A stretch of 64,000 nucleotides of DNA. It comes from Sulfolobus sp. E5-1-F. Lineage in GTDB: Archaea; Thermoproteota; Thermoprotei_A; Sulfolobales; Sulfolobaceae. The stretch spans positions 532,630 to 596,629 of the forward strand of contig NZ_CP045687.1 of assembly GCF_009601705.1 (NCBI RefSeq), read 5' to 3'. The notes beneath the pieces were generated by a model, which saw only the letters and a list, made by a program, of their open reading frames with translations, searched no databases and had not been told where the DNA came from. Positions 1-64,000 of the stretch are shown here, piece after piece (positions within the stretch are counted from its first letter, which is position 1; every line of letters starts with the position of its first letter). The translations under genes and the position numbers were made by a program.

Positions 1-849
1 TCTTACAGTAGACAGATGATATCACAATACGCAAATAAAATCTATGAAATACCTAAAGGAAGAGAACCAGATGAAAGTAGTCTAGTATTATTTAAGAGAC
101 TATTCTCTATTATAATGAAGAGCGCTAATCTTAAGAAATATGACCTAATTATAGCTACCGGAAGTAATCACTCCATATTTCCTTCATTTTTTCAATACTT
201 AAAAGGTGGGAAGGTTTACGGTATCGAAAGTCAGGATAGACTTATCACCAAGGGAAAGGCTATAAGTATAATATCGAATTACGCTAAGGGTATATTTCTT
301 CATTGGCAAGAGCAAAAGAGGCTTTATGAAAAAAAGGGTATTGTTGTGGGACCTATCGTTGAAAAGCCTAAGTATGAGAGTAAAGATGAAGGCTACATAT
401 TAGTTACGGCTGGTAGTATGGGTTTTAAGAGGTTATTCGACGTAGTTGTAAAATATGTTATAGGGAAGAGGATTGTCATACAGACGGGGAAAGTAGATCC
501 GACAATTTATCGTAATCAAAATATTACTACGTTTAGTTTTGATCCAGATTTAGAAAAATGGATAGCTAACGCATCTTTAGTGATAACACATCAAGGTAAG
601 ACTGCAATGGAAGCTGTAGTAATGTACAGGAAGCCTGTAATAATAGTTTATAATAATGATTGGAAGAGTGCAACTACGTCAAGCGATGCCAAGAAGTATG
701 CTGAGATATTGGGAGCCACATTTTTGAGTGATCCAATAACGTGGAGCGACTATAACGTTTTATTAGAAGCTATAGAAAATGCTAATAAACCTAACGTTTT
801 TGATATAGGTACTCCAAATCTAGTTAGACATGTATTGAGTGAACTATAA
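1..849 (+). CDS. Alg14/Alg13-like fused glycosyltransferase, 5' end outside the window
   Basis: The reading frame is open from base 1, with no stop before the ATG at 16, so the true start lies upstream and this entry is partial. The visible N-terminal half resembles Alg14, the membrane-anchoring subunit of UDP-GlcNAc transferases: an IPKGRE-type segment, then DLIIATGSNHSIFP and a YGIESQDR stretch. The C-terminal half resembles Alg13 and the family 28 C-terminal domain, with VTAGSMGFKRLFD and ASLVITHQGKTAMEAV, the nucleotide-sugar binding face. Eukaryotes split the two halves into two proteins; here they are one chain. Transfer of an activated sugar to a lipid-linked acceptor, for N-glycan or exopolysaccharide synthesis, is inferred. 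The first beta strand and glycine-rich loop are probably in the missing part. The gene overlaps the next by one base (TAATG), suggesting co-translation. Confidence 0.7.
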   Translation, partial: SYSRQMISQYANKIYEIPKGREPDESSLVLFKRLFSIIMKSANLKKYDLIIATGSNHSIFPSFFQYLKGGKVYGIESQDRLITKGKAISIISNYAKGIFLHWQEQKRLYEKKGIVVGPIVEKPKYESKDEGYILVTAGSMGFKRLFDVVVKYVIGKRIVIQTGKVDPTIYRNQNITTFSFDPDLEKWIANASLVITHQGKTAMEAVVMYRKPVIIVYNNDWKSATTSSDAKKYAEILGATFLSDPITWSDYNVLLEAIENANKPNVFDIGTPNLVRHVLSEL

Positions 850-1544
850 TGGTTAGTAAAATATTTGAAGTATTATTGGAAATATTTGAACATAATAGAA
901 ATGTATTGAAGGAAAAAGGTTGGATAGTTTCATCTGAAAATTCTTATGAATGGTGGGACGGACTAAAAAGTGCAGAGGAAATAATTATTTCGGCAATATT
1001 GGTTCAGATGTCAAGATGGGAAATTGTAAAAAGCAAAGTGGAAGAGATGAGGAATAAAGGTTTGACTGATTTTTATAGATTATACAATGCAACAGAGCAA
1101 GAATTATATGATATATTAAAGGGGATTAACTTCTATAAGACTAAGGTCAAGAGATTAATTAATATATCTAAAATCATAATAAATCTAGGTAGTATTGACA
1201 AATTTTATGACAGAAAGTTACTTTTAAGTATTGATGGCATAGGTGAAGAAACAGCTGATTCAATCTTGCTTTTTGCAGGACATAAGCCAAATTTCCCACC
1301 ATCGGAATACGGTAGGAGAGTATTATCTCGAGTATTAGGGATTAACATAATGAAAAAGAATGAAGTAAAAACATTAGTAGAAGAAAACTTAGAGCGAAAT
1401 GTCTATGAATACAAATTACTACATGCTGGAATAGTCACTGTAGGTAGAGCGTTCTGCTTTATTAAAAATCCCAAATGTGAAGATTGTATTTTGAAGAACG
1501 TATGTAAATATCATTTAGAGAAAATTCACCGTGATACAAAATAG
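849..1544 (+). CDS. EndoIII/MagIII-like HhH-GPD DNA glycosylase with [4Fe-4S] cluster
   Basis: This is a 231-residue base-excision repair glycosylase of the helix-hairpin-helix GPD superfamily. The hairpin is at residues 126-140 (LSIDGIGEETADSIL), and the C-terminal cluster motif is Cys203-x6-Cys210-x2-Cys213-x5-Cys219, the spacing of the EndoIII iron-sulfur loop. The HAGIVTVGRAFC segment before it looks like MagIII-type EndoIII relatives. Two active-site positions are unusual. The Lys of bifunctional EndoIII is Glu (GIGEETA), expected for a monofunctional glycosylase. The general Asp (VDAY in MagIII) aligns by eye with Ser152 in PPSEYGRR, with Glu153 beside it. The substrate is unknown; alkylated bases are a guess from the MagIII likeness. 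The start overlaps the preceding stop by one base. Confidence 0.8.
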   Translation: MVSKIFEVLLEIFEHNRNVLKEKGWIVSSENSYEWWDGLKSAEEIIISAILVQMSRWEIVKSKVEEMRNKGLTDFYRLYNATEQELYDILKGINFYKTKVKRLINISKIIINLGSIDKFYDRKLLLSIDGIGEETADSILLFAGHKPNFPPSEYGRRVLSRVLGINIMKKNEVKTLVEENLERNVYEYKLLHAGIVTVGRAFCFIKNPKCEDCILKNVCKYHLEKIHRDTK

Positions 1545-1589
1545 ACCTCTTTAAATACTTTTACTAAATTTAAGTAATGCATAGTAATG

Positions 1590-1601
1590 TTTAAATTTTT
1601 A
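1590..1601 (+). promoter_or_regulatory. TATA box of sucC
   Basis: TTTAAATTTTTA is centred about 24 bp before the sucC ATG at 1619. This is the spacing of a leaderless Sulfolobales promoter, in which transcription starts at or next to the start codon. Confidence 0.55.
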
Positions 1602-1618
1602 TGTGATAAGTATGTGAT

Positions 1619-2632
1619 ATGAAGTTATACGAATATGAGGGAAAGAATCTTTTTAAGCGTGTAGGAATACCAGTACCCAATGGTGTTGTAACCTCTGAAC
1701 CAATAAAATGGCAAGGAAAAGCTGTAGTGAAATCTCAACTATTGGAAGGCGCAAGAGGAAAGAGAGGTCTTGTAAGAGTAACTGATGACGTTTATAATAC
1801 TATTTTGGAGTTGAAAAAACTAGGAGTAGATAAATTCTTAGTGGAGGAGTTTGTTCCTCATGAGAAGGAGTTTTACGTCTCAGTATTGTTAGATAGGGAA
1901 ACTGCAGAGCCAATGTTAGTTTTATCTAGAGAAGGAGGTATTGATGTCGAGCAAGCTAAGGATGTTAAGAAGATGATAATACCACTAGAGAGAGGAGTTA
2001 GGAGTTATGATATTATTGAGGCTGAGAAGTATTTAGGAGTTAAGGGATTAGGGCAAATAATACAAGGTTTATATAAATTATTTGTAGATTACGACGCCGA
2101 ACTAGTTGAGATTAACCCATTAGCTGTAACTAACGATGGTAGGATATTAGCTCTTGACTCTAAGGTGATTTTAGAGGATAATGCATTATACAGGCATGAG
2201 GATTTGTTAAAAGAGTTAGGGAGGCATGAAGTTCGTGATAATTATGTGGAACTAGATGGGGATATAGGGATAATAGGGAATGGGGCAGGATTAACTATGG
2301 CTTCGATGGATCTAGTTAAGTTAAATGGTGGGAATCCAGCGAATTTCTTGGATGTTGGTGGAGGAGCTAGTAGGGAACATGTTAAAGAAAGTGTTCTTAA
2401 AGTAGGTAGTAATCCTAGAGTTAAAAAAATTGTTATAAATATTTACGGTGGAATTACTAGATGTGATGAAGTAGCGTTAGGTATAGTTGATGCCTTAAAG
2501 GAGATAAAGAAGCCAATATTTGTTAGATTATTAGGTACTAATGAAGAATTAGGGAAGAAAATATTAAGGGAGAATGGAGTAAACGTATATGATGACGTAT
2601 TAAAAATGATAGGTGATGCAGTACGCTCATAA
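1619..2632 (+). CDS. sucC: Succinyl-CoA synthetase (ADP-forming), beta subunit
   Basis: The beta subunit of succinate-CoA ligase interconverts succinyl-CoA, ADP and phosphate with succinate, CoA and ATP in the citric acid cycle. The 337 residues hold an N-terminal ATP-grasp domain ([18 protein letters not shown], the KAQ...GGRGK equivalent; LVEINPLAV near residue 160) and a C-terminal CoA-ligase flavodoxin-like domain ([23 protein letters not shown]). Archaeal versions are shorter than the roughly 385-residue bacterial SucC, so the length is normal. The start ATG is preceded by a TATA box at leaderless distance. The stop codon lies at the likely start of sucD, and the two form an operon. Reductive use of the enzyme is possible in autotrophic Sulfolobales but cannot be read from sequence. 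Confidence 0.95.
2611..2617 (+). promoter_or_regulatory. Ribosome-binding site of sucD
   Basis: AGGTGAT inside the last sucC codons matches the crenarchaeal anti-Shine-Dalgarno end of 16S rRNA (GGTGAT core). Counted from GGTG, it lies 7 nt before ACG 2623 and 13 nt before ATA 2629, the two candidate non-canonical starts of sucD. It is more than 80 nt from the first ATG at 2698, which argues against that ATG. Confidence 0.55.
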
Positions 2633-3480
2633 ACAAAAATACTAGGGTAATTGTTCAAGGAATAACTGGAAGAGAAGGGAGTTTTCATACACAACAAATG
2701 CTTAAATATGGTACAAAAATAGTTGCTGGTGTTACACCAGGTAAGGGTGGAACTCAAGTTAACGGTGTTCCAGTTTACGACACAGTAAAGGATGCGATGA
2801 AAGAACACGAAGCAGACGCTTCTATAATTTTCGTTCCAGCAAGATACGCAGTTGATGCTATATACGAGGCAGTTGATGCGGGAATAAAACTAATTGTAAC
2901 TATAACCGAGCATATACCGGTTTTAGATATGGCTAGAGCTATAAAATATGCTAGAGGTAGGGGATCTAGAATAATAGGGCCTAATTGCCCTGGAATAATA
3001 GCTCCAGAGGAAAGTCTAGTTGGAATACTTCCAGCTAGAGCATTCAAGAAAGGTAAAATAGGGATAGTATCTAGGTCTGGTACGCTAACATATGAAGTTT
3101 CAGAGTTACTTAAGAACTCTGGTATGGGTCAATCTACTGTTATAGGTATAGGAGGAGATCCAATAATTGGTACGACTACTTTAGAAGTTGTGAAGATGTT
3201 TGATCAAGATCCAGAGACTGAAAAAATTGTCGTGATAGGAGAAATAGGTGGTACTATGGAGGAGAGATTAGCGGAGGCATATAAGAGGGGAGAAATTAAG
3301 AAACCGGTTATAGCTTACATAGCAGGAATGACTGCACCAAGAGAGAAAAGAATGGGACATGCGGGGGCTGTCGTTTACATGGGTATGGGAACTTTTGAGA
3401 GTAAAATAAGAGCATTTAAAGAAGCTGGAATTCCAGTCGCTAATACTCCTTATGATATCCCTAAGTTACTTCTTTCTTAA
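2623..3480 (+). CDS. sucD: Succinyl-CoA synthetase, alpha subunit, with non-canonical start codon
   Basis: The alpha subunit binds CoA and carries the phosphorylated histidine. Conserved blocks are visible: the CoA loop [44 protein letters not shown], and the catalytic His in KRMGHAGA. The first ATG in frame is 2698, but starting there deletes the VQGITGREG CoA-binding segment that the DNA still encodes without interruption. Reading upstream, the frame is open back to a TGA at 2614-2616, with no ATG, GTG or TTG. The best candidate is ACG at 2623, which gives [12 protein letters not shown] after the first residue, the usual family N-terminus; ATA at 2629 is the alternative. The ribosome-binding site at 2611-2617 fits ACG best. 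The gene ends 15 bp into the opposite gene. Confidence 0.9.
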
Positions 3481-4506
3481 CATATAAGTAGCTAGAGAAA
3501 CAACTGCAACTACTATAACTGCAGATAATGCGTAGATTAGGGAGAAACCATTACCTATCTCACTATTTTTTACATTGAAACTTCCCTCAATGTAATTTGA
3601 GTAGTGATTTCCAAATACGATTATTAGGTTTCCGGAATAAGGAATCGATATCATGTAGTAATTTGTTCCGGGGAGATAGCTTCCAATTATTGGTACCGAT
3701 GTATTGTAATAGTACGCATTTCCCGATGATGTTAATACTATCATGTAAATGCTTCCATTATATATGAACTTAGACACTCCAAGTAAGTCATTGAATGTAG
3801 TTATGGGTATTAGCAGACTTATGAACTTTGAACCAGTTATGTTAAGAGCGACATGATTAGAGTAATTTAGGAAATTAATGTTAGCATTAGATGAGGCTAA
3901 TAATAAGAATAGATCTACAGTGTAGTTTTGGTATACGTATTTCAATGAGACATTATACAAGTTATACGGTCCAGTATAGAAGTTTAAGTCGCCTTTTGTT
4001 AACGTAGCGGTAGCACTATATGTTAAATTTGAGGCAGGGTCTATATTTATACTGTAGTATGACTTTAGGGGTATCATATACTGTAGTGAGATGTAGGTGT
4101 AGTTGTTATAGTCAAGGAATTCCACAGCCGGAATGCCATTGTAAGTAGTGAATTCCTTACCTGTTTCTAGAAATCCGCTGGGTGTACCAGCAGCCGCGGT
4201 GTTAATCCATACACTTAGAGGATATGGATAAGAGCCACTTATGTTCTCTATTGTTAAATTGTTTGTATTTATTGCAGGAAATACTTTATTCACCGATTCA
4301 CCATTTATCACGAAAGCAGTTCCATTCCAAATTAGGTTCATAGTTATATTGAAGGTTAAATAGGTTCCAAGTCTGGATGAAGTTTCATAAATATTATAAC
4401 TAATTGAATTTCCAATATTTATAAAATTAAATTGGTTAGCGGAATATGTTATTGATACAAATATTATACTTGTTAAAACTAAAAATAATAAGAGGTGTCT
4501 TTTCAT
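3466..4506 (-). CDS. Secreted, membrane-anchored Asn/Thr/Ser/Tyr-rich protein of unknown function
   Basis: I do not recognise a family. The 346-residue protein starts with a signal-like segment ([22 protein letters not shown]). It continues as a long, strand-rich extracytoplasmic region with many N-x-S/T sequons, and ends in one membrane span (residues about 322-343, [20 protein letters not shown]) with a short RKK cytoplasmic tail. This topology is typical of S-layer-associated or cell-surface proteins in Sulfolobales, where the outer face is heavily glycosylated. Its 3' end overlaps the 3' end of sucD by 15 bp in convergent orientation. No catalytic motif is visible. Confidence 0.75.
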
Positions 4507-4600
4507 CCTAAGTAGTACTGTATTTTTTATTAATATTTATTGTTTATCCACATCCTCAAATAGGTATCGATTAAATATCTCTTATGTCAAATTAAATACT

Positions 4601-4963
4601 GTGAAAAAGAAAGCAATTGGGTTAAGCAATGATGGTTACTATGTAATATTTATAACATCAGAGAACGAGGTAGGTTATAAAAAGACTCATATTAATGAAA
4701 TTTATTATATTTCATTTTTTAGTATCTTATTGCTATCCATTTTATATATAATTTTTAGAGAGATTTTCATCCTATTACTTTTTGTCATACCTATTCTGAT
4801 CTATCTAATCACGATTGTAATCTCCTTAAATCTCTACAAACCTGAGGTTTATGAAAAAATAGTTACACTTGAAACAAAGGACAAAATTATCAAAATCCAC
4901 ACAGCTAATAAAACGTTCATTATACGTAAGGGGAAAATCCTTGGTCTTACTGACCAGATTTAG
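4601..4963 (+). CDS. Small two-span membrane protein, unknown
   Basis: The 120-residue protein starts at GTG 4601, about 26 bp after a TTAAATAT box at 4571-4578, so it is probably leaderless. A charged N-terminus (MKKKAIGLSNDG) is followed by two adjacent hydrophobic spans at about residues 32-51 and 53-76, then a soluble C-terminal tail of about 45 residues rich in Lys, Ile and Thr. I recognise no family. Its end overlaps that of the AbrB-like gene on the other strand by 17 bp. Confidence 0.55.
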   Translation: MKKKAIGLSNDGYYVIFITSENEVGYKKTHINEIYYISFFSILLLSILYIIFREIFILLLFVIPILIYLITIVISLNLYKPEVYEKIVTLETKDKIIKIHTANKTFIIRKGKILGLTDQI

Positions 4964-5147
4964 GCTTTATAGTTATTGTACCACTATCCTCATCGATCTG
5001 AAGCATGTATTTTGTTCCAAATTTCTCTACCATTGACTTAGGCAAGTATAGATTTAATGGCAATGTGAAGTATTCATATTCGTATACTTTTCCTCTTACA
5101 TTCTTCTTTCCAACTAATCTTTTAGCTTCAACTTCTCTTTCTTTCAT
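4947..5147 (-). CDS. AbrB/MazE-like small DNA-binding protein
   Basis: The 66-residue protein has a basic N-terminus followed by a segment typical of the AbrB/SpoVT swapped-hairpin fold: LPLNLYLPKSMVEKFGTKYMLQIDEDSGTITIKP. In this fold a beta strand and the PKSMVEKFG-like helix lead into a second strand pair ending in I-x-I-K-P. Such proteins are antitoxins or transcription regulators in Sulfolobales. No toxin gene lies beside it, so a regulator is more likely. The assignment rests on pattern recognition only. Confidence 0.6.
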   Translation of the reverse strand: MKEREVEAKRLVGKKNVRGKVYEYEYFTLPLNLYLPKSMVEKFGTKYMLQIDEDSGTITIKPKSGQ

Positions 5148-5635
5148 AAGATAATGTGCGTACTCTCTCTTTTTAAAACTTTTCCATAATGTACTTTAAC
5201 ACCTTATTATTATACGAGTTTTTCCACAGCTATTTAACCTTGTTATCTACTATCTTAATATAGTTCACTATTACTAAATTGTATTTGAAATGAATTACTC
5301 AAAAAATCTTGATTTCTTGAAGATTAAGTGGAATTACTCAAAAAATGTCTTGACTTTAATTAAGTATATCTATCGTCTAAGTCTCTCGTTATTGACAATT
5401 GTTACTGCATATCCAATACTTAAAGTATAGAAGCCTAACACGAACTCAACTTTAAGTTTGAATTAAATTATTTGAAAAAATGTATATACAAAATCTAATG
5501 AAACAATATTAAATTTAATTAAGGTCGCCCTTTACTTAAACTTAAGTTTACTCCTTATTTCATTTAATTTCGATAATAGAGCTAATTACTATAATTTGGA
5601 AAAGATTTAAATATCTTCTTAATGAGTAGCCCCTA
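5148..5635. other. 488-bp AT-rich intergenic region with a 16-bp direct repeat and a 14-bp palindrome
   Basis: No open frame here looks coding. GAATTACTCAAAAAAT occurs exactly twice, at 5292-5307 and 5331-5346, 39 bp apart. A perfect 14-bp palindrome, TAAACTTAAGTTTA, is at 5537-5550, about 85 bp before the sulfocyanin start. The TATA box of sulfocyanin closes the region. The repeats may be regulator sites for sulfocyanin; nothing in the sequence proves it. Confidence 0.5.
5606..5614 (+). promoter_or_regulatory. TATA box of the sulfocyanin gene
   Basis: TTTAAATAT is centred 26 bp before the sulfocyanin ATG at 5636 and follows a purine-rich GGAAAAGA that could be the TFB-recognition element. 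The transcript is expected to be leaderless. Confidence 0.6.
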
Positions 5636-6376
5636 ATGAACACATCAGTAATTGTTACTATTGTGGTCATAGTAATAATAATAGCCGGAGTAGCTGCTTA
5701 TCTGACATTATCACATCATCCTACTACAACACCTTCAACAACTAGCTCACTTACATCTACCACAACGAGTTTTACACCAACCTCATCATCAGCGACTTCT
5801 ACTACGACAACCACGACAACTACAACAAGCTCAACTACTACATATTCCACTACTACGGTACAGACGGTAACTTTACCTCCTGGGGCTAAGACATTACCTT
5901 ATAATCCTAACAATAAGACTGTATTTATTTATTTAACTGCAACAGCTACAGGTACAGGATTTAATTATAATGGAACAGCATACGGACAAATGAAAATTTA
6001 TGTCCCTGCCGGATGGAATGTGATGATAATTTTAACGAACGATCAGTCCATGCCACATAATGCTAATATAGTATTAAATAATACTCAAATGCCTAATAAT
6101 CCGAATATTTCAAAGGATGGTAAAATCTTACTATATGTTGGTGATTCACCATCTGATTTTACTAACAATGGGGTTCAACAAGGTCAGACTGCAATTGGAA
6201 TATTAGATAATATTTCGGCTGGTTACTATTGGATTGCTTGTGGAATACTTGGCCATGCCGAATATGGAATGTGGGCTGATTTAATAGTATCAAATTCTAT
6301 ATCAGTTCCATACTTCATAATTTCGTCTTCATCCTCTACAACATCTACGACCACATCGTCTTCAAGTTGGGGTTAA
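5636..6376 (+). CDS. soxE: Sulfocyanin, membrane-bound blue copper protein
   Basis: Sulfocyanin is an electron carrier on the outer face of the membrane and belongs to the SoxM-type terminal oxidase system of Sulfolobales. The 246-residue protein has an N-terminal span at about residues 5-24, then an almost pure Thr/Ser linker at about 29-75 that is probably O-glycosylated. A cupredoxin domain follows. The four type-1 copper ligands are visible: His141 (MPHN), Cys202 (ACG), His207 (GHAE) and Met212 (YGMW). The protein ends in a second Ser/Thr run. It has its own leaderless promoter. The other soxM subunits are not in this window, so this may be a stand-alone copy; the neighbour is a multi-span membrane protein. 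Confidence 0.9.
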   Translation: MNTSVIVTIVVIVIIIAGVAAYLTLSHHPTTTPSTTSSLTSTTTSFTPTSSSATSTTTTTTTTTSSTTTYSTTTVQTVTLPPGAKTLPYNPNNKTVFIYLTATATGTGFNYNGTAYGQMKIYVPAGWNVMIILTNDQSMPHNANIVLNNTQMPNNPNISKDGKILLYVGDSPSDFTNNGVQQGQTAIGILDNISAGYYWIACGILGHAEYGMWADLIVSNSISVPYFIISSSSSTTSTTTSSSSWG

Positions 6377-6415
6377 GGGAAAATTTTTTATTTAATATTT
6401 TTCTTAAATATCGTT

Positions 6416-7180
6416 ATGATTAAAAGACTAGCAATATCCCCTATTTTTCTAGCAATCTCCTTAATAGCCTACCATTTCAGTAAGACTGATACCCTTCTTT
6501 ACTCAACAATATCCACAATATCGTTTTGGACATTCATTATCTTAATTTTACCGACTTCTTTCTATAACTACATTAAGAATGGTATTATAAAAAATTGGAA
6601 AAGGAAAATATTTTGGTTAATAGTAGGATTATATATGGCATATCATATAGTTCTATATTCATTCTTCTTCTATATATTACTCCCTGGTTCAATTAGGGCT
6701 TTAAGTTTTAGTCTTTCCTTCAATGCAGGAATAGGTTACTCCATACCTCCTCCATTCACGTATTTTCTAGAATGGGTATCTAACAGCCCTGCAATATGGT
6801 TCTTTATAGGTCCTTATGAGGGAGATATCATACCCTTCTCCACTTTCATAGGAGTTATATTGGCACTATTAATAGGGTTAAATGCTATCGAAATAATGAA
6901 ATTGTGGGGAATTTCAAATAAACCTGGTAAGTCAATTGTTATAGTTCCTTCCCTAGGAGTTGTATCTGGGTCATCTTGCTGTGTGTTCCTACCTAGTATA
7001 ATAATGTACTCTATTGCTCTTTCAATAAGCTCGATTACAGCCACAATACTTTCCATTTTATCTTCATTTGTATATTTCGTATTAGCATATTACGCCTTAC
7101 CAATAATCTCAGCAATTGTCCTATTTCACAACCTTACATTACTTAATAAATTAAACAAGAAACTATCGTTTACCAGATAG
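6416..7180 (+). CDS. Multi-span membrane protein with a Cys-Cys motif, next to sulfocyanin
   Basis: The 254-residue protein has about seven hydrophobic segments (roughly residues 5-22, 30-48, 65-89, 115-131, 143-160, 174-202 and 205-238). I do not recognise the family. A GSSCC motif puts Cys188 and Cys189 in the middle of a predicted span, and HYF, YHIVLY and LFHNL supply histidines near the membrane. It begins 39 bp after the sulfocyanin stop on the same strand, behind a T-rich stretch, and may share its function. Metal or heme handling is possible but unproven. Confidence 0.6.
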   Translation: MIKRLAISPIFLAISLIAYHFSKTDTLLYSTISTISFWTFIILILPTSFYNYIKNGIIKNWKRKIFWLIVGLYMAYHIVLYSFFFYILLPGSIRALSFSLSFNAGIGYSIPPPFTYFLEWVSNSPAIWFFIGPYEGDIIPFSTFIGVILALLIGLNAIEIMKLWGISNKPGKSIVIVPSLGVVSGSSCCVFLPSIIMYSIALSISSITATILSILSSFVYFVLAYYALPIISAIVLFHNLTLLNKLNKKLSFTR

Positions 7181-7221
7181 ACTTTTGCAAGTTTATTAAT
7201 TAATTTGCTAGATATTAATAC

Positions 7222-8205
7222 ATGTTTAAAGTAGAGTATCCAGCTACACAAGTAATTTATGGAGTTAACGCATTAGATTGGTTAGCAAATGTAAAAGGTA
7301 AAAGAATAGCTTTAGTTACTACGAGAAGTTTACTTAAAAGTAAGATTCTTGAACAAATATTAAGCTTTATAAATGCGGAGATAATTGAAGGACCCAGACA
7401 ACATACTCCAGCAGACGATGTAAATGAATTAACGGAGAAACTTAAGGGATATGATATTGTAATAGGCTTAGGAGGAGGGAGTATAATAGATGGTATAAAG
7501 CTTTCATTCAATGGTTATTATATAGCTATACCTACTACTTTTTCTGGAGCAGAGCATACTAGATCTGGTGGAGCAACAGTCAATGGAATAAAGAAAAGTA
7601 GGATTGGAAAAGAGCCGGATGTGATAATCTTAGATCCTAGAGCTACCCTTGAGACGCCTGAATGGTTACTTATAGCGAGTGGGGTAAGGGCAATAGATCA
7701 CGCAGTAGAGGCATTATACTCTAAAGACTCTACACCATTTACTGATTCCTTAGCAATAGAAGGGTACAAGAAGCTAGTTAAATGCCTAAGAGATCTGAAT
7801 TCCCTTGATAATAGGGCATTATGCCAAATAGGTACATGGTTATCCTCATTAACGATGAGATATGCGAAAATGGGGATAAGTCATAATTTCGGTTATGTGT
7901 ACGGTCCTAGATTTAACATACCTCATGGAGTAACCTCTTGTATCTCATTGCCATCAGCAATTAAGTTAAACTATAATGTTGCTAGAAATAAATTGAAGGA
8001 AATAGAGAATGAAGGAGAGCCATTGTACGAGTTCATGGATAAATTCCTAAAGGAGATCAGAGCTAGACGGAGACTATCCGAATTTACTACATTAGACGAG
8101 GCATTAAAATATGTACAAACTTTTGTTGAAATTGTGAACAATAGTGGAAATCCAGTTAAAATTGATATAGAAACAGCTAAAAGATTCGTGGAGGAGGTCT
8201 TTTAA
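7222..8205 (+). CDS. Iron-containing-alcohol-dehydrogenase family protein, maleylacetate-reductase-like
   Basis: The 327-residue protein has the family's N-terminal Rossmann-like NAD(P) domain ([12 protein letters not shown] near residue 93) and an all-helical C-terminal domain. [17 protein letters not shown] is the segment that separates maleylacetate reductases from iron-dependent alcohol dehydrogenases. In iron enzymes the first metal ligands read D-x3-H. Here the segment is [12 protein letters not shown], with Arg in the Asp place, and the later [11 protein letters not shown]...HGV histidines are kept. A metal-free reductase of the maleylacetate type fits best. The real substrate is unknown, and no aromatic ring-cleavage genes lie beside it. 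The next gene starts 1 bp after the stop. Confidence 0.75.
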
Positions 8206-8206
8206 A

Positions 8207-8671
8207 ATGATAGAGTGGAAAGGTTTTGGGAAAAAATGGGATAAGTGTGAGGAGTGTTGGCTAGCTTATGAAAAAGGAATCCAACATGAAAATTCTTTAA
8301 ACTGTTATAAACTGGGAATTCCAATAAATGCCATAAAAATTCCCCTAGATCAGTTTTTAAATATAGTTAAGGATCTGCCTGGAAAATATTCAATTTTTGG
8401 ATTCCCCCTAAACCTCTTGAGTAGAGGAGTTATAATTTTCTATTTTGATACAAAAGAAGAAATGGAAAATTTTATAGAAAATATAAGGAAGTATATAAAA
8501 GATGAAATATCCTTAAGGGAAAAGAAGTTTTATGATATTTTTGTTAATGTAGAATGGATTGGAGGTATGAATTGGAGAAGGGGATGTCCAGAATACGATA
8601 AAAAGTTTGGTGACTGGAGAAGATGGAAGAATTATGAAAAACAAAATTACCAGTGCTCAAATGATAGATAG
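8207..8671 (+). CDS. Conserved-looking hypothetical protein with CxxC
   Basis: The 154-residue protein is unrecognised. It opens with [21 protein letters not shown], with Cys14 and Cys17 as CxxC and Cys33 further on. It then has a mixed alpha/beta middle ([21 protein letters not shown]) and a basic, Trp-rich end ([20 protein letters not shown]). It could bind a metal. It follows the maleylacetate-reductase-like gene by one base, behind a GGAGGTC ribosome-binding site in that gene's last codons, so the two are a translation-coupled pair. An IS element begins 33 bp after its stop. Confidence 0.6.
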
Positions 8672-8696
8672 TATGTAAACACGTCTATAGAAATAG

Positions 8697-8704
8697 TTAG
8701 ATAT
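8697..8704. repeat. Left copy of the 8-bp target-site duplication
   Basis: TTAGATAT directly abuts the left inverted repeat of the IS and is repeated exactly at 9917-9924 after the right inverted repeat. Confidence 0.85.
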
Positions 8705-8728
8705 CAGCAGTTATCATATTTTCCCTTA

Positions 8729-8777
8729 GTAGTACCGAGTCTACGGTACTACCTAGAAAGTTTTTAACATTCTAGGT
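8729..8777 (+). promoter_or_regulatory. Two overlapping hairpins in the IS leader
   Basis: GTAGTACCG (8729-8737) and CGGTACTAC (8744-8752) form a perfect 9-bp stem with a 6-nt loop. ACCTAGAA (8751-8758) and TTCTAGGT (8770-8777) form a perfect 8-bp stem with an 11-nt loop. The two share bases 8751-8752, so they would compete at their boundary. They lie between the IS end and the transposase start at 8794. Confidence 0.65.
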
Positions 8778-8793
8778 CATTTCATTAAAAGGT

Positions 8794-9900
8794 ATGAAAA
8801 ACGAGATCAAGGACTTGGTAGGTAGAGCTAAGGCAGAGCTCATAAACACCATCAATTTCGTAGTAGGAACACTAAGGATGCAAGGACTAACAAAAAAGGT
8901 CGCTATCGCACTAGCCTTAATCGCATTCATAAGCGATAGAGCTAGCGTGAAGAACATCTCAGAAACGTTCAACCTAGATTACAACAACCTACTCAAAGCG
9001 TTAGAGGAAGTGGAAAAAACGTGGACGAACTACCTAGACAAATTAAGAGAACTAATCAAAGGACCAGTAGTGATCATAATCGACGACACGTTCGACCACA
9101 AGGAATACGCTAGAGCTAGAAACAGAGCGAGCGGACAAGGAAACTACATCATGTGGTGTCAAGCACACAAGAGATTCGAATCCGGAGTCCAATTACTAAC
9201 AATCGCAATCTACGATCTGAACACCAAGAAAACTTACATGATAGGAGCCTTCCCCTACGCTACTAGAGAAATGTACGAGAGGGGAATGGTGAAGGAGTTC
9301 CAAACCAAGATCCAGATGGCCTCTGCATTAATGAAGCTGCTGAGAGAGAAGTTTCAAGTGATGAGAGTCGTCTTCGACTCTTGGTATTGGTCGAGTGAGC
9401 TCGTAACTGACAAGGTAGTGTCTGAACTGAAGTCCAATAGGAGAGTCCTCAGAGTCAAGTCAATCCAGGGGACCCATGATGAGGTGGAGGGTCACCTTCA
9501 CGTGGGCGATCTACCCCCTGGAAGTTATTTGGTTGACTTGACCCTGAAGGACAAGGTCATTACTGTTATGTTGTTCGTCGAGGAATATAAAGATTACGGC
9601 AGGAGGAACCTCTATACTACTGACCTATCCCTTAGCAAGGAAGAGGTTGAGGAGACTTGGAGGATAAGGTGGGAGATCGAGAAGTTTCACAGGGACATTA
9701 AGGCTCTAGGTCTTCAAGATACCTCTTTCTTCAAGAGGGTTAGGCTTCAAGGTTATGTCCTCCTCTTCGTGATGCTCGTTAACGCGGTTAGGGAGCTATT
9801 GGCCTCCCTTAACTTAAGGAGCGTTGAGGAGTTGTTGAGGTTCGTTGAAAGGCATTTAGGAGGGATAGTGGGACTAATGAAAATCTTTAAACTACGTTAA
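8794..9900 (+). CDS. IS4-like DDE transposase
   Basis: The 368-residue enzyme cuts and joins the IS ends through an RNase H-like DDE domain. The first Asp is in VVIIIDDTFDHK (Asp97 or Asp98) and the second in VVFDSWYWS (Asp195). The third acid lies in the helical signature W-x2-R-x3-E-x6-K (residues 289-303, WRIRWEIEKFHRDIK, catalytic Glu296), the YREK motif of IS4-type enzymes with Trp for Tyr. The N-terminal 80 residues are helical and basic, fit for end binding. The gene is intact, its first two thirds using AT-rich codons and its last third more GC. It starts at ATG 8794 after the leader hairpins and ends 16 bp before the IS end. Confidence 0.9.
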   Translation: MKNEIKDLVGRAKAELINTINFVVGTLRMQGLTKKVAIALALIAFISDRASVKNISETFNLDYNNLLKALEEVEKTWTNYLDKLRELIKGPVVIIIDDTFDHKEYARARNRASGQGNYIMWCQAHKRFESGVQLLTIAIYDLNTKKTYMIGAFPYATREMYERGMVKEFQTKIQMASALMKLLREKFQVMRVVFDSWYWSSELVTDKVVSELKSNRRVLRVKSIQGTHDEVEGHLHVGDLPPGSYLVDLTLKDKVITVMLFVEEYKDYGRRNLYTTDLSLSKEEVEETWRIRWEIEKFHRDIKALGLQDTSFFKRVRLQGYVLLFVMLVNAVRELLASLNLRSVEELLRFVERHLGGIVGLMKIFKLR

Positions 9901-9916
9901 AATCTCATAACTGCTG

Positions 9917-9924
9917 TTAGATAT
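9917..9924. repeat. Right copy of the 8-bp target-site duplication
   Basis: TTAGATAT directly follows the right inverted repeat of the IS. It matches 8697-8704 and marks the insertion point upstream of the ParA-like gene. Confidence 0.85.
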
Positions 9925-9950
9925 TTAAATTAGATATTAAAGAACGAAAG

Positions 9951-9971
9951 TAGTTAGAATCTTTCTAACTA
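9951..9971. promoter_or_regulatory. Perfect palindrome upstream of the ParA-like gene
   Basis: TAGTTAGAA and TTCTAACTA are exact inverted repeats separated by 3 bp. They end about 36 bp before the ParA-like start and directly upstream of a TTTATTAA box at about 9976-9983. The position, just before the TFB/TATA elements, is that of an archaeal regulator site. Confidence 0.6.
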
Positions 9972-10006
9972 ATCTTTATTAAGGGAAAAGCTTATTCGAA
10001 GTCGAT

Positions 10007-10627
10007 ATGTCTATTTCAATTTTTATCTTAGGTCTAAAAGGGGGAATAGGAAAGAGTAGACTATCTTATGAATTATCTAAATATATTTCTGGAAAGAAAT
10101 TTAAAAAGGTTCTCCTGATCGATAACGATTCTCTATCTACTTTATCAAATGTTTTAGGGCATTATGGGGATGGATTACTGGATGGTTTCGATTTAAGATC
10201 TTCATTAAAAGAAATAGATGGTATTTTTATGCTCAAATTACGTAATAAAGTATATTTGTTAGATAAATCTTACGATAATGAAAGATTGGAGCAACTTAAA
10301 TCTATCTTATCTAGAAATTGGGACTACATTATTGTGGATAATTATGTTGGGATACTAGAGGAAAATCCAATAATTAGGTCTGTTTATGAATTTTCTCACA
10401 CTAAAATAGGTATTTTTATTAGTGACGATTTATCCTTAGATTCTACAATACGATACTCCATTAGTTGGAACCAGTTAGATTCTAAACATGTAATATTAAT
10501 AAACAGAGTCTATGATACTGCTAATATAATAGATAAGACTATACTTGACCTTATATTAAACCAGAATTTAACTAATTATGTTAATGGGCTTAATGTAATA
10601 GGAACTGATAAAGCAGATATATCATGA
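10007..10627 (+). CDS. ParA/MinD-like ATPase without a ParB partner
   Basis: The 206-residue protein has the deviant Walker A motif KGGIGKS at residues 11-17 with the signature Lys11, and LLIDND near residues 36-41 as the A' motif; DYIIVDNYVG near residue 105 fits the Walker B or switch region. It belongs to the ParA/Soj/MinD group of ATPases that form dimers on DNA or membrane surfaces. It is short for the group (about 250 residues) and no ParB or other DNA-binding gene is adjacent. A chromosomal orphan that positions a cargo, or an integrated-plasmid remnant, are both possible. A perfect palindrome lies at its promoter, and an IS has landed just upstream of that. Confidence 0.75.
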   Translation: MSISIFILGLKGGIGKSRLSYELSKYISGKKFKKVLLIDNDSLSTLSNVLGHYGDGLLDGFDLRSSLKEIDGIFMLKLRNKVYLLDKSYDNERLEQLKSILSRNWDYIIVDNYVGILEENPIIRSVYEFSHTKIGIFISDDLSLDSTIRYSISWNQLDSKHVILINRVYDTANIIDKTILDLILNQNLTNYVNGLNVIGTDKADIS

Positions 10628-10674
10628 TATTTATGACTAAATTTTGACCTTCTATATTAAATTCGTACTTACAA

Positions 10675-10689
10675 GTTCTAATTTAGAAC
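10675..10689. promoter_or_regulatory. 15-bp perfect palindrome upstream of the esterase at 10766
   Basis: GTTCTAA-T-TTAGAAC is an exact inverted repeat with a one-base centre, 77 bp before the esterase ATG and 48 bp after the ParA-like stop. It may be a regulator site. No second copy was noticed in the window. Confidence 0.45.
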
Positions 10690-10765
10690 AACAAGAGTGA
10701 AGAGAGTATGGGAAGCATTAAAAAATATCAAAAAGGTATTTATCCTTGATATCTTAATATAATAT

Positions 10766-11683
10766 ATGCCTCTAGATTCTAGAATCAAAAAGTTACTAGA
10801 ATCGGGTTTTATTATACCTATAGGTAAAGCCTCGGTAGATGAGGTTAGAAAAATATTTAGGCAATTGGCATCAGCAGCACCCAAAGTTGAAGTGGGAAAG
10901 GTAGAAGATATAAAAATACCAGGTAGTGAAACCAATATAAATGCTCGAGTATATTTTCCAAAGGCTAACGGTCCCTATGGGGTTTTAGTATATTTTCATG
11001 GAGGAGGATTTGTTATAGGAGACGTGGAATCTTATGACCCATTATGTAGAGCTATTACAAATGCGTGCAACTGCGTTGTAGTATCAGTGGATTATCGGTT
11101 AGCCCCAGAATACAAGTTTCCTTCTGCTGTTATTGATGCATTCGATGCTACTAATTGGGTTTATAATAATTTGGAGAAGTTTAATGGAAAGATGGGAGTT
11201 GCCGTAGCTGGGGATAGTGCTGGCGGAAATTTAGCAGCAGTAGTAGCTCTTCTTTCTAAAGGGAAAATTAATTTAAAGTATCAAATCCTAATTTACCCAG
11301 CAGTAGGTTTTGATAATGTTTCAAGATCTATGATAGAATACTCTGATGGGTTCTTCCTAACTAGAGAGCATATAGAGTGGTTCGGTTCTCAATATCTGAG
11401 AAGCCCTGCAGACTTATTAGATTTTAGGTTCTCTCCAATTATAGCACAAGATTTGAGCGGATTACCTCCAGCCTTAATAATAACAGCAGAGTATGATCCG
11501 TTAAGGGATCAAGGAGAGGCTTATGGAAATAAATTACTACAAGCTGGAGTACCAGTTACTAGTGTGAGGTTTAATAATGTTATACATGGATTCCTTTCCT
11601 TCTTTCCGTTAATAGAGCAAGGAAGAGACGCAATAGGTTTAATAGGCTCTATTTTGAGACGTGTATTTTACGAGAAAATTTAA
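10766..11683 (+). CDS. HSL-family (family IV) carboxylesterase
   Basis: The 305-residue alpha/beta hydrolase cleaves short- and medium-chain carboxylic esters. The HSL-family signs are HGGG at residues 78-81 (oxyanion hole), the nucleophile elbow GDSAGG with Ser151, Asp244 in EYDPLRDQGEAYG, and His274 in VIHGF. The cap is the usual short N-terminal helical region. It is one of three paralogues in this window (with 33211-34137 and 37119-38054), all beginning with PLD at positions 2-4. It is followed by a T-rich run and an alcohol dehydrogenase on the same strand, so ester cleavage may be linked to oxidation of the released alcohol. No secretion signal is visible, so it probably acts in the cytoplasm. 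Confidence 0.9.
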   Translation: MPLDSRIKKLLESGFIIPIGKASVDEVRKIFRQLASAAPKVEVGKVEDIKIPGSETNINARVYFPKANGPYGVLVYFHGGGFVIGDVESYDPLCRAITNACNCVVVSVDYRLAPEYKFPSAVIDAFDATNWVYNNLEKFNGKMGVAVAGDSAGGNLAAVVALLSKGKINLKYQILIYPAVGFDNVSRSMIEYSDGFFLTREHIEWFGSQYLRSPADLLDFRFSPIIAQDLSGLPPALIITAEYDPLRDQGEAYGNKLLQAGVPVTSVRFNNVIHGFLSFFPLIEQGRDAIGLIGSILRRVFYEKI

Positions 11684-11686
11684 TAA

Positions 11687-11712
11687 TCTTTTTTATTTTA
11701 ATTTTAGTTTTA
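11687..11712 (+). terminator. T-rich terminator after the esterase
   Basis: A pyrimidine-rich run (TCTTTTTTATTTTAATTTTA and on) directly follows the esterase stop. Archaeal intrinsic termination uses such T tracts without a hairpin. It also lies in the promoter region of the downstream alcohol dehydrogenase. Confidence 0.45.
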
Positions 11713-11759
11713 AGGCATTATTAAAAACATTTAAAAAGAGTCAACAACAAATTAAGACT

Positions 11760-12770
11760 ATGAAAGCTGTTATTCTTCCAGCTCATAAACAAGGTTATAG
11801 AATCGAGCAGGTACCAGATCCTAAACCAGGTAAGGATGAGGTCATTATCAAGGTTAACAAGGCAGCCTTGTGCTATAGGGACTTATTACAAATAAAGGGA
11901 TTTTATCCCAGATCTAAATATCCGTTGATTTTAGGTCATGAAGTAGTGGGAACTATTGAAGAAGTCGGAGAAAACGTTAATGAGTTTATGAAAGGAGATA
12001 GAGTTACATCAATGCTTTTTGTTCCTGATTGGTCATGTGAATATTGTAAAAGGGGAGAAGAGGTTTACTGTAAGAATAATGTTCTATACGCTCAAGAACT
12101 AGATGGGTTTTTCGCAGAAAAAGCTAAAGTCAAGGCTAGTAGTCTAGTCAAAGTTCCTGAAGGCGTGTCCGATGAGGGAGCAGTTATAGTTCCATGTGTT
12201 GCAGCAATGGTTTATAGAGGTCTGAAAAAGGCTGGAATAAAGGAAGGGGAAATTGTATTGGTTACCGGAGCAAGTGGTGGTGTAGGTATTCATGCAATAC
12301 AAGTGGCAAAAGCTTTAGGGGCCAAGGTAATAGGAGTTACTAGTAGCGAGAGTAAGGCTAAGATAGTTTCCAAATTCGCTGACTACGTAATAGTAGGCGA
12401 GAAGTTCTCAGAAGAGGCTAAAAAGATAGGTGATGTTTCCATCGTTATTGAAAATGTTGGTCCCTATACATTAGAGGAAAGCATGAGGAGTTTAAGGAGT
12501 GGTGGTAAAATTATCCAGATCGGTAATTTAGATCCCTCTGTAACGTTCAATCTAAGGTTAGGCTATTTAATTCTCAAGGACTTAAGTTTAATGGGACATA
12601 TAGGTGCAAACAAGAAGGATATAATAGAGACTCTAAACTTAGTTAAGGAAGGGAAAATAAAGCCGGTAATTGGAAATGAGTTTAGGTTAGAGGAATTTGA
12701 AAAAGCTCTTGATTTACTTAGCAATAATAAAAATAGGTATGGAAAAATATTGATCTCAAACTCTCTCTAG
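11760..12770 (+). CDS. Zinc-dependent medium-chain alcohol dehydrogenase
   Basis: The 336-residue dehydrogenase starts at ATG 11760 (MKAVILPAHKQG); upstream in-frame codons are AT-rich leader and are left out. Catalytic zinc ligands are Cys38, His60 with Glu61, and Cys146 (VPCVAAM). The NAD(P) site is GASGGVG at residues 170-176. The structural zinc lobe reads Asp90-x2-Cys93-x2-Cys96-x7-Cys104, so the first of the usual four cysteines is Asp, as in some thermophile enzymes where an acid replaces it. The substrate is unknown; the position after an esterase suggests alcohols from esters. The 3' end overlaps that of the thiolase by 15 bp. Confidence 0.88.
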   Translation: MKAVILPAHKQGYRIEQVPDPKPGKDEVIIKVNKAALCYRDLLQIKGFYPRSKYPLILGHEVVGTIEEVGENVNEFMKGDRVTSMLFVPDWSCEYCKRGEEVYCKNNVLYAQELDGFFAEKAKVKASSLVKVPEGVSDEGAVIVPCVAAMVYRGLKKAGIKEGEIVLVTGASGGVGIHAIQVAKALGAKVIGVTSSESKAKIVSKFADYVIVGEKFSEEAKKIGDVSIVIENVGPYTLEESMRSLRSGGKIIQIGNLDPSVTFNLRLGYLILKDLSLMGHIGANKKDIIETLNLVKEGKIKPVIGNEFRLEEFEKALDLLSNNKNRYGKILISNSL

Positions 12771-13943
12771 CACTATCGCTCCTCCTTGACCTCCACCAAC
12801 ACATAGTGTTGCAACACCGTAATCCTTTCCTTCTAGTATCAGCTGTCTAGCCAGAGTGCCTACTAATCTAGCTCCAGTAGCTCCTAATGGATGCCCTATA
12901 GCAATAGCACCTCCTCTCTTATTTACTGTGTTCTCGTCTAACTCCAATTCTTTTATGGCATTTAATACTACCACAGCAAATGCCTCATTTATTTCCCATA
13001 AATCAACTTTTCTAATACTTAAATTTGCCTTTTCTAATGCCTTTTTAGAGGCTGGAACTGGACCCTTTCCCATTACTGCTGGAGGTACTCCCGCAAATCC
13101 AAAACTCTTAATCTTAGCCATTGGAGTTAGTCCATACTTCTTTAATGCATTCTTTGACATCAGAAGTACATAAGAAGCTCCTGAATTCAAAGGTGCTGAA
13201 TTTCCAGCCGTTATGACACCGTTAGGTTTGAACGCCGGAGGCAATTGAGCTAACTTCTCCAGACTTGTATCCGGTCTAACAGATTGATCTACATTTACTA
13301 GAGTCTTCTTTCCTTCAATTTCTACTTCTATAGGCAGTATTTCATCCTTGAAATATCCCTCTTGTATGGCTTTCCACGCTAATTGATGGCTCCTTAAAGA
13401 CCATCTATCCATTTCCTCCCTACTTATTTTAGCTTCTTCAGCTAGTTTCTCAGCAGTTAATCCCATAACATATCCTGTAGTCAAATCATACTGAATATAT
13501 TTACTATCAGTAAGAAACTTAGTGTTAATTTCAATGTGGGGATTATCAAACATTGGTGTTCTAGATAGTTTTTCCACTCCACCCGCTAATACTATATCAG
13601 CCATTCCAGTTGATATTTCCATGGCTCCTATAGAAACTGTGGTTAATGATGAAGCGCATTGCCTATCCACAGCCATAGTTGGTATGTTATATGGTAATCT
13701 AGCTGCGAAAACTTCATGCCTACCTCCAAAAGCCCACTGTTCACCTACTTGAAGTGCACATCCAGTGATTATCTCGTCTATCTCTTCAGCCTTAATTCCG
13801 TTTTTCTCAATTAACCTATTTATCACCATTCCAGCTAACTCTTCTGGTCTTATATTGTAGAATGGATCTTTTTGATAATCCTTACGAGAAAATCTCGTAA
13901 ACGCTGTCCTTGCATAATCTACTAGATATACATCCTCTAACAT
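12756..13943 (-). CDS. Acetyl-CoA C-acetyltransferase (thiolase)
   Basis: The 395-residue enzyme catalyses the reversible cleavage of acetoacetyl-CoA or 3-oxoacyl-CoA with CoA. All catalytic parts are present: the nucleophile Cys96 in DRQCASSLTT, NEAFA near 319, His351 in GHPLGATGA, and Cys381 in CVGGGQGGA. The length is that of classic thiolases. It is the last gene of an operon that runs R2lox (15813), acyl-CoA dehydrogenase, thiolase, with 39 bp between the dehydrogenase stop and this start. The thiolase step is the end of beta-oxidation and also of the 3-hydroxypropionate/4-hydroxybutyrate cycle of Sulfolobales. Confidence 0.93.
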   Translation of the reverse strand: MLEDVYLVDYARTAFTRFSRKDYQKDPFYNIRPEELAGMVINRLIEKNGIKAEEIDEIITGCALQVGEQWAFGGRHEVFAARLPYNIPTMAVDRQCASSLTTVSIGAMEISTGMADIVLAGGVEKLSRTPMFDNPHIEINTKFLTDSKYIQYDLTTGYVMGLTAEKLAEEAKISREEMDRWSLRSHQLAWKAIQEGYFKDEILPIEVEIEGKKTLVNVDQSVRPDTSLEKLAQLPPAFKPNGVITAGNSAPLNSGASYVLLMSKNALKKYGLTPMAKIKSFGFAGVPPAVMGKGPVPASKKALEKANLSIRKVDLWEINEAFAVVVLNAIKELELDENTVNKRGGAIAIGHPLGATGARLVGTLARQLILEGKDYGVATLCVGGGQGGAIVLERV

Positions 13944-13982
13944 CTTACCATCTACCTACTATATTATATTTTATTTGATAGA

Positions 13983-14882
13983 TTATATAGCTTGCAGGAA
14001 CTCAGAGATATCCACTTTACTATTGTATAACTTACTTAATGTTAACGCTCTCCTTAAGTGAAGATGAATATCAAGATCATCCGTAAATCCTATCCCACCA
14101 TGAACTTGTATACCACTTAAGAGAACCTTAGGTATCTTCTTATTAGCTAGATCCTTAGCTATCCACACGTACTTTATGTTTTCGGCTGCTTCCAATATTA
14201 AAGATCTGGCTAACTCCACATCAATTGCGTCATTAACCACTCTATGTTTAATTGCTTGGTACGAACCTATAGGTTTACCAAAAGCAATTCTCTCCTTACT
14301 ATACTTAATTGACATACTAAGAACTTCTTCACCGCTTCCTACCATCTGAGAAGCCAATGAAAGTGCAACTTCAGCGTTGTTAACTTCTATGTCTTCATGC
14401 TTTTCAATGCGATCTACCTTACTGATTTTCATGGAGTTATCAAGTGAATTGAAAGTGCGAATTGTGCAGTCTCTTCTCTGGATAAGCCTATTTCCTATTA
14501 CTATATAATCAGCCTCATTAGCTGAGGGTACGAAATTTGAGTCAGATATTGCGATTTTAACTTCGCCGGAGTACAGTCTGTTTAAAATGTCTTTACTCTT
14601 AATACCCCTAGCTGCGACTATACTACTTACTACAATTCCGGGCAGTAATTTTCTACCGATAAACTCATTTATTATCACGTTATCTTTTAATGATAGCGTG
14701 GAAAGGTAAGGTAAGATATCAAGCTTAACTATTTCCTTCCATAGCTCCTCAGTATAACTCTTATTTCCTTCCATGACTGCCCTTAACTTCTTTGTGGACC
14801 ATTTTGATTCCAGTAATTCATTTAAACTGCCTAAAATCAGCTTAAGATCCTCACTAATTTCGAAGTTAAGATCTAGAATCAT
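13983..14882 (-). CDS. Short acyl-CoA dehydrogenase-like flavoprotein
   Basis: The protein is about 299 residues; most acyl-CoA dehydrogenases have about 380. The C-terminal four-helix domain is clear: YSKERIAFGKPIGSYQAIKH (the FAD-contact helix) and QVHGGIGFTDDLDIHLHLRR, the final signature. In related FadE proteins the latter reads FTWEHDLH with Glu as base; here Asp is in that place. The middle beta domain is much reduced, and the N-terminal helices are weak. I prefer ATG 14882 as start, because GGTGAT sits 5 nt upstream counted from GGTG. A TTG at 14900 would extend it by six residues and overlap the oxidase gene. It may pair with another subunit or act on an unusual acyl group. Confidence 0.75.
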   Translation of the reverse strand: MILDLNFEISEDLKLILGSLNELLESKWSTKKLRAVMEGNKSYTEELWKEIVKLDILPYLSTLSLKDNVIINEFIGRKLLPGIVVSSIVAARGIKSKDILNRLYSGEVKIAISDSNFVPSANEADYIVIGNRLIQRRDCTIRTFNSLDNSMKISKVDRIEKHEDIEVNNAEVALSLASQMVGSGEEVLSMSIKYSKERIAFGKPIGSYQAIKHRVVNDAIDVELARSLILEAAENIKYVWIAKDLANKKIPKVLLSGIQVHGGIGFTDDLDIHLHLRRALTLSKLYNSKVDISEFLQAI

Positions 14883-14886
14883 CAAA

Positions 14887-15813
14887 TCACCAAGATTCAA
14901 TTACATCCAAATCCTTTGGTAATAATGTTTCCAATTTCATCTCCTTAGCTCTATTTATCGCATCAATCCTAGTATTTAAAAGCCTTTTAGCGTAGTCCAC
15001 TAGCTCCATACCGGAGAGGCCAAAAGGTAGAGTTGTAACTTGAGGCATTGTGGGTTCAGAGAAGATTCCTATAGCATAAGGCGTAAGGTAATTTATGTGA
15101 TCCATAGCAACCTTATATATTCCCTCTCCATATTCCTTTATTAATCTTGCGATTAAATATACTCCAAATGCTATATGTCTAGATTCGTCAGTAGCTATGA
15201 GGTTTACCATCTTAGCTAAACCAGGTAGGATTTTTCTTGTACTTGTTATACGCCTAAAAATATTGTAACCTCCCTCAGCTGCTACTCCTTCAACTATTAA
15301 ATTATAAGTTACCACGGCTCTAACTTGATTTTCTGGTGAAGGATCTCTAGATAAATTCCACATGGCCTTTGGCAATTCTTCATAAAATATCTTCCTATAA
15401 TTAGGCGAAAGGTCTTTTGTATATGCACTTAGATCTTCCATTACATTAACAACGTCGAAAAATCTTCTAAACGCTTCAACATGTTTAGCTTCCTCATAAA
15501 CGAACTGTTCTAAATACATAACTTCCTCTACTTTTCCCTCTTTAACTAACGTCACAATTAGCGGATGAAGGTCCAATGCTACAGCTTCTTCTCCCGCAGC
15601 AAACTTTGAACCGACATTTATTATGAACATTTTCTCTAAATCATCTAATTTTTTCCAGTCTTCTGCATCTTTACTTAGATCTATATTGGCTGGGTCCCAG
15701 AAAAGTTTCTTCCCTAGCTGATATAATTTCATTGGGAAGAGTGACCAATTTAAGCCTCCAGATCTTATGGACTTAAAATACTCGTGTTTATATTCTTCAA
15801 AACTCATGCCCAT
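14887..15813 (-). CDS. R2-like ligand-binding oxidase (R2lox)
   Basis: The 308-residue ferritin-fold protein carries a dimetal site in the pattern of the ribonucleotide reductase small subunit: Glu75 (AGEEAVAL), Glu108 and His111 (EEAKH), Glu175 (IVEGVAAEGG), Glu210 and His213 (DESRH). The R2lox signature is also visible: Val78, three residues after Glu75, and Tyr170, five before Glu175. This is the pair that forms the valine-tyrosine ether cross-link in Mn/Fe R2lox proteins, which bind a long-chain fatty-acid-like ligand. No large ribonucleotide reductase subunit is near. It heads an operon with an acyl-CoA dehydrogenase and a thiolase, which supports a role in acyl-chain oxidation. A TTTAAATATA box lies about 30 bp before the start. 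Confidence 0.87.
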   Translation of the reverse strand: MGMSFEEYKHEYFKSIRSGGLNWSLFPMKLYQLGKKLFWDPANIDLSKDAEDWKKLDDLEKMFIINVGSKFAAGEEAVALDLHPLIVTLVKEGKVEEVMYLEQFVYEEAKHVEAFRRFFDVVNVMEDLSAYTKDLSPNYRKIFYEELPKAMWNLSRDPSPENQVRAVVTYNLIVEGVAAEGGYNIFRRITSTRKILPGLAKMVNLIATDESRHIAFGVYLIARLIKEYGEGIYKVAMDHINYLTPYAIGIFSEPTMPQVTTLPFGLSGMELVDYAKRLLNTRIDAINRAKEMKLETLLPKDLDVIESW

Positions 15814-15909
15814 AATTAACTATAAATGATTTGTTTATATTTAAATTTTGCCTTAGATACGATAAAATAAAGTTTTAGTTAAAGCATTAAATGAAAAAGA
15901 TTCCTTAAT

Positions 15910-16668
15910 TTATTTTATTCCACCTTTTATACTCTCTCCAGAATCTAACACGAAAACTTGTCCAGTGAGAGATTCTATCTTAAGAATTGCAGCAGTGAAC
16001 TCAGCTACTTCTTCTGGGTCGAGAATTTTACCCATTAATGTGAATTTTTCACCAAATTCCTTTTCACTCATCCCTAACACTTGAAACATACTTTCACCGA
16101 GTTTTGTTTTTACAAATCCTGGAGCTATGGCATTAACTCTTATTTTAGGAGCTAGTTCTAAAGCTAAATACTTTGTTAACGCAATTACTGCAGCTTTCAT
16201 AGCGCCATATATTGATAATCCGTAGGCTGGTGAGATTCCAGCAACTGATGCAACGTTGACAATAGCTCCTCCATCTCTCATTTCCTTTGCGAAACTTTGA
16301 GAGCAGTAAACTACAGATTTAAAGTCTGTTGAAATATGCTTTTCCAGAAGTTTATCATCTACGTTTAAAAAGGGAGAGTATAGTCCTAAGCCAGCATTAT
16401 TTATCAATATGTCAGCTACTCTATACCTATCGATGGTCGCTTTAAGTAAAGTTTCACATCCCTCCCTAGTGGAGACATCAGCTAGGATTCCAATAGCTTC
16501 TCCTCCATTCTCCTTAATGATCTTTACCGTTTCATTCATCTCCTCAACTCTCTTTTTAGCGTTCACTACAATTAAACTACCCTCACTCGCTAATCTCACA
16601 GCAATAGCCCTACCAATACCTCTACCGGAACCCGTTACTACAACAACCCTATTCTTTAGAGAGTACAT
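15910..16668 (-). CDS. Short-chain dehydrogenase/reductase
   Basis: The 252-residue SDR starts at ATG 16668 (MYSLKNRVVVVTG), where family members begin; a GTG at 16713 would add 15 atypical residues and overlap the alcohol dehydrogenase by 10 bp. The NAD(P) motif TGSGRGIG is at residues 12-19, NNAG at 90-93, and the catalytic Ser141, Tyr154 and Lys158 are in place (NVASVAG, YGAMK). It probably oxidises a secondary alcohol or reduces a 3-oxoacyl group. It follows the alcohol dehydrogenase at 16704-17750 on the same strand. R2lox is 97 bp further on but has its own promoter. Confidence 0.88.
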   Translation of the reverse strand: MYSLKNRVVVVTGSGRGIGRAIAVRLASEGSLIVVNAKKRVEEMNETVKIIKENGGEAIGILADVSTREGCETLLKATIDRYRVADILINNAGLGLYSPFLNVDDKLLEKHISTDFKSVVYCSQSFAKEMRDGGAIVNVASVAGISPAYGLSIYGAMKAAVIALTKYLALELAPKIRVNAIAPGFVKTKLGESMFQVLGMSEKEFGEKFTLMGKILDPEEVAEFTAAILKIESLTGQVFVLDSGESIKGGIK

Positions 16669-16703
16669 GAATGATAATAAAATTTTTAGCAATAAAAAAC
16701 TTT

Positions 16704-17750
16704 CTAATTCCACCTCACTATTGCCCTTATATGTATTCCTTTCTTTAAATTCTCATAAGCCTCATTTATCTTGTCTGGAGTATAAATATGCGAAACTAAC
16801 TTCTTAATGTCAATTTTCCCGGAAGATGTTAAGCTCACCAGTTCGGGTAAGTCAATTCTGGGTCTATAGCCTAAACTCCCTATAATGGTTATGCCTCTGG
16901 AGACAAACAATGTTACGGGGATTTGTGCCAATGTAGAGAATCCTCCTAGTCCAGTAACAACTATAGTTCCACCGGCTTTAACTATTTCCAATGATAATTT
17001 CAGATCTGGATAAGGTTTTGTCTCATACACTATGTCAGCACCATCTTCCAAAACTTCTAGAACTTTCGCTCTCGCATCGCTTTCATTAGCGTTAATAGTG
17101 TGAGTTGCACCTAACTCTTTAGCCTTCTTTAATTTGTTCTCATCTATGTCAACTGCAATGATCGGATTTAATCCAATTGCGTTGGCCAATTGTATTGCTG
17201 AAGAACCTACACCACCAGACCCCACTATAACAATACTCTTACCTGAAGTGGCATTCGCGCTCTTTAATGCGTTATAAGCAGTACCATATGCGCATGCTAG
17301 TGGTGAAGAATAATATGGATCAAGATTTTTGGCTAGAGGAATTACTGCTATCTCCGGGACAGTTAAATATTCGGCATGGCCACCATTAATACCAATTAGG
17401 CCTACTAGCCTTTTCGCATTTTCTTTACAATAATTCTCCTTACCACTTGCACAATATCTACATATACCACATGGCACAATCCAAGAAACTAGAACTGGAT
17501 CTCCCTCCTTTAGTCCATATGGGTTCTTAACGTTACTACCTATCTTCTCCACCCATCCGGCTATTTCATGACCAATTATAAATTCGTTGGGAAGTGGTCC
17601 CACCAGTTCACCACTTAATAGATGCAAATCACTATGGCATATTCCAGTTGACGCTACTTTCACTAAGATTTCCCCTTCTTTTGGAGTAGGATTAGGAACT
17701 TCTTTTATTTCTAATGGTAATCCATACCCCTTATATACTGCAGCCTTCAT
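16704..17750 (-). CDS. Zinc-dependent medium-chain alcohol dehydrogenase
   Basis: The 348-residue enzyme has full zinc sites. Catalytic ligands are Cys38 (GICHSD), His61 and Glu62 (IIGHEIAG) and Cys153 (LACAYG). Structural ligands are Cys94, Cys97, Cys100 and Cys108 (PCGICRYC...NYC). The nucleotide motif GSGGVG is at residues 177-182, followed by AVDID, whose acid at the end of the second strand favours NAD over NADP. It overlaps the longest form of the SDR and is probably co-transcribed with it. It is one of three zinc alcohol dehydrogenases in the window and is distinct from both. The physiological substrate is unknown. Confidence 0.9.
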   Translation of the reverse strand: MKAAVYKGYGLPLEIKEVPNPTPKEGEILVKVASTGICHSDLHLLSGELVGPLPNEFIIGHEIAGWVEKIGSNVKNPYGLKEGDPVLVSWIVPCGICRYCASGKENYCKENAKRLVGLIGINGGHAEYLTVPEIAVIPLAKNLDPYYSSPLACAYGTAYNALKSANATSGKSIVIVGSGGVGSSAIQLANAIGLNPIIAVDIDENKLKKAKELGATHTINANESDARAKVLEVLEDGADIVYETKPYPDLKLSLEIVKAGGTIVVTGLGGFSTLAQIPVTLFVSRGITIIGSLGYRPRIDLPELVSLTSSGKIDIKKLVSHIYTPDKINEAYENLKKGIHIRAIVRWN

Positions 17751-17890
17751 TATCTCTTTCTATGCTTTAATACAATTAATCTCTTCATTTATAATAGTTG
17801 GCTTTTTATTCGATACTCCGCTATTAAAATATAAACTCGTCTAATGATATAGGAAACAATTTTAATGTGAAATTTTACACTGCATCAAAG

Positions 17891-17910
17891 TGTATGTAAC
17901 ATATCATACA
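17891..17910. promoter_or_regulatory. Inverted repeat upstream of the alcohol dehydrogenase
   Basis: TGTATG (17891-17896) and CATACA (17905-17910) are exact inverted repeats with an 8-bp spacer, about 140 bp upstream of the start at 17750, in a gene-free stretch between that start and the broken SRPBCC-like gene. The arm length is short, so chance is possible. Confidence 0.3.
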
Positions 17911-18026
17911 AGCAAAACAGTCAACTTTTAATGGTAGTAGCCTCTACTATTTTCAAACAATTTATCTAAATTGATAGTCGAGTCAGAATTCAATCTAGCT
18001 TTTCATGAGAAATTAACAAGATTACC

Positions 18027-18436
18027 TTAGATCTTTCTCTTAATTCTTTCCAATCTTACTTCTTCATCAAGTCTTTTCATATTTTTCTCAATCTTTCTCC
18101 TTAAAGAAAATTTAATAAAAGAGGAGAATCTGCCTTCATATTCTAATATTACGCCTATCTCACCCTTTTTAAACAAGTTAAATTCCAAAACTCCACCTTC
18201 TCCTTTTTGTGTTCCCACACTATAAAACTTATAAGATACCTTGTTATCCCCTATATAGACAGTACCGTGTAAAATTAATGATGTGACTCCTAACGATATC
18301 AAGGTATCATATTCGTTACCCTTAACAGTACAGTTACTGTTTCAGCTCCTAATATCTTGTATAACGTAAAAATAGGATCAGAGAGAATTTTTACTAGCGC
18401 TTGTGTATCATGTTGCGTAAGGAATGTGAGTTCCAT
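18027..18436 (-). pseudogene. SRPBCC/Bet v 1-like protein broken by a 5-bp tandem duplication
   Basis: From ATG 18436 the frame encodes about 37 residues (MELTFLTQHDTQALVKILSD and on to GAETVTV) and then stops early. From about 18325 another frame continues as KGNEYDTLISLGVTSLILHG and reaches a stop at 18027. The junction is an exact tandem duplication of ACAGT on the plus strand (18325-18329 and 18330-18334; ACTGT ACTGT on the coding strand). Removing one copy joins the frames into one protein of about 134 residues, with alternating strands and a long C-terminal Lys/Arg-rich helix like small SRPBCC-fold proteins of Sulfolobales. The family call is a guess from pattern. It lies directly downstream of the HpaB-type gene and was probably in its operon. 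Confidence 0.7.
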
Positions 18437-18503
18437 AGATTAATTTTCCTATTTATTCTTTTTATGCTTTTCTATTGCTAAATCAAAAAGAAGAAGAAAA
18501 AGA

Positions 18504-19895
18504 TTAACTTAAGATCCTTTTAACTAAGTTCTCAGCTTCCTTGAAATTATAGCTCCTGAATAGTTCTATTTTGCTAGCCTCCATCGAACCTTCAGCGTGT
18601 ATCATACCAGTAAGTAAATATCCAGTAACTGTACTAGCCCCTAATTCCTTAGCTAGTTTTAATACCTTTGCTCTTTCCTCACCATCCACTGAGCCCCTTA
18701 AGTATTTAACAATATTCTTCCCTTCCTCGCTTTCCAAATCTTCTTGAGACGGCATAGTAGCTATTATTCCCCCAGCAATATCAATTAAATCTCTTACAAC
18801 ATCATGGAAGTGCATATTTGAGTACAGTTTCCCTACATTAGTAAAAATTGGGTTGGGCACAGCTATACCCTCCATATTTACTGGATACACAGCTGCAGAT
18901 ATTGCACTACTCCTCATAATTTCCTTATAGAGAATTATATCAACTATATCATCTCTCACATGCTTCTCGTTCTCAATACCATTTACTTGGGATGTTACTA
19001 TAGAAGTCCCCAAGAACAGATTCATAGTTGCTGATCTATACGATAATGCCGTAAATCTATGAAAGGTAGCAAATAACATTGCCAATGTTCCAGCATAGTC
19101 GTATTCCCTAAATAAAAATACCCTATCCCAAGGAACGAAAACGTTATCGAAGACAGTTAAAGTTTCTAGCTCATAATCTTTTCTACTGAGTATTGAGGAG
19201 GAATTTCCCTCAATTTCGTCGATTGGTCTAACATACATCTTCAAGCCTTTAGTATTTGCAGGAATTGCAAAAGCTACCGCGTAATCTTTATCACTATCCC
19301 TCATTGCTCTAGTTGGTATAACAATAATCTCATCAGACACTGCAGATTGGGTAGTATGGGCCTTGGCGCCTCTAACTACTATTCCATCGCTCTTCACGTC
19401 AACTATTCTAACGTACATATCTGGATCAACTTGTTCGGAGGGCCTCTTACTTCTATCTCCTTTAACGTCAGTCTGAGCAGTGGCTAAAGTTAGATCTTCT
19501 TTAGCAATTCTTTCAAAATATCTCTCTATACGCTTTGAGTAATCCGTTCCATATTTCCTATCGACTTGTTTTGCAGTGATCATAAGTGCAAATATCGCAT
19601 CACTCCCAATTGCTTGTGAAATGTTAAATATACCATTACAATACATCGTTAAATCGTAAATTAACTTATGTCTATCCAATAAATCCTGTGATGTTAATGG
19701 TACCTTAAAGAACTTGCTTATTCTTCCCATTTTACTATCTTCATAAAGCCTATCAGGGTATTCATATAATTTAGCAGCATGTAATGCGGCTGTCTTTAAA
19801 ATTTGGTGTGTTGTTATATCTTCTACTGGTTTTCCCCTATAATACATAGTTCTACCATCTCTCAAGGACTTTAGGAAATCTTCTTTTGATCTCAT
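18504..19895 (-). CDS. 4-hydroxyphenylacetate 3-monooxygenase (HpaB) family protein
   Basis: The 463-residue protein belongs to the HpaB / 4-hydroxybutyryl-CoA dehydratase superfamily, an acyl-CoA-dehydrogenase-like fold. N-terminal (DGRTMYYRGKPVEDITTH) and middle blocks (AKAHTTQSAVSDEIIVIPTRAM, FVPWDRVFLF) are typical. The dehydratase needs three cysteines and a histidine for its [4Fe-4S] cluster. This protein has only one cysteine (Cys86, MYCNG), and the FHRFTALSYRSA segment has Tyr where the cluster Cys would be. A flavin-dependent monooxygenase of the HpaB type, working with a separate flavin reductase, is therefore more likely. The substrate is unknown. No reductase gene is adjacent. Confidence 0.82.
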   Translation of the reverse strand: MRSKEDFLKSLRDGRTMYYRGKPVEDITTHQILKTAALHAAKLYEYPDRLYEDSKMGRISKFFKVPLTSQDLLDRHKLIYDLTMYCNGIFNISQAIGSDAIFALMITAKQVDRKYGTDYSKRIERYFERIAKEDLTLATAQTDVKGDRSKRPSEQVDPDMYVRIVDVKSDGIVVRGAKAHTTQSAVSDEIIVIPTRAMRDSDKDYAVAFAIPANTKGLKMYVRPIDEIEGNSSSILSRKDYELETLTVFDNVFVPWDRVFLFREYDYAGTLAMLFATFHRFTALSYRSATMNLFLGTSIVTSQVNGIENEKHVRDDIVDIILYKEIMRSSAISAAVYPVNMEGIAVPNPIFTNVGKLYSNMHFHDVVRDLIDIAGGIIATMPSQEDLESEEGKNIVKYLRGSVDGEERAKVLKLAKELGASTVTGYLLTGMIHAEGSMEASKIELFRSYNFKEAENLVKRILS

Positions 19896-19940
19896 AAATA
19901 ATATTACTCTGGATAGTCTATTAACTTTTTCTTTGCCTTT

Positions 19941-19955
19941 GGGAGTGTTCTCATG
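19941..19955 (+). repeat. Extra copy of the IS1-like terminal repeat
   Basis: GGGAGTGTTCTCATG lies directly before the element's left end, whose first 13 bases are the same GGGAGTGTTCTCA. The unit is 15 bp, so the element tip is present twice in tandem on the left and once on the right. Confidence 0.6.
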
Positions 19956-20092
19956 GGGAGTGTTCTCAAACAGTCATCTTATTCGATATCTAGTTGTAAA
20001 ATTATATCAGACTAGAAATTTTTATAATTACTCATCTTAACCTATAGGTTAAGGAATTAGAACGCAAAGAATTGTCTCTGAAAAAGGTTTAT

Positions 20093-20152
20093 GTGCGAGG
20101 ATTACGAGATTCTCTGTGAGGCTATTACAGATGGATCCCGTAATCCTCGCAC
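20093..20152 (+). promoter_or_regulatory. 14-bp perfect inverted repeat spanning the transposase start
   Basis: GTGCGAGGATTACG (20093-20106) and CGTAATCCTCGCAC (20139-20152) are exact complements separated by 32 nt. The possible starts GTG 20116 and ATG 20131 lie in the loop, and the right arm encodes VILAQ-type codons of the protein. In RNA the stem would enclose the start region. Confidence 0.7.
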
Positions 20153-21058
20153 AATTATTCATTATGATTTTAAGAAATTTAAATCTTAAAAGAAAGTACG
20201 AGCTAAAGGATATTGCACTAGCGTTAGCATACTCCTTGGGAGTTCAGATCACGAAAATAGGAATCCCACCATCAACACTATACTACTACTTGAGGAAAGT
20301 TGGAATAAGAAGGAGAAGAGACCAACATGTCCATCATGCAACTCGAATAGGGTAGTCAAGAACGGCTCATCTAGAGGGAAGGCAAAGTATAGATGCAAAG
20401 TGTGTGGAAGAACGTTTTACAATACACTGAAGCACAGAATGAATAAGGAACAAAGGGAGAGAATCTTAAAGGAGTACTTGAACAGGATGAGCATGAGGGC
20501 AATATCAAGAGTTGAGGGAAAGCCATTAACTACAGCCTAGTGAAGAGGATTGGAGCAAAGGCCTTCACGAGCTTGGTAATATTGAAGGGTAAACTCAAGA
20601 GTTTCATGGCCAAGTCTACAGTATTTGACGAGTTCTGGACTTATCTTCGTGTTAGGCATGGGAAGGTTAGAGCGGATCTCTGGATTTGGACTGCTCTTTC
20701 TGATGGGATACCTTTTTACGAGTCTGGGGACAGAAGTTATGGAACTTTCCGTCTCCTCTTGAGCTGGTTACCTAGGAGTGGGGTAAATTATACTGATCAC
20801 TACTGTGTTTATCAAGTTCTTGATAAACGCGTGGCGAGCAAGAAGTACACTTACATTGTGGAGAGCCATAATTCTTGGTGTAGGTCTCACCTTGCTAGGT
20901 TAGCTAGGGATACTAAGGTTAATAGGAGTCAGAGGATGGTGGATTACAGTTTAGCCTTGTTGAACGTTATGTATCCTCACGTGTTCTCAAGAGAGATAAC
21001 GCCCTTAAACGAGATCTACTTGAAGGGAATACAGTATATTAGAGATAATTTGATATAA
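20116..21058 (+). pseudogene. IS1-like transposase with two frameshifts
   Basis: Part one (20116-20320, better start ATG 20131) encodes a helical N-terminus ending in LRKVGIRRRR. Part two continues in another frame from about 20321: PTCPSCNSNRVVKNGSSRGK...YRCKVCGRTFYNT, a CxxC/CxxC zinc ribbon as in IS1 InsA, then a helix-turn-helix-like MSMRAISRVEG, ending at a TAG near 20540. Part three (from about 20525 to 21058) is the DDE domain with FDEFWTYLRVRHGKVRADLW and IVESHNSWCRSHLARLARDT, matching the InsB Glu region. Two separate shifts are needed to join them. IS1 uses one programmed shift, so at least one here is damage. Confidence 0.8.
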
Positions 21059-21182
21059 TTTTACTAACAGTTCTCGAATAAGATGACTGAATGAGAACAC
21101 TCCCAAATAAAACTCACCTTTCAAAAAATTTTATTAGTTATCTTTTCCTTTAACGCTACTTTTCGCTTTTTATAATTCCTCC

Positions 21183-22577
21183 TTAAGGTTGTTGCGGAGT
21201 TAGATGGATTTCGTTTATTTCTTCTAACCTTACTCCCACAGTCCTAGGAACAGTAAACCATAAGATCACTGCAGCTATAACTACAGGGAATGCCTCAATA
21301 GCCCATGCGTTTATTGGCCCAGTAGCTACTACTAGAGGGAAGAGCAATAATGGACCTATAGCTCCTCCAATATGCCCTAGTCCATCAGTAATAGCAAATC
21401 CAGTAGATCTGGCTGCAGTTGGAAATGACTCACTACTCATTAAATACCCAGCTAAGTATGACAGTCCACCTCCGATAGCATTTGTGATAAGGCCTAAGGT
21501 CAAACTCATACCTAGTAGATTAAAATGCACTGCAAAATATGCTGCAACAATCATACCTACTAACCAACCTATGGAACCTATTTGGGTCAGTAATCTCCTA
21601 TCTACTCTCTCAATAAAGGTTAAAAGGAGAAACGCCATCAGAGTATCTCCCAAGGCCGCAAATCCGGTAAGAAGAACGAACTGGTTAAACATTGCCCCAG
21701 AGTAACCTATGAATTTTCCATAGTAATCCCATAATGTCGAAAACGTATACTGTACGAAGTAAATGAAGAACCAGAACAATAAGAGCACTATTAGGCGTTT
21801 CATAAATACGGGCTTAGCTAGTATTGAAAATGGATTTGTAGTCTGATAGGAGTAATTTATTATTTTAGGTTCTGGTAATGACTGTACTCCAGCTCTTCTC
21901 ATAGCAGTCTCTTCCATTATTCTCACAATACTCTCAGCCTCACTTATCCTCCCCTTTTTAACTAGGAATCTTACAGTCTCTGGAGCTCTGATCCTAAATA
22001 CTAGTGCGGCTACTGCCATTATGGCAGCTATTCCAAAGGCTAATCTCCATCCTATGGATGGTAAGCCAGTAACTAGCAATGCAGCAATTGTTGCACCCAC
22101 ACCAACTGCTATCCATCCAGCCAAGTATATCCAATTCGCATATTTACCTCTTTTTGCACTTGGAGCAAATTCGGATACATATACCATAGCTAAGTTTAAA
22201 TCTCCTCCTATTCCAGCTCCCTCAATGAATCTAAATACTGCGAGCATGGGGAAGTTAATAGATAATGCCATCCCCAGACTACCTATAGCAGTGAGTAACA
22301 CGGTGAGTATTAGAACGGGCCTTCTACCTATTCTATCTGCTAAGTAACCTAATCCTAGAGAACCAGGAATATACCCAAAGAGACCAAGGGAAGCTACTAG
22401 TGAAGCTTGAGATGCGTTGATAAAGGGTATATATGGTAGTGCTGCTCCTATATTTCCTACAGCATCATAGAGCGTTATGAAGTAGCTAAATCCTATAGCC
22501 CATAGTAGTGCATATGATAGTCCCCAAGTGGGTAATCTATCTATCCTAGCTAGATATTCATCTAACTTACTACTCAT
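21183..22577 (-). CDS. MFS transporter, paralogue A
   Basis: The protein has about 464 residues from ATG 22577 (MSSKLDEYLARIDRLPTWG) and 12 predicted membrane spans. MFS signatures are visible: GYLADRIGRRPVL between spans 2 and 3, and FIEGAGIGGDLNLAMVYVSEFAPSAKRGKYANW in spans 4-5, near the sugar/organic-acid porter group. An upstream ATG at 22646 is in frame and would add 23 residues. That segment is almost identical at DNA level to the same place before paralogue B at 31698, so it could be either coding or a conserved control region. Substrates may be fatty acids, aromatic acids or other carboxylates, judging from the neighbours; the sequence does not tell. Confidence 0.88.
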   Translation of the reverse strand: MSSKLDEYLARIDRLPTWGLSYALLWAIGFSYFITLYDAVGNIGAALPYIPFINASQASLVASLGLFGYIPGSLGLGYLADRIGRRPVLILTVLLTAIGSLGMALSINFPMLAVFRFIEGAGIGGDLNLAMVYVSEFAPSAKRGKYANWIYLAGWIAVGVGATIAALLVTGLPSIGWRLAFGIAAIMAVAALVFRIRAPETVRFLVKKGRISEAESIVRIMEETAMRRAGVQSLPEPKIINYSYQTTNPFSILAKPVFMKRLIVLLLFWFFIYFVQYTFSTLWDYYGKFIGYSGAMFNQFVLLTGFAALGDTLMAFLLLTFIERVDRRLLTQIGSIGWLVGMIVAAYFAVHFNLLGMSLTLGLITNAIGGGLSYLAGYLMSSESFPTAARSTGFAITDGLGHIGGAIGPLLLFPLVVATGPINAWAIEAFPVVIAAVILWFTVPRTVGVRLEEINEIHLTPQQP

Positions 22578-22773
22578 GCGATTAGTTATGTTGATTAATT
22601 CATAAAGATATCTTATGAAAGTCAATTTTGTAGATTTATACATCAATTCTATTGTAAGAAATTCTCAATCATTGTTTTAAATTATACTACATTCCTATAT
22701 ACTAACTTGTTAATCTAACTCATATTTAGAAAAAAGAGGTTAGTGCTACACTGACTGTGATTTTCTTATACTC

Positions 22774-22792
22774 ATAAATAACAGTTATTTAT
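22774..22792. promoter_or_regulatory. 19-bp perfect palindrome in the divergent region
   Basis: ATAAATAAC-A-GTTATTTAT is an exact inverted repeat with one central base. It lies 44 bp upstream of the TetR TATA box and about 200 bp from MFS A. It may be a second regulator site or a TATA-like element usable on both strands. Confidence 0.5.
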
Positions 22793-22863
22793 AAGTAGGG
22801 AAAGTATTATTGTATGCTAATTCCCTTTAGAAAGGTTTATATACTATTAGAATAAATTATAAA

Positions 22864-22879
22864 TTGACTCAGTAGTCAA
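22864..22879. promoter_or_regulatory. TetR-type operator at the regulator's own promoter
   Basis: TTGACTCAGTAGTCAA has exact 6-bp arms (TTGACT and AGTCAA) around CAGT. It covers the expected transcription start, 20 bp downstream of the TATA box and 13 bp before the ATG, where a bound repressor would block the polymerase. I found no second exact copy in the window. Confidence 0.65.
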
Positions 22880-22892
22880 AAAGGGGGGCTAA

Positions 22893-23480
22893 ATGTATAG
22901 GTATCCTAAAACTGAAAAGGGAAAGGAGTCATTAAATAAGATATTAAATGCTTCACTCGAACTAATTTCGGAAAGGGGATTCCTGAACACCAGCATAAGT
23001 GATATAACTAATAAGGCCGGTGTAGCTTATGGTTTGTTCTATTTCTATTTTAAGAGTAAACATGATATACTAGACGAGCTAATTAGAAGATTCAATACCA
23101 GCATGAGATATTATTTAAAGGTAAATACAATGGGTATACAAAACAGGATAGAAATGGAAAAGGAAGGTTTAGCTAAATTTCTAGAATGGATGGATCAGAA
23201 TAAAAAATACTACAAGGTATTTGTGGAGGCTCAGGTACATAGACCAGAGATGTATATATGGCATTTCACTAAATTGGCAGAGAGATATAAGATTGGTCTA
23301 AAGGAGGCTATGGATAGAGGAGAGATTGTTAAAGTGGATCCAGAATTATTAGCTTACGTGCTAATAGGAATTGGCGAGATGATAGGTAGAAGATATATTT
23401 TGTGGACAAATCAAGGATTAACCAAAAAACAATATGATGACTTGGCCATTCTCATAGAAAATATGCTAAGACCTAAGTAG
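22893..23480 (+). CDS. fadR: TetR-family regulator of the acyl-CoA gene island (FadR-like)
   Basis: The 195-residue protein has a TetR helix-turn-helix (residues about 22-66: SLELISERGFLNTSISDITNKAGVAYGLFYFYFKSK), the typical GLFYFYFKSKxDIL end of the domain, and an all-helical ligand-binding C-terminal part. A TetR regulator named FadR, which represses a fatty-acid degradation cluster and is released by acyl-CoA, is known from Sulfolobus acidocaldarius (from memory). Position inside an esterase and beta-oxidation island fits that role. A palindrome over its own start site suggests autoregulation. The gene name is by context and family only. Confidence 0.8.
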   Translation: MYRYPKTEKGKESLNKILNASLELISERGFLNTSISDITNKAGVAYGLFYFYFKSKHDILDELIRRFNTSMRYYLKVNTMGIQNRIEMEKEGLAKFLEWMDQNKKYYKVFVEAQVHRPEMYIWHFTKLAERYKIGLKEAMDRGEIVKVDPELLAYVLIGIGEMIGRRYILWTNQGLTKKQYDDLAILIENMLRPK

Positions 23481-23481
23481 G

Positions 23482-23925
23482 CTAAACAAGGAATTTTGTA
23501 TTTATTTTACTTGAGATATTAGCCATTACCACTGAAGCAGTAGTGTATCTAGCTAGATCGAAAAGGCTACCCTTCTTAAGTTTTATTGTACCAGATAACA
23601 ACGCTGATACTACTTGCAATTTACCGCTTATTATATCCTTCCATGAATTATAACTTGCTTCAAGTACGTATGGTGCATCAGCCTTGCTAATATCGGTGAA
23701 AAATTCTGTACCTTGGCATTTTCCATTATTTAGATATAGTTTCATTGCCAAAGTGTTAGTGCCCTTTACGCCTAAATAGTCCAACACTTGAGCAGGTATG
23801 TCGGTCGCTATGAATAAAATTGGTGATACCCACCCTTTCCCTGCCTCATTATATTCCTTGCTTTCATTTAGGAGTCTACACCATTCTTCTGCCCACTCCT
23901 TGCTAGGATACACAAACTCAGCCAT
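23482..23925 (-). CDS. SCP2-like sterol/lipid-carrier domain protein
   Basis: The 147-residue protein fits the SCP2 fold: an N-terminal helix (SKEWAEEWCRLLNESKEY), a run of strands (NTLAMKLYLNNGKCQGTEFF), and the typical VLEASYNSWKDIISGKLQVVSALLSGTIKLKKG, where the fold forms a hydrophobic tunnel and ends with small helices. Such domains bind acyl-CoA or lipids. It ends 1 bp after the TetR gene in convergent orientation, and is divergent from the thiolase-like gene 89 bp away. A carrier for acyl chains in the neighbouring pathway is a reasonable inference. Confidence 0.75.
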   Translation of the reverse strand: MAEFVYPSKEWAEEWCRLLNESKEYNEAGKGWVSPILFIATDIPAQVLDYLGVKGTNTLAMKLYLNNGKCQGTEFFTDISKADAPYVLEASYNSWKDIISGKLQVVSALLSGTIKLKKGSLFDLARYTTASVVMANISSKINTKFLV

Positions 23926-24014
23926 AATAGAAATTAATATGGACTTCTATATAAGTATTATTAGAAAGCGAAATTTGAACAAGATTTTTTAATAGTAGTA
24001 AATTATGATTATTG

Positions 24015-25157
24015 ATGATTGTAGGATTTGCTGGAAGATTATATAAAAATTATGAGAAAGATGGAATAGAGCTATTAAAGGAAACCATTGATGAGGCCCT
24101 AGAAATGGCAGGATTAAGCTATGCTGATATTAATGGGATAATGGCCAACATAGGCAGAGGTTCATTCCACGGTAATAAAACGTATTTAAATCCTCCAGCT
24201 CAAATAAGTGAATATTTTGGAATAAAGCCGAAAATTATAGACCATGTACAATATGGTGGGCCATCAGTATTATCAATGATATATAGAGCATATAAAGCAA
24301 TCAAGGCAGGGGATGCAGACACAATACTTTGTATACAAGGAGGAAAGATATCTCATTTGAGAGATAACCATTTTCAAAAAACAGATATAATTGATAGTCC
24401 CTTTGATGACTACATTAAGATTTATGAGCAGATGTCTCCAATATCGGATTATGCAATGGTAGCTTATAGGCATTCGAAACTCTTCGGTACCACTGATGAA
24501 CAAAGAGCAAAAGTCGCTGTAATGCAGAGATATAGTGCAAGTTATAATCCTAAGGCTCTATTTAGAAATCCTATTACAGTTAAGGATGTTTTACAATCCA
24601 GGATAGTTTCTTATCCTTTACATCTTCTTGAAATAGTATATCCAATTGATGGTTTTCACGTTTTTATAGTAAGTAGAAAAAGTAGTAAATCATCCCTTAG
24701 AAATATAGATATTTTAGCATATGGAGAGGCTCACTGGCCAAATCCACCAGCTGAATGGGATGATATAATATATACTCCAGCAATCGAAAGTGCGAAAAAG
24801 GCTTCATTTGACCTTAGCAAGGTAGATGCCTTTCAGCTTTACGACTCATTCACAATAACCGTAATGTTACAGATGGAGGATATTGGATTAGTTGAGAAAG
24901 GTAAGGTTGGACAATTTGTTGAATCTCATGACTTAACTTTCAAGGGTGATGTTCCTATCAATACTGGGGGAGGTAGTTTGAATACTGGTCAACCGGCTTA
25001 CATGAGTGGTGGAGTTATTTTAGAAGAAGCATTGCTTCAATTAAACGATATGGCTGATGGTCATCAAGTTAAGGGAGCTGACGTTATATTCTTAAATGGA
25101 ATTGGGTGGTGGAGTAGAAGGCATAGCGTAACTTTAGTATTGGGTGAGCGGAAATGA
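24015..25157 (+). CDS. Thiolase-like (SCP-x/Ltp-type) protein lacking the catalytic Cys and His
   Basis: The 380-residue protein starts at ATG 24015, 26 bp after a TTTTTTAATAG box; a TTG at 24012 would add one residue. It has the thiolase fold order and resembles lipid-transfer thiolases: DHVQYGGPSVLSMIYRAYKAIKAGDADTIL is the nucleophile region, but Gly81-Gly82 stand where Cys is expected, and near the end NTGGGSLNTGQPAYMSGG has no GHPxG histidine. These losses are also found in Ltp2-type aldolases, which cut steroid side chains together with a DUF35 partner. The next gene is a DUF35 protein overlapping by 4 bp. A retro-aldol or acyl-transfer role in a complex is likely, not classical thiolysis. 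Confidence 0.82.
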   Translation: MIVGFAGRLYKNYEKDGIELLKETIDEALEMAGLSYADINGIMANIGRGSFHGNKTYLNPPAQISEYFGIKPKIIDHVQYGGPSVLSMIYRAYKAIKAGDADTILCIQGGKISHLRDNHFQKTDIIDSPFDDYIKIYEQMSPISDYAMVAYRHSKLFGTTDEQRAKVAVMQRYSASYNPKALFRNPITVKDVLQSRIVSYPLHLLEIVYPIDGFHVFIVSRKSSKSSLRNIDILAYGEAHWPNPPAEWDDIIYTPAIESAKKASFDLSKVDAFQLYDSFTITVMLQMEDIGLVEKGKVGQFVESHDLTFKGDVPINTGGGSLNTGQPAYMSGGVILEEALLQLNDMADGHQVKGADVIFLNGIGWWSRRHSVTLVLGERK

Positions 25158-25510
25158 AAGATGATGAGATAAGAGAATTATACTTTAAATATTTCAATGA
25201 AGAGAAGCTACCATTCATTCAGTGTAATAAGTGTGGTTATAGGTTTTACTATCCAAGAGTATTTTGCCCTAAATGTCATTCTTCAGATATAGAAGTTAGA
25301 TTTAGTAAAGGACATGGTAAAATATTTGCCATGACTAAAATTTATAGGAAAGACGGTAGTCATGTTGTTTATGGAATTGTAGAGCTAGAAGAGGGATTTA
25401 GAATGTATTCCAATATAGTAGAGGAGAGTCAAGCTGACATTGGAAAGAGGGTTGAATTAATATTTAAGGAGATAAACGGCAAGAAGTATCCCCTATTTAG
25501 GGTAGTCTAG
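25154..25510 (+). CDS. DUF35 OB-fold/zinc-ribbon acyl-CoA-associated protein
   Basis: The 118-residue protein has a rubredoxin-like zinc ribbon (Cys24, Cys27, Cys38, Cys41 in CNKCGYRF and CPKCHSSD) followed by an OB-fold of the DUF35 family (GHGKIFAMTKIYRKDG, YGIVELEEGFRMYSNI). DUF35 proteins bind acyl-CoA and serve thiolase-superfamily enzymes as partners. In archaea they bridge acetoacetyl-CoA thiolase and HMG-CoA synthase; in actinobacteria they complete Ltp2 aldolases. It overlaps the thiolase-like gene by ATGA, so translation is coupled and a 1:1 complex is likely. Confidence 0.9.
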   Translation: MKDDEIRELYFKYFNEEKLPFIQCNKCGYRFYYPRVFCPKCHSSDIEVRFSKGHGKIFAMTKIYRKDGSHVVYGIVELEEGFRMYSNIVEESQADIGKRVELIFKEINGKKYPLFRVV

Positions 25511-25578
25511 CCCCTTAGTTTCATTTTTTATCTATAAAGGTAAAAAAGCTTAAATATAGAAAAGATCACATATTACAT

Positions 25579-27237
25579 GTGGAGATAATAAAAGGTTTTC
25601 CTTCAACTATGATGGACGACTATCAACTTAATGTTGTACAAATATTGGAACATGCGGGTAAGTGGTATGGTGAGCAAGAAATCGTCTCTAGGAGGAAAGA
25701 TAATACAATTTTAAGATACAATTATAGAGAAGCATTTAGAAGGGTTAAAAAACTCGCAAGTTCACTTAAGTCTTTAGGTGTTAAGGTTGGTGACAGAGTA
25801 GGTGTATTAGAATGGAATACACATAGGTTTTACGAATTATACTTCGCAATACCCGCAACTGGTGCAGTACTGTTAGAGCTAAATCCTAGACTTCACCCAC
25901 TTCAATTGGCAAAGATTATCAACCACTCTAAAGTATCATTTTTGTTCTTAAACGAGGACTTCATTCCCCTAGTTGAGAGTATATCAAATAATATTCCATC
26001 AGTTAAGAAGTTCATATTAATTTCTGATTTAGAGAAGACACATCAAGGTAATTATTACGATTACGAGAAACTAGTAGAGGAAGGCGATGAGGAATACGAG
26101 ATACCAATGTTTGATGAGAAGACAGCGTGCTATGCAGCATATACTACTGGTACTACAGGAGATCCCAAAGGCATATATTATTCACATAGATCGATAGTAT
26201 TAAATACATTGGTAATATCACGTAATATTACAATAGATGATACTTTTATGCAATTAGTACCCATGTTCCATGTAAATGGTTGGTTGGGATTCATGGCTGC
26301 TACACTAGTTGGAGCAAAGCTTGTGTTACCGGGAAGATATACTGCTGAGAATCCGAAACCATTAGTTGACTTAATGATTAACGAGAAAGTAACAGTTACA
26401 GCTGGTGTTCCAGAAGTGTTTAGCTCTATTTTAAATTACTTAAGAAATATGGAAAACAAGCCATTATTTGTAAATTCCAGAATACTTATAGGCGGAAGTG
26501 AGCCTCCTCTGAGCTTAGTTTTAGGTCTAATGGAGTTTGGATTTCAAGTTGGTCAAGGGTACGGTGCTACCGAAACCACTCCTTCAGTTGCGGGTAGTGT
26601 TATTAAACCCAAAATAAGGGAGAAATATTCTGAAAAGGATATGCTAGATTTGTTAAGAAAACAAGGTATACCAGCTTTTGGAATTGATATAAAGGTTGTT
26701 GATCCATCAACTGGTAAAGAGGTACCACATGACGGTAAGACTGTAGGAGAATTATGGATCAGAGGGCCGTGGATCGCCTCATCCTATTATAATGATCCCA
26801 GAACAATGGAGTCGTTTGTTGGTGATGGTGTAGATAGATGGTGGAGAAGTGGCGATTTAGCTGTAGTAGATGAGCTAGGTTATATTAAAATAGTAGATAG
26901 AATAAAGGATGTTATAAAGAGCGGAGGAGAATGGATAAGTACTGTAGATTTGGAGAATCAATTAATGACTCATCCTGCTGTAGCTGAGGCTACAGTCATA
27001 GGTGTTCCTCATCCCAAGTGGGGAGAAAGACCATTAGCGTTTGTTGTGTTAAGGCAAGGATTCGAAAATAAGGTTAGCAAGGAGGAACTATTAAGGCATT
27101 TAAGTCAGAGGTTTGCTAAGTGGCAGCTACCTGACGATATAATATTTGTTAAGGAGATTCCTAAGACTAGTGTAGGTAAATTCGATAAGAAGGTTTTAAG
27201 GGAAAAATATAAGGATTTCTTTACTAGTGGTAGATAA
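25579..27237 (+). CDS. Medium/long-chain acyl-CoA synthetase (AMP-forming)
   Basis: The 552-residue adenylating enzyme turns a carboxylic acid, ATP and CoA into acyl-CoA. The P-loop-like motif YTTGTTGDPKG is near residues 189-199, the adenine motif GYGATETTP near 329, RSGDLAVVDELGYIKIVDR contains the catalytic Asp and hinge, and the C-terminal Lys is in KTSVGKFDKK. The start is GTG 25579, about 27 bp after a CTTAAATATAG box. GGEW (IKSGGEWIS) before the C-terminal domain is typical of medium-chain ligases. It heads a same-strand pair with the acyl-CoA dehydrogenase at 27274, preceded by the thiolase-like/DUF35 pair. The chain length is not readable. Confidence 0.9.
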   Translation: MEIIKGFPSTMMDDYQLNVVQILEHAGKWYGEQEIVSRRKDNTILRYNYREAFRRVKKLASSLKSLGVKVGDRVGVLEWNTHRFYELYFAIPATGAVLLELNPRLHPLQLAKIINHSKVSFLFLNEDFIPLVESISNNIPSVKKFILISDLEKTHQGNYYDYEKLVEEGDEEYEIPMFDEKTACYAAYTTGTTGDPKGIYYSHRSIVLNTLVISRNITIDDTFMQLVPMFHVNGWLGFMAATLVGAKLVLPGRYTAENPKPLVDLMINEKVTVTAGVPEVFSSILNYLRNMENKPLFVNSRILIGGSEPPLSLVLGLMEFGFQVGQGYGATETTPSVAGSVIKPKIREKYSEKDMLDLLRKQGIPAFGIDIKVVDPSTGKEVPHDGKTVGELWIRGPWIASSYYNDPRTMESFVGDGVDRWWRSGDLAVVDELGYIKIVDRIKDVIKSGGEWISTVDLENQLMTHPAVAEATVIGVPHPKWGERPLAFVVLRQGFENKVSKEELLRHLSQRFAKWQLPDDIIFVKEIPKTSVGKFDKKVLREKYKDFFTSGR

Positions 27238-27273
27238 GAAAATATTTAAAAGTAAAGAGGAGGTATTTAAACT

Positions 27274-28386
27274 ATGAGTAAGAATGAGGATGAATTAGAA
27301 GAGTACAGAAATAAGGTAAGGGAATGGATAAGGAATAATGTACCCGAGGAGGTGAGGACTAAGGGAGACATGGCCCCTCCAGATGTCTTAAGGGAATGGC
27401 AAAGGAAAATATATGAGGCCGGATATTTAGGGGTCTCTTGGCCAAAGGAATATGGAGGATGGGGAGAAAATCCAATTAAAGAGATAATAGTTAGAGAAGA
27501 ATTCGCTAAGGCAGGAGTACCCTATGCGACAGTTGGTCTAGGAGTATCCGTAGTTGGTCCGGCAATTATTCTTAATGGTACTGAGGAACAAAAGAAGAAA
27601 TACATAAGGAGAATATTAACGGCTGAGGATATATGGTGTCAAGGTTTTTCTGAACCTCATGCTGGATCAGATTTGGCTGGCATAAAGACTAAAGCTGAGG
27701 ATAAGGGAGACTACTTTCTAGTTAATGGACAGAAGATATGGAGTAGTTATGCGCATTTGGCTAACTATTGCCTTCTCTTGACTAGAACTGGCGATGTATC
27801 AGAGAGACACAAGGGACTTACCATGCTTATAGTTGATATGAAAAGCGAGGGAATAAGAGTAAGTCCAATCAAGCAAATTACTGGGAGATCAGAATTTAAC
27901 ACAGTATATTTTAATAACGTAAAGGTTCCTAAGGAGAACGTAGTTGGCAAAATAGGTGAAGGATGGAAAGTAGCGATGTCCACGTTAAATTATGAGAGGC
28001 TTAACATAGGAACAATATTGTTTACAGTAGAAAGACTCATAAGGGATTTGTCAATCAATAATGAGCAATTATTTAATATAGCAGAAGATATAATTGCGCT
28101 AAAGTCATTTTATAAAAGAATATTGGAAAGGTTAAAGAAAGGATATATTGCAGGTCCAGAGGCTGCAGTAATAAAGTTAGTAGCTTCAGAAGCAATACAG
28201 AGGGTTTACGAAAATGCCATGGCTAATGCTGAAATAGAAGGACTAGTTATGGAAAGAGAACCTGAATTTAGACCAGAGATAGCGTATGGCTTATTAGCCT
28301 CTAGAGCAATAACAATAGCTGGCGGTACTTCTGAGATATTGAGGAATTTATTAGGGGAAGTCGTCCTAGGATTACCAAAAGGTTAA
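27274..28386 (+). CDS. Acyl-CoA dehydrogenase
   Basis: The 370-residue flavoprotein catalyses the first oxidation of beta-oxidation and gives enoyl-CoA. Typical blocks in order: YLGVSWPKEYGGWG, the FAD-binding WCQGFSEPHAGSDLAGIKT, YFLVNGQKIWSSYAHLANYC, the mid-domain GEGWKVAMSTLNYER, and the C-terminal IAGGTSEILRNLLGEVVLGLPKG. The N-terminal part resembles FadE enzymes for larger or branched acyl groups. A GAGGAGGT ribosome-binding site lies 9 nt before ATG 27274, and the acyl-CoA synthetase ends 36 bp before, so the two are an operon. An electron-transfer partner is not in the window. Confidence 0.9.
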   Translation: MSKNEDELEEYRNKVREWIRNNVPEEVRTKGDMAPPDVLREWQRKIYEAGYLGVSWPKEYGGWGENPIKEIIVREEFAKAGVPYATVGLGVSVVGPAIILNGTEEQKKKYIRRILTAEDIWCQGFSEPHAGSDLAGIKTKAEDKGDYFLVNGQKIWSSYAHLANYCLLLTRTGDVSERHKGLTMLIVDMKSEGIRVSPIKQITGRSEFNTVYFNNVKVPKENVVGKIGEGWKVAMSTLNYERLNIGTILFTVERLIRDLSINNEQLFNIAEDIIALKSFYKRILERLKKGYIAGPEAAVIKLVASEAIQRVYENAMANAEIEGLVMEREPEFRPEIAYGLLASRAITIAGGTSEILRNLLGEVVLGLPKG

Positions 28387-28387
28387 A

Positions 28388-28415
28388 TAAAAATAAAAAG
28401 AGAGAGAATAAAAAA
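28388..28415 (-). terminator. T-rich terminator of the fused dehydrogenase/hydratase gene
   Basis: On the minus strand, a pyrimidine run with three T tracts (TTTTTTATTCTCTCTCTTTT and more) directly follows the stop at 28418. This is a typical archaeal T-rich terminator between two convergent genes. Confidence 0.55.
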
Positions 28416-28417
28416 CA

Positions 28418-30409
28418 TTATTCTCCTTTAAATTGCGGTTTTCTTTTTTCCAAGAAAGCTCTTACTCCCTCCTCTACATCTTTAGTTGTAAATAGAAGTC
28501 CAAATAGTGTTGACTCTAGAGTTTGTCCAGTCCAGATATTAGATTCATAGCCTAACTCTATAGCTAATTTAGCTGCTAATAGGGATATTGGAGATTTTTC
28601 TGCTATTTTTAAGGCTACTCTTCTCACTTCTTCCTCAAATCTATTGGCTGGAACTACTAAATCCACTAATCCCATCTTATAAGCATCTTCAGCTGAGACC
28701 ATATCACCAGTATATATCATTAACTTTGCCCTTCCCTTACCAACTAGTCTAGGTAGTCTTTGTGTTCCTCCAGCTCCAGGTATTATGCCTATATTTATTT
28801 CAGGTTGTCCCAGTTGTGCTACCTCAGAGGCTATCCTTATATCACAAGCCATGGCTAACTCAAGCCCACCTCCTAATGCAAACCCATTTATTCCCGCAAT
28901 TATTGGCTTAGTATAAAGAGCAATTTTGTTCACTACATTCCTTAAAGTCCTTAACCTTATTACGTCTATTGGTCTTAGCGTAGTGAATGAACCTATATCG
29001 GCTCCAGCTGAAAAAGCTCTACCATTGCCAGTAATTATAACAACTCTCACATCATTTCTGCTTTCCAATTCATCTAGACTTTTGTCAAGTTCACTAACTA
29101 ACTCTGGATTTAGTGCGTTTAATCGTTCGGGTCTATTTAATATAATCCATGCTAATGGTGGTTCAATACGTAAGATAAGTGTATTTAGTTTCTTCTCCTC
29201 AATCTTTCCATACTGGTAAAATCCGCTCCCTGTCTTTATTCCTAACTTATTCTCATTTACCATTTGGGTTATCAATGGATCTGGTGAGAAAACATTATAA
29301 CCAGATAATGCCTTCAGATCCTCCAAAGCCTTAAGGACATTATCAACACCTAACTCGTCTGCATATTGGAATATTCCTTTTGGAAGTCCTAATCCTAATC
29401 TCACGCCTAAATCTATATCATCCCTACTCGCTATTCCTTCTCTTAATAGTCTAGCAGCCTCATTTACACCTCCAGCCAAAATTAATGCGGGATTTAATTT
29501 ATCAGCCAATTCCTTTGGCAACTCTGGTTTAACATATTTACCAGGCGCTGGATAAGTGTAGAAACCCTTACCGGTCTTCACACCCAATTCATTATTTTTA
29601 AACTTCTGCTCTATCAAACTGCATATAGGTATATTATCTCTTATTCCTAGTTCTTCTCTGGACTTCGAAACGTAATATGCTACATCTATTCCCGTGTAGT
29701 CTATTAATTCAAATACTCCCATTGGAAATCCCAATTTATATCTGGCAACTGCGTCAACTTCTCTGTAGTCTGCCACTTTCTTCTCAACTAATACGCATGA
29801 GGCAATATTTATCTGACCTAAAATCCTGTTTACAACGTATCCTGGTACATCCTTATTTATCATTATTGGCTGTTTGCCAAACTTCTTAGCTAAATCGTAA
29901 GTTATTTTAGCAGTCTCATCACTAGTTTTATCCCCTTTCATTACTTCTACAAGTTGCATTAATACTGGAGGATTGAAGAAGTGCATTCCCACAACTTTAT
30001 CTTGTCTCTTAGTAGCTTCAGCTATTTTAGTAATTGGTAGGCTACTTGTATTTGTAGCCAATATTGCATGGGGTGGTAATAATTCGTCAAGTTTGGAGAA
30101 AACTTGTTTCTTTATGTCAATTCTCTCGGTTGAAGCTTCTATCGAAAAGTCTGCATCGCTTACTGTCTTATCCAATCCCACTATGGTAGTAATCCTTGAC
30201 ATTATGGTATCTACACTCTCTTTTAACTGCCCTCTCTCTTGTAACTTACTTAAACTCCATCTTATCCTTTCTAACGCATTGTTAAGTATATCTTGAGATA
30301 TATCGCTTAAGTACACCTTATATCCAGAAATTGCTGCAACTTCAGCTATTCCATGTCCCATTGTTCCTGCTCCTACGACGAGAATCTTTTTAATATCTTC
30401 TACCTTCAT
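28418..30409 (-). CDS. 3-hydroxyacyl-CoA dehydrogenase / enoyl-CoA hydratase fusion
   Basis: The bifunctional enzyme has about 663 residues. The N-terminal dehydrogenase has the NAD motif VGAGTMGHGIAEV at residues 12-24, MHFFNPPVLMQLVEV with the catalytic His, and two C-terminal helical repeats (GFYTYPAPGKY and GSGFYQYGKI ends). A crotonase domain starts at about 400, with both catalytic acids kept (GGGLELAMACD; PEINIGIIPGAGGTQRL). The domain order is reversed relative to bacterial FadB. Homologous fusions in Metallosphaera act as crotonyl-CoA hydratase/(S)-3-hydroxybutyryl-CoA dehydrogenase of the 3-hydroxypropionate/4-hydroxybutyrate cycle (from memory). I start at ATG 30409; ATG 30463 would add 18 hydrophobic residues not expected in this family. 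Confidence 0.93.
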   Translation of the reverse strand: MKVEDIKKILVVGAGTMGHGIAEVAAISGYKVYLSDISQDILNNALERIRWSLSKLQERGQLKESVDTIMSRITTIVGLDKTVSDADFSIEASTERIDIKKQVFSKLDELLPPHAILATNTSSLPITKIAEATKRQDKVVGMHFFNPPVLMQLVEVMKGDKTSDETAKITYDLAKKFGKQPIMINKDVPGYVVNRILGQINIASCVLVEKKVADYREVDAVARYKLGFPMGVFELIDYTGIDVAYYVSKSREELGIRDNIPICSLIEQKFKNNELGVKTGKGFYTYPAPGKYVKPELPKELADKLNPALILAGGVNEAARLLREGIASRDDIDLGVRLGLGLPKGIFQYADELGVDNVLKALEDLKALSGYNVFSPDPLITQMVNENKLGIKTGSGFYQYGKIEEKKLNTLILRIEPPLAWIILNRPERLNALNPELVSELDKSLDELESRNDVRVVIITGNGRAFSAGADIGSFTTLRPIDVIRLRTLRNVVNKIALYTKPIIAGINGFALGGGLELAMACDIRIASEVAQLGQPEINIGIIPGAGGTQRLPRLVGKGRAKLMIYTGDMVSAEDAYKMGLVDLVVPANRFEEEVRRVALKIAEKSPISLLAAKLAIELGYESNIWTGQTLESTLFGLLFTTKDVEEGVRAFLEKRKPQFKGE

Positions 30410-30492
30410 CGGATATATATAAAGCGAAATAAGGTTAAAAAGTAATCTCAATTCATTCTTCATACAATTTTAAATATTTTACCCATTTTATA

Positions 30493-31422
30493 TCAACTAA
30501 TCATAGCATAATAAATACTATTATTGACATTTATCTCCTTTATAAAACCCTCCTCAACTAGATATTTAATATGTGATAATGTTTCTCCCATAGCTAATTG
30601 TTTATCAAAAGTTGAGAGCTCATCCCACTTCTTATACCAAGAAATTCTAGATGCAATATCAAATCCATTAGCCCTCCTTAAGGTCCTTAAAATATTTATT
30701 ATTTCCTCTAGCCGTTTTTTATGATGTTCCTTTATTTCCTCTACCCTTTTACTTACGTCTTTAAACGGCTCTCCATGCGCTGGATATAATTGCTCAACAT
30801 TTAGTTTTTCCACTCTATCAAGGCTTTCTAAATACGCCTTTAATGGATTATCCTCCAATCTTAACAACGATACGTTTGGCGTTACATCTTGTAATATGTG
30901 ATCCCCACTAAATATTACTTTCTCGTAAACTAGGCAAATATGACCCATAGTGTGACCTGGAGTTAATAACACTCTCATTTGTTCTTGGCCTAATTTTATC
31001 ACATCTCCATCCTTAACAGTATTGAAATTTACGCCGTCAATAATTTCACTAAATCTACTCCGATTTCTAAGCATTCTCTGAATAAACTCTTCTGGAAAAC
31101 CATTTGCGAGAAAATATTGTCTCATTTCTCTTTCATATTCTTCACTAAGCAAGTATGTTATATATTCGTACTCCTTTTCCGAGATCAATATGTTACTCTT
31201 ATCCTTAAACAATCTAACTAAGCCCATGTGGTCTGGATGATAATGAGTAATTAAGACGAAGGTTGGAAAACCATGAACTTTCAAATAACTTGTTAAAGCG
31301 ATTATATCTTCTTGAGTAGGTAGCCCAGTATCGATTAATATGCTTTCTTCATTGTCTTTTACTAAATATGCGTTTATGTACTTTAAGGGCCCTTGCATTG
31401 GTAGCTTTAATGTATATATCAT
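30493..31422 (-). CDS. Metallo-beta-lactamase-fold hydrolase with C-terminal winged helix
   Basis: The 309-residue protein (ATG 31422, MIYTLKL) has the two-zinc motif HYHPDH (near residue 60), a downstream TPGHTMGH, FSGDH and AHGEP, which complete the metal site of glyoxalase-II-like hydrolases. The last 80 residues (REANGF-like segment through the KYLVEEGFI) form a winged helix like that of the LACTB2 group. Substrates in this group are thioesters, lactones or RNA; the neighbours point to thioesters. It is read toward the fused dehydrogenase gene on the same strand, 83 bp apart. Confidence 0.8.
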   Translation of the reverse strand: MIYTLKLPMQGPLKYINAYLVKDNEESILIDTGLPTQEDIIALTSYLKVHGFPTFVLITHYHPDHMGLVRLFKDKSNILISEKEYEYITYLLSEEYEREMRQYFLANGFPEEFIQRMLRNRSRFSEIIDGVNFNTVKDGDVIKLGQEQMRVLLTPGHTMGHICLVYEKVIFSGDHILQDVTPNVSLLRLEDNPLKAYLESLDRVEKLNVEQLYPAHGEPFKDVSKRVEEIKEHHKKRLEEIINILRTLRRANGFDIASRISWYKKWDELSTFDKQLAMGETLSHIKYLVEEGFIKEINVNNSIYYAMIS

Positions 31423-31697
31423 CACACACTCAATCTCTCTTAACTAGCTTTAAAATTTATCCCTTAAGTCCAATAAAGCTATTTTACTTTTTCTCTCTTT
31501 TATAAACTGAATAAATATCTAATTAAATAGTTAAAAATTATCATTACTGGGACTAAAACTACTTAGATTATACTATTTATTTCAGTCAAGACTCGTATTA
31601 CTGACAAAGATAGTACCTAACTATACAATATATGTATAAATCTACAAAATTGACTTTTATAAGACATTTTTATAAATTAATCGGCAGAAGTAGTCTC

Positions 31698-33095
31698 ATG
31701 AGTAGTAAGTTAGATGAATATTTAGCTAGGATAGATAGGCTACCAACTTGGGGACTATCATACGCGCTACTATGGGCATTGGGAATAGGATACTTTGCAA
31801 CGCTATATGACGCAGTGTCCAATTTAGGTTATGCTTTACCTTTCATCCCTTTTATAAACGCGATACAAGCTTCAATTATTGTTTCAGTAGGATTGGCAGG
31901 TTACATCATAGGCTCAATAGGGCTTGGCATTGCATCAGATAGGATAGGTAGAAGACCAATATTGGTATCCACATTTGCGCTTTTATGTATTGGAAGTTTA
32001 GGTATGGGTTTATCTACCAATTATTTCATACTTTTAGTTTTTAGAATCATAGAAGGTATAGGTATTGGTGCAAGTCTAAATTTAGCTATGGTTTATGTTG
32101 CAGAGTTTTCTCCCAGTATGAAAAGAGGAAAATACGCTAATTGGATTTTCATCTCAGGTTGGACAGCAGTAGGGGTAGGTACAGTGGCCGCAGCTTTCAT
32201 CGTTACTCTAACTCCAGCAGTAGGTTGGAGAGTAATTTTCCTTATCCCTGGAATCTTATCACTTATAACTACTGTTATTTTAGCTATTTTGTCTCCAGAA
32301 AGTATTAGAATATTAATAAGGAAAGGAAAGGTGCAAGAAGTCGAAAAAATTGTAAATAAAATGGAAGAAGTAAGTATGAAAAGGGCTAAGGTGGAATCAC
32401 TTCCACAGCCCAAAATAGTTCATTATGAGGAGATTCCATCTTCTAGTCAGCTTAAAATACTAAGAGAGCCGAAATATCTTAAACGCCTAATCTCGCTCAT
32501 AGTTTTTTGGTTCTTCATCTACTTTATACAGTACACATCCACTGGCCTTGGTCCCACATTCGTAAAGGTAGTAGTGGGCTTTTCTTCTGCCCAGTACGCG
32601 GAATATATCAGATTGTCGGGGTTTGCAGCTATTGGCGCTACCATTATCTCATTTATTCTATTAGGGGTAGTAGAAAGGACTGATAGAAGGCTACTAACCC
32701 AGATTGGAGGAATAGGGTTCTTAGTCAGCTCTTTCGTATCTACATATTTACTTCTTAACAAGGAACTTATAACTTGGTTTATAGCATATTTTCTATTGGA
32801 ATTCGTTGTTAACCCACCATACTTAGCTGGATATTTGATGAGCAGTGAAGCATTCCCAACAGCGGCTAGATCAACGGGCTTCGCAATAACTGATGGTATA
32901 GGGCATTTAGGTGGAGTTATTGGGCCTCTACTTTTATTTCCTCTAATAAAAATAATAGGTCCTTTACCAGCATGGGTAGTTCTAGGTCTTCCAGTTCCGT
33001 TCGCTGCTGCACTATTATGGTTTACTATTCCGAAGACGGTAGGTGTAAGACTTGAAGAGGTTAATGAAGCCTTTAAAGAGAATACGGGAAGATAA
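31698..33095 (+). CDS. MFS transporter, paralogue B
   Basis: The protein has about 465 residues from ATG 31698, with 12 spans and strong likeness to paralogue A (21183-22577): both start MSSKLDEYLARIDRLPTWG, share GLGIASDRIGRRPIL and AYLMSSEAFPTAARSTGFAITDGIGHLGG-like segments and end in FTIPKTVGVRLEEVNE. An in-frame ATG at 31632 would add 22 residues. That stretch is almost the same DNA as before paralogue A. The two transporters face inward and bracket the TetR/beta-oxidation block, so an inverted duplication is possible. Substrate unknown, perhaps a carboxylic acid. Confidence 0.88.
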   Translation: MSSKLDEYLARIDRLPTWGLSYALLWALGIGYFATLYDAVSNLGYALPFIPFINAIQASIIVSVGLAGYIIGSIGLGIASDRIGRRPILVSTFALLCIGSLGMGLSTNYFILLVFRIIEGIGIGASLNLAMVYVAEFSPSMKRGKYANWIFISGWTAVGVGTVAAAFIVTLTPAVGWRVIFLIPGILSLITTVILAILSPESIRILIRKGKVQEVEKIVNKMEEVSMKRAKVESLPQPKIVHYEEIPSSSQLKILREPKYLKRLISLIVFWFFIYFIQYTSTGLGPTFVKVVVGFSSAQYAEYIRLSGFAAIGATIISFILLGVVERTDRRLLTQIGGIGFLVSSFVSTYLLLNKELITWFIAYFLLEFVVNPPYLAGYLMSSEAFPTAARSTGFAITDGIGHLGGVIGPLLLFPLIKIIGPLPAWVVLGLPVPFAAALLWFTIPKTVGVRLEEVNEAFKENTGR

Positions 33096-33200
33096 AGCCT
33101 TTCTCTAAAATGGCCTTGGCAAATCTTTGAGAGCTAATAGTGAAAGCTTCTTAAAATTAGATAGTAAACCATATATGGAGTCAAAAATATAAGGTTAATT

Positions 33201-33206
33201 AGGTGG
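33201..33206 (+). promoter_or_regulatory. Ribosome-binding site that decides the AUU start
   Basis: AGGTGG lies 4 nt before ATT 33211, the spacing seen for good GGTG-type sites in this genome, such as the one before ATG 14882. It supports initiation at ATT, where the paralogous esterases have ATG. Confidence 0.6.
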
Positions 33207-33210
33207 AAAA

Positions 33211-34137
33211 ATTCCTCTAGATCCAGAGGTAAGAAAGTTTTTAGACTACTTTTATAAGTATAACGTTTTAGATTTTTCAAAATATTCATTACAAGAAATT
33301 AGGGAAAAACTCAATAAGCTTTTAGCAGAGGCAACTCCGAAGGATCCAGTATATAAGATTGAAGATAGGAAAATTAGAGGTTCAGAAACTGAGATACCTA
33401 TAAGAATATATTATCCAGATGATAAAAAGGCACATCCCATTATTCTCCACTTTCATGGTGGCGCTTGGATTTTAGGCAGTATCGAAACTGAGGATAGTGT
33501 GTCTAGAATATTAGCTAATTCTTGTAACTGTATAATTATTTCAGTTGATTACAGACTTGCGCCAGAACATAAGTTTCCCGCAGCCGTAACTGACTGCTTC
33601 GATTCGATTAAATGGGCTTATGAGAATGCTGAAAATATAGGTGGAGATAAAAATAGGATTGCAGTTTTCGGGATTAGCGCTGGAGGCAACTTAGCAGCAG
33701 TCACATCTATTCTTTCCAGAGATCATGGGATAAAATTAAAGGCACAAGCACTTGTGGTTCCATTCGTATATCTAGATTTAGCCTCTAGATCAATGACTGA
33801 ATATAGAAAAGGTTATTTCTTGGACATCAATGTACCAATAGATTACGGAGTAAGAATGTACATAAGAGACGAAAGGGATATCCTTAATCCTATGTTCGTC
33901 CCCTTAATTGCAGAAAATCTTTCAAATTTACCACAAGCTATAGTTGTGACTGCAGAATTTGATCCCCTAAGAGATCAGGGAGAAGCTTACGCTAAAAGGT
34001 TAATGGAATCCGGAGTTTCTACTTTAAGCTTTAGAGTGAATAGTATGGTTCACGCTTTTTTAGGTTCACCTAACGTGAGTAGATTAGTTACAATTATGAT
34101 CGGTTCTGCGCTAAAGGATATCTTAACAAGGGGTTAA
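33211..34137 (+). CDS. HSL-family esterase with an apparent AUU start
   Basis: The 308-residue reading starts at ATT 33211 and continues PLDPEVRKFLDYFYKY, the paralogues starting ATG-PLD. The frame is fully open to the stop, but the first ATG, GTG or TTG in it is GTG 33499, which would remove 96 residues including the oxyanion HGGA (LHFHGGAWILGS). With the ATT start all parts are present: nucleophile GISAGG with Ser156, Asp in EFDPLRDQGEAY, and His in MVHAF. The oxyanion motif is HGGA rather than HGGG. If ATT is not used, the gene is a pseudogene by loss of its start. The next gene starts 5 bp after it. Confidence 0.8.
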   Translation: MPLDPEVRKFLDYFYKYNVLDFSKYSLQEIREKLNKLLAEATPKDPVYKIEDRKIRGSETEIPIRIYYPDDKKAHPIILHFHGGAWILGSIETEDSVSRILANSCNCIIISVDYRLAPEHKFPAAVTDCFDSIKWAYENAENIGGDKNRIAVFGISAGGNLAAVTSILSRDHGIKLKAQALVVPFVYLDLASRSMTEYRKGYFLDINVPIDYGVRMYIRDERDILNPMFVPLIAENLSNLPQAIVVTAEFDPLRDQGEAYAKRLMESGVSTLSFRVNSMVHAFLGSPNVSRLVTIMIGSALKDILTRG

Positions 34138-34142
34138 CTTGA

Positions 34143-35204
34143 ATGTATGAAGAATGGAAAATTGTAAAAAAGGACTCCCCAATCTTAGGTAACGATGAGC
34201 TTGTAGAGAGCATGTGGAGGATAAAGAGGGAGGGTTCGCCATACGATGTTATATCCCTTCATAAGGTAAATTTTGTAGGAGGTGGTAATGATGCTATCTT
34301 TATACTGCCTGGTACATGGTCTAGTGGAGAACAATTAGTATCAATAAGTTGGCATGGCGTATATTATACAATACCAGATTATAGAAAATCTATAGTACTT
34401 TACCTAGCTAGAAACGGATTTAATGTTTATACAATTGACTATAGAACTCACTATGTTCCCCCATTTCTAAGAGATAGGCAGCTCTCCTTTATGTACAATT
34501 GGGGATGGAGTACGTGGATAAACGATATCAAAGAAACAGTTAGTTTTATTAAAAGAAATTCGCAGCAAGAGAAAATATTTTTAGCAGGAGAGAGTTTTGG
34601 AGGCGGAGCGGCCCTTAATTACTCCTCTATATATTGGAAGGATGACATTAAAGGGCTAATCCTATTAGATGGAGGTCCCGTTAAGCATGGAATAAGACCA
34701 AGATTTTATAATCCTGAAGTAAGTAGTGTTGAGGAAATGGAAGCTAAAGGCATCTACGCTATACCTAGTAGAGGCGGGCCAAATAACCCTATATGGGCTT
34801 ACGCTTTAGCAAATCCAGATATGCCAAGTCCAGAACCTAAATATAAGACTATAAGTGATTTCTTAATGGATAGTTTATATGTAACTGGCTCAGCGAATCC
34901 TTACGATTACCCTTACTCTAAAAAGGAGGACATGTTTCCAATATTAGCCTCTTTCGATCCTTACTGGCCATATAGGTTAAGTCTGGAAAGGGGATTAAAA
35001 TTCGATTATAAGGGGATACTCGTACCTACTATAGCATTCGTTAGTGAAAGGTTTGGCCTTCAGATCTTTGATAGTGAGAGATTACCTCCGAATAGTGAAG
35101 TCATCTTACTGAAAGGATATGGCCATTTGGATGTCTATACTGGGGAAAATAGTGAAAAAGACGTTAACACCTTAGTGTTGAAGTGGTTGTCACAACAACG
35201 TTAA
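34143..35204 (+). CDS. Alpha/beta hydrolase (lipase/esterase type)
   Basis: The 353-residue protein has the alpha/beta hydrolase core: FILPGTWSSGEQ (oxyanion strand), an FNVYTIDYRTH strand, the nucleophile elbow GESFGGG with Ser151, and a C-terminal GYGHLDVYTG with the likely His. It is not an HSL-type enzyme: no HGGG motif. The long middle segment (residues about 180-270) looks like a lid over the active site. No signal peptide is seen. It is co-transcribed with the esterase before it. Known annotated relatives in Sulfolobus are called lipases; I cannot tell the substrate. Confidence 0.78.
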   Translation: MYEEWKIVKKDSPILGNDELVESMWRIKREGSPYDVISLHKVNFVGGGNDAIFILPGTWSSGEQLVSISWHGVYYTIPDYRKSIVLYLARNGFNVYTIDYRTHYVPPFLRDRQLSFMYNWGWSTWINDIKETVSFIKRNSQQEKIFLAGESFGGGAALNYSSIYWKDDIKGLILLDGGPVKHGIRPRFYNPEVSSVEEMEAKGIYAIPSRGGPNNPIWAYALANPDMPSPEPKYKTISDFLMDSLYVTGSANPYDYPYSKKEDMFPILASFDPYWPYRLSLERGLKFDYKGILVPTIAFVSERFGLQIFDSERLPPNSEVILLKGYGHLDVYTGENSEKDVNTLVLKWLSQQR

Positions 35205-35209
35205 TTACT

Positions 35210-36127
35210 TCATCCCCCTCTCTTTTCTCTATATTTAATCATTTCTATCAGTATTTCTTCACTATTTTTTAATTTTGAGGCTGGAGGATCCCCTTTCAAC
35301 TCACTATATGCCCTAGCTAAATTTCCAACTATTCTCTCCTTACTTATCCACTCCTCATATTTGCCCAAATTTATCTCATAAGCGGCCTTAATAGGATCAT
35401 CAGTAACCTTCATCAATTTTCTTGCCTCATCTCTCACAAAAATTAAGTAATCCCTTGATTCGTATAAAGCCTTTCTATTATAACTCACCTCACCGTGACC
35501 CGGTACATAAACCTCTGCGTCGAGACTAGCTAAGTTCTCTAACGCATTTATATATCCTTGGATATAACCCATTAAAGCAAATGGAGTACAAGGTGGAGAA
35601 AAGAGAAGGTCACCAGTAAATACAACCTTTTTGTTGGGAATATACACGTAGATATCACTAGTAGTATGGGCGTAGCCGACGTATACTATTCTAACTTCTT
35701 CATCATCACTAATAAATATCCTCATCTCGTCATTAATTACTACTTCTTGAGGAGTGTATTTATATCCTGAAAAATTTATTGTACTAAATAGCTTTTCATA
35801 GGGATTAGTCCCTCTTTTCATTCCCTCTACTACTTTCTCCCTGCAATTTTTATGGCAAATAGTTATTGCGTTAGGGAATAAGTGATTAGTCCACAAGTGG
35901 TCCTCATGTTCGTGAGTATTTATCAAGTACTTTATTGGCTTATCCGTTACTTTCCTTATTTCAGAAATGAAGTGTTTTGCCATTTTCTCATTTGTTAATG
36001 AATCCACTACTACGGCGTAATTTTTACCTATTATTACCCCCGCATTGCTTAAGAACCAATCGCCATTAGGCTGAATGAAAGCGTATACGTTATCACTTAT
36101 CCTTTCGAACTTATATTGAACTTCCAT
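35210..36127 (-). CDS. Metallo-beta-lactamase-fold hydrolase
   Basis: The 305-residue protein starts at ATG 36127. The zinc motif THEHEDHLW is at residues 71-79, followed by AHTTSDIYVYIPNKKVVFTGDLLF and VPGHGEV, giving a complete two-metal site. It resembles quinoprotein-relay/SoxH-like and polyketide-cyclase-like MBL hydrolases more than true beta-lactamases. It lies between the lipase and the FAH gene, on the opposite strand from the lipase, with a 5-bp gap between their ends. Confidence 0.8.
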   Translation of the reverse strand: MEVQYKFERISDNVYAFIQPNGDWFLSNAGVIIGKNYAVVVDSLTNEKMAKHFISEIRKVTDKPIKYLINTHEHEDHLWTNHLFPNAITICHKNCREKVVEGMKRGTNPYEKLFSTINFSGYKYTPQEVVINDEMRIFISDDEEVRIVYVGYAHTTSDIYVYIPNKKVVFTGDLLFSPPCTPFALMGYIQGYINALENLASLDAEVYVPGHGEVSYNRKALYESRDYLIFVRDEARKLMKVTDDPIKAAYEINLGKYEEWISKERIVGNLARAYSELKGDPPASKLKNSEEILIEMIKYREKRGG

Positions 36128-36171
36128 AGTAATATATATTACCTTTTTTGATTAAATATTTTTTAGAGAGC

Positions 36172-37125
36172 ATGAAACTACTAAGTTTTATTAAGGATAA
36201 TAGGGTGAGAAGTGGTGTCTTAGTTAACGATGAATATATAGCAGATCTGAATACCTCTTGTTACCTAATGCTGATTGAAAAAGGGGAAGACGAGCAGTTT
36301 GTTGAGAGATATTGTAATGCAATAGTCCCCCCAGATATGTTAGGAGTACTTCAAGCTGGGGATCTGGGATTAGAATTTATTAAGAAAATTTTGGAATGGT
36401 CAAAGAAAAGAAATGACGTTCTTTACAATATTAAGCAAGTTAAGCTAAAGGCACCCCTATTAAGGGCTAATATGTTAAGGGATTTCCTAGCATTTAAAGG
36501 TCACGTTGAGGCTACTTATAAGAGAAGAGGACAGTCGATACCAGAAGAGTGGTTTAAGATACCTATTTATTATAAAGGGGATCCAGCAATATTTTATGGG
36601 CATTTAGAAGAAGTACCTTGGCCAAAGTACTCTAATCACGTTGACATAGAGCTAGAAATAGCTGCTATAATATATAAGAAAGGAAAGGATATTGATAGGA
36701 GGAATGCTAGAGAGTATATACTAGGTTTTACTATTTTCAATGATTTTAGCGCAAGGGATATTCAAATGGCTGAGATGAAAGGTTTACTAGGTCCTGCAAA
36801 GGGTAAAGATTTCGCAAATGGATTGGGACCTTGGATAGTAACTAAAGACGAATTGCCGGATATTAAGGGATTGAGAGTTTACGCCAAGGTCAATGACGAA
36901 GTCTGGTGTGATACAAGAGCAGAAGATATGCAATGGAGTTTTGAAGACATGATTGCATATGTGTCTCAAGATGAGTACATTAGATCTGGCGATGTTTTCG
37001 GAAGTGGTACTGTAAGTGGATGTACTGGGTTAGATATAGGCAAATCGTTAAAGCCAAATAGCAGTATAGAACTATACGTGGAGAAGATAGGGATTCTGAA
37101 AAATATCATAGTAAAAAATCAGTAA
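36172..37125 (+). CDS. Fumarylacetoacetate hydrolase (FAH) family protein
   Basis: The protein has about 317 residues from ATG 36172 (MKLLSFIKDNRVRSG), where family members start; TTG 36148 would add eight residues. The FAH C-terminal domain holds metal ligands Glu160 and Glu162 (VDIELEIAAII) and Asp191 (FTIFNDFSARDIQ). GPAKGKDFANGLGPW and GSGTVSGCTGLD are further conserved blocks. Family members cleave C-C bonds of beta-diketones or hydrate unsaturated oxo-acids. It overlaps the convergent esterase by 7 bp at its end. The substrate is unknown. Confidence 0.85.
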   Translation: MKLLSFIKDNRVRSGVLVNDEYIADLNTSCYLMLIEKGEDEQFVERYCNAIVPPDMLGVLQAGDLGLEFIKKILEWSKKRNDVLYNIKQVKLKAPLLRANMLRDFLAFKGHVEATYKRRGQSIPEEWFKIPIYYKGDPAIFYGHLEEVPWPKYSNHVDIELEIAAIIYKKGKDIDRRNAREYILGFTIFNDFSARDIQMAEMKGLLGPAKGKDFANGLGPWIVTKDELPDIKGLRVYAKVNDEVWCDTRAEDMQWSFEDMIAYVSQDEYIRSGDVFGSGTVSGCTGLDIGKSLKPNSSIELYVEKIGILKNIIVKNQ

Positions 37126-38054
37126 AAATTGTTAAACATTTTTCTAATCGATGATGCAATATGATGTATTGCTTCTCTTCCGGTATCTAAATACTCATAG
37201 AAGCTCACGAAACCGTGTATCATGCCGTTATATCTTAGGCTTATCGCCTTTACTCCGTTTGCTTTTAGTTTATGAGCATACATTTCACCTTGATCTCTCA
37301 AGGGATCATATTCGGCTGTAATTACTAACGCAGGAGGGAGGTTTTGTAGTTCAGCCAATATTGGCGAAGCTAAAGGATTATAATAATCGCTATCGTCTTT
37401 AACATATTGCTTATTGTACCATAAAATTCTCTCATAGGTTAGGAAATAACCATCACCATAATTATACATTGAGGGAGACGAGTCTAACATGTTAACTACG
37501 GGATATATCATTATTTGATATTTCACAATGTTTTCTTTATTATCTCTATCGAGAATACTAACTACTGCGGATAAATTTCCGCCTGCACTATCTCCCGCGA
37601 CTGCAATTCTTGACGTATCTATTGATAACTTTCCTCCATTATGAGCTATCCACTTAACTACGTCGTATGCATCATAAACTTGTGTGGGGAATTTGTGTTC
37701 TGGAGCTAATCTATAATCAACCGAGACTACTATGGTATTTGATAACTTTGAAATTAGCCTACATATACTATCATGAGTATCTAAATTTCCGTAAACGAAA
37801 CCTCCTCCATGATAATACACTACAGCGGGGAGGTTTTCCCTTTGGCTTGGAAAATACACTCTTATTTTTATATCCCCATTCCTAACCGGGACAATCATGT
37901 CACGAATATTATATAGCTCAACTTTTTCGTTATTGAACATCTTTATAAAGAGATCATTTCTGACTTTTCTGAACTCTTGGGGTGTTAAAGGAGTTGTAGG
38001 TAATAGTGAGTTCATTTTAGTTAAGAGGTCTTTAACCTGTGGATCTAGTGGCAT
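37119..38054 (-). CDS. HSL-family (family IV) carboxylesterase
   Basis: The 311-residue paralogue of the esterases at 10766 and 33211 has the complete set: HGGG at 82-85, Ser156 in GDSAGG, Asp250 in EYDPLRDQGEMY and His280 in MIHGF. It starts MPLDPQVKDLL. It precedes nothing on its own strand; the lactonase gene lies 35 bp upstream and reads the same way, so they may share a transcript, lactonase first. Both break esters or lactones. Confidence 0.92.
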   Translation of the reverse strand: MPLDPQVKDLLTKMNSLLPTTPLTPQEFRKVRNDLFIKMFNNEKVELYNIRDMIVPVRNGDIKIRVYFPSQRENLPAVVYYHGGGFVYGNLDTHDSICRLISKLSNTIVVSVDYRLAPEHKFPTQVYDAYDVVKWIAHNGGKLSIDTSRIAVAGDSAGGNLSAVVSILDRDNKENIVKYQIMIYPVVNMLDSSPSMYNYGDGYFLTYERILWYNKQYVKDDSDYYNPLASPILAELQNLPPALVITAEYDPLRDQGEMYAHKLKANGVKAISLRYNGMIHGFVSFYEYLDTGREAIHHIASSIRKMFNNFY

Positions 38055-38088
38055 GATATGATAAAAAATGTTAAGTTAAAATAAATAT

Positions 38089-39033
38089 TTAGCTGAAGAA
38101 CTTTTTGGGATTCTCCTTAAATATTATATTTATGACCTCTTCATTAACTCCATTTTTCTTTAAGAACGGTATAGTATCCTCAAATATCAGAGTCATACTC
38201 CATCTTGGAGCAAGTTTAGGTTTAAGCTCTGGTTTAGCAGTCCCCCAATCAATTGTGCAACAATAATCGTGTGAGATCATTATTCTATCCGAATAACCAT
38301 CTTTAATTAGTCTTAAGGTAATTTCATTTCTCTTATCAACTGGTAAGAATAAATCTAAACCATATCTATCTAATCCAACAAAGGATCCCTTATCTGCTAT
38401 CCTCTTTATATAATTTATATTATCAGTATCGCCTAAATGCCCTATTAATATCTTATGTGGATCAACACCTTCTTCAGTCAGTATTCTTTGTTGCTCTAAT
38501 CCAGTGTTGTTGTGAGCGTTAGAGTGCGTAATTATGGGAACTTTAGTCTCCTTATGGGCTATAGCAGCTGCTCTTATTACCTTCTCCACATCTTTAGTAA
38601 TCCCTGGCTCATCTGCAGCTATCTTTATGAAGCCTGCCTTATTAGAAGTACCTTGTATTCCCTCTTTTATATCATGAATGAATAAGTCAGCTATCTCATT
38701 AATTGATCTATTTAAGAAATAGAAAGGTAAATCAACATATATGTAAATCCCAGTCCCTGCTACTAAATTTATCCCAGTGGCCTTTACTACCTTCTCCATA
38801 AATCTTATATCCCTACCTAATCCCATTACTGTAGGATCTACTATAGTCCTCACTCCAAATCCCATAGCTCTCTTAACTTCGTTTACCGCATTTCTGAACT
38901 CTTCTTCTTCATTGTATAAATGGGGCCATTGCATTCTAACTGCTTCGCTAAAGACTCTCAAATGTTCGTGTATGAGCGTAAATCCCATATCCTTAGCTTC
39001 TATTGGTTCCTTTCCAACTAAAGGTATTCTCAT
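38089..39033 (-). CDS. Phosphotriesterase-like lactonase (SsoPox type)
   Basis: The 314-residue amidohydrolase-fold enzyme hydrolyses acyl-homoserine and other lactones, with side activity on organophosphate triesters. All metal ligands sit at the same numbers as in SsoPox: His22, His24, Lys137 (carboxylated), His170, His199 and Asp256. Tyr97 and Arg223, the lactone-shaping residues, are also present. From memory it differs from the S. solfataricus protein at several positions and is close to the S. islandicus one, so it helps place the organism. It is probably the first gene of a pair with the downstream esterase. Confidence 0.95.
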   Translation of the reverse strand: MRIPLVGKEPIEAKDMGFTLIHEHLRVFSEAVRMQWPHLYNEEEEFRNAVNEVKRAMGFGVRTIVDPTVMGLGRDIRFMEKVVKATGINLVAGTGIYIYVDLPFYFLNRSINEIADLFIHDIKEGIQGTSNKAGFIKIAADEPGITKDVEKVIRAAAIAHKETKVPIITHSNAHNNTGLEQQRILTEEGVDPHKILIGHLGDTDNINYIKRIADKGSFVGLDRYGLDLFLPVDKRNEITLRLIKDGYSDRIMISHDYCCTIDWGTAKPELKPKLAPRWSMTLIFEDTIPFLKKNGVNEEVINIIFKENPKKFFS

Positions 39034-39113
39034 ACAAATAGTTTATTTTTATCCATAATAGATAAGCTTTTCTGTGAATAAAGGTTTATTAGTGTGTATA
39101 TTTAAATTTTCTT

Positions 39114-40796
39114 ATGAATCAAAGTATACCACTTGATAGACCTTGGTTTAAATATTGGCCACCTAAATTACCTAAGACCTTAGATTACCCAGAGGTTCCC
39201 TTATTCAATATTGTAGAAGTCTCCTCGCAGAGATATCCCAATAAGACTGCTATAATATATTACGGTAATAGAATAACGTATAAGGAGTTATGGGAAAGCA
39301 TAGTTAGATTTTCATCATTTCTATTTAATGAACTTAAAGTTAGAAAAGGGGATAGAATAGCAATATTTATGCCTAACTCAGTACAATGGATCATAGCTTA
39401 TTTCGGAATCCTTAGGGCTAATGCAATATTGGTTCCAATAAATCCATTATTAGCGGAAGACGAGCTCAACTACATACTTAACGACTCTGGTTCGGTTGGA
39501 GTAGTCACTTTATCCTCATATCTTAGTAAGGTAATGAAAGCTAAAGAGAATACTCAAGTTAAATGGGTTATAGCGGGTAGATTTAAGGACTATCTTCCAG
39601 AGCAACCAGAAATAAAAGTCCATCCATTAATGCAGAAGGAGCCAGAGTTAAGTAATGACGTAATCCCTTGGAAGGAAACTTTAAGAAACAGTTATACTCC
39701 ACCACCAGTTGAGGTAAATGCAGAAGATATTGCAGTGCTTCCATACACTTCTGGTACAACTGGATTTCCAAAGGGCTGTATTCATACACATTCAACCATA
39801 TGGCCTACAGTTTTGGGTTCAGTTATCTGGAATATGCTAACGCCTTCTGCAGTAGTTCTATCATCATTACCCATATTTCATGTAACTGGCTTCGTTCATA
39901 GTTTGAATGCTCCATTATATATCGGGAGTACAATGGTTTTACAGTCCATTTGGGATAGAGAAGCAGCGTTAGACGCAATAGAGAAGTATAAAGTTACCCA
40001 TTGGACTAACATATCCACTATGGTTGTAGATTTGTTAGCAACGCCTGGTATAGAAAAGAGGAACTTGAGTTCCCTAATGTTAATAGGAGGTGGAGGTGCT
40101 CCAATGCCAGAGGCTGTCGCCAAGAGGCTTAAGGAGTTAACTGGTTTAGAATATGTAGAGGGTTATGGATTAACTGAAACTATGTCCCAAACTCACGTTA
40201 ATCCTCCACACAGACCTAAGTTACAGTGTTTAGGGATTCCGCATTTCGGAGTTGATGCTTTAGTAATAGATCCATCAACTGGCGAAGTGCTTCCACCTAA
40301 TAAAGAAGGGGAAATAGTAGTTAGGTGCCCTAGTTTATTTAAGGGTTATTGGAAAAAGGAGGATGAAACTAGAAAGTCGTTTATAACTGTTAATGGTCAA
40401 GAGTATTTCAGAACCGGGGACCTTGGATACATGGATGAAGAAGGGTATTTCTTTATCGTGGATAGGATAAAGAGAATGATAAATAGGGCAGGATATAAAG
40501 TATGGCCAACTAAGGTAGAAAACAAATTATATCAACATCCAGCAGTTTTAGAAGCGTGTGTAGTCGCGACACCAGATCCAAGAACCAATGAGGAAGTTAA
40601 GGCATATATAGTATTAAAACCAGAATATAGAGGAAAAATAACACCTGATGAAATAAGGGAATGGTGCAAACAACATATGAGTGCTTATGAATATCCCAGG
40701 ATTATAGAGTTCGTTGATTCATTACCAAAAAGTGGATCTGGAAAAATATTGTGGAGAGTGCTTCAAGAAAAAGAAAAAGGAATTATGAATAAATAG
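39114..40796 (+). CDS. Acyl-CoA synthetase (AMP-forming), second copy
   Basis: The 560-residue adenylating enzyme has YTSGTTGFPKG near residue 209, YGLTETMSQ near 349, RTGDLGYMDEEGYFFIVDRIKRM near 440 and the C-terminal Lys in KSGSGKILWR. INRAGYKVWP replaces the SGGEW of the other copy, so the hinge and acyl pocket differ and another chain type is likely. It starts at ATG 39114, 23 bp after a TATTTAAATTT box at 39097-39105, and is transcribed away from the lactonase gene. It would activate acids released by the nearby esterases. Confidence 0.9.
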   Translation: MNQSIPLDRPWFKYWPPKLPKTLDYPEVPLFNIVEVSSQRYPNKTAIIYYGNRITYKELWESIVRFSSFLFNELKVRKGDRIAIFMPNSVQWIIAYFGILRANAILVPINPLLAEDELNYILNDSGSVGVVTLSSYLSKVMKAKENTQVKWVIAGRFKDYLPEQPEIKVHPLMQKEPELSNDVIPWKETLRNSYTPPPVEVNAEDIAVLPYTSGTTGFPKGCIHTHSTIWPTVLGSVIWNMLTPSAVVLSSLPIFHVTGFVHSLNAPLYIGSTMVLQSIWDREAALDAIEKYKVTHWTNISTMVVDLLATPGIEKRNLSSLMLIGGGGAPMPEAVAKRLKELTGLEYVEGYGLTETMSQTHVNPPHRPKLQCLGIPHFGVDALVIDPSTGEVLPPNKEGEIVVRCPSLFKGYWKKEDETRKSFITVNGQEYFRTGDLGYMDEEGYFFIVDRIKRMINRAGYKVWPTKVENKLYQHPAVLEACVVATPDPRTNEEVKAYIVLKPEYRGKITPDEIREWCKQHMSAYEYPRIIEFVDSLPKSGSGKILWRVLQEKEKGIMNK

Positions 40797-40839
40797 ACTA
40801 ATTAAACTTTTTATTACAATAATGTTAATTATTACGAAA

Positions 40840-41283
40840 TTATGATAATTTTGAGGAGATACAGTTTATAATATGAGTTATATTGGGCTCAGCAATTCTT
40901 CTAATGTTTTCCTCTCCTAAAAGTTTAGATAACATTCCAAGATCTACCTTAGCTAGCCAATTCACTCTAGTAATCTCCCCAACTTCCTCTAATGCCATGG
41001 TAATATTAAACTTTATTCCAACTCCAGCAGATCTACCATTACCACTTATCTTTATGTTATTCTCTTTTTCGAGGATATTAGCGTTTATTAAGGCAGTTAA
41101 TGTGCTCATATGGGGTATTTTCATTTGCGACACATCTAGCTTGAAACTAGCTTTAAATGTATTATTTGCTATCTCATAGCTCTGCAAGCCAGGAAGGCAC
41201 TCAGCGAACTGTTTAGGATTAATTAAAAATTCCTTAACCACGTTTGTCTTTTTCTTTACGTCAAAAATTCCCTTAAAATCCAT
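40840..41283 (-). CDS. CoxG-like SRPBCC protein, likely partner of GlpD
   Basis: The 147-residue protein has the SRPBCC fold signature of CoxG: an N-terminal strand (MDFKGIFDVKKKT), INPKQFAECLPGLQSYE (the CxPG segment), the strand-rich middle and a C-terminal amphipathic helix. CoxG proteins attach to the membrane and help CO dehydrogenases, but no such genes are here. Its gene starts 2 bp after glpD and so is translation-coupled. In S. acidocaldarius a CoxG homologue beside GlpD was reported to anchor the glycerol-3-phosphate dehydrogenase to the membrane (from memory); this gene order agrees. Confidence 0.8.
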   Translation of the reverse strand: MDFKGIFDVKKKTNVVKEFLINPKQFAECLPGLQSYEIANNTFKASFKLDVSQMKIPHMSTLTALINANILEKENNIKISGNGRSAGVGIKFNITMALEEVGEITRVNWLAKVDLGMLSKLLGEENIRRIAEPNITHIINCISSKLS

Positions 41284-41285
41284 TT

Positions 41286-42584
41286 CTATATCCTCCCTTT
41301 AGAAATTAGTGATAAAAGGATATATAGTGAACTCAAATACCTTTCCTCATCTAACGATCCTTTCCTATCTAAAATACTCTTCACTACTACTTTAGGTATC
41401 CCAATCCTTTCAGCGTAATCTAATAGGTTAATATCAAGAGGACTTATTAGCTTAGTTGTCGCAGTTTTACTCACGCTCTTTATGCCTAGTTTAGAAGAAA
41501 CTAAATCAGCTACTTTCTCTCCAATTAGTCTTCCAGTTGTAAACTTACCCCCAATTACGGATACTAATCCTCTTAACCCATTTTCTTTTTCATGGTCGAT
41601 TATTCTGAAATCTCTAGTAGCCTCTCTTGCAGATACTTCACTTTTAATTAAGGGTCTTATGGAGGCATAAGCTCTAACTACCCTCATATTCTTCAGCTTC
41701 GGTATTAGGTAAGCTCCCTCACTTACTAACATGTTAATATCTTCATCTGATATAGCGAAGCTATCTATATCTTCGATAATTGTAGCTGTAGTTCCTAGAA
41801 TGGACGAGTCACCATATGGTACAATTATATCTCCATCAGAGGGTGGTCTTAATCTATTAATAACCATATTATTAACTCTCTGTTCAAATACGACCATAAT
41901 TCCCGCAGTTGGCATTATTGGCATTTCCTCTAAACCAGCCATCTTTATGATTTTGAATGACCAAGGGCCTGCAGTATTAACTATAAAGTCGGATTTTATC
42001 ACATTAGTAGTGTTGTTTATTTTGTCGAAAACCTTAACTCCCTTAAGGCTATCGTTTTCCCTTATTAGTTCGACAACCTCATTATATGTTAGAATCTTCG
42101 CCCCGTGTAACGATGCAGTAACTGCAACGCTAGCCATTAGATCATAACCATAAACTACTTTGTCCGGAACCCAAATTGCAAGTTTTGTATCTCTGTTAAT
42201 ATAAGGTTCTCTTTGCAATACTTCTTTAACATCTATGACCTTTTCCTCGATCCCAACATTTTTTAACGCTTTTATGAAAGTTTCAGAGAATTCCAAGTCA
42301 TTGTCAGTAATGCCAAGAAATACTCCACCCGTATCTTTTACTGTGTGAGGAGCTATTTTTGATATTATTTTATTCTCTTGGATACACTCCTTAGCGGACT
42401 CGGGATCAGTTACTGCATATCTAGCTCCACTATGAAGAAGCCCGTGAAATTTTCCAGAAGTTCCAGACCCTATATCACCTCTTTCTACCAATGCTACATC
42501 TATTCCCCTTAACGCTAAATCTAATGCAGTAAACAAACCGCTTATCCCTCCCCCAATCACTGTAACTGTAGCTCTAATTTCCAT
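41286..42584 (-). CDS. glpD: FAD-dependent glycerol-3-phosphate dehydrogenase
   Basis: The protein of about 432 residues oxidises glycerol 3-phosphate to dihydroxyacetone phosphate and passes electrons to the quinone pool. It has the FAD motif VIGGGISGLFTALDLALRG at the N-terminus, GSGTSGKFHGLLHSGARYAV (the substrate-side loop), and IGGKFTTGRLIGEKVAD near the end. Bacterial GlpD has about 500 residues; the C-terminal part is shorter here. I start at ATG 42584 (MEIRATVTVIGGG), about 25 bp after an AAATTTTTAAT box; ATG 42608 would add eight residues. A CoxG-like gene follows at once. The glpK-glpF pair is read the other way. Confidence 0.9.
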   Translation of the reverse strand: MEIRATVTVIGGGISGLFTALDLALRGIDVALVERGDIGSGTSGKFHGLLHSGARYAVTDPESAKECIQENKIISKIAPHTVKDTGGVFLGITDNDLEFSETFIKALKNVGIEEKVIDVKEVLQREPYINRDTKLAIWVPDKVVYGYDLMASVAVTASLHGAKILTYNEVVELIRENDSLKGVKVFDKINNTTNVIKSDFIVNTAGPWSFKIIKMAGLEEMPIMPTAGIMVVFEQRVNNMVINRLRPPSDGDIIVPYGDSSILGTTATIIEDIDSFAISDEDINMLVSEGAYLIPKLKNMRVVRAYASIRPLIKSEVSAREATRDFRIIDHEKENGLRGLVSVIGGKFTTGRLIGEKVADLVSSKLGIKSVSKTATTKLISPLDINLLDYAERIGIPKVVVKSILDRKGSLDEERYLSSLYILLSLISKGRI

Positions 42585-42743
42585 AGTAATGAGTTGTGAG
42601 GTGAACATTAAAAATTTTGATATTGGTTAACTCCCTAGAAATATATCACTTGTAAATCTTATTTTTAAAAACGTATCTAACAATTAATGCTAATTAGATG
42701 GAAATCTAAATGAACTTTCAAGATTAGCTAAAGGAGTTAAATA

Positions 42744-42763
42744 AAAGTTATACAAATAACTTT
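42744..42763. promoter_or_regulatory. Perfect inverted repeat at the glpK start
   Basis: AAAGTTAT and ATAACTTT are exact inverted repeats with a 4-bp spacer. They end 3 bp before the glpK ATG and overlap the expected start of transcription, downstream of the GTTAAATAAAAG box. It is a candidate operator for a glycerol-responsive regulator. Confidence 0.55.
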
Positions 42764-42766
42764 CTG

Positions 42767-44266
42767 ATGGCCAATAACTTTATCTTAGCAATAGATGAGG
42801 GAACAACAAGTGCTAGAGCAATAATTTATAATCAAGATTTAGAAATAGTAGGAATAGGCCAACGCGAGTTCCCTCAATATTATCCACAGCCGGGGTATGT
42901 AGAGCATAATCCAGATGAGATATGGTATGCACAGATGTTAGCTATTAAAGAGGCAATGGAAAAGGCAAAGATTCAAGCTAAACAGATTATTGGAATTGGA
43001 GTAACTAATCAAAGGGAAACAACTATATTGTGGGATGTAAAAAGTGGAAAACCAATTTACAATGCAATAGTTTGGCAAGATAGAAGAACATCTAATATAA
43101 CAGATTGGCTAAAGGCAAATTACTTTAGGATGATAAAGGACAAAACTGGACTAGTCCCTGATCCTTATTTTAGCGGATCTAAAATAAAGTGGATATTAGA
43201 TAATATCCCTAATGCAAGGGAGAAGGCTGAAAGAGGAGAGATAAAGTTTGGAACTATTGATACATATCTAATATGGAAATTAACTAATGGTAAGGTTCAC
43301 ATAACTGATTACTCAAACGCCTCTAGAACTATGTTATTTAATATAAATAATCTTGAATGGGATAGTGAAATATTAGAACTATTGAAAATTCCGGAGAACA
43401 TATTACCTGAGGTAAGGCCCTCGAGTGAGATCTATGGTTATAGTGAAGTTTTGGGATCCTCAATTCCAATATCTGGAGATGCTGGGGATCAACAAGCTGC
43501 ACTATTTGGGCAAGTAGCCTACGAAGTGGGTGAAGTAAAGTCAACGTATGGGACTGGAAGTTTTATCTTAATGAATATAGGTAGTAATCCAATTTTTTCA
43601 GAAAATTTATTAACTACTATAGCCTGGGGTCTGGAGGATAAAAAGGTTACATATGCTTTAGAAGGGAGTATATTCATAACTGGCGCAGCAGTACAATGGT
43701 TTAGAGATGGGTTAAGGGCAATAGACGTATCGGATGAAATTGAACCACTAGCTGCAAGTGTTCCAGATACTGATGGTGTTTATTTCGTACCTGCATTTGT
43801 TGGTCTAGGAGCTCCATATTGGGATCCTTATGCAAGGGGATTGATAATAGGCATTACAAGAGGTACTACGAAGGCTCATATAGCTAGGGCAATACTAGAA
43901 TCAATTGCATACCAAACTAGAGATGTTATAGAAACAATGGAGAAGGATTCCGCAAGTAAAATAAAAGTACTAAAAGTAGATGGTGGAGCAGCTAAGGACA
44001 ATTTACTAATGCAATTTCAAGCAGATATTTTAGGGATAAAGGTGATAAGGCCAAAAATAATGGAGACTACTTCTATGGGTGTTGCTATGTTAGCTGGCTT
44101 AGCGGTGAATTATTGGAATTCCCTTGATGAATTGAAACAAAAATGGAAGATTGGTAATGAGTTCACTCCAGCTATGGGTGAAAAGGAAAGGGAAAGACGC
44201 TACAGGGCGTGGAAGGAAGCTGTGAAGAGATCTATGGGATGGGAAAAATCATTAGGTAGTGAGTAA
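42767..44266 (+). CDS. glpK: Glycerol kinase
   Basis: The 499-residue kinase of the FGGY family makes glycerol 3-phosphate from glycerol and ATP in the cytoplasm. Motifs in order: [13 protein letters not shown] at the N-terminus (phosphate 1), [11 protein letters not shown] (Arg-Glu glycerol contacts), the [13 protein letters not shown] (catalytic Asp near residue 240), [10 protein letters not shown] and the C-terminal [20 protein letters not shown]. The length is that of bacterial GlpK. It is followed 2 bp later by glpF. Its product is the substrate of GlpD, read divergently. Confidence 0.95.
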
Positions 44267-44268
44267 TT

Positions 44269-45156
44269 ATGTCATTAGTCATCATAAAGGATTCTCTATG
44301 GAGATATTTCGCTGAGTTTATCGGTACTTTTATTCTTATATTATTCGGAGACGGTGCAGTAGTAGCCTCGTTATTAACTAACACTCCAAGTTATGGATTC
44401 ATAATGGTCTCATGGGGTTTTGGAGTAGTTTTAGCAATCTACGCTGTTGGTCCAATAAGTTGTGCACATATAAATCCAAATGTGACACTAGCTATGGCTG
44501 TAACGAAAAGGATGAAATGGGTTGATGTAATACCGTACATTTTATTCCAAATTTTAGGCGCTGCAGCCGCTGCCGGAGTATTGCTAGCATTTTGGGGAAA
44601 CATCATTGTGAAAATGGATCCTCCACCGTATTTAGACGCTCAAGTAGCAGCTGCGTTCTTTACACAATACACCAATCCATTCTTCTGGGGTCAGTACTGG
44701 CCAAAGTCGTTACTTTTACCCAATACTCCCAATGCCGGTATATTATCCTATCAGATAAATACTGTATTCCCCTTATGGATAGGTGCTTTAGGAGAAGCTT
44801 TAATGACATTTCTCTTATTACTAATAGTGCTTGCAGTAACAGATTCGGACTCACCTTATTTTAATCAGTCGTTAGCACCGTGGGCAATAGGAATAGGTTA
44901 TGTTATGCCATTTCTGCTATTTGAAGCGCAATTAACTGGAGGAATGATAAATGAAGCGAGAAGCTGGGGACCTATGTTAGCGCTTTGGCTTTTTGGATAT
45001 AAGACTGGTGCGTTCAACTTTAGAGGAGAATATTTCTTCGTTTACGGGATTCCAGATTTTATAGGAGGTATTTTAGGAGCACTTTTCTGGGATTATGCAC
45101 TAAAACCTTATTTAAGGTTCTTGAAAAAGAATAGTGGAGAAAATAATAAAAAATAA
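44269..45156 (+). CDS. glpF: Glycerol facilitator (MIP/aquaporin family) with altered NPA motifs
   Basis: The 295-residue MIP-family channel should let glycerol cross the membrane. Six spans and two half-helices are visible. The first pore motif reads HINPNVTLAMAV (NPN, not NPA), and the second reads TGGMINEARSWGP (NEA, not NPA); both half-helix contexts are otherwise conserved, including the Arg after the second motif. The loop between spans 3 and 4 is long. It starts 2 bp after glpK, so the pair is an operon. Whether the changed motifs alter selectivity is unknown. Archaeal members with such changes may be common; I cannot check. Confidence 0.88.
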   Translation: MSLVIIKDSLWRYFAEFIGTFILILFGDGAVVASLLTNTPSYGFIMVSWGFGVVLAIYAVGPISCAHINPNVTLAMAVTKRMKWVDVIPYILFQILGAAAAAGVLLAFWGNIIVKMDPPPYLDAQVAAAFFTQYTNPFFWGQYWPKSLLLPNTPNAGILSYQINTVFPLWIGALGEALMTFLLLLIVLAVTDSDSPYFNQSLAPWAIGIGYVMPFLLFEAQLTGGMINEARSWGPMLALWLFGYKTGAFNFRGEYFFVYGIPDFIGGILGALFWDYALKPYLRFLKKNSGENNKK

Positions 45157-45166
45157 AACTATGCTA

Positions 45167-45185
45167 TTCTCTTTTTTCTTTTTTA
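45167..45185 (+). terminator. T-rich terminator after glpF
   Basis: A TTCTCTTTTTTCTTTTTTA run follows the glpF stop at a distance of about 10 bp and separates it from the convergent MFS gene. Confidence 0.55.
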
Positions 45186-45190
45186 TATAT

Positions 45191-46462
45191 TTATTTAATC
45201 CCCTCCGAGGTAATTTCTAATGGTTTTTTAGCAGTCTCTTTACTCATGAGTGTAGATATTATGAACGCTATCAAACATACAGAACCAAATAGTAATAATG
45301 AGTTAAAGAATCCTATCTGTTTCGTTAATATTGGGAAGTAAAATACACCAAGCACTGAACCAACTCTACTAATTGCAGTAGCGAATCCTTGTCCAACCGC
45401 TCTTACTGGAGTAGGATATAGTTCGGTTGGATAAAATAGGGTTACTGCACCTGCCCATTGTTCAAAAGCTACGAATAACATGAAATATGGTACTAATATT
45501 CCTCCAGTGACCTTATAAACACCACCTAGGTATAATAGTAACGTCATGAAACCTAATCCAACTAGTAATACTACTCTCCTTCCTAATGAGTCAACAAGGG
45601 CTTCAGCAATGATATATCCTAAAACAGAAGCTCCTGCGATAGCTAGAGTACCTAGTACTGTTTCATATTTTGATGGGAATGCGAATTCCTCAAGCAAAGC
45701 TGGATAATACAAACCAATTCCATAAGCGGCAACGTCAAATAAAAACCAAACACTGGTTACGAAAAGTGTAATTTTTAGTAATTTTCCCTTAAATAAATCT
45801 GCTACACCTCTAACTCCCTTATTCTCCATTTCTCTGCTTATCTCCTTAATATTAGCCTTTCCAGAGGAAACTAGCCATCTTGGAGACTCAATTAATCTAA
45901 GTCTAAGAAGAATTATTGGTACTGATATCAAACCCCCTATTAGAAAGACATATCTCCAGAAGTAATTTCCAGTTGGTAATAAAAATAACGTTACAATTCC
46001 AGAAATTGCAACGCCAATCCAGTACATTGCTACGGACCCAGTCAAATACCTACCTCTGGATCTTGAAGGTGATAGTTCTGACATCAATGTGCTACTTAGT
46101 GGATAATCTCCACCTATTCCTACTCCTAATAGCAGTCTAGAAATAAAAAGTTCAACAAAGTTCTGGGAAATTGCAGATAATATACCAAAAACTAAAAAGA
46201 AGAAAAGATCAAGCCCCATTATCTTACTCCTACCCATCTTATCTGATAACCATCCAAATAGGATAGAGCCCGGTATCATGCCAATTAATGACGCAGCTAG
46301 CAATAAACCATATTGAACAGTTGTTAATGAGAACTCTTTATATATTACAGTGGCAGCGAACGATATGCTGTTTAAATCATAGCCATCCAATAAAAAACCA
46401 GCTGAAGTTACTATGAACGTTTTGATTCTTGTTGAAAGTGGTATATTATCGAAGTAGCTCAT
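45191..46462 (-). CDS. MFS transporter (organic-acid/sugar porter type)
   Basis: The 423-residue protein has 12 spans. GFLLDGYDLNSISFAATVIYKEF in span 1, GSILFGWLSDKMGRSKIMGLD between spans 2 and 3, and GVGIGGDYPLSSTLMSELSPSRSRGR in spans 4-5 are typical of the aromatic acid/phosphate/sugar porter branch. It is a separate branch from paralogues A and B. It converges on glpF and lies 50 bp after the ABC permease gene, which reads the same way; whether they share a transcript is unclear. The substrate is unknown. Confidence 0.87.
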   Translation of the reverse strand: MSYFDNIPLSTRIKTFIVTSAGFLLDGYDLNSISFAATVIYKEFSLTTVQYGLLLAASLIGMIPGSILFGWLSDKMGRSKIMGLDLFFFLVFGILSAISQNFVELFISRLLLGVGIGGDYPLSSTLMSELSPSRSRGRYLTGSVAMYWIGVAISGIVTLFLLPTGNYFWRYVFLIGGLISVPIILLRLRLIESPRWLVSSGKANIKEISREMENKGVRGVADLFKGKLLKITLFVTSVWFLFDVAAYGIGLYYPALLEEFAFPSKYETVLGTLAIAGASVLGYIIAEALVDSLGRRVVLLVGLGFMTLLLYLGGVYKVTGGILVPYFMLFVAFEQWAGAVTLFYPTELYPTPVRAVGQGFATAISRVGSVLGVFYFPILTKQIGFFNSLLLFGSVCLIAFIISTLMSKETAKKPLEITSEGIK

Positions 46463-46512
46463 TACGATTATCTCATAATTTTATAAATAAAAGTGTTTCT
46501 ACGAGAAAAAGT

Positions 46513-47385
46513 TCACTTGGAGAGATATTTCCAAGATAGTACTATACCGATAGTAGATAATATTACTGCGAATAATCCTAGATACAGAAAGTCTAGGCCA
46601 AGATTTGTGCTTATTCCTAGTAACAATCCTCTCGCAACACCATTGGAATACGTTAATGGATTAATGTAAGCTACCGGCTTTAACCAATACGGCATTGATT
46701 TTATTGGATAGAATGCGTTGCTAGTAAAGAGCAATGGTAGGTTTAATAGATTCATTATTGCCATTTGCGACTCCCAACTAGTAGCTCTTAATGCTAGCAT
46801 TAGGAATAGTGAAGATAAGCCAAAGGACATTAGAAACAACGCAGCGTAAACTCCTAAGAAGTCTAGAGGGCTTATCCCTGGTGCAAAAGTCATTCCCAAT
46901 AGTACTGCAACAACAAGAACAATTGTAGCTTGAACTAGTGACCTTATTACCGCTGAAAGTACCTTTCCTATTATTATATTCCCTCTAGGGACTGGTGTTG
47001 TTAGAATTCTATCTAATACTCCTAATCTCCTATCCCAAACTATTGACATACCACTCTGCATTGATGTAAATAATACAATGAAAGATAGCATTCCAGCAGC
47101 CAAGAAAGAGAAGTAATCAGTAGTTCCGAAGGTCTGTTTGAGTATTTCTAAACCTATTTCGTCTAATACTTGCTTTGGTATTGTCAGACCAGGTATGTTA
47201 AAGGCGGTCTCTGTGAAAATAGTACCTAGATTCATTGCCTTGCCGAATATTCCTAACCAGAATATTGGCTGTATTAATGAAAGGAGGAGTATTACCGGTG
47301 CCTTATACCACTTCTTCAGTTCCCTAGATGCTAAAGTCCACAAACCGTGGAAAACAGAATAGTTATTTCTTTCCTCCTCTATCAT
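46513..47385 (-). CDS. ABC-2 type exporter permease
   Basis: The 290-residue protein has the ABC-2 permease plan: a cytoplasmic N-terminal helix (WTLASRELKKWYKAPVILLLS), a long outer loop (residues about 50-88), and five or six spans with the RLGVLDRILTTPVPRGNIIIGKVLSA segment, the coupling helix that meets the ATPase. The gene overlaps the end of the ATPase gene by 4 bp. It exports an unknown compound, perhaps a drug or a lipid-like molecule. Control by a PadR regulator in the same operon is typical of such exporters. Confidence 0.88.
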   Translation of the reverse strand: MIEEERNNYSVFHGLWTLASRELKKWYKAPVILLLSLIQPIFWLGIFGKAMNLGTIFTETAFNIPGLTIPKQVLDEIGLEILKQTFGTTDYFSFLAAGMLSFIVLFTSMQSGMSIVWDRRLGVLDRILTTPVPRGNIIIGKVLSAVIRSLVQATIVLVVAVLLGMTFAPGISPLDFLGVYAALFLMSFGLSSLFLMLALRATSWESQMAIMNLLNLPLLFTSNAFYPIKSMPYWLKPVAYINPLTYSNGVARGLLLGISTNLGLDFLYLGLFAVILSTIGIVLSWKYLSK

Positions 47386-48383
47386 GTTCTGGCCCTCCTC
47401 ATAGTTCTTCTAAACGCAAACATTTCTTGAGCGCTTGCCTCTTCATCTCTTAAGCTCTTTCCAGTAAACTCCATATACACTTCATCCATAGTGGGTTCAG
47501 TAATTGACATCCTACTAACCTTAATTCCATTTTTAACTAGAGACTCTAATATCTCAGGTGCTTTCTCTTCACCATTTTTAACCTTAATTCTAATACCATC
47601 ACTAACTCTTCTTACATCTAAGATTCCATCCTTTGATGAAGAGATTATCTTAATAGCCAATTCATCATTACTGGTTTGAAGTGAGACCACATCTCCACCA
47701 ACCTTTTCCTTTAACTCCTTAGGGCTTCCTATTGCTAAGATCTTTCCTTTATCAATTATCGCAATTCTATCTCCGTACATATCTGCCTCTTCTAAGTAAT
47801 GCGTTGTGACGAAAATTGTCATTTTGTATTCCTCCTTGAGTTTCATTATGTATTGCCATATTGCGGCCCTAGTTTGTGCATCTAAACCTAATGTTGGTTC
47901 GTCTAAGAACAATATTCTAGGCCTACTTATTAATGACATTGCAATTTCTAATCTCCTCCTCATTCCACCAGAGTATGTCTCCACTTTTCTCTTAGCTGCA
48001 TAAGTTAACTCAACCATTTCAAGTAACTCCTTAGCTCTCTCCTCTGCTATTCTTTTCGGAATTCCATAAAGTCCCGCCATCATCATCATGTTTTCCCAAC
48101 CAGTCAAATCCTCATCTGCTGTGTATTCTTGAGGAACTACGCCAATTGATTGTCTAACTAATGCAGGCTGTTTTACTACATCATATCCACTAACCGTCGC
48201 AGTACCCTCAGATGGTTTCAATACTGTTGTTAGCATTTTAATTGTAGTTGACTTTCCAGCACCGTTGGGACCTAGAAAACCAAATATTTCTCCCTCATAT
48301 ACTTCGAAGTTGATGTGATCGACTGCGACAAATTTCCCAAATCTCTTAGTCAGATTTATAGCCTTTATCGCAACATTACGCAT
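47382..48383 (-). CDS. ABC exporter ATP-binding protein
   Basis: The protein of 333 residues (ATG 48383, MRNVAIKAINLTKRFG) has all ABC motifs: Walker A GPNGAGKST at residues 38-46, the Q-loop VPQEYTADEDLTG, signature YSGGMRRRLEIA, Walker B RILFLDEPT and the H-loop TTHYLEEAD. A C-terminal domain of about 100 residues (DVVSLQTSNDELAIKIISSS on) is typical of DrrA-type ATPases. The start overlaps the PadR gene by 8 bp. An upstream codon at 48401 would lengthen it by six residues. It drives the permease encoded next. Confidence 0.92.
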   Translation of the reverse strand: MRNVAIKAINLTKRFGKFVAVDHINFEVYEGEIFGFLGPNGAGKSTTIKMLTTVLKPSEGTATVSGYDVVKQPALVRQSIGVVPQEYTADEDLTGWENMMMMAGLYGIPKRIAEERAKELLEMVELTYAAKRKVETYSGGMRRRLEIAMSLISRPRILFLDEPTLGLDAQTRAAIWQYIMKLKEEYKMTIFVTTHYLEEADMYGDRIAIIDKGKILAIGSPKELKEKVGGDVVSLQTSNDELAIKIISSSKDGILDVRRVSDGIRIKVKNGEEKAPEILESLVKNGIKVSRMSITEPTMDEVYMEFTGKSLRDEEASAQEMFAFRRTMRRART

Positions 48384-48783
48384 TTTTAACAACCTCCTCA
48401 ATTTCCTTTATTGCACTAATGATTCGGTGCTTATATTCGATTAGTTTATTCCTTTCAACTTCTTTAAAGAATTGTGCTAATCCCTCAAGTTCTTGTACAG
48501 AATCCTCAATACTATTAATCTGTTTGATAGGTAAAAATTCCTTAATCTCTTCGGTTCCCTTAGCGGTAATCTTGTATTTACCATCTGAAGTTTTCTCTAT
48601 GACTCCTTCCTCTTCCATTTTATTAAGTAGTGGATATATGGAACCAGGTGAAGGTTTCCAAAATCCCCAAGTCATCTTATTAATATCATCGATTATTTCG
48701 ATACCTCTTCTAGGGGATTGCCATAGCAACCAAAGTGTCATTAATCTTAATCTCCCTTTCTGTCTAGCTATTAACTCACTCAT
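48376..48783 (-). CDS. PadR-family transcription regulator
   Basis: The 135-residue protein has the PadR winged helix (SELIARQKGRLRLMTLWLLW, GIEIIDDINKMTWGFWKPSPGSIYPLLNKMEEEGVIEKTSDGKYKITAKG) followed by a helical C-terminal dimerisation arm. It is the first gene of the operon PadR-ATPase-permease and should repress it until an exported drug-like compound binds. The ATG is at leaderless distance from the TAAATTTAAATTT box, and two exact operator-like repeats flank that box. Confidence 0.9.
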   Translation of the reverse strand: MSELIARQKGRLRLMTLWLLWQSPRRGIEIIDDINKMTWGFWKPSPGSIYPLLNKMEEEGVIEKTSDGKYKITAKGTEEIKEFLPIKQINSIEDSVQELEGLAQFFKEVERNKLIEYKHRIISAIKEIEEVVKNA

Positions 48784-48785
48784 AC

Positions 48786-48805
48786 TATCAGTTTCGATAG
48801 TAATA
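48786..48805. promoter_or_regulatory. PadR operator copy 1
   Basis: TATCAGTTTCGATAGTAATA is repeated exactly at 48824-48843. With the base before it, it contains the inverted arms CTATC and GATAG. It lies between the TATA box and the PadR start codon, where a bound protein would block transcription start. Confidence 0.7.
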
Positions 48806-48817
48806 AATTTAAATTTA
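48806..48817 (-). promoter_or_regulatory. TATA box of the PadR-ABC operon
   Basis: A run of alternating A and T blocks (TAAATTTAAATT on the minus strand) is centred about 28 bp before the PadR ATG at 48783. It lies exactly between the two operator copies. Confidence 0.65.
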
Positions 48818-48823
48818 CCGGAT

Positions 48824-48843
48824 TATCAGTTTCGATAGTAATA
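48824..48843. promoter_or_regulatory. PadR operator copy 2
   Basis: This is a second exact copy of TATCAGTTTCGATAGTAATA, 38 bp from the first, upstream of the TATA box where TFB would bind. The two copies together could hold two PadR dimers. Confidence 0.7.
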
Positions 48844-49496
48844 GTCATAGACGTTTACGTTTGTCCTAACAATAATTTAAAATATATTATAATTTATTAT
48901 TTCTTTATTATTTTCTGATTTTAATGTCGTTTAATTCTCATACTAAATAGGAGGGAAGAAATTTCGATCTATAATGTATAGATAATTGCGATTTAATTAT
49001 AGAACTATCATCGCTAAAAGAGTATAAGTATTACTTTGTGTAAATTTACCTCAAATCCCTTAAACCTTAAATACTAAGATAGATTCTCCTCAAGAAAATT
49101 TAAGAATTGTAAATAGTTGAAGCGTAAATAGTATAAATACACCTTATCTTGTATTGTAAAAATTAAACATTATATACTATACGTCATTTTCAAGAAACTA
49201 CTATATATGAGTTTAATACTGAACTATCCCGATAATAGGGCAGAGAAGGAGGAATGGAGAAAAGTTCCGGGACTTCAGTGAAATCCAAGGGCTGAGGGTT
49301 AATATTAAATATTATGAAATTCTATGAACCCCAAACCCCTTTTATCACTTTAATTAGTTAAAAATAAACACTTATCATGAGCCCAATGACTCATCCTTTA
49401 AGTATGCGTTCCGTATATTAATTCAAAAACTTTTGTAATCGAGTTATTTCTCGAATAAAAGTATAATCTAATCTTATAAAGATAAACTTTAATAGT
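48844..49496. other. 653-bp intergenic region with a short GC-richer coding-like patch
   Basis: No gene of normal size is seen. Most of the region is very AT-rich. A patch at about 49201-49300 is clearly richer in G and C. It holds a 24-codon frame from ATG 49207 to TGA 49281 with PDNRAEKEEWRKVPGLQ at its end. This could be a tiny gene, an RNA or an eroded transposase piece. An inverted repeat ATGAG/CTCAT follows at about 49378-49395. Confidence 0.4.
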
Positions 49497-49523
49497 ATGG
49501 GTACCTATGAAATAGGGGTACCT

Positions 49524-50684
49524 ATGAAATTCATTTTCGGTAAACCAGTTGACGAACCTTTTGATAGGGAGAATGAGGTAAAACAGTTAGTTGAAATGAT
49601 GAATAGAAGACAACCAGTTGCAATTATTGGCGTTAGAAGGATAGGAAAGACTTCCGTAATATTAAAAAGTTTAAAAATTATTGAGACTCCGAAAGTCTAT
49701 ATCTCTGTAGAGGACTTTATAGAAGGTAAAAGTTTTGACCTAGTCTCATTTCTATCATTATATTCATCACTTCTAATAACCAATACCTTGAATTACGTGG
49801 AACCAAAAAGGAAAATATCTCAAATAGTTAAGCAGAAGGGTAAGGAATTACTTGATAAGTTAAGAGAACTAATAGGGTATGTTAAGCTCTCGTTTAATAT
49901 AAATCTTGTAGAAGTAGAAGTATTTCTTAATAGCGTAAAAAGAGGGGGTGTTAAGGAGTCAATTCCACAAATTTTAGAATTACCGGAAAGGCTTGCTGAA
50001 GAGTTTGGGTTAAATACTATTGTAGTTGCCATTGATGAGTTCCAGTACTTAAAACTAGCGTCTCAGAATTATCCTGGGATTTTCCACTTATTAAGGAGTA
50101 AGTGGCAATTTCATAATAAAGTATCATATGTGATTTCCGGTTCTTCAGTAGGTCTTTTAGAAAAAATATTCTACGATAAAAAGGAACCATTTTACCAATT
50201 TTTCTTTCCAATTTATATAAAACAGTTTGATAAAAATACCTCGTTTAATTTCTTAAAGCAAGGCTTTAGAGACGAGGGAAAGGACTATGAGGATAACGCT
50301 CTATTACTTGCTATAGAAGAGCTAGATGGTATTCCTGCTTGGCTTAACTATTTCGGGTTAAAGAGTTTGCAGTGTAATGAGGTTACATTAGAATGTGCTA
50401 AGAAAGTAATTGAAGATATAACATTTAACGACCCAATTGTAAGAGGAATAGTTCAAGAGGAGTACAACAAATTAGGAAAGAATGCTAGAATCATATTGAA
50501 ATACTTAGCAGAGAAAGGTGGTAAAGGTGATCTGAAGGGTTTGGAGTTAGGCAAGGCGAGTATAAATGAAGGATTGAAGAGCTTATTAGGTAGTGGTTAC
50601 ATCGTTAAAGAAGAAAGGGGTAAGTATGCCATTATTGATCCGGTAATTGTTAAGGTTTTAAAAAGCTCTACGCAAACTATTTAA
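49524..50684 (+). CDS. Archaeal AAA-type ATPase (archaeal ATPase family)
   Basis: The protein has 386 residues from ATG 49524 (MKFIFGKPVDEPFDREN), the usual family start. It has Walker A GVRRIGKTS at residues 36-44, a Walker B-like TIVVAIDEFQYLK near residue 180, and a C-terminal winged helix (ARIILKYLAEKGGKGDL...GLKSLLGSGYIVKEERGKYAIID). This family is common in archaea and often linked to mobile elements; its role is unknown. An in-frame ATG at 49497 lies in a duplicated 15-bp block (49499-49513 and 49516-49530). A TTATAAAGA box at 49474-49482 puts transcription start near 49505, so the later ATG is preferred. Confidence 0.82.
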   Translation: MKFIFGKPVDEPFDRENEVKQLVEMMNRRQPVAIIGVRRIGKTSVILKSLKIIETPKVYISVEDFIEGKSFDLVSFLSLYSSLLITNTLNYVEPKRKISQIVKQKGKELLDKLRELIGYVKLSFNINLVEVEVFLNSVKRGGVKESIPQILELPERLAEEFGLNTIVVAIDEFQYLKLASQNYPGIFHLLRSKWQFHNKVSYVISGSSVGLLEKIFYDKKEPFYQFFFPIYIKQFDKNTSFNFLKQGFRDEGKDYEDNALLLAIEELDGIPAWLNYFGLKSLQCNEVTLECAKKVIEDITFNDPIVRGIVQEEYNKLGKNARIILKYLAEKGGKGDLKGLELGKASINEGLKSLLGSGYIVKEERGKYAIIDPVIVKVLKSSTQTI

Positions 50685-50712
50685 GACAATTTGCTTTTAA
50701 ATTCTACTTGTC

Positions 50713-51135
50713 ATGGAGGACCCTATTAAAGCAATTGAGGAAATTTTTAAGAAGGCTGATCAAATTTTTAAATTTCTAGATGTAAAAGTGGTTAATTTGG
50801 AAAAAGGTAGAGCAGTTGTGGAGATACCATATAAAGAAGAATTTACCAGAAGAGGCGGTGTTCTACATGGTGGTATTATTATGTCCGCAATTGATATTAC
50901 TGGAGGTCTCGCTGCACTTACGGTAAATGATGCTATGGATCAAGTGACCCAGGAGCTTAAGATTAACTTTTTAGAACCAATGTACAAGGGGCCGTTCACA
51001 ATCGAAGGTAAGGTCCTTAGAAAAGGTAGTACAGTAATAGTCGTCGAAATAGAGTTTAAGGACGCAGACGGGAAATTAGGTGCTAAGGCTATAGGTTCAT
51101 GGTATATTTTGAGAAGCAAGGTACAAGCAAAGTAG
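50713..51135 (+). CDS. Hotdog-fold thioesterase (PaaI type)
   Basis: The 140-residue protein has the hotdog fold: [24 protein letters not shown] with the HGG motif at 52-54 and Asp61 on the central helix, then [39 protein letters not shown] for the sheet. PaaI-type thioesterases hydrolyse aryl- or acyl-CoA to free CoA from dead-end products. It starts 28 bp after the ATPase and ends 7 bp before the convergent peptidase gene. The substrate is likely a CoA ester of the nearby pathways. Confidence 0.88.
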
Positions 51136-51142
51136 CGCAATT

Positions 51143-52834
51143 TTATTGTTGCTCCTCTAGTTTCTTAAGAAATATTAAGGCAGGAAGTAGTATATCTATT
51201 GCGTCACTAACTTTATATATAGCATGACCAAGATTCGGTATAACATGAAATTCATAAGTTTTACCGTTTCTTTGTAATTCTTGTACATATTTCATTACTG
51301 GACTTAGCGGAGTTCTTGTATCATTTTGAGAATGGATTATACATAATGGTACTTTAACATTATTAACGTATGTTATAGGAGACCTTTCTTTCATTAGACT
51401 AGTATTCTTACCATTAAATAATATCTCCATGAATCCTCTAAATAAGGAATCAGATAGTTCGTACATTTCAACCCAATCCGCTACAGCTGCACCCGCTATA
51501 CCGAAATTCCATTTCTCTGGCTCTTTCCCTACTGCTAATAAAGTCATATATCCACCATAACTATAACCCATTATTCCTACCTTATTTGCAATTCCAGATT
51601 CGAAAGCGTAATCCCTTGCCTTAATCACGTCTCTTAGATCACCACCTCCGGCATCTCCAACATTCATTAACGTGAATTTACTCCCATAACCCGTAGATCC
51701 CCTATAGTTAGGTGCAATTACATTATATCCAGCTAATACTAGAGGTGCGATTAACAAATTCCAACTGTTGTCAACTTCAGACCAAGGTCCTCCATGAATA
51801 TATATTATCGTAGTCCCCGGAGTTTTTCTCTTTATAATCCATGTAGGTACCTCTACTTCTGTCTTTAACTTAACGTACTCTAGTTCCCCCATGTCAACCT
51901 TCTTATTGTCTATCACGATCTCTACTTTCCCATCTCTACTTGCCTTATATACCTTATGTGGAGATACTAAGGAGGAGTGCGAAAAATATATTTCATCACC
52001 TATTCTAGTTGCACCGCTAATAGTACCTCTTGGAGTGTTAACCTCTTTGCCATTATAAAATAATCTAGACTCTCCATCTTTCTTTGCTATTATTAACGAA
52101 TCTTCTGGGTCATAATATAACTCAACTGGCTTAAATCCAAACTCAGGCATTTCAACTTTCTTGTACTCTTTACTCTCTATATCGTAAGTATAAATCCAGT
52201 AAGACTCTCCTAGTGTTTCGTAATCACTTACCAAGTAAACTTTATTTCCCATTAAATAATACGCATTGGTTACACTCCCTTCTTTTGGAGTCAATATTTG
52301 CATTTCTCCACTAAAATCAGCTATGAAGAACTCTTGTGATCTTGGATTTCCCTTCAATACTCCCGTACCTATAATATATTTTTCATTAATATCTGTAACA
52401 AATGAGAAGGGTGATATCGTAGTAAGTTTGCTTAATCTTCCATTTTCAATAACATATATTGAGGTTTCAGTTTGCGAAGAACCAGTAAATACTATACGCT
52501 TACTATCATAAGCTAATGACGAAATTCTAACCTTTGGCGACTCAACTTGAAACTCCTCTCCTTTCAAATTTGCTATATATATTGCATGAATTTCCTTTCC
52601 CTTTTCTTCATCTCTTGTGAAAGGTATGAAATCTAAGTTAGATTTTGGTCTAGTTGTTCCTGCTATCGGCAATTTTGTCAGCTTTACCGTATTTCCATTC
52701 ATTAATGTATAAATGCTATTTTCCCCTTCAGATGTTGATAAGAATATCAAATTGTTTTTCAACTTACCTAATACATCATATAATGGAATTCTAACCGTTT
52801 CCTCCAAAAGTTTTACGAGTTCCGAATATTCCAT
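51143..52834 (-). CDS. S9-family peptidase (acylaminoacyl-peptidase/prolyl oligopeptidase type)
   Basis: The 563-residue serine peptidase has an N-terminal beta-propeller (residues about 25-320) that limits access to small peptides, and a C-terminal alpha/beta hydrolase domain. The oxyanion strand is IYIHGGPWSEVDNSW (near 345-358), the nucleophile Ser425 in GYSYGGYM, Asp505 in HSQNDTRTP and His537 in NLGHAIY. It probably removes N-acylated residues or cuts short peptides in the cytoplasm. There is no signal peptide. It has a TATTAA-type box just before ATG 52834 and reads alone. Confidence 0.9.
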   Translation of the reverse strand: MEYSELVKLLEETVRIPLYDVLGKLKNNLIFLSTSEGENSIYTLMNGNTVKLTKLPIAGTTRPKSNLDFIPFTRDEEKGKEIHAIYIANLKGEEFQVESPKVRISSLAYDSKRIVFTGSSQTETSIYVIENGRLSKLTTISPFSFVTDINEKYIIGTGVLKGNPRSQEFFIADFSGEMQILTPKEGSVTNAYYLMGNKVYLVSDYETLGESYWIYTYDIESKEYKKVEMPEFGFKPVELYYDPEDSLIIAKKDGESRLFYNGKEVNTPRGTISGATRIGDEIYFSHSSLVSPHKVYKASRDGKVEIVIDNKKVDMGELEYVKLKTEVEVPTWIIKRKTPGTTIIYIHGGPWSEVDNSWNLLIAPLVLAGYNVIAPNYRGSTGYGSKFTLMNVGDAGGGDLRDVIKARDYAFESGIANKVGIMGYSYGGYMTLLAVGKEPEKWNFGIAGAAVADWVEMYELSDSLFRGFMEILFNGKNTSLMKERSPITYVNNVKVPLCIIHSQNDTRTPLSPVMKYVQELQRNGKTYEFHVIPNLGHAIYKVSDAIDILLPALIFLKKLEEQQ

Positions 52835-52856
52835 ATATTATAGTTTAGTTTATAAT

Positions 52857-53800
52857 ATTAATACTTTTTACAAGGTTTCCATTAAGAAAAATTATCGACT
52901 TCTGGGGGAGAAGTAATATTATGGAGTAGAAGTCGTTATTTGATAAGAGATCTAAGATGAGGAATTGTCTAATAGAGAAGAAAAGCTAAGGGAACTCGAA
53001 GGAACACAGATACACTATTAATCCTTTCTCAAATTCAAGAATTCTTGAAGGAAACAAGTTTAGCTATTTTTCATAACTCCAGTTAAGAGGAATTAGAATA
53101 ATTGGTAACTACTCAGAGATTTTATGGAATTGAAGGAACTTTGTGTCTTTATCGGATTTATTAGACTATATAAATTAAATAAACAAAGATAAATAATTCC
53201 CTTTGATAAGGCACTAAAACTTAGAAGTCCCCTTGAATATAAAGGAGGCTATAGTTCCCGCTTACGATTATGATTGAAACTTGACGTTTATGCTTACTCT
53301 GTAAAAGTTGACTTTTGTATAATTTCATAAGTATAGAAGACCTTCTCAACACTTTATGATAGGCTTTATTATAAAATCCAGCTTAAGAACTTTAGCAAAA
53401 GCGTAACGATAAAAGATAAGGTTTCTGAGGAAATTATAAATTTCTTTGACGAAATTCTAGGTTAGCTAACGTTTTTCGAAAATCTTTGTGTAAACTTTAA
53501 GGATATTAAGAGGGTAAAGAGGTCTTAATAAGTGTAGTTTTAAAAGAATTGAAGGATTTAATAGAGAATAGGAGAAGAATTTCAGAAGTAATGGGGAGGA
53601 GGTACTTATATTATTAAAGACGTATAACGGAAGGTAATAATAGGTGGAGTGAGTAAGAAAGGTGTTTAAGTGATAGCGAGGGGAGTTCAATATCCTCTAG
53701 TGTATTAAGTAATATCACGAAATAACTTGAGAGTACGAGTTTGATAAAATATTATCACATTTTTGATTATATTTTTTATAAATAATAAGGACTAAAGAGG
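52857..53800. other. Gene-poor 0.95-kb region with eroded coding sequence
   Basis: Coding-like strings occur in scattered frames on the plus strand but are interrupted by stops. From 53221 the frame reads LEVPLNIKEAIVPAYDYD and then a stop. Near 53390 another reads KNFSKSVTIKDKVSEEIINFF. Near 53535 a third reads VVLKELKDLIENRRRISEVM. They look like pieces of one decayed gene, perhaps a transposase or TnpB-like protein. No terminal inverted repeats were found. A 74-codon minus-strand frame at 53466-53690 is a by-product of the AT bias. Confidence 0.5.
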
Positions 53801-54070
53801 TTACCTCTTTAATTTTTCCTCTAGATATTTCAATATATCACTTACATTCTGAGTCGTACTATCGCTATTAATTGTTGAGTTTAAGTCTCTACTTTTTATT
53901 ACAATATGTCGAAGTTTCTCATCACAGTAGTAGAGTTCTATTTTTAAATCCTTGTAAGTGTACTCATCAACCTTAATTATTCCCTCATAAACGTAACTTC
54001 TAGTCTTAAACACGTTCATTTTTGCTTTTACAAAAGCCTCAACGTCTTTTAGAACATTTTCACTTTCCAT
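53801..54070 (-). CDS. Small hypothetical protein
   Basis: The 89-residue protein is unrecognised. It has an acidic, helical N-terminus (MESENVLKDVEAFVKAKMNVF), two or three strands (YVYEGIIKVDEYTYKDLKIELYYCDEKLRHIVIKSR), and a C-terminal helix (SDILKYLEEKLKR). The composition is like a real cytoplasmic protein. It follows the broken MFS gene on the same strand by 34 bp. Confidence 0.5.
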   Translation of the reverse strand: MESENVLKDVEAFVKAKMNVFKTRSYVYEGIIKVDEYTYKDLKIELYYCDEKLRHIVIKSRDLNSTINSDSTTQNVSDILKYLEEKLKR

Positions 54071-54104
54071 AATTATTATAGTGTAAAGTCAAGTTTTTAT
54101 ATTT

Positions 54105-55181
54105 TTATAACAAGCTCATTCCTATTGTACTGATAACTGACGTAGTAATTAACGCGATTGCTAACGAGAGTCTTAATGGTAATGGAATTATTGATATTAT
54201 TAACGTTCCAAATCCTCCACCTATTAATCTGCCAATCAACAATGCGAAATTCGACCCAGTTCCTCTAACGCTTACTGGGTATAATTCGCTTAGCCACACC
54301 CCAAAGAAGGCGAAGAAGGCTGATGAAAAGAAGAGTGCAAGTGCGGCGAGTTTATACACAATAAATGCTAAAGAGGAAACTATTGCCAAGACGCCAAACA
54401 CTACCGCAGAAAATTTTCTTCCTTTAATATCCGATAGGTAACCGGAAATTGCAAACGAGAATACTGCTAGAATATCCCCTATTGCAATTAACTCGTCGTT
54501 TTTAAGTATTGTAGGTATAAGTTCGAATGTTGGAATTATGAAGAGAAATGAGGATAGTGATACTATTGAACCCAGTATTGTAATTCTTAATAAGGTTGGC
54601 GAGAACACATCAAGAAATCTGCTATTTATCTCATTACTTCTTACTCTTTCTTCTGGAATAAAGGGATAAAAAGCAAAGGACAATAAGGAAATTAATCCAG
54701 CAATTAAAAATAGCGTTTTAAATGTTGCAAATGTTGCAGTAACTGCACCTAGCAATGCACCTAAGGCATAAAAGCCTTGCATTATTCCACCAATAAATCC
54801 CTTACGACTAGTTATTCTCAATTCTGCAACTACTGCGTAACTTATTCCATTCTCACCATTAACTCCAAATCCTATTATAAACCATATAATGTAAAATTCT
54901 AGCAAATTATGAATAAACTATAATAAGATTTCCGGAATTGAAAATAGGAAGAAAGACATCAGTAACGCTCTTCTTCTACCAATTAAATCTGAAAGTCTTC
55001 CGAAAATTAGTCCACCTATTGCACCTCCAATCCATGATAATGTTATAGCAATTACGATACTTGATATTGTAGTCGAGAAGTAGTGTGATAATGGTGTTAA
55101 GACAAATGAGATCGTGTACATCACGTAAGCAGAGAGCAAAAATGGGATTATCACGGAAAATATTGCAAGTGTCTTATTCAT
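54105..55181 (-). pseudogene. MFS transporter interrupted by one in-frame amber codon
   Basis: The frame from ATG 55181 encodes FGRLSDLIGRRRALLMSF (the MFS loop after span 2), reaches LFSIPEILL and meets TAG at 54918-54920. The same frame continues without shift: FIHNLLEFYIIWFIIGFGV and on through ten spans to the stop at 54105, so the whole would be 358 residues. Both pieces are needed for one transporter, and they read as one gene if the single TAG is ignored. The remaining sequence shows no other damage, so the mutation is recent or the stop is read through. A TTG at 54905 could start a truncated second part. Confidence 0.8.
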
Positions 55182-55216
55182 AATTTGATATGAAAGTTAA
55201 CAATAAAAAGATTAAC

Positions 55217-56770
55217 TTAATCGTATACAGTCCTAGCTTGTTCTCTCATGAATGAGAGAAGATAATATGGACCCCCAGCATTTCTTCCAGTCCAACCTGA
55301 ATCCTTCCAACCTCCAAATGGTTGCACTCCGGGCATAGCTCCAGTAGTTGATCCTACAGTTCTGTTAGCGTATACAACTCCAGCCTCTATGTGGTCGAAG
55401 AAATATTGTATCTCTTTGTGATCTTCAGAAAAGATACCTGCGGTTAAACCATAATCGACGTCATTAGCGAGTTTCACAGCTTCTTCAAGGTTTTTGACCT
55501 CCTTTACTAGTAAGATTGGTACAAATAACTCAGTTTTCCATAACGAGCTTGAGTATGGTAATTCGACAATTACTGTGGGCTCAACTAGATAGCTCTTTTC
55601 GTCATCAATTACTCTCCCTCCCACTAATATTTTGCCTCCCTCTTCAACAGCTTGTTTAATATACCTTCTAAACTTTTCAATAGCTCCCCTATTTATTAAT
55701 GGACCTAAGAATGTTTCCCTCTTCCTTGGATCGCCTATTATAGTTTTCTCAACCTTCTCCTTTATTCTATTCAAGAACTCATCATATATTGGGCTCTCAA
55801 TAAACACTCTAGAAGTAGCACTACATTTTTGTCCTCCAAATCCGAAAGCACCTCTAAAAGTACCTTCAACTGCCTTATTTAAATCAGCTCTTGCGGTAAT
55901 TACTGTAGCGTTCTTTCCGCCCAATTCAAGAACTGCTGGTCTAGGCTTCTTATTTATAAACGTCTTTAGCAATTTATGACCAACGTCCCTTGAACCCGTA
56001 AATGCAAAACCGTCAACCTCATCCAGAACTGGTGGTATAAGCTCTCCGGGTATTGTGACGTAGTTAACTGCTTCAGGAGGAAATCCCGCTCTCCTCAAAA
56101 TAGTTACTAACATATATGCAGAAATGGGAGTATCTGATGAGGGCTTCACTACTACTGTATTTCCTGTCAGTAGTGCTCCTAAAGTCATTGTGGCAGTTAT
56201 AGCTAATGGAAAGTTAAATGGAGAGATTATTAGCCAAGCACCATAAGGTCTCATTATCGAAAAGGCTCTTTCATTCCTATATATTCTCCCTTCCATCTCT
56301 CTTGCATATCCCCTATTATCTTCTAAGAGCTTAGCGTAATAGAGAAAATAATCTATAGTTTCGTCAACTTCAGCTATTGCTTCATATCTATTTTTACCGT
56401 TTTCGTAAGTAATTATTGCAGAAAGCTCGAACTTTCTTCTCCTTAATTCCTCAGCTGCTTTATATGCAAATTCCACCCTATCTTTCCAGTCTGAGTATTG
56501 CCAATACTCAAAGGATTTCTTTGCAATTTTTATCGCACTCCGTAAATTAGTTCCATCATCCTTTTGAGTAATTGCTAAAGTCAAACTCGTATCTACTGGA
56601 GTTTTAACTACATACTTAGATGAAAGTTTAATTTCATCCTTTCCAATTAAGATAGGATATTCCTTTCCAAGTTCAATATGTTCTAATGCTCTTTCGTATT
56701 CCTTATGAAATTCTTCCTCCCTTCCTTGTTCAACATATCTTTGATAAGTTTTTTCATTTACGAATACCAT
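55217..56770 (-). CDS. Aldehyde dehydrogenase, 1-pyrroline-5-carboxylate-dehydrogenase-like
   Basis: The 517-residue enzyme oxidises an aldehyde with NAD(P). All active-site parts are present: Asn186 in SPFNFP, GFAFTGSRDVG, Glu282 in LELGGKNA and the nucleophile Cys316 in GFGGQKCSATSR. The QKCSA-type motif and the length fit 1-pyrroline-5-carboxylate dehydrogenases of the RocA group, giving glutamate from proline breakdown. Related Sulfolobus enzymes are called so by likeness only. It starts at ATG 56770, and the next gene on this strand is the broken MFS transporter 36 bp further, so the two may be an operon. Confidence 0.88.
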   Translation of the reverse strand: MVFVNEKTYQRYVEQGREEEFHKEYERALEHIELGKEYPILIGKDEIKLSSKYVVKTPVDTSLTLAITQKDDGTNLRSAIKIAKKSFEYWQYSDWKDRVEFAYKAAEELRRRKFELSAIITYENGKNRYEAIAEVDETIDYFLYYAKLLEDNRGYAREMEGRIYRNERAFSIMRPYGAWLIISPFNFPLAITATMTLGALLTGNTVVVKPSSDTPISAYMLVTILRRAGFPPEAVNYVTIPGELIPPVLDEVDGFAFTGSRDVGHKLLKTFINKKPRPAVLELGGKNATVITARADLNKAVEGTFRGAFGFGGQKCSATSRVFIESPIYDEFLNRIKEKVEKTIIGDPRKRETFLGPLINRGAIEKFRRYIKQAVEEGGKILVGGRVIDDEKSYLVEPTVIVELPYSSSLWKTELFVPILLVKEVKNLEEAVKLANDVDYGLTAGIFSEDHKEIQYFFDHIEAGVVYANRTVGSTTGAMPGVQPFGGWKDSGWTGRNAGGPYYLLSFMREQARTVYD

Positions 56771-56861
56771 ATGTAATATTTGATAGCTAAAGATATAAGA
56801 CTAATCTAACCATACACTAGATAGGAAAAATATTTAATCTAATTTTTCTCGTTAAATATTA

Positions 56862-57455
56862 ATGAAAAAAGCTGAGTTATTATTTAATGCATACAAGAGT
56901 AGGAAGGAGATTGAGCCCTTTCCATTGACTGAAGAAGAGGCTAAAAAGGTTAAGGAGGAATTTGTAGAGCTGTTAATAAATAACGAGGGTTTTGGTGGGT
57001 ACAAATTATCTGGTTTTGGGGAAGGAGTGCTAACAAAACCAATGATAACTAGAGAAAATACCATAGAATTGTGGTTTAGAAATCACAAATTAGAAGTTGA
57101 GATAGTTGCTCTAGTCGAAAATGGTGAAGTTAAAAGGACATTCCTAGGATTGGAAATACCAGCTCCCAGATTTACTACTTGGGATCTTCCTTCACACTAC
57201 ATCGTTGCAGATAACATTTTTGCAGCTAGATTATATATAGGGCCAGAAATTGATCCTCCTTTTGGCTCATTTAAGCTTTATATAAATGGCAAATTTGTAG
57301 GTGAGGGTGAGCCAAAATACAAGCCAGAAGACAAGGTTAAGGAGTACATGAAAGGCTACGTGTCTTTGGGAGTATTTATTGGTCCTATTAGCGTTAAAAA
57401 AGGAGATAAGATAAGGGTAGAGGGGAAGAGAAGTATAAACGTAAGTCTAATATGA
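56862..57455 (+). CDS. 2-oxopent-4-enoate hydratase-like protein, short
   Basis: The 197-residue protein resembles, by eye, hydratases and decarboxylases of the MhpD/XylJ group in the FAH superfamily: an N-terminal [29 protein letters not shown] helix pair, then GGYKLSGFG, a Gly-rich loop like G-x-K-I-G. Family members have about 260 residues, so part is missing or diverged, and the metal-binding Glu-x-Glu is not obvious ([16 protein letters not shown] has acids in about the right place). The function is uncertain. It starts at ATG 56862 behind a leaderless-type promoter and is read toward the phosphorylase gene 44 bp later. Confidence 0.5.
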
Positions 57456-57499
57456 TTTGGAAATAGTTTTTTAATTGGTTGCTTATTAAGCAGTTAGAT

Positions 57500-58897
57500 A
57501 TGATAGTGAGCGTTACAGCTGAGCTTGGTTTAGATATTGGTCGAAATTTCGCTGGAGGTCTAGGTATTCTTGAAGGGGATAAATTTTACGCAGCGGCTAG
57601 ATTAGGTATAGACTATACAGTAATTACGCTATTTTACAGAAGAGGCTACGTTAACGGAGAGGAAGAACAAAAAGAGCTATTATCTAATTTAAATAAGGAA
57701 TGGGAGAGTGAAATTACCCTTGGAGGTCAAAGAATAAAGGTTGAGTATTTGGTTTACACTTTAAATACGGCAAAAGCTATATTTACTAATCCAGTAAACA
57801 CTAATCTTAATGATGTGCTCTATGTGGAGAATAGTGACGAGGAGAGGTTTTACAAATGCCTTCTATTAGCTAAGGTTGCTGAAAAATACATTAACGAAAG
57901 GATAGGATGGGATAAGGTGAAATACGTTGATATGCAAGAAGCTTGCCCAGCATTTCTTCCATTATTAAAGTATTTTCCGAGGTATAGAGTCATAATTCAT
58001 ACACCAGCTCCTTGGGGTCATCCAACCTTTCCATCATATTTGTTCAAAAAGGAGTTCGCTTTTGAGTTTCCGCTAGATCACGTGGTGATGACAGATATTG
58101 GGCTCTCCTCATCTATTGAAGGTATTGTAGTATCCAAGAAGATGTTAAAACATGTGGGTAGAAGTTTTCCTCAACATATGTATAAAATAAGGGCAGTAAC
58201 TAATGCAGTTGAAATTCCAAGGTGGAGACATCAATCTCTTAATGACGTTAAAGATCTAGATGACTTCATCAAAAAGAGGAAGGAAGTGAAAAGAGATAGT
58301 ATTAAGAAATTAGGAAAGGATACTGATAAACCTACCATAGCGTGGTTAAGGAGGATTACGGCGTATAAGAGACCAGATTTTATACTAAGATTAATCGATG
58401 ATCTAAAAGACGATGTTTTCTTTATAATTGGAGGATTAGCTCATCCTAAAGATTATTCAGCTGTGGAAATTGAGAAAAGATTTAGGGAAATTTCTGAAAA
58501 AAGAAATAATGTAATCCTTGTGAGGGGTGGCGATCCTAATTTAATGAAACTTGCTATATGGGCGAGTGATATATGGACCTTTACTCCATTTTCTGGCTGG
58601 GAGGCTAGTGGTACTAGTTTCATGAAGGCAGGAATAAATGGAGTCCCATCTATAGCATCTAGAGACGGTGCCGTCCCAGAGATAATAATTGATGGCTATA
58701 ATGGATGGCTTTATGGGGAAGATAGAGAGAACCTTCTTCCATTAAACGTTTACAATCATAATGTAGAGTATGAGGAGTTTCTCAAAAAGGTTAAACTGGC
58801 TTTAAATCAATATTATGAGGTGGGATATAATGCTTATAAGACGTTTCCTAATTATTGCTCTATGGATAGACTCATGAAAGAGTATGCATATTACTAA
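57500..58897 (+). CDS. Short GT35-like glucan phosphorylase
   Basis: The 465-residue GT-B protein starts at ATG 57500 (MIVSVTAELGLDIGRNFAGGLGILEGD), which fits a TTTTTAATT box 30 bp before; TTG 57479 would add seven residues. NFAGGLGILEGD is the N-terminal phosphorylase signature, and FSGWEASGTSFMKAGINGVPSIASRDGAVPE matches the GT35 segment with the PLP-binding Lys (here Lys376), with ITAYKRP at 287-292. Full glycogen phosphorylases have about 800 residues; this short form lacks the long regulatory insertions, as in other archaeal relatives. It would release glucose 1-phosphate from stored glucan. It is upstream of PEP carboxykinase. Confidence 0.82.
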   Translation: MIVSVTAELGLDIGRNFAGGLGILEGDKFYAAARLGIDYTVITLFYRRGYVNGEEEQKELLSNLNKEWESEITLGGQRIKVEYLVYTLNTAKAIFTNPVNTNLNDVLYVENSDEERFYKCLLLAKVAEKYINERIGWDKVKYVDMQEACPAFLPLLKYFPRYRVIIHTPAPWGHPTFPSYLFKKEFAFEFPLDHVVMTDIGLSSSIEGIVVSKKMLKHVGRSFPQHMYKIRAVTNAVEIPRWRHQSLNDVKDLDDFIKKRKEVKRDSIKKLGKDTDKPTIAWLRRITAYKRPDFILRLIDDLKDDVFFIIGGLAHPKDYSAVEIEKRFREISEKRNNVILVRGGDPNLMKLAIWASDIWTFTPFSGWEASGTSFMKAGINGVPSIASRDGAVPEIIIDGYNGWLYGEDRENLLPLNVYNHNVEYEEFLKKVKLALNQYYEVGYNAYKTFPNYCSMDRLMKEYAYY

Positions 58898-59015
58898 ATC
58901 TTGATCATTGCCCAATTGACCTCAATATTTGTGTAAAAGTAAGGTAGTTAAATGGTTAATTAATAGTAAATAATGAGTTCTCCACTTGACAACACTATAT
59001 TAATGAGAACTATTA

Positions 59016-60893
59016 ATGATTGATTATAACTTGTTAAAAGGAAAACATTTATATTTTCTTAAATACTATAAATATGACATGAGTGCTAGTTTAGATTTTT
59101 TAAAAGATTCAGTTCAGAGTGATGCAGTAAAAAAATTAGAATCTCTGAATAATTTCCAATTAATTGAATTTTTAAATAACATCGTTAAGATATGTGAACC
59201 GGATAGCGTATATCTTATAACTGGAACCGATGAGGAGAAGGAATATATAAGGAAAAAAGCCTTAGAAAGCGGGGAAGAGATTAAACTAAAGACCAGTGGA
59301 CACACTATACATTTTGATCACCCTTTAGATCAAGCTAGAGCCAGAGAAGACACGTTCATTCTCAGTGATGTCAAGATCCCCTATGTTAATACTAAACCTA
59401 GGAATGAGGGTTTAAATGAGATCCTAGGTTTACTTAAGGGGTCAATGAGAGGTAGAGAGATGTATATAGGGTTTTACTCTTTAGGTCCTAGAAATTCTCC
59501 CTTCCAAATTTTAGCAGTTCAAGTGACTGATTCTCCATACGTTATTCACAGTGAAAATATATTATATAGAAATGCATTCGAACATTTTAGTAATAATAAG
59601 AAGTTTTTGAGATTCGTCCATTCTAAAGGAGAACTGGATATAAGAAAAAGGAGAATAATGATAGACTTGGCAGATAATACTGTCTATAGTGTTAACACAA
59701 CTTATGCCGGCAACAGTGTAGGTTTAAAGAAATTGGCTTTAAGGTTAACTATAACTAAGGCTGTAGAAGAAGGATGGCTCTCAGAACATATGGCTATAGT
59801 TGGTTTCAACGGAGATAAGGGTATACATTACTTCACAGCGTCATTTCCTTCTGGAAGTGGAAAGACCTCTACTTCCATGATTGGGAGTCTAATAAGTGAT
59901 GACTTAGCATTTATAAGAGAATTTGACGGTATTCCCAAAGCAGTAAATCCGGAAATTGGAGTTTTCGGCATTATACAAGGGATAAATGCCAGGGATGATC
60001 CAATAATATGGGAAGTTCTTCATAAGCCTGGAGAAGTGATATTCTCTAATGTACTAATGACTGATGATGGTGATGTATACTGGGAGGGGAGCGAATTGCC
60101 AAAACCAGAAAGGGGATATAACTATGAGGGAAAGTGGAGTAGGGAAAGTGGCAAGCCGGCTTCACATCCGAACGCCAGATTTACAGTTCCTTTAACTTCA
60201 TTTAAGAATTTAGATGGTAATTGGGATAACCCAAATGGTGTAGTTATTGATGGCATAATATTTGGGGTTAGAGATTATAACACTCTTATTCCAATTGTTG
60301 AGGCATTTTCATGGTCTCACGGAGTTGTGACAATCGGAGCTTCAATGGAGTCCGCTAGAACCTCAGCAGTAATCGGGAAAGCTGATGAACTAGAGTTTAA
60401 TCCAATGGCGATTTTAGATTTCATGCCTATCTCACTCAGTAGATATTTAAGAAACTATTTGAATTTTGGTAAAAGATTAAGGAAAAGCCCTAAAATATTT
60501 GGATTTAACTATTTTCTAAAAGACGAAAATAATAAATTCTTGAATTCAAAGGAAGATAAGAAAATATGGGTTAAATGGGCTGTGAAGAGAGTAGAGGAAA
60601 CTATAGACGCGATCTATGCACCCATTGGTCTCATCCCATTTTATGAAGATCTAAAAACTCTATTCAAAACGATTTTAGGAAAGGAGTACAGTAAAGAGCA
60701 GTATGAGAAGCAATTTACAATAAAGTTGAGAAGATACTTAGAGAAAACAGAGCGCATAATTGGGATTTATCTTAAATTTGACGATATTCCCTCTGAGGTT
60801 ATTGGTGAATTAGAAATGCAAAGAAAGAGAATTATTGATTATATTAGCAAATATGGCGATTCAGTATCTCCATTTAAACTAGAAAAAGCTTAA
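59016..60893 (+). CDS. pckG: Phosphoenolpyruvate carboxykinase (GTP)
   Basis: The 625-residue enzyme turns oxaloacetate and GTP into phosphoenolpyruvate, the entry to gluconeogenesis. The N-terminal domain ends with [14 protein letters not shown] (metal and oxaloacetate contacts); the kinase loop is FPSGSGKTS at 277-285, with Ser in place of the Cys found in animal PckG, followed by DDLAFIREF (Walker B-type metal site). The C-terminal [21 protein letters not shown] fits the family. The start is ATG 59016. It lies between the phosphorylase and the alcohol dehydrogenase, in the order of the S. solfataricus locus (from memory). Confidence 0.95.
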
Positions 60894-60934
60894 ATCATTA
60901 AAAAAGAACTCTTTTATAAAGGAAGTTAAGATTT

Positions 60935-61978
60935 TTATGGTATTAATACTTGCCTTCCTACAGCCTTAAAATTCTCTAAGTTATCAATTGCCTCATTTGC
61001 CTCTTCTAATTTCATGGTCTTCGTTACCATTGGTTTAACTTTACCAGCCTCTGCTAATCTCATTATTCCCAAAAAGTCAGATTGATTCCCTACTAAACTA
61101 CCTATAAACTGTATTTCTGACAAGGTTATTAACGGTGCGTGGAAGTGTAAATCAGCACCAAATAATCCTACCATGACGTATTTACCTTGTTTAGCTAAAG
61201 CCTTAGGATAAACCGAAAGCGTTTTCTCCGAGTTGTTTAGATCTATTACAGCATCAACACCCTTACCTTCAGTTATCCTCCTTATCTCTACCAGCGTATC
61301 TTGGGTGGACGCATTTATTACATAATCAGCTCCTGCTCTCTTTGCAGCCTCCACAGCCTCCTCCCTTACATCTACACCTATTATCGTTGCTCCACTAACG
61401 GCTTTGGCTATCTGCACTGCCATTGTTCCTAACCCTCCACCAGCACCCACTACTAGTAATGTCTTAGTTGGATCTAAGGATGCCTTTCTAACTGCTCTAT
61501 ATGTGGTTATCCCTGAACAAGTTAACGGCGCGGCTTCTACTGCATTAAGTCTTTTCAGTTTGTACATGTACTTATAATGAGGTACTAATACGTACTCTGC
61601 ATAAGCCCCATCGTAATTAATTCCTAACCATCTAGGAGAATCACACATATGCTCATCCCCTATTCTGCAATAATAACAACTTCCTTCTCCCTGCCAAGGA
61701 TTAACCGCAACTAGATCCCCCTTAGAGTATCCAACAACTTCATCTCCAACTTCCTCAATTTTCCCTGCAATTTCATGACCTAAAGTTATTGGCAATTTTA
61801 CACCTAAATCTTCTACTATTCTTAAATTTCCAAACCTCCCTTGTCTCATGTGAACATCAGAGTGGCAAACTCCTGCAGCCTCTACCTTTATCAAAACCTG
61901 TGTTCCCTTAGGTTTAGGCACATTTATATCTTGTAAACTAAGGGGTTTTCCTATTTCTACCAATCTAACTGCTCTCAT
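60935..61978 (-). CDS. adh: NAD(+)-dependent zinc alcohol dehydrogenase (SsADH orthologue)
   Basis: The 347-residue protein is, from memory, almost identical to the tetrameric S. solfataricus alcohol dehydrogenase. Catalytic zinc ligands are Cys38, His68, Glu69 and Cys154. The structural site is Glu98, Cys101, Cys104 and Cys112, the acid-substituted form known for SsADH. The NAD motif GAGGGLG is near residue 178, and the Asp of IGVDVRE follows the second strand. It oxidises primary and some secondary alcohols. I start at ATG 61978 ([10 protein letters not shown]); TTG 61990 would add four residues. Confidence 0.95.
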
Positions 61979-62111
61979 TCTATCACACAAAATATAAATA
62001 TGTTTAACGCGTTATTAAATATTATAATGTTATTTAACGTAATAGCATTACTGACAATTATATAGTGTATTATGATATCGGGATTTATATAGATGAAATT
62101 ACTAAAAAATT

Positions 62112-62855
62112 CTATCGGGTTCGTTTTCTATTTACGAATTCCTCCATTCTCTTTTTTGCGGAATCGCTCAGTGACATCAACGCTAACTCTACAACTGCAT
62201 TTCTTATTTTCTCCTTATCATTTTTCAACCAGTACTTCATCGTCCTAATGGAATTCTTATCAATACTTTTAATTTTCTCTAATTGTTTCTCAACTTCTGC
62301 ATGAAGGTCTTCTTTTTGAACTACTATGTCAACTAATCCTATAATCTTAGCCTCCTCAGCAGTTATAGAATCTCCAGTTAACGCTAGCCTAGCTATCGAC
62401 CTACCTAATATTGAATAACCCACTGATATCGCCATAGGCGGAATTAATCCTAACTTTCCTTCTGGAATTGAAAAAGTGGCATCTTTAACTGCAATTGTTA
62501 CATCGCAGAAGAGGAGTATCTCACAACCACCGCCATATGCAAGTCCATTAACTGCACACAATAAAGGCTTTTTCAAATCCACTAGGTTTTCAATCGCGCT
62601 GTATAAGGTGTTAAAGAAGTCTAAAGCATCCCTTTGATCCTTCAGCTCTAACATCGCATTGATATCGTCCCCTGCAGAGAAAGCTCTTCCATTGCCAGTT
62701 AAGACTATTGCCGAAATCGATTGATCGTCATTGCAATCCTTTAAGTGCCTTGCTAAAAGACTCCAGCTTTCCTTATCTAACGCATTTAGCTTTTCTGGTC
62801 TATTTAATATGATCCAGCAAACGTCATTCCTTCTTTCAGAAAGGACTTTAGCCAT
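62112..62855 (-). CDS. Enoyl-CoA hydratase/isomerase
   Basis: The 247-residue crotonase adds water to enoyl-CoA. The oxyanion motif AFSAGDDI is near residue 62, the catalytic Glu in GGGCEILLFCD near residue 111, and a second Glu in IPEGKLGLIPP. The C-terminal helix (KRMEEFVNRKRTR) is typical of trimer-forming crotonases. It starts at ATG 62855. Upstream DNA is AT-rich with no coding-like frame. It may be a second hydratase beside the fused enzyme, or an isomerase for unsaturated acids. Confidence 0.9.
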   Translation of the reverse strand: MAKVLSERRNDVCWIILNRPEKLNALDKESWSLLARHLKDCNDDQSISAIVLTGNGRAFSAGDDINAMLELKDQRDALDFFNTLYSAIENLVDLKKPLLCAVNGLAYGGGCEILLFCDVTIAVKDATFSIPEGKLGLIPPMAISVGYSILGRSIARLALTGDSITAEEAKIIGLVDIVVQKEDLHAEVEKQLEKIKSIDKNSIRTMKYWLKNDKEKIRNAVVELALMSLSDSAKKRMEEFVNRKRTR

Positions 62856-63041
62856 AATATTATATTGGGAAGGTATATCTTAAGTGTTAGTACTTCAAAA
62901 ATGTAACTGTGGAGGACTCTAAAATTTAAGATCGAAATAAAATTAAACAATGTACTACTACGATGTCTAATCACTAAGTATGTTAACAATCTTTATGCAT
63001 CTACTAGCTAACCATCTTTTTATATAAAATGGCCTTATACT

Positions 63042-63701
63042 TCAACTATTATCATTTTGTACCTTCGTAGCCTTAATACAAATATAATCCCCTTTTTCGT
63101 ATCCCATTGAAGGACTCTCAACTTCATTATTAGAGTATTTGGGATGTGTAGTCAAGGTCTGCATGATTTTTACCTCTTTAAATCCGACATTTCTCAATAA
63201 ACTTCTAACCTCTTCTACGGTTGGCCATAATGCTTCTCGAATGAACTCCTCTGGATATGGAAATTCTGGGGCAAGATTTTTTATCTTCTCCCATTTTAAG
63301 ATGGAGGCCAGTCTATAAAGAAGTCCATAAGATCCTTCACCAGTAACCCAGCACAATACTAAATTCCCGTTAGGTTTTAACACTCTTCTTATTTCATTTA
63401 GCGCCTTAATTGGATCCTTTAAATAATGTATAACACCGTTCAGGAGTACAATATCATAACTCTCACTTTCGATTGGTAATTTTTCAGCATAGCCCCTTTT
63501 TACTTTTAGACCCCTCTTCTCAGCTATCTTACCCATTTCGGAAGGTTCTACACAGTCTTCAATTCTAATCCCCTTTTCTTTTAGAATGTATTCAAAAAGA
63601 CCACTCCCACAACCTATACTCAAGATTTTCTTTCCTTTCTCATCTCTCAGCATCTCTTCTATCAAAAGAGCTTCAGAGTATAGTACGTTTCGATTTTTCA
63701 T
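63042..63701 (-). CDS. SAM-dependent methyltransferase
   Basis: The 219-residue class I methyltransferase has KKILSIGCGSGLFEYIL as motif I (residues 19-35), DCVEPSEMGKIAEKRG with the acidic end of strand 2, ESYDIVLLNGVIHYLKDP as motif IV/post-I, and LKPNGNLVLCWV as motif V. It is close to the UbiE/MenG-type group. The C-terminal part (WPTVEEVRSLLRNVGFKEVKIMQTL) is conserved in these enzymes. Quinone methylation is possible, but the substrate cannot be read from sequence. It is a single gene. Confidence 0.85.
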   Translation of the reverse strand: MKNRNVLYSEALLIEEMLRDEKGKKILSIGCGSGLFEYILKEKGIRIEDCVEPSEMGKIAEKRGLKVKRGYAEKLPIESESYDIVLLNGVIHYLKDPIKALNEIRRVLKPNGNLVLCWVTGEGSYGLLYRLASILKWEKIKNLAPEFPYPEEFIREALWPTVEEVRSLLRNVGFKEVKIMQTLTTHPKYSNNEVESPSMGYEKGDYICIKATKVQNDNS

Positions 63702-63863
63702 AAACCACGAATCTTATTCTTCTGCGTATTTATCGAAAGCGGATACCATATATAATTTACTTATAAACCAATTTATAATCCTTTATATAAGGCTAGGAAG
63801 ATGTAACAAAGAGTTATAACATGCTTAACTAATTTTTTAAAATTGTAAAAGTAAATAGTACCT

Positions 63864-64000
63864 ATGAATAAGTTAATCCCTATATTAGTTGTGGTAATAG
63901 TTATACTTGGCATAGTTGTGTCTCTAGAATATGGGAAGTTCCAACAAAATTCCAGCTTAACTAAAGTCACTAATACTTATGTATTGTTTCCCGGTCACAA
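63864..64000 (+). CDS. N-terminus of a secreted or membrane-anchored protein, cut by the window end
   Basis: From ATG 63864 the frame stays open to base 64000. It encodes a signal-anchor-like N-terminus (MNKLIPILVVVIVILGIVVS) followed by a polar stretch (LEYGKFQQNSSLTKVTNTY). A TTTTTTAAAATT stretch lies about 30 bp before the start. The family cannot be told from 45 residues. A 65-codon minus-strand frame over it is a shadow. Confidence 0.55.
   Translation, partial: MNKLIPILVVVIVILGIVVSLEYGKFQQNSSLTKVTNTYVLFPGH

Follow-up and report, generated by a model that had tools for sequence, protein, structure and literature searches.

The window analysed here is a stretch of 64,000 nucleotides (G000:C1:532630-596629) in the 2.54-Mb genome of a member of the Sulfolobales. 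Within it lies a pair of overlapping genes, one for a protein of the thiolase fold which lacks the catalytic cysteine and histidine of thiolases, the other for a DUF35 protein, and both are surrounded by genes of fatty acid metabolism. The features of this region are given below, with the ATG at 24015 coding for residue 1 of the thiolase-fold protein. Residue equivalences refer to Sal and Ltp2, two bacterial aldolases acting on steroid side chains.

22893..23480, plus strand: TetR-family regulator of the fatty-acid region (Pfam TetR_N)
23482..23925, minus strand: SCP2-type lipid-binding protein (profile match to 2cx7; a neighbour in seven of seven genomes of the genus)
24015..25157, plus strand: thiolase-fold protein of 380 amino acids without the catalytic Cys and His, proposed to be the catalytic part of a retro-aldolase acting on acyl-CoA (Pfam, PDB and Foldseek matches)
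24255..24260, plus strand: Gly81-Gly82 at the site of the nucleophilic Cys of thiolases, Gly82 corresponding to Sal Gly89 (alignment, 32 of 32 archaeal relatives)
24840..24848, plus strand: Tyr276-Asp277-Ser278, with Tyr276 corresponding to the base Tyr302 of Sal and Tyr294 of Ltp2, and Ser278 at the place of the Sal acid Cys304 (alignment)
24990..25001, plus strand: Gln326-Pro-Ala-Tyr329, with Gln326 corresponding to Sal Gln352 and replacing the GHP histidine, and Tyr329 a candidate proton donor (alignment)
25122..25124, plus strand: His370, kept in 31 of 32 relatives, putative second candidate proton donor, located beside the oxyanion-hole loop (alignment)
25154..25510, plus strand: DUF35 zinc-ribbon/OB-fold protein of 118 amino acids, Sso2509 (Trf) orthologue, proposed scaffold or pocket subunit
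25579..27237, plus strand: AMP-forming acyl-CoA ligase of the long-chain type (closest solved relative the Thermus long-chain acyl-CoA synthetase 1ult, E 1e-142)
27274..28386, plus strand: acyl-CoA dehydrogenase (Pfam)
28418..30463, minus strand: fused 3-hydroxyacyl-CoA dehydrogenase/enoyl-CoA hydratase (Pfam 3HCDH and ECH_1)

The thiolase-fold reading frame runs from the ATG at 24015 to the stop codon ending at 25157, with an in-frame TTG found three bases upstream of the ATG. It shares an ATGA overlap with the DUF35 reading frame, as a preliminary description of this DNA, prepared from the sequence, had reported. Pfam assigns the Thiolase_C_1 domain to the first protein (E 2e-28) and zf-ChsH2 (E 5e-10) and OB_ChsH2_C (E 1e-6) to the second. 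The nearest NCBIfam model for the thiolase-fold protein is an 'acetyl-CoA acetyltransferase' subfamily, which is reached with 210 bits against a cut-off of 421 bits, so that an automatic thiolase label for 24015-25157 would mislead. The 31 Sulfolobaceae genomes contain 38 complete genes of the aldolase-like clade, and in 37 of these cases the DUF35 gene follows directly downstream; the single exception, in G020, has its DUF35 gene elsewhere in the genome. The same 22 genomes contain both genes, in one case as fragments, and the same nine contain neither. The DUF35 protein of the window stands alone, with neither a MaoC fusion nor a MaoC gene beside it, unlike the characterised aldolases, in which a MaoC hydratase is typically joined to the DUF35 partner or encoded next to it, and in the archaeal loci a MaoC-like reading frame was seen near the paralogue L073 only.

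The alignment places Tyr80-Gly81-Gly82-Pro83 at the nucleophile site, replaces the HDxF motif by YDSF (Tyr276 to Phe279) and the GHPxG motif by GQPAY, and shows no cysteine in the C-terminal CxG loop. The three residues which define thiolases of EC 2.3.1.9 and 2.3.1.16, the nucleophilic cysteine, the GHP histidine and the CxG cysteine, are thus all missing; loss of the first two had already been noticed in the preliminary description, which had also named a displaced cysteine in the catalytic place as one finding that would refute its aldolase reading. This possibility can be ruled out, as the only cysteine of the whole protein, Cys106, is located in a strand and is leucine or valine in 10 of 32 relatives. 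Five residues, namely Gly82, Tyr146, Tyr276, Asp277, and Gln326, are unchanged in all 32 archaeal relatives, which makes it clear that the altered site is a product of neither chance nor decay. Position 278 is serine in 27 and alanine in five of these proteins, position 329 tyrosine in 28 and phenylalanine in four. With such a set of residues thiolysis through a cysteine-bound acyl-enzyme is impossible by the known mechanism. Databases would label the protein a thiolase or acetyl-CoA acetyltransferase; with no nucleophilic cysteine, GHP histidine or second cysteine and a lone cysteine which is not conserved, a conventional thiolase whose active site has been remodelled is hardly credible.

A search of the PDB by sequence returned Sal (9myr_A) as first match to the thiolase-fold protein (E 4e-50, and E 5e-75 with the family profile), followed by 4u4e and then by cysteine thiolases and Ltp2. 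Foldseek, run with an AlphaFold2 model of moderate quality (pLDDT 76, with values under 50 at residues 322-324 close to the active site), likewise gave the Sal-Shy structure 9myr_A on top (E 9e-31), a match which speaks for the fold and not for the chemistry since all thiolase folds are similar in TM. CtSal, which together with the DUF35 protein CtShy is the bile-acid side-chain aldolase of Comamonas testosteroni (PMC12329534), is 33% identical to the archaeal protein. It also has glycine for the nucleophilic cysteine, the Tyr-Asp motif, glutamine for the GHP histidine, a conserved Tyr165 and a DUF35 partner. In the numbering of the Sal paper the alignment with 9myr equates Gly89 with Gly82, Tyr165 with Tyr146, Tyr302 with Tyr276, Asp303 with Asp277, Cys304 with Ser278, and Gln352 with Gln326. 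The archaeal protein differs from CtSal in having YDSF instead of YDCY, by which the acid cysteine of Sal is lost, in the additional Tyr329, and in a genomic context without steroid genes. The partners differ as well, the window protein being a stand-alone DUF35 protein with a C4 zinc site whereas CtShy is fused to MaoC and has a C3H1 site. TcLtp2, which acts with the DUF35 protein ChsH2 on sterol side chains (6ok1), resembles the archaeal protein in its lack of the cysteine, the tyrosine base in the YDxF motif and the DUF35 partner, and its acid Tyr344 falls near Tyr329 in gapped sequence alignments. It is, however, only 25% identical, has YDHF and a three-residue deletion in the GHP loop, and stands outside the group formed by Sal and the archaeal proteins.

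This grouping comes from a maximum-likelihood tree of 68 proteins, in which cysteine thiolases are separated from every protein with the GG and YD features (100/100). The archaeal clade groups with Sal and a second, small set of archaeal proteins (96/95) and Ltp2 joins next (92/86), which brackets the clade by two enzymes of proven retro-aldol activity. Sal as immediate sister of the clade has weak support (89/68). The preliminary description had taken the actinobacterial Ltp2-DUF35 aldolase as precedent. Common grouping with Ltp2 and Sal supports its interpretation in kind, but sequence, fold and tree all make Sal, which also has glutamine at the histidine position, the nearer one, and Ltp2 was dropped as the closest precedent.

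Replicons of proteobacteria, actinobacteria and haloarchaea commonly carry more distant relatives, at about 32-35% identity. Every member with an annotated record that was examined is accompanied, next door or at a short distance, by a gene for a DUF35 or OB-fold protein, often together with genes for a MaoC hydratase, an acyl-CoA ligase or a short-chain dehydrogenase (SDR), and the class with the GG and YD features hence extends far beyond the two steroid enzymes that have been tested. The uncharacterised Sphaerobacter thermophilus thiolase 4u4e and its proteobacterial and haloarchaeal relatives share YDSF, GG and relatives coupled to DUF35 with the archaeal clade but keep the histidine in HPG and form a separate clade. 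On Sulfitobacter (L122, 6043-9998) and Mesorhizobium (L133, 2983-6966) plasmids an 'acetoacetate-CoA ligase', a Sal-like protein with YDCY, a DUF35 protein and MaoC are encoded in one run beside sugar transport genes, which is likely a bacterial aldolase operon unrelated to steroids. A further subclade, 41-45% identical and with a divergent DUF35 protein, was found in Vulcanisaeta and two Sulfolobaceae (L076, 1729-2931; L081, 9634-10791; L082, 9264-10421), where the L081 and L082 copies adjoin genes for acyl-CoA dehydrogenase, ligase and hydroxyacyl-CoA dehydrogenase. In the regions L073-L077 a cysteine thiolase with its own DUF35-like protein and a Cys-less aldolase-like/DUF35 pair are arranged head to head (e.g., L074, 8103-9290 and 9444-10613), with genes for a MaoC-like protein and a CoA ligase close by.

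Taken together, the two proteins probably form one heteromeric enzyme, consisting of the thiolase-fold and the DUF35/Trf subunit, which would carry out aldol cleavage of 3-hydroxyacyl-CoA esters or the reverse synthesis, with Tyr276 as the base and a proton donor other than cysteine. In the proposed mechanism Tyr276 would remove the proton of the 3-hydroxyl group, the C2-C3 bond would then break to yield an aldehyde or ketone and the enolate of acetyl- or propionyl-CoA, and a proton would be returned by Tyr329, His370 or water. No covalent acyl-enzyme would be formed because there is no nucleophilic cysteine. The DUF35 subunit would cap the pocket for CoA and substrate, as in Sal-Shy and Ltp2-ChsH2. 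For the role of Tyr276 the sequence comparison gives good support, as the tyrosine of the YDxF motif is the proven base which takes the 3-hydroxyl proton in Sal (Tyr302) and in Ltp2 (PMC12329534).

Among the points against an aldolase, besides the lack of MaoC, the weak sister link to Sal, the ordinary thiolase of the window (12756-13943) and the moderate quality of the model, is the acid. Sal needs Cys304, and its C304S mutant is inactive (PMC12329534); this essential residue is replaced by serine or alanine in the archaeal proteins and no residue clearly takes over, given the phenylalanine found in place of Tyr329 in four of 32 relatives. Ltp2 uses Tyr344 as acid, which the Sal paper places at Gln352 of Sal (PMC12329534) and thus at Gln326 of the archaeal protein, while HMMER aligns it with Tyr329 across a three-residue gap. 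Of the retro-aldolase activity put forward in the preliminary description, the Cys- and His-less fold, the coupling to DUF35 and the fatty-acid setting argue for the proposal, and serine at the position of the Sal acid argues against it. The pair is best described as aldolase-like, by its sequence, and not as a proven member of the Ltp2/Sal type of aldolases.

The lack of an obvious proton donor, together with the inactivity of Sal C304S and the SCP2 lipid-binding protein encoded next door, would also fit a pair which has lost its chemistry and merely binds acyl-CoA or lipid as a carrier, sensor or scaffold. We consider this unlikely, as the five invariant residues are kept from Sulfolobales to Thermoplasmata, Marsarchaeota and Nitrososphaeria, a constraint not expected of a pocket without activity, and as the operons with SDR and CoA ligase look catabolic. 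Equally improbable is that the scaffold serves another CoA reaction independent of cysteine, such as the decarboxylation of malonyl-type CoA esters or a C-acylation. The former is reported for TbSLP, a YDCF protein without the cysteine which decarboxylates malonyl-CoA slowly and weakly (PMC12329534), and the latter from PhlABC, in which PhlC is a relative in fold that is accompanied by a DUF35 protein. The closest enzymes that have been tested are nevertheless aldolases, and CtSal does not decarboxylate malonyl-CoA (PMC12329534).

The partner subunit of the proposed aldolase-like enzyme has a history of its own. 6htj, the structure of Sso2509 of S. solfataricus, is the closest match to the DUF35 protein of the window, and the 83% identity together with the same gene position identifies it, at the level of sequence, as the orthologue of Sso2509, or Trf. 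The exact Trf sequence of 124 amino acids is encoded in the relative G015 at the same position and with an ATGA overlap with the thiolase-like gene. Sso2509 is described as translation recovery factor which releases aIF2 from mRNA 5' ends (PMC3936769; structure 6htj, PMC6996347): it is recovered together with aIF2 during outgrowth and binds aIF2-gamma, in vitro it sets the 5' ends of mRNA free, and a deletion strain shows slower outgrowth (PMC3936769). Binding of RNA is reported to be micromolar (PMC6996347). Binding of aIF2-gamma and mRNA release are published for Sso2509 only, and in the accessible text of the two papers the overlapping thiolase-like gene is not mentioned. One RNA used in the tests of Trf is called '2508sh' (PMC3936769); if it derives from the reading frame Sso2508 it would, judged by gene order, correspond to the transcript of the thiolase-like partner.

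From these reports one might take the DUF35 gene to code primarily for a translation factor releasing aIF2 from mRNA, with an incidental link to the thiolase-like gene. Several findings render this very doubtful. In S. solfataricus itself, trf overlaps the gene of a thiolase-like protein which is 92% identical to that of the window, and the nine Sulfolobaceae genomes without the DUF35 clade are exactly those without the aldolase-like gene, which would be unexpected for a general factor. Furthermore, most of the proposed RNA-binding residues vary in the nine closest orthologues, with R65, Y70, and K105 each kept in four of nine, whereas Y85 and the cysteines of the zinc site show no variation in 42 of 42 DUF35 proteins linked to aldolase-like genes. 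As the pair is most likely one enzyme splitting acyl-CoA, the role of Trf needs a second look. Most simply, Trf would serve the aldolase-like enzyme as its DUF35 subunit; in view of the reported aIF2-gamma binding and the deletion phenotype it may have a second role in translation.

The substrate of the window enzyme is probably a lipid-derived 3-hydroxyacyl-CoA, as genes for a long-chain ligase, an acyl-CoA dehydrogenase, a hydratase/dehydrogenase and an SCP2 protein adjoin the pair. The fused protein 28418-30463 is a possible source of 3-hydroxyacyl-CoA. A Pfam search with the SCP2 protein gave no match, and it was a profile of its orthologues that recognised sterol carrier protein 2 (2cx7, E 1e-15) in the PDB; with the Pfam matches of the other neighbours this bears out the setting among beta-oxidation genes with an SCP2 protein that had been read from the sequence before. 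The pair is accompanied by the regulator, the SCP2 protein, the long-chain ligase, the acyl-CoA dehydrogenase and the fused protein in seven of seven genomes of the genus, the ligase gene always following the pair. A similar fatty-acid region is found in S. acidocaldarius (PMC6449355). The lipid context is not universal, as an orthologue of 73% identity is located elsewhere in two genomes of another genus, and fatty-acid oxidation does not need the Cys-less pair, since the window also encodes an ordinary cysteine thiolase (12756-13943). Steroid genes were not seen in the archaeal neighbourhoods (+/-9 kb), for which reason a steroid or isoprenoid substrate was dropped, and the analysis gave no sign of the preference for branched or isoprenoid chains that the preliminary description had suggested.

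Elsewhere in the window, genes read from the sequence as GlpD-like oxidoreductase, glycerol kinase, and glycerol facilitator, together with a CoxG-like protein recognised by Pfam, lie at 40840-45156, and reading frames named esterases in the same manner lie near them at 10766-11683, 33499-34137, and 37119-38054. Glycerol genes and esterases together suggest a region for lipid or ester breakdown. At 38089-39033 a protein of the phosphotriesterase family (PF02126) is encoded, which is the family of the Sulfolobus lactonases.

The genome also encodes a paralogue of 64% identity (G000:C1:2305310-2306458, locus L063), which belongs to an operon better conserved than the setting of the window copy. 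This operon consists of a FabG-like SDR gene, usually a gene for an AMP-forming acyl-CoA ligase, the aldolase-like gene and the DUF35 gene, and recurs in Sulfolobaceae, Ferroplasma, Acidiplasma, other Thermoplasmata, Marsarchaeota and metagenome-assembled Nitrososphaeria. The operon SDR is present in 21 of the 31 Sulfolobaceae genomes, i.e., in 21 of the 22 with the aldolase-like gene. An SDR encoded in the window (15910-16713) is only 31% identical and was ruled out as its equivalent. In eight of 19 Sulfolobaceae genomes, against 0.22 expected, a nucleoside hydrolase gene is found no farther than 6 kb from the operon, a count to be read as about three independent cases because six of the eight come from one genus. 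In Ferroplasma the only nucleoside hydrolase gene and the only gene of the nucleoside 2-deoxyribosyltransferase family of the genome both adjoin the operon, and two operon copies stand beside genes which, from their Pfam matches, we tentatively take to serve pentose oxidation. Some 40 kb from the operon, an additional gene for a nucleoside hydrolase is fragmented in three genomes of the genus (G000:C1:2348384-2349278, G013:C1:442442-443320, and G015:C1:2858319-2859213). As the DeoC Pfam family PF01791 does not separate deoxyribose-phosphate aldolase (DERA) from other aldolases, TIGR00126 was used to search for deoC, and no gene above its cut-off was found in any of the 31 Sulfolobaceae genomes, compared to 10 of 14 control genomes.

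The best conserved operon of the archaeal family points to 3-hydroxy acids derived from sugars or nucleosides rather than to isoprenoids. 2-Deoxyribonate is such a 3-hydroxy acid. By the combined action of SDR, ligase and retro-aldolase, the paralogue operon could convert 2-deoxyribonyl-CoA to acetyl-CoA and glyceraldehyde, a hypothesis from gene context which concerns the paralogue and not the window copy. A genetically supported deoxyribonate route of Klebsiella michiganensis employs CoA synthetase, hydroxyacyl-CoA dehydrogenase and thiolase (PMC6365646), a gene set resembling the archaeal SDR, ligase and thiolase-like operon. There, the thiolase is proposed to cleave 3-keto-deoxyribonyl-CoA (PMC6365646), whereas the archaeal Cys-less enzyme would cleave the 3-hydroxy ester directly. 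Quite tentatively, one may think of an archaeal retro-aldolase family whose ancestral operon formed an oxidative deoxyribose pathway of acidophiles, leading from deoxyribose via deoxyribonate and the 3-hydroxyacyl-CoA ester 2-deoxyribonyl-CoA to acetyl-CoA and glyceraldehyde, with copies later recruited to lipid catabolism and with the window-type DUF35 subunit being Trf.

The fold, the partnership with DUF35 and the conversion of cysteine to glycine and of histidine to tyrosine are already known from Ltp2 and Sal. New are the archaeal clade with its changed acid residue, the structure of its operons and the identity of one subunit with Trf; a literature search, in which subscription journals and preprints were thinly covered, yielded no published description of this clade. 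If the proposal is true, acyl-CoA aldol cleavage by a converted thiolase would be a metabolic module of archaea too, working with a different proton donor and reaching beyond the breakdown of steroids by bacteria. Acidophilic archaea would gain a route for 3-hydroxy acids, possibly including deoxyribose from DNA, and Trf would become doubtful as a dedicated translation factor and would rather belong to an enzyme, with moonlighting in translation as a side role at most.
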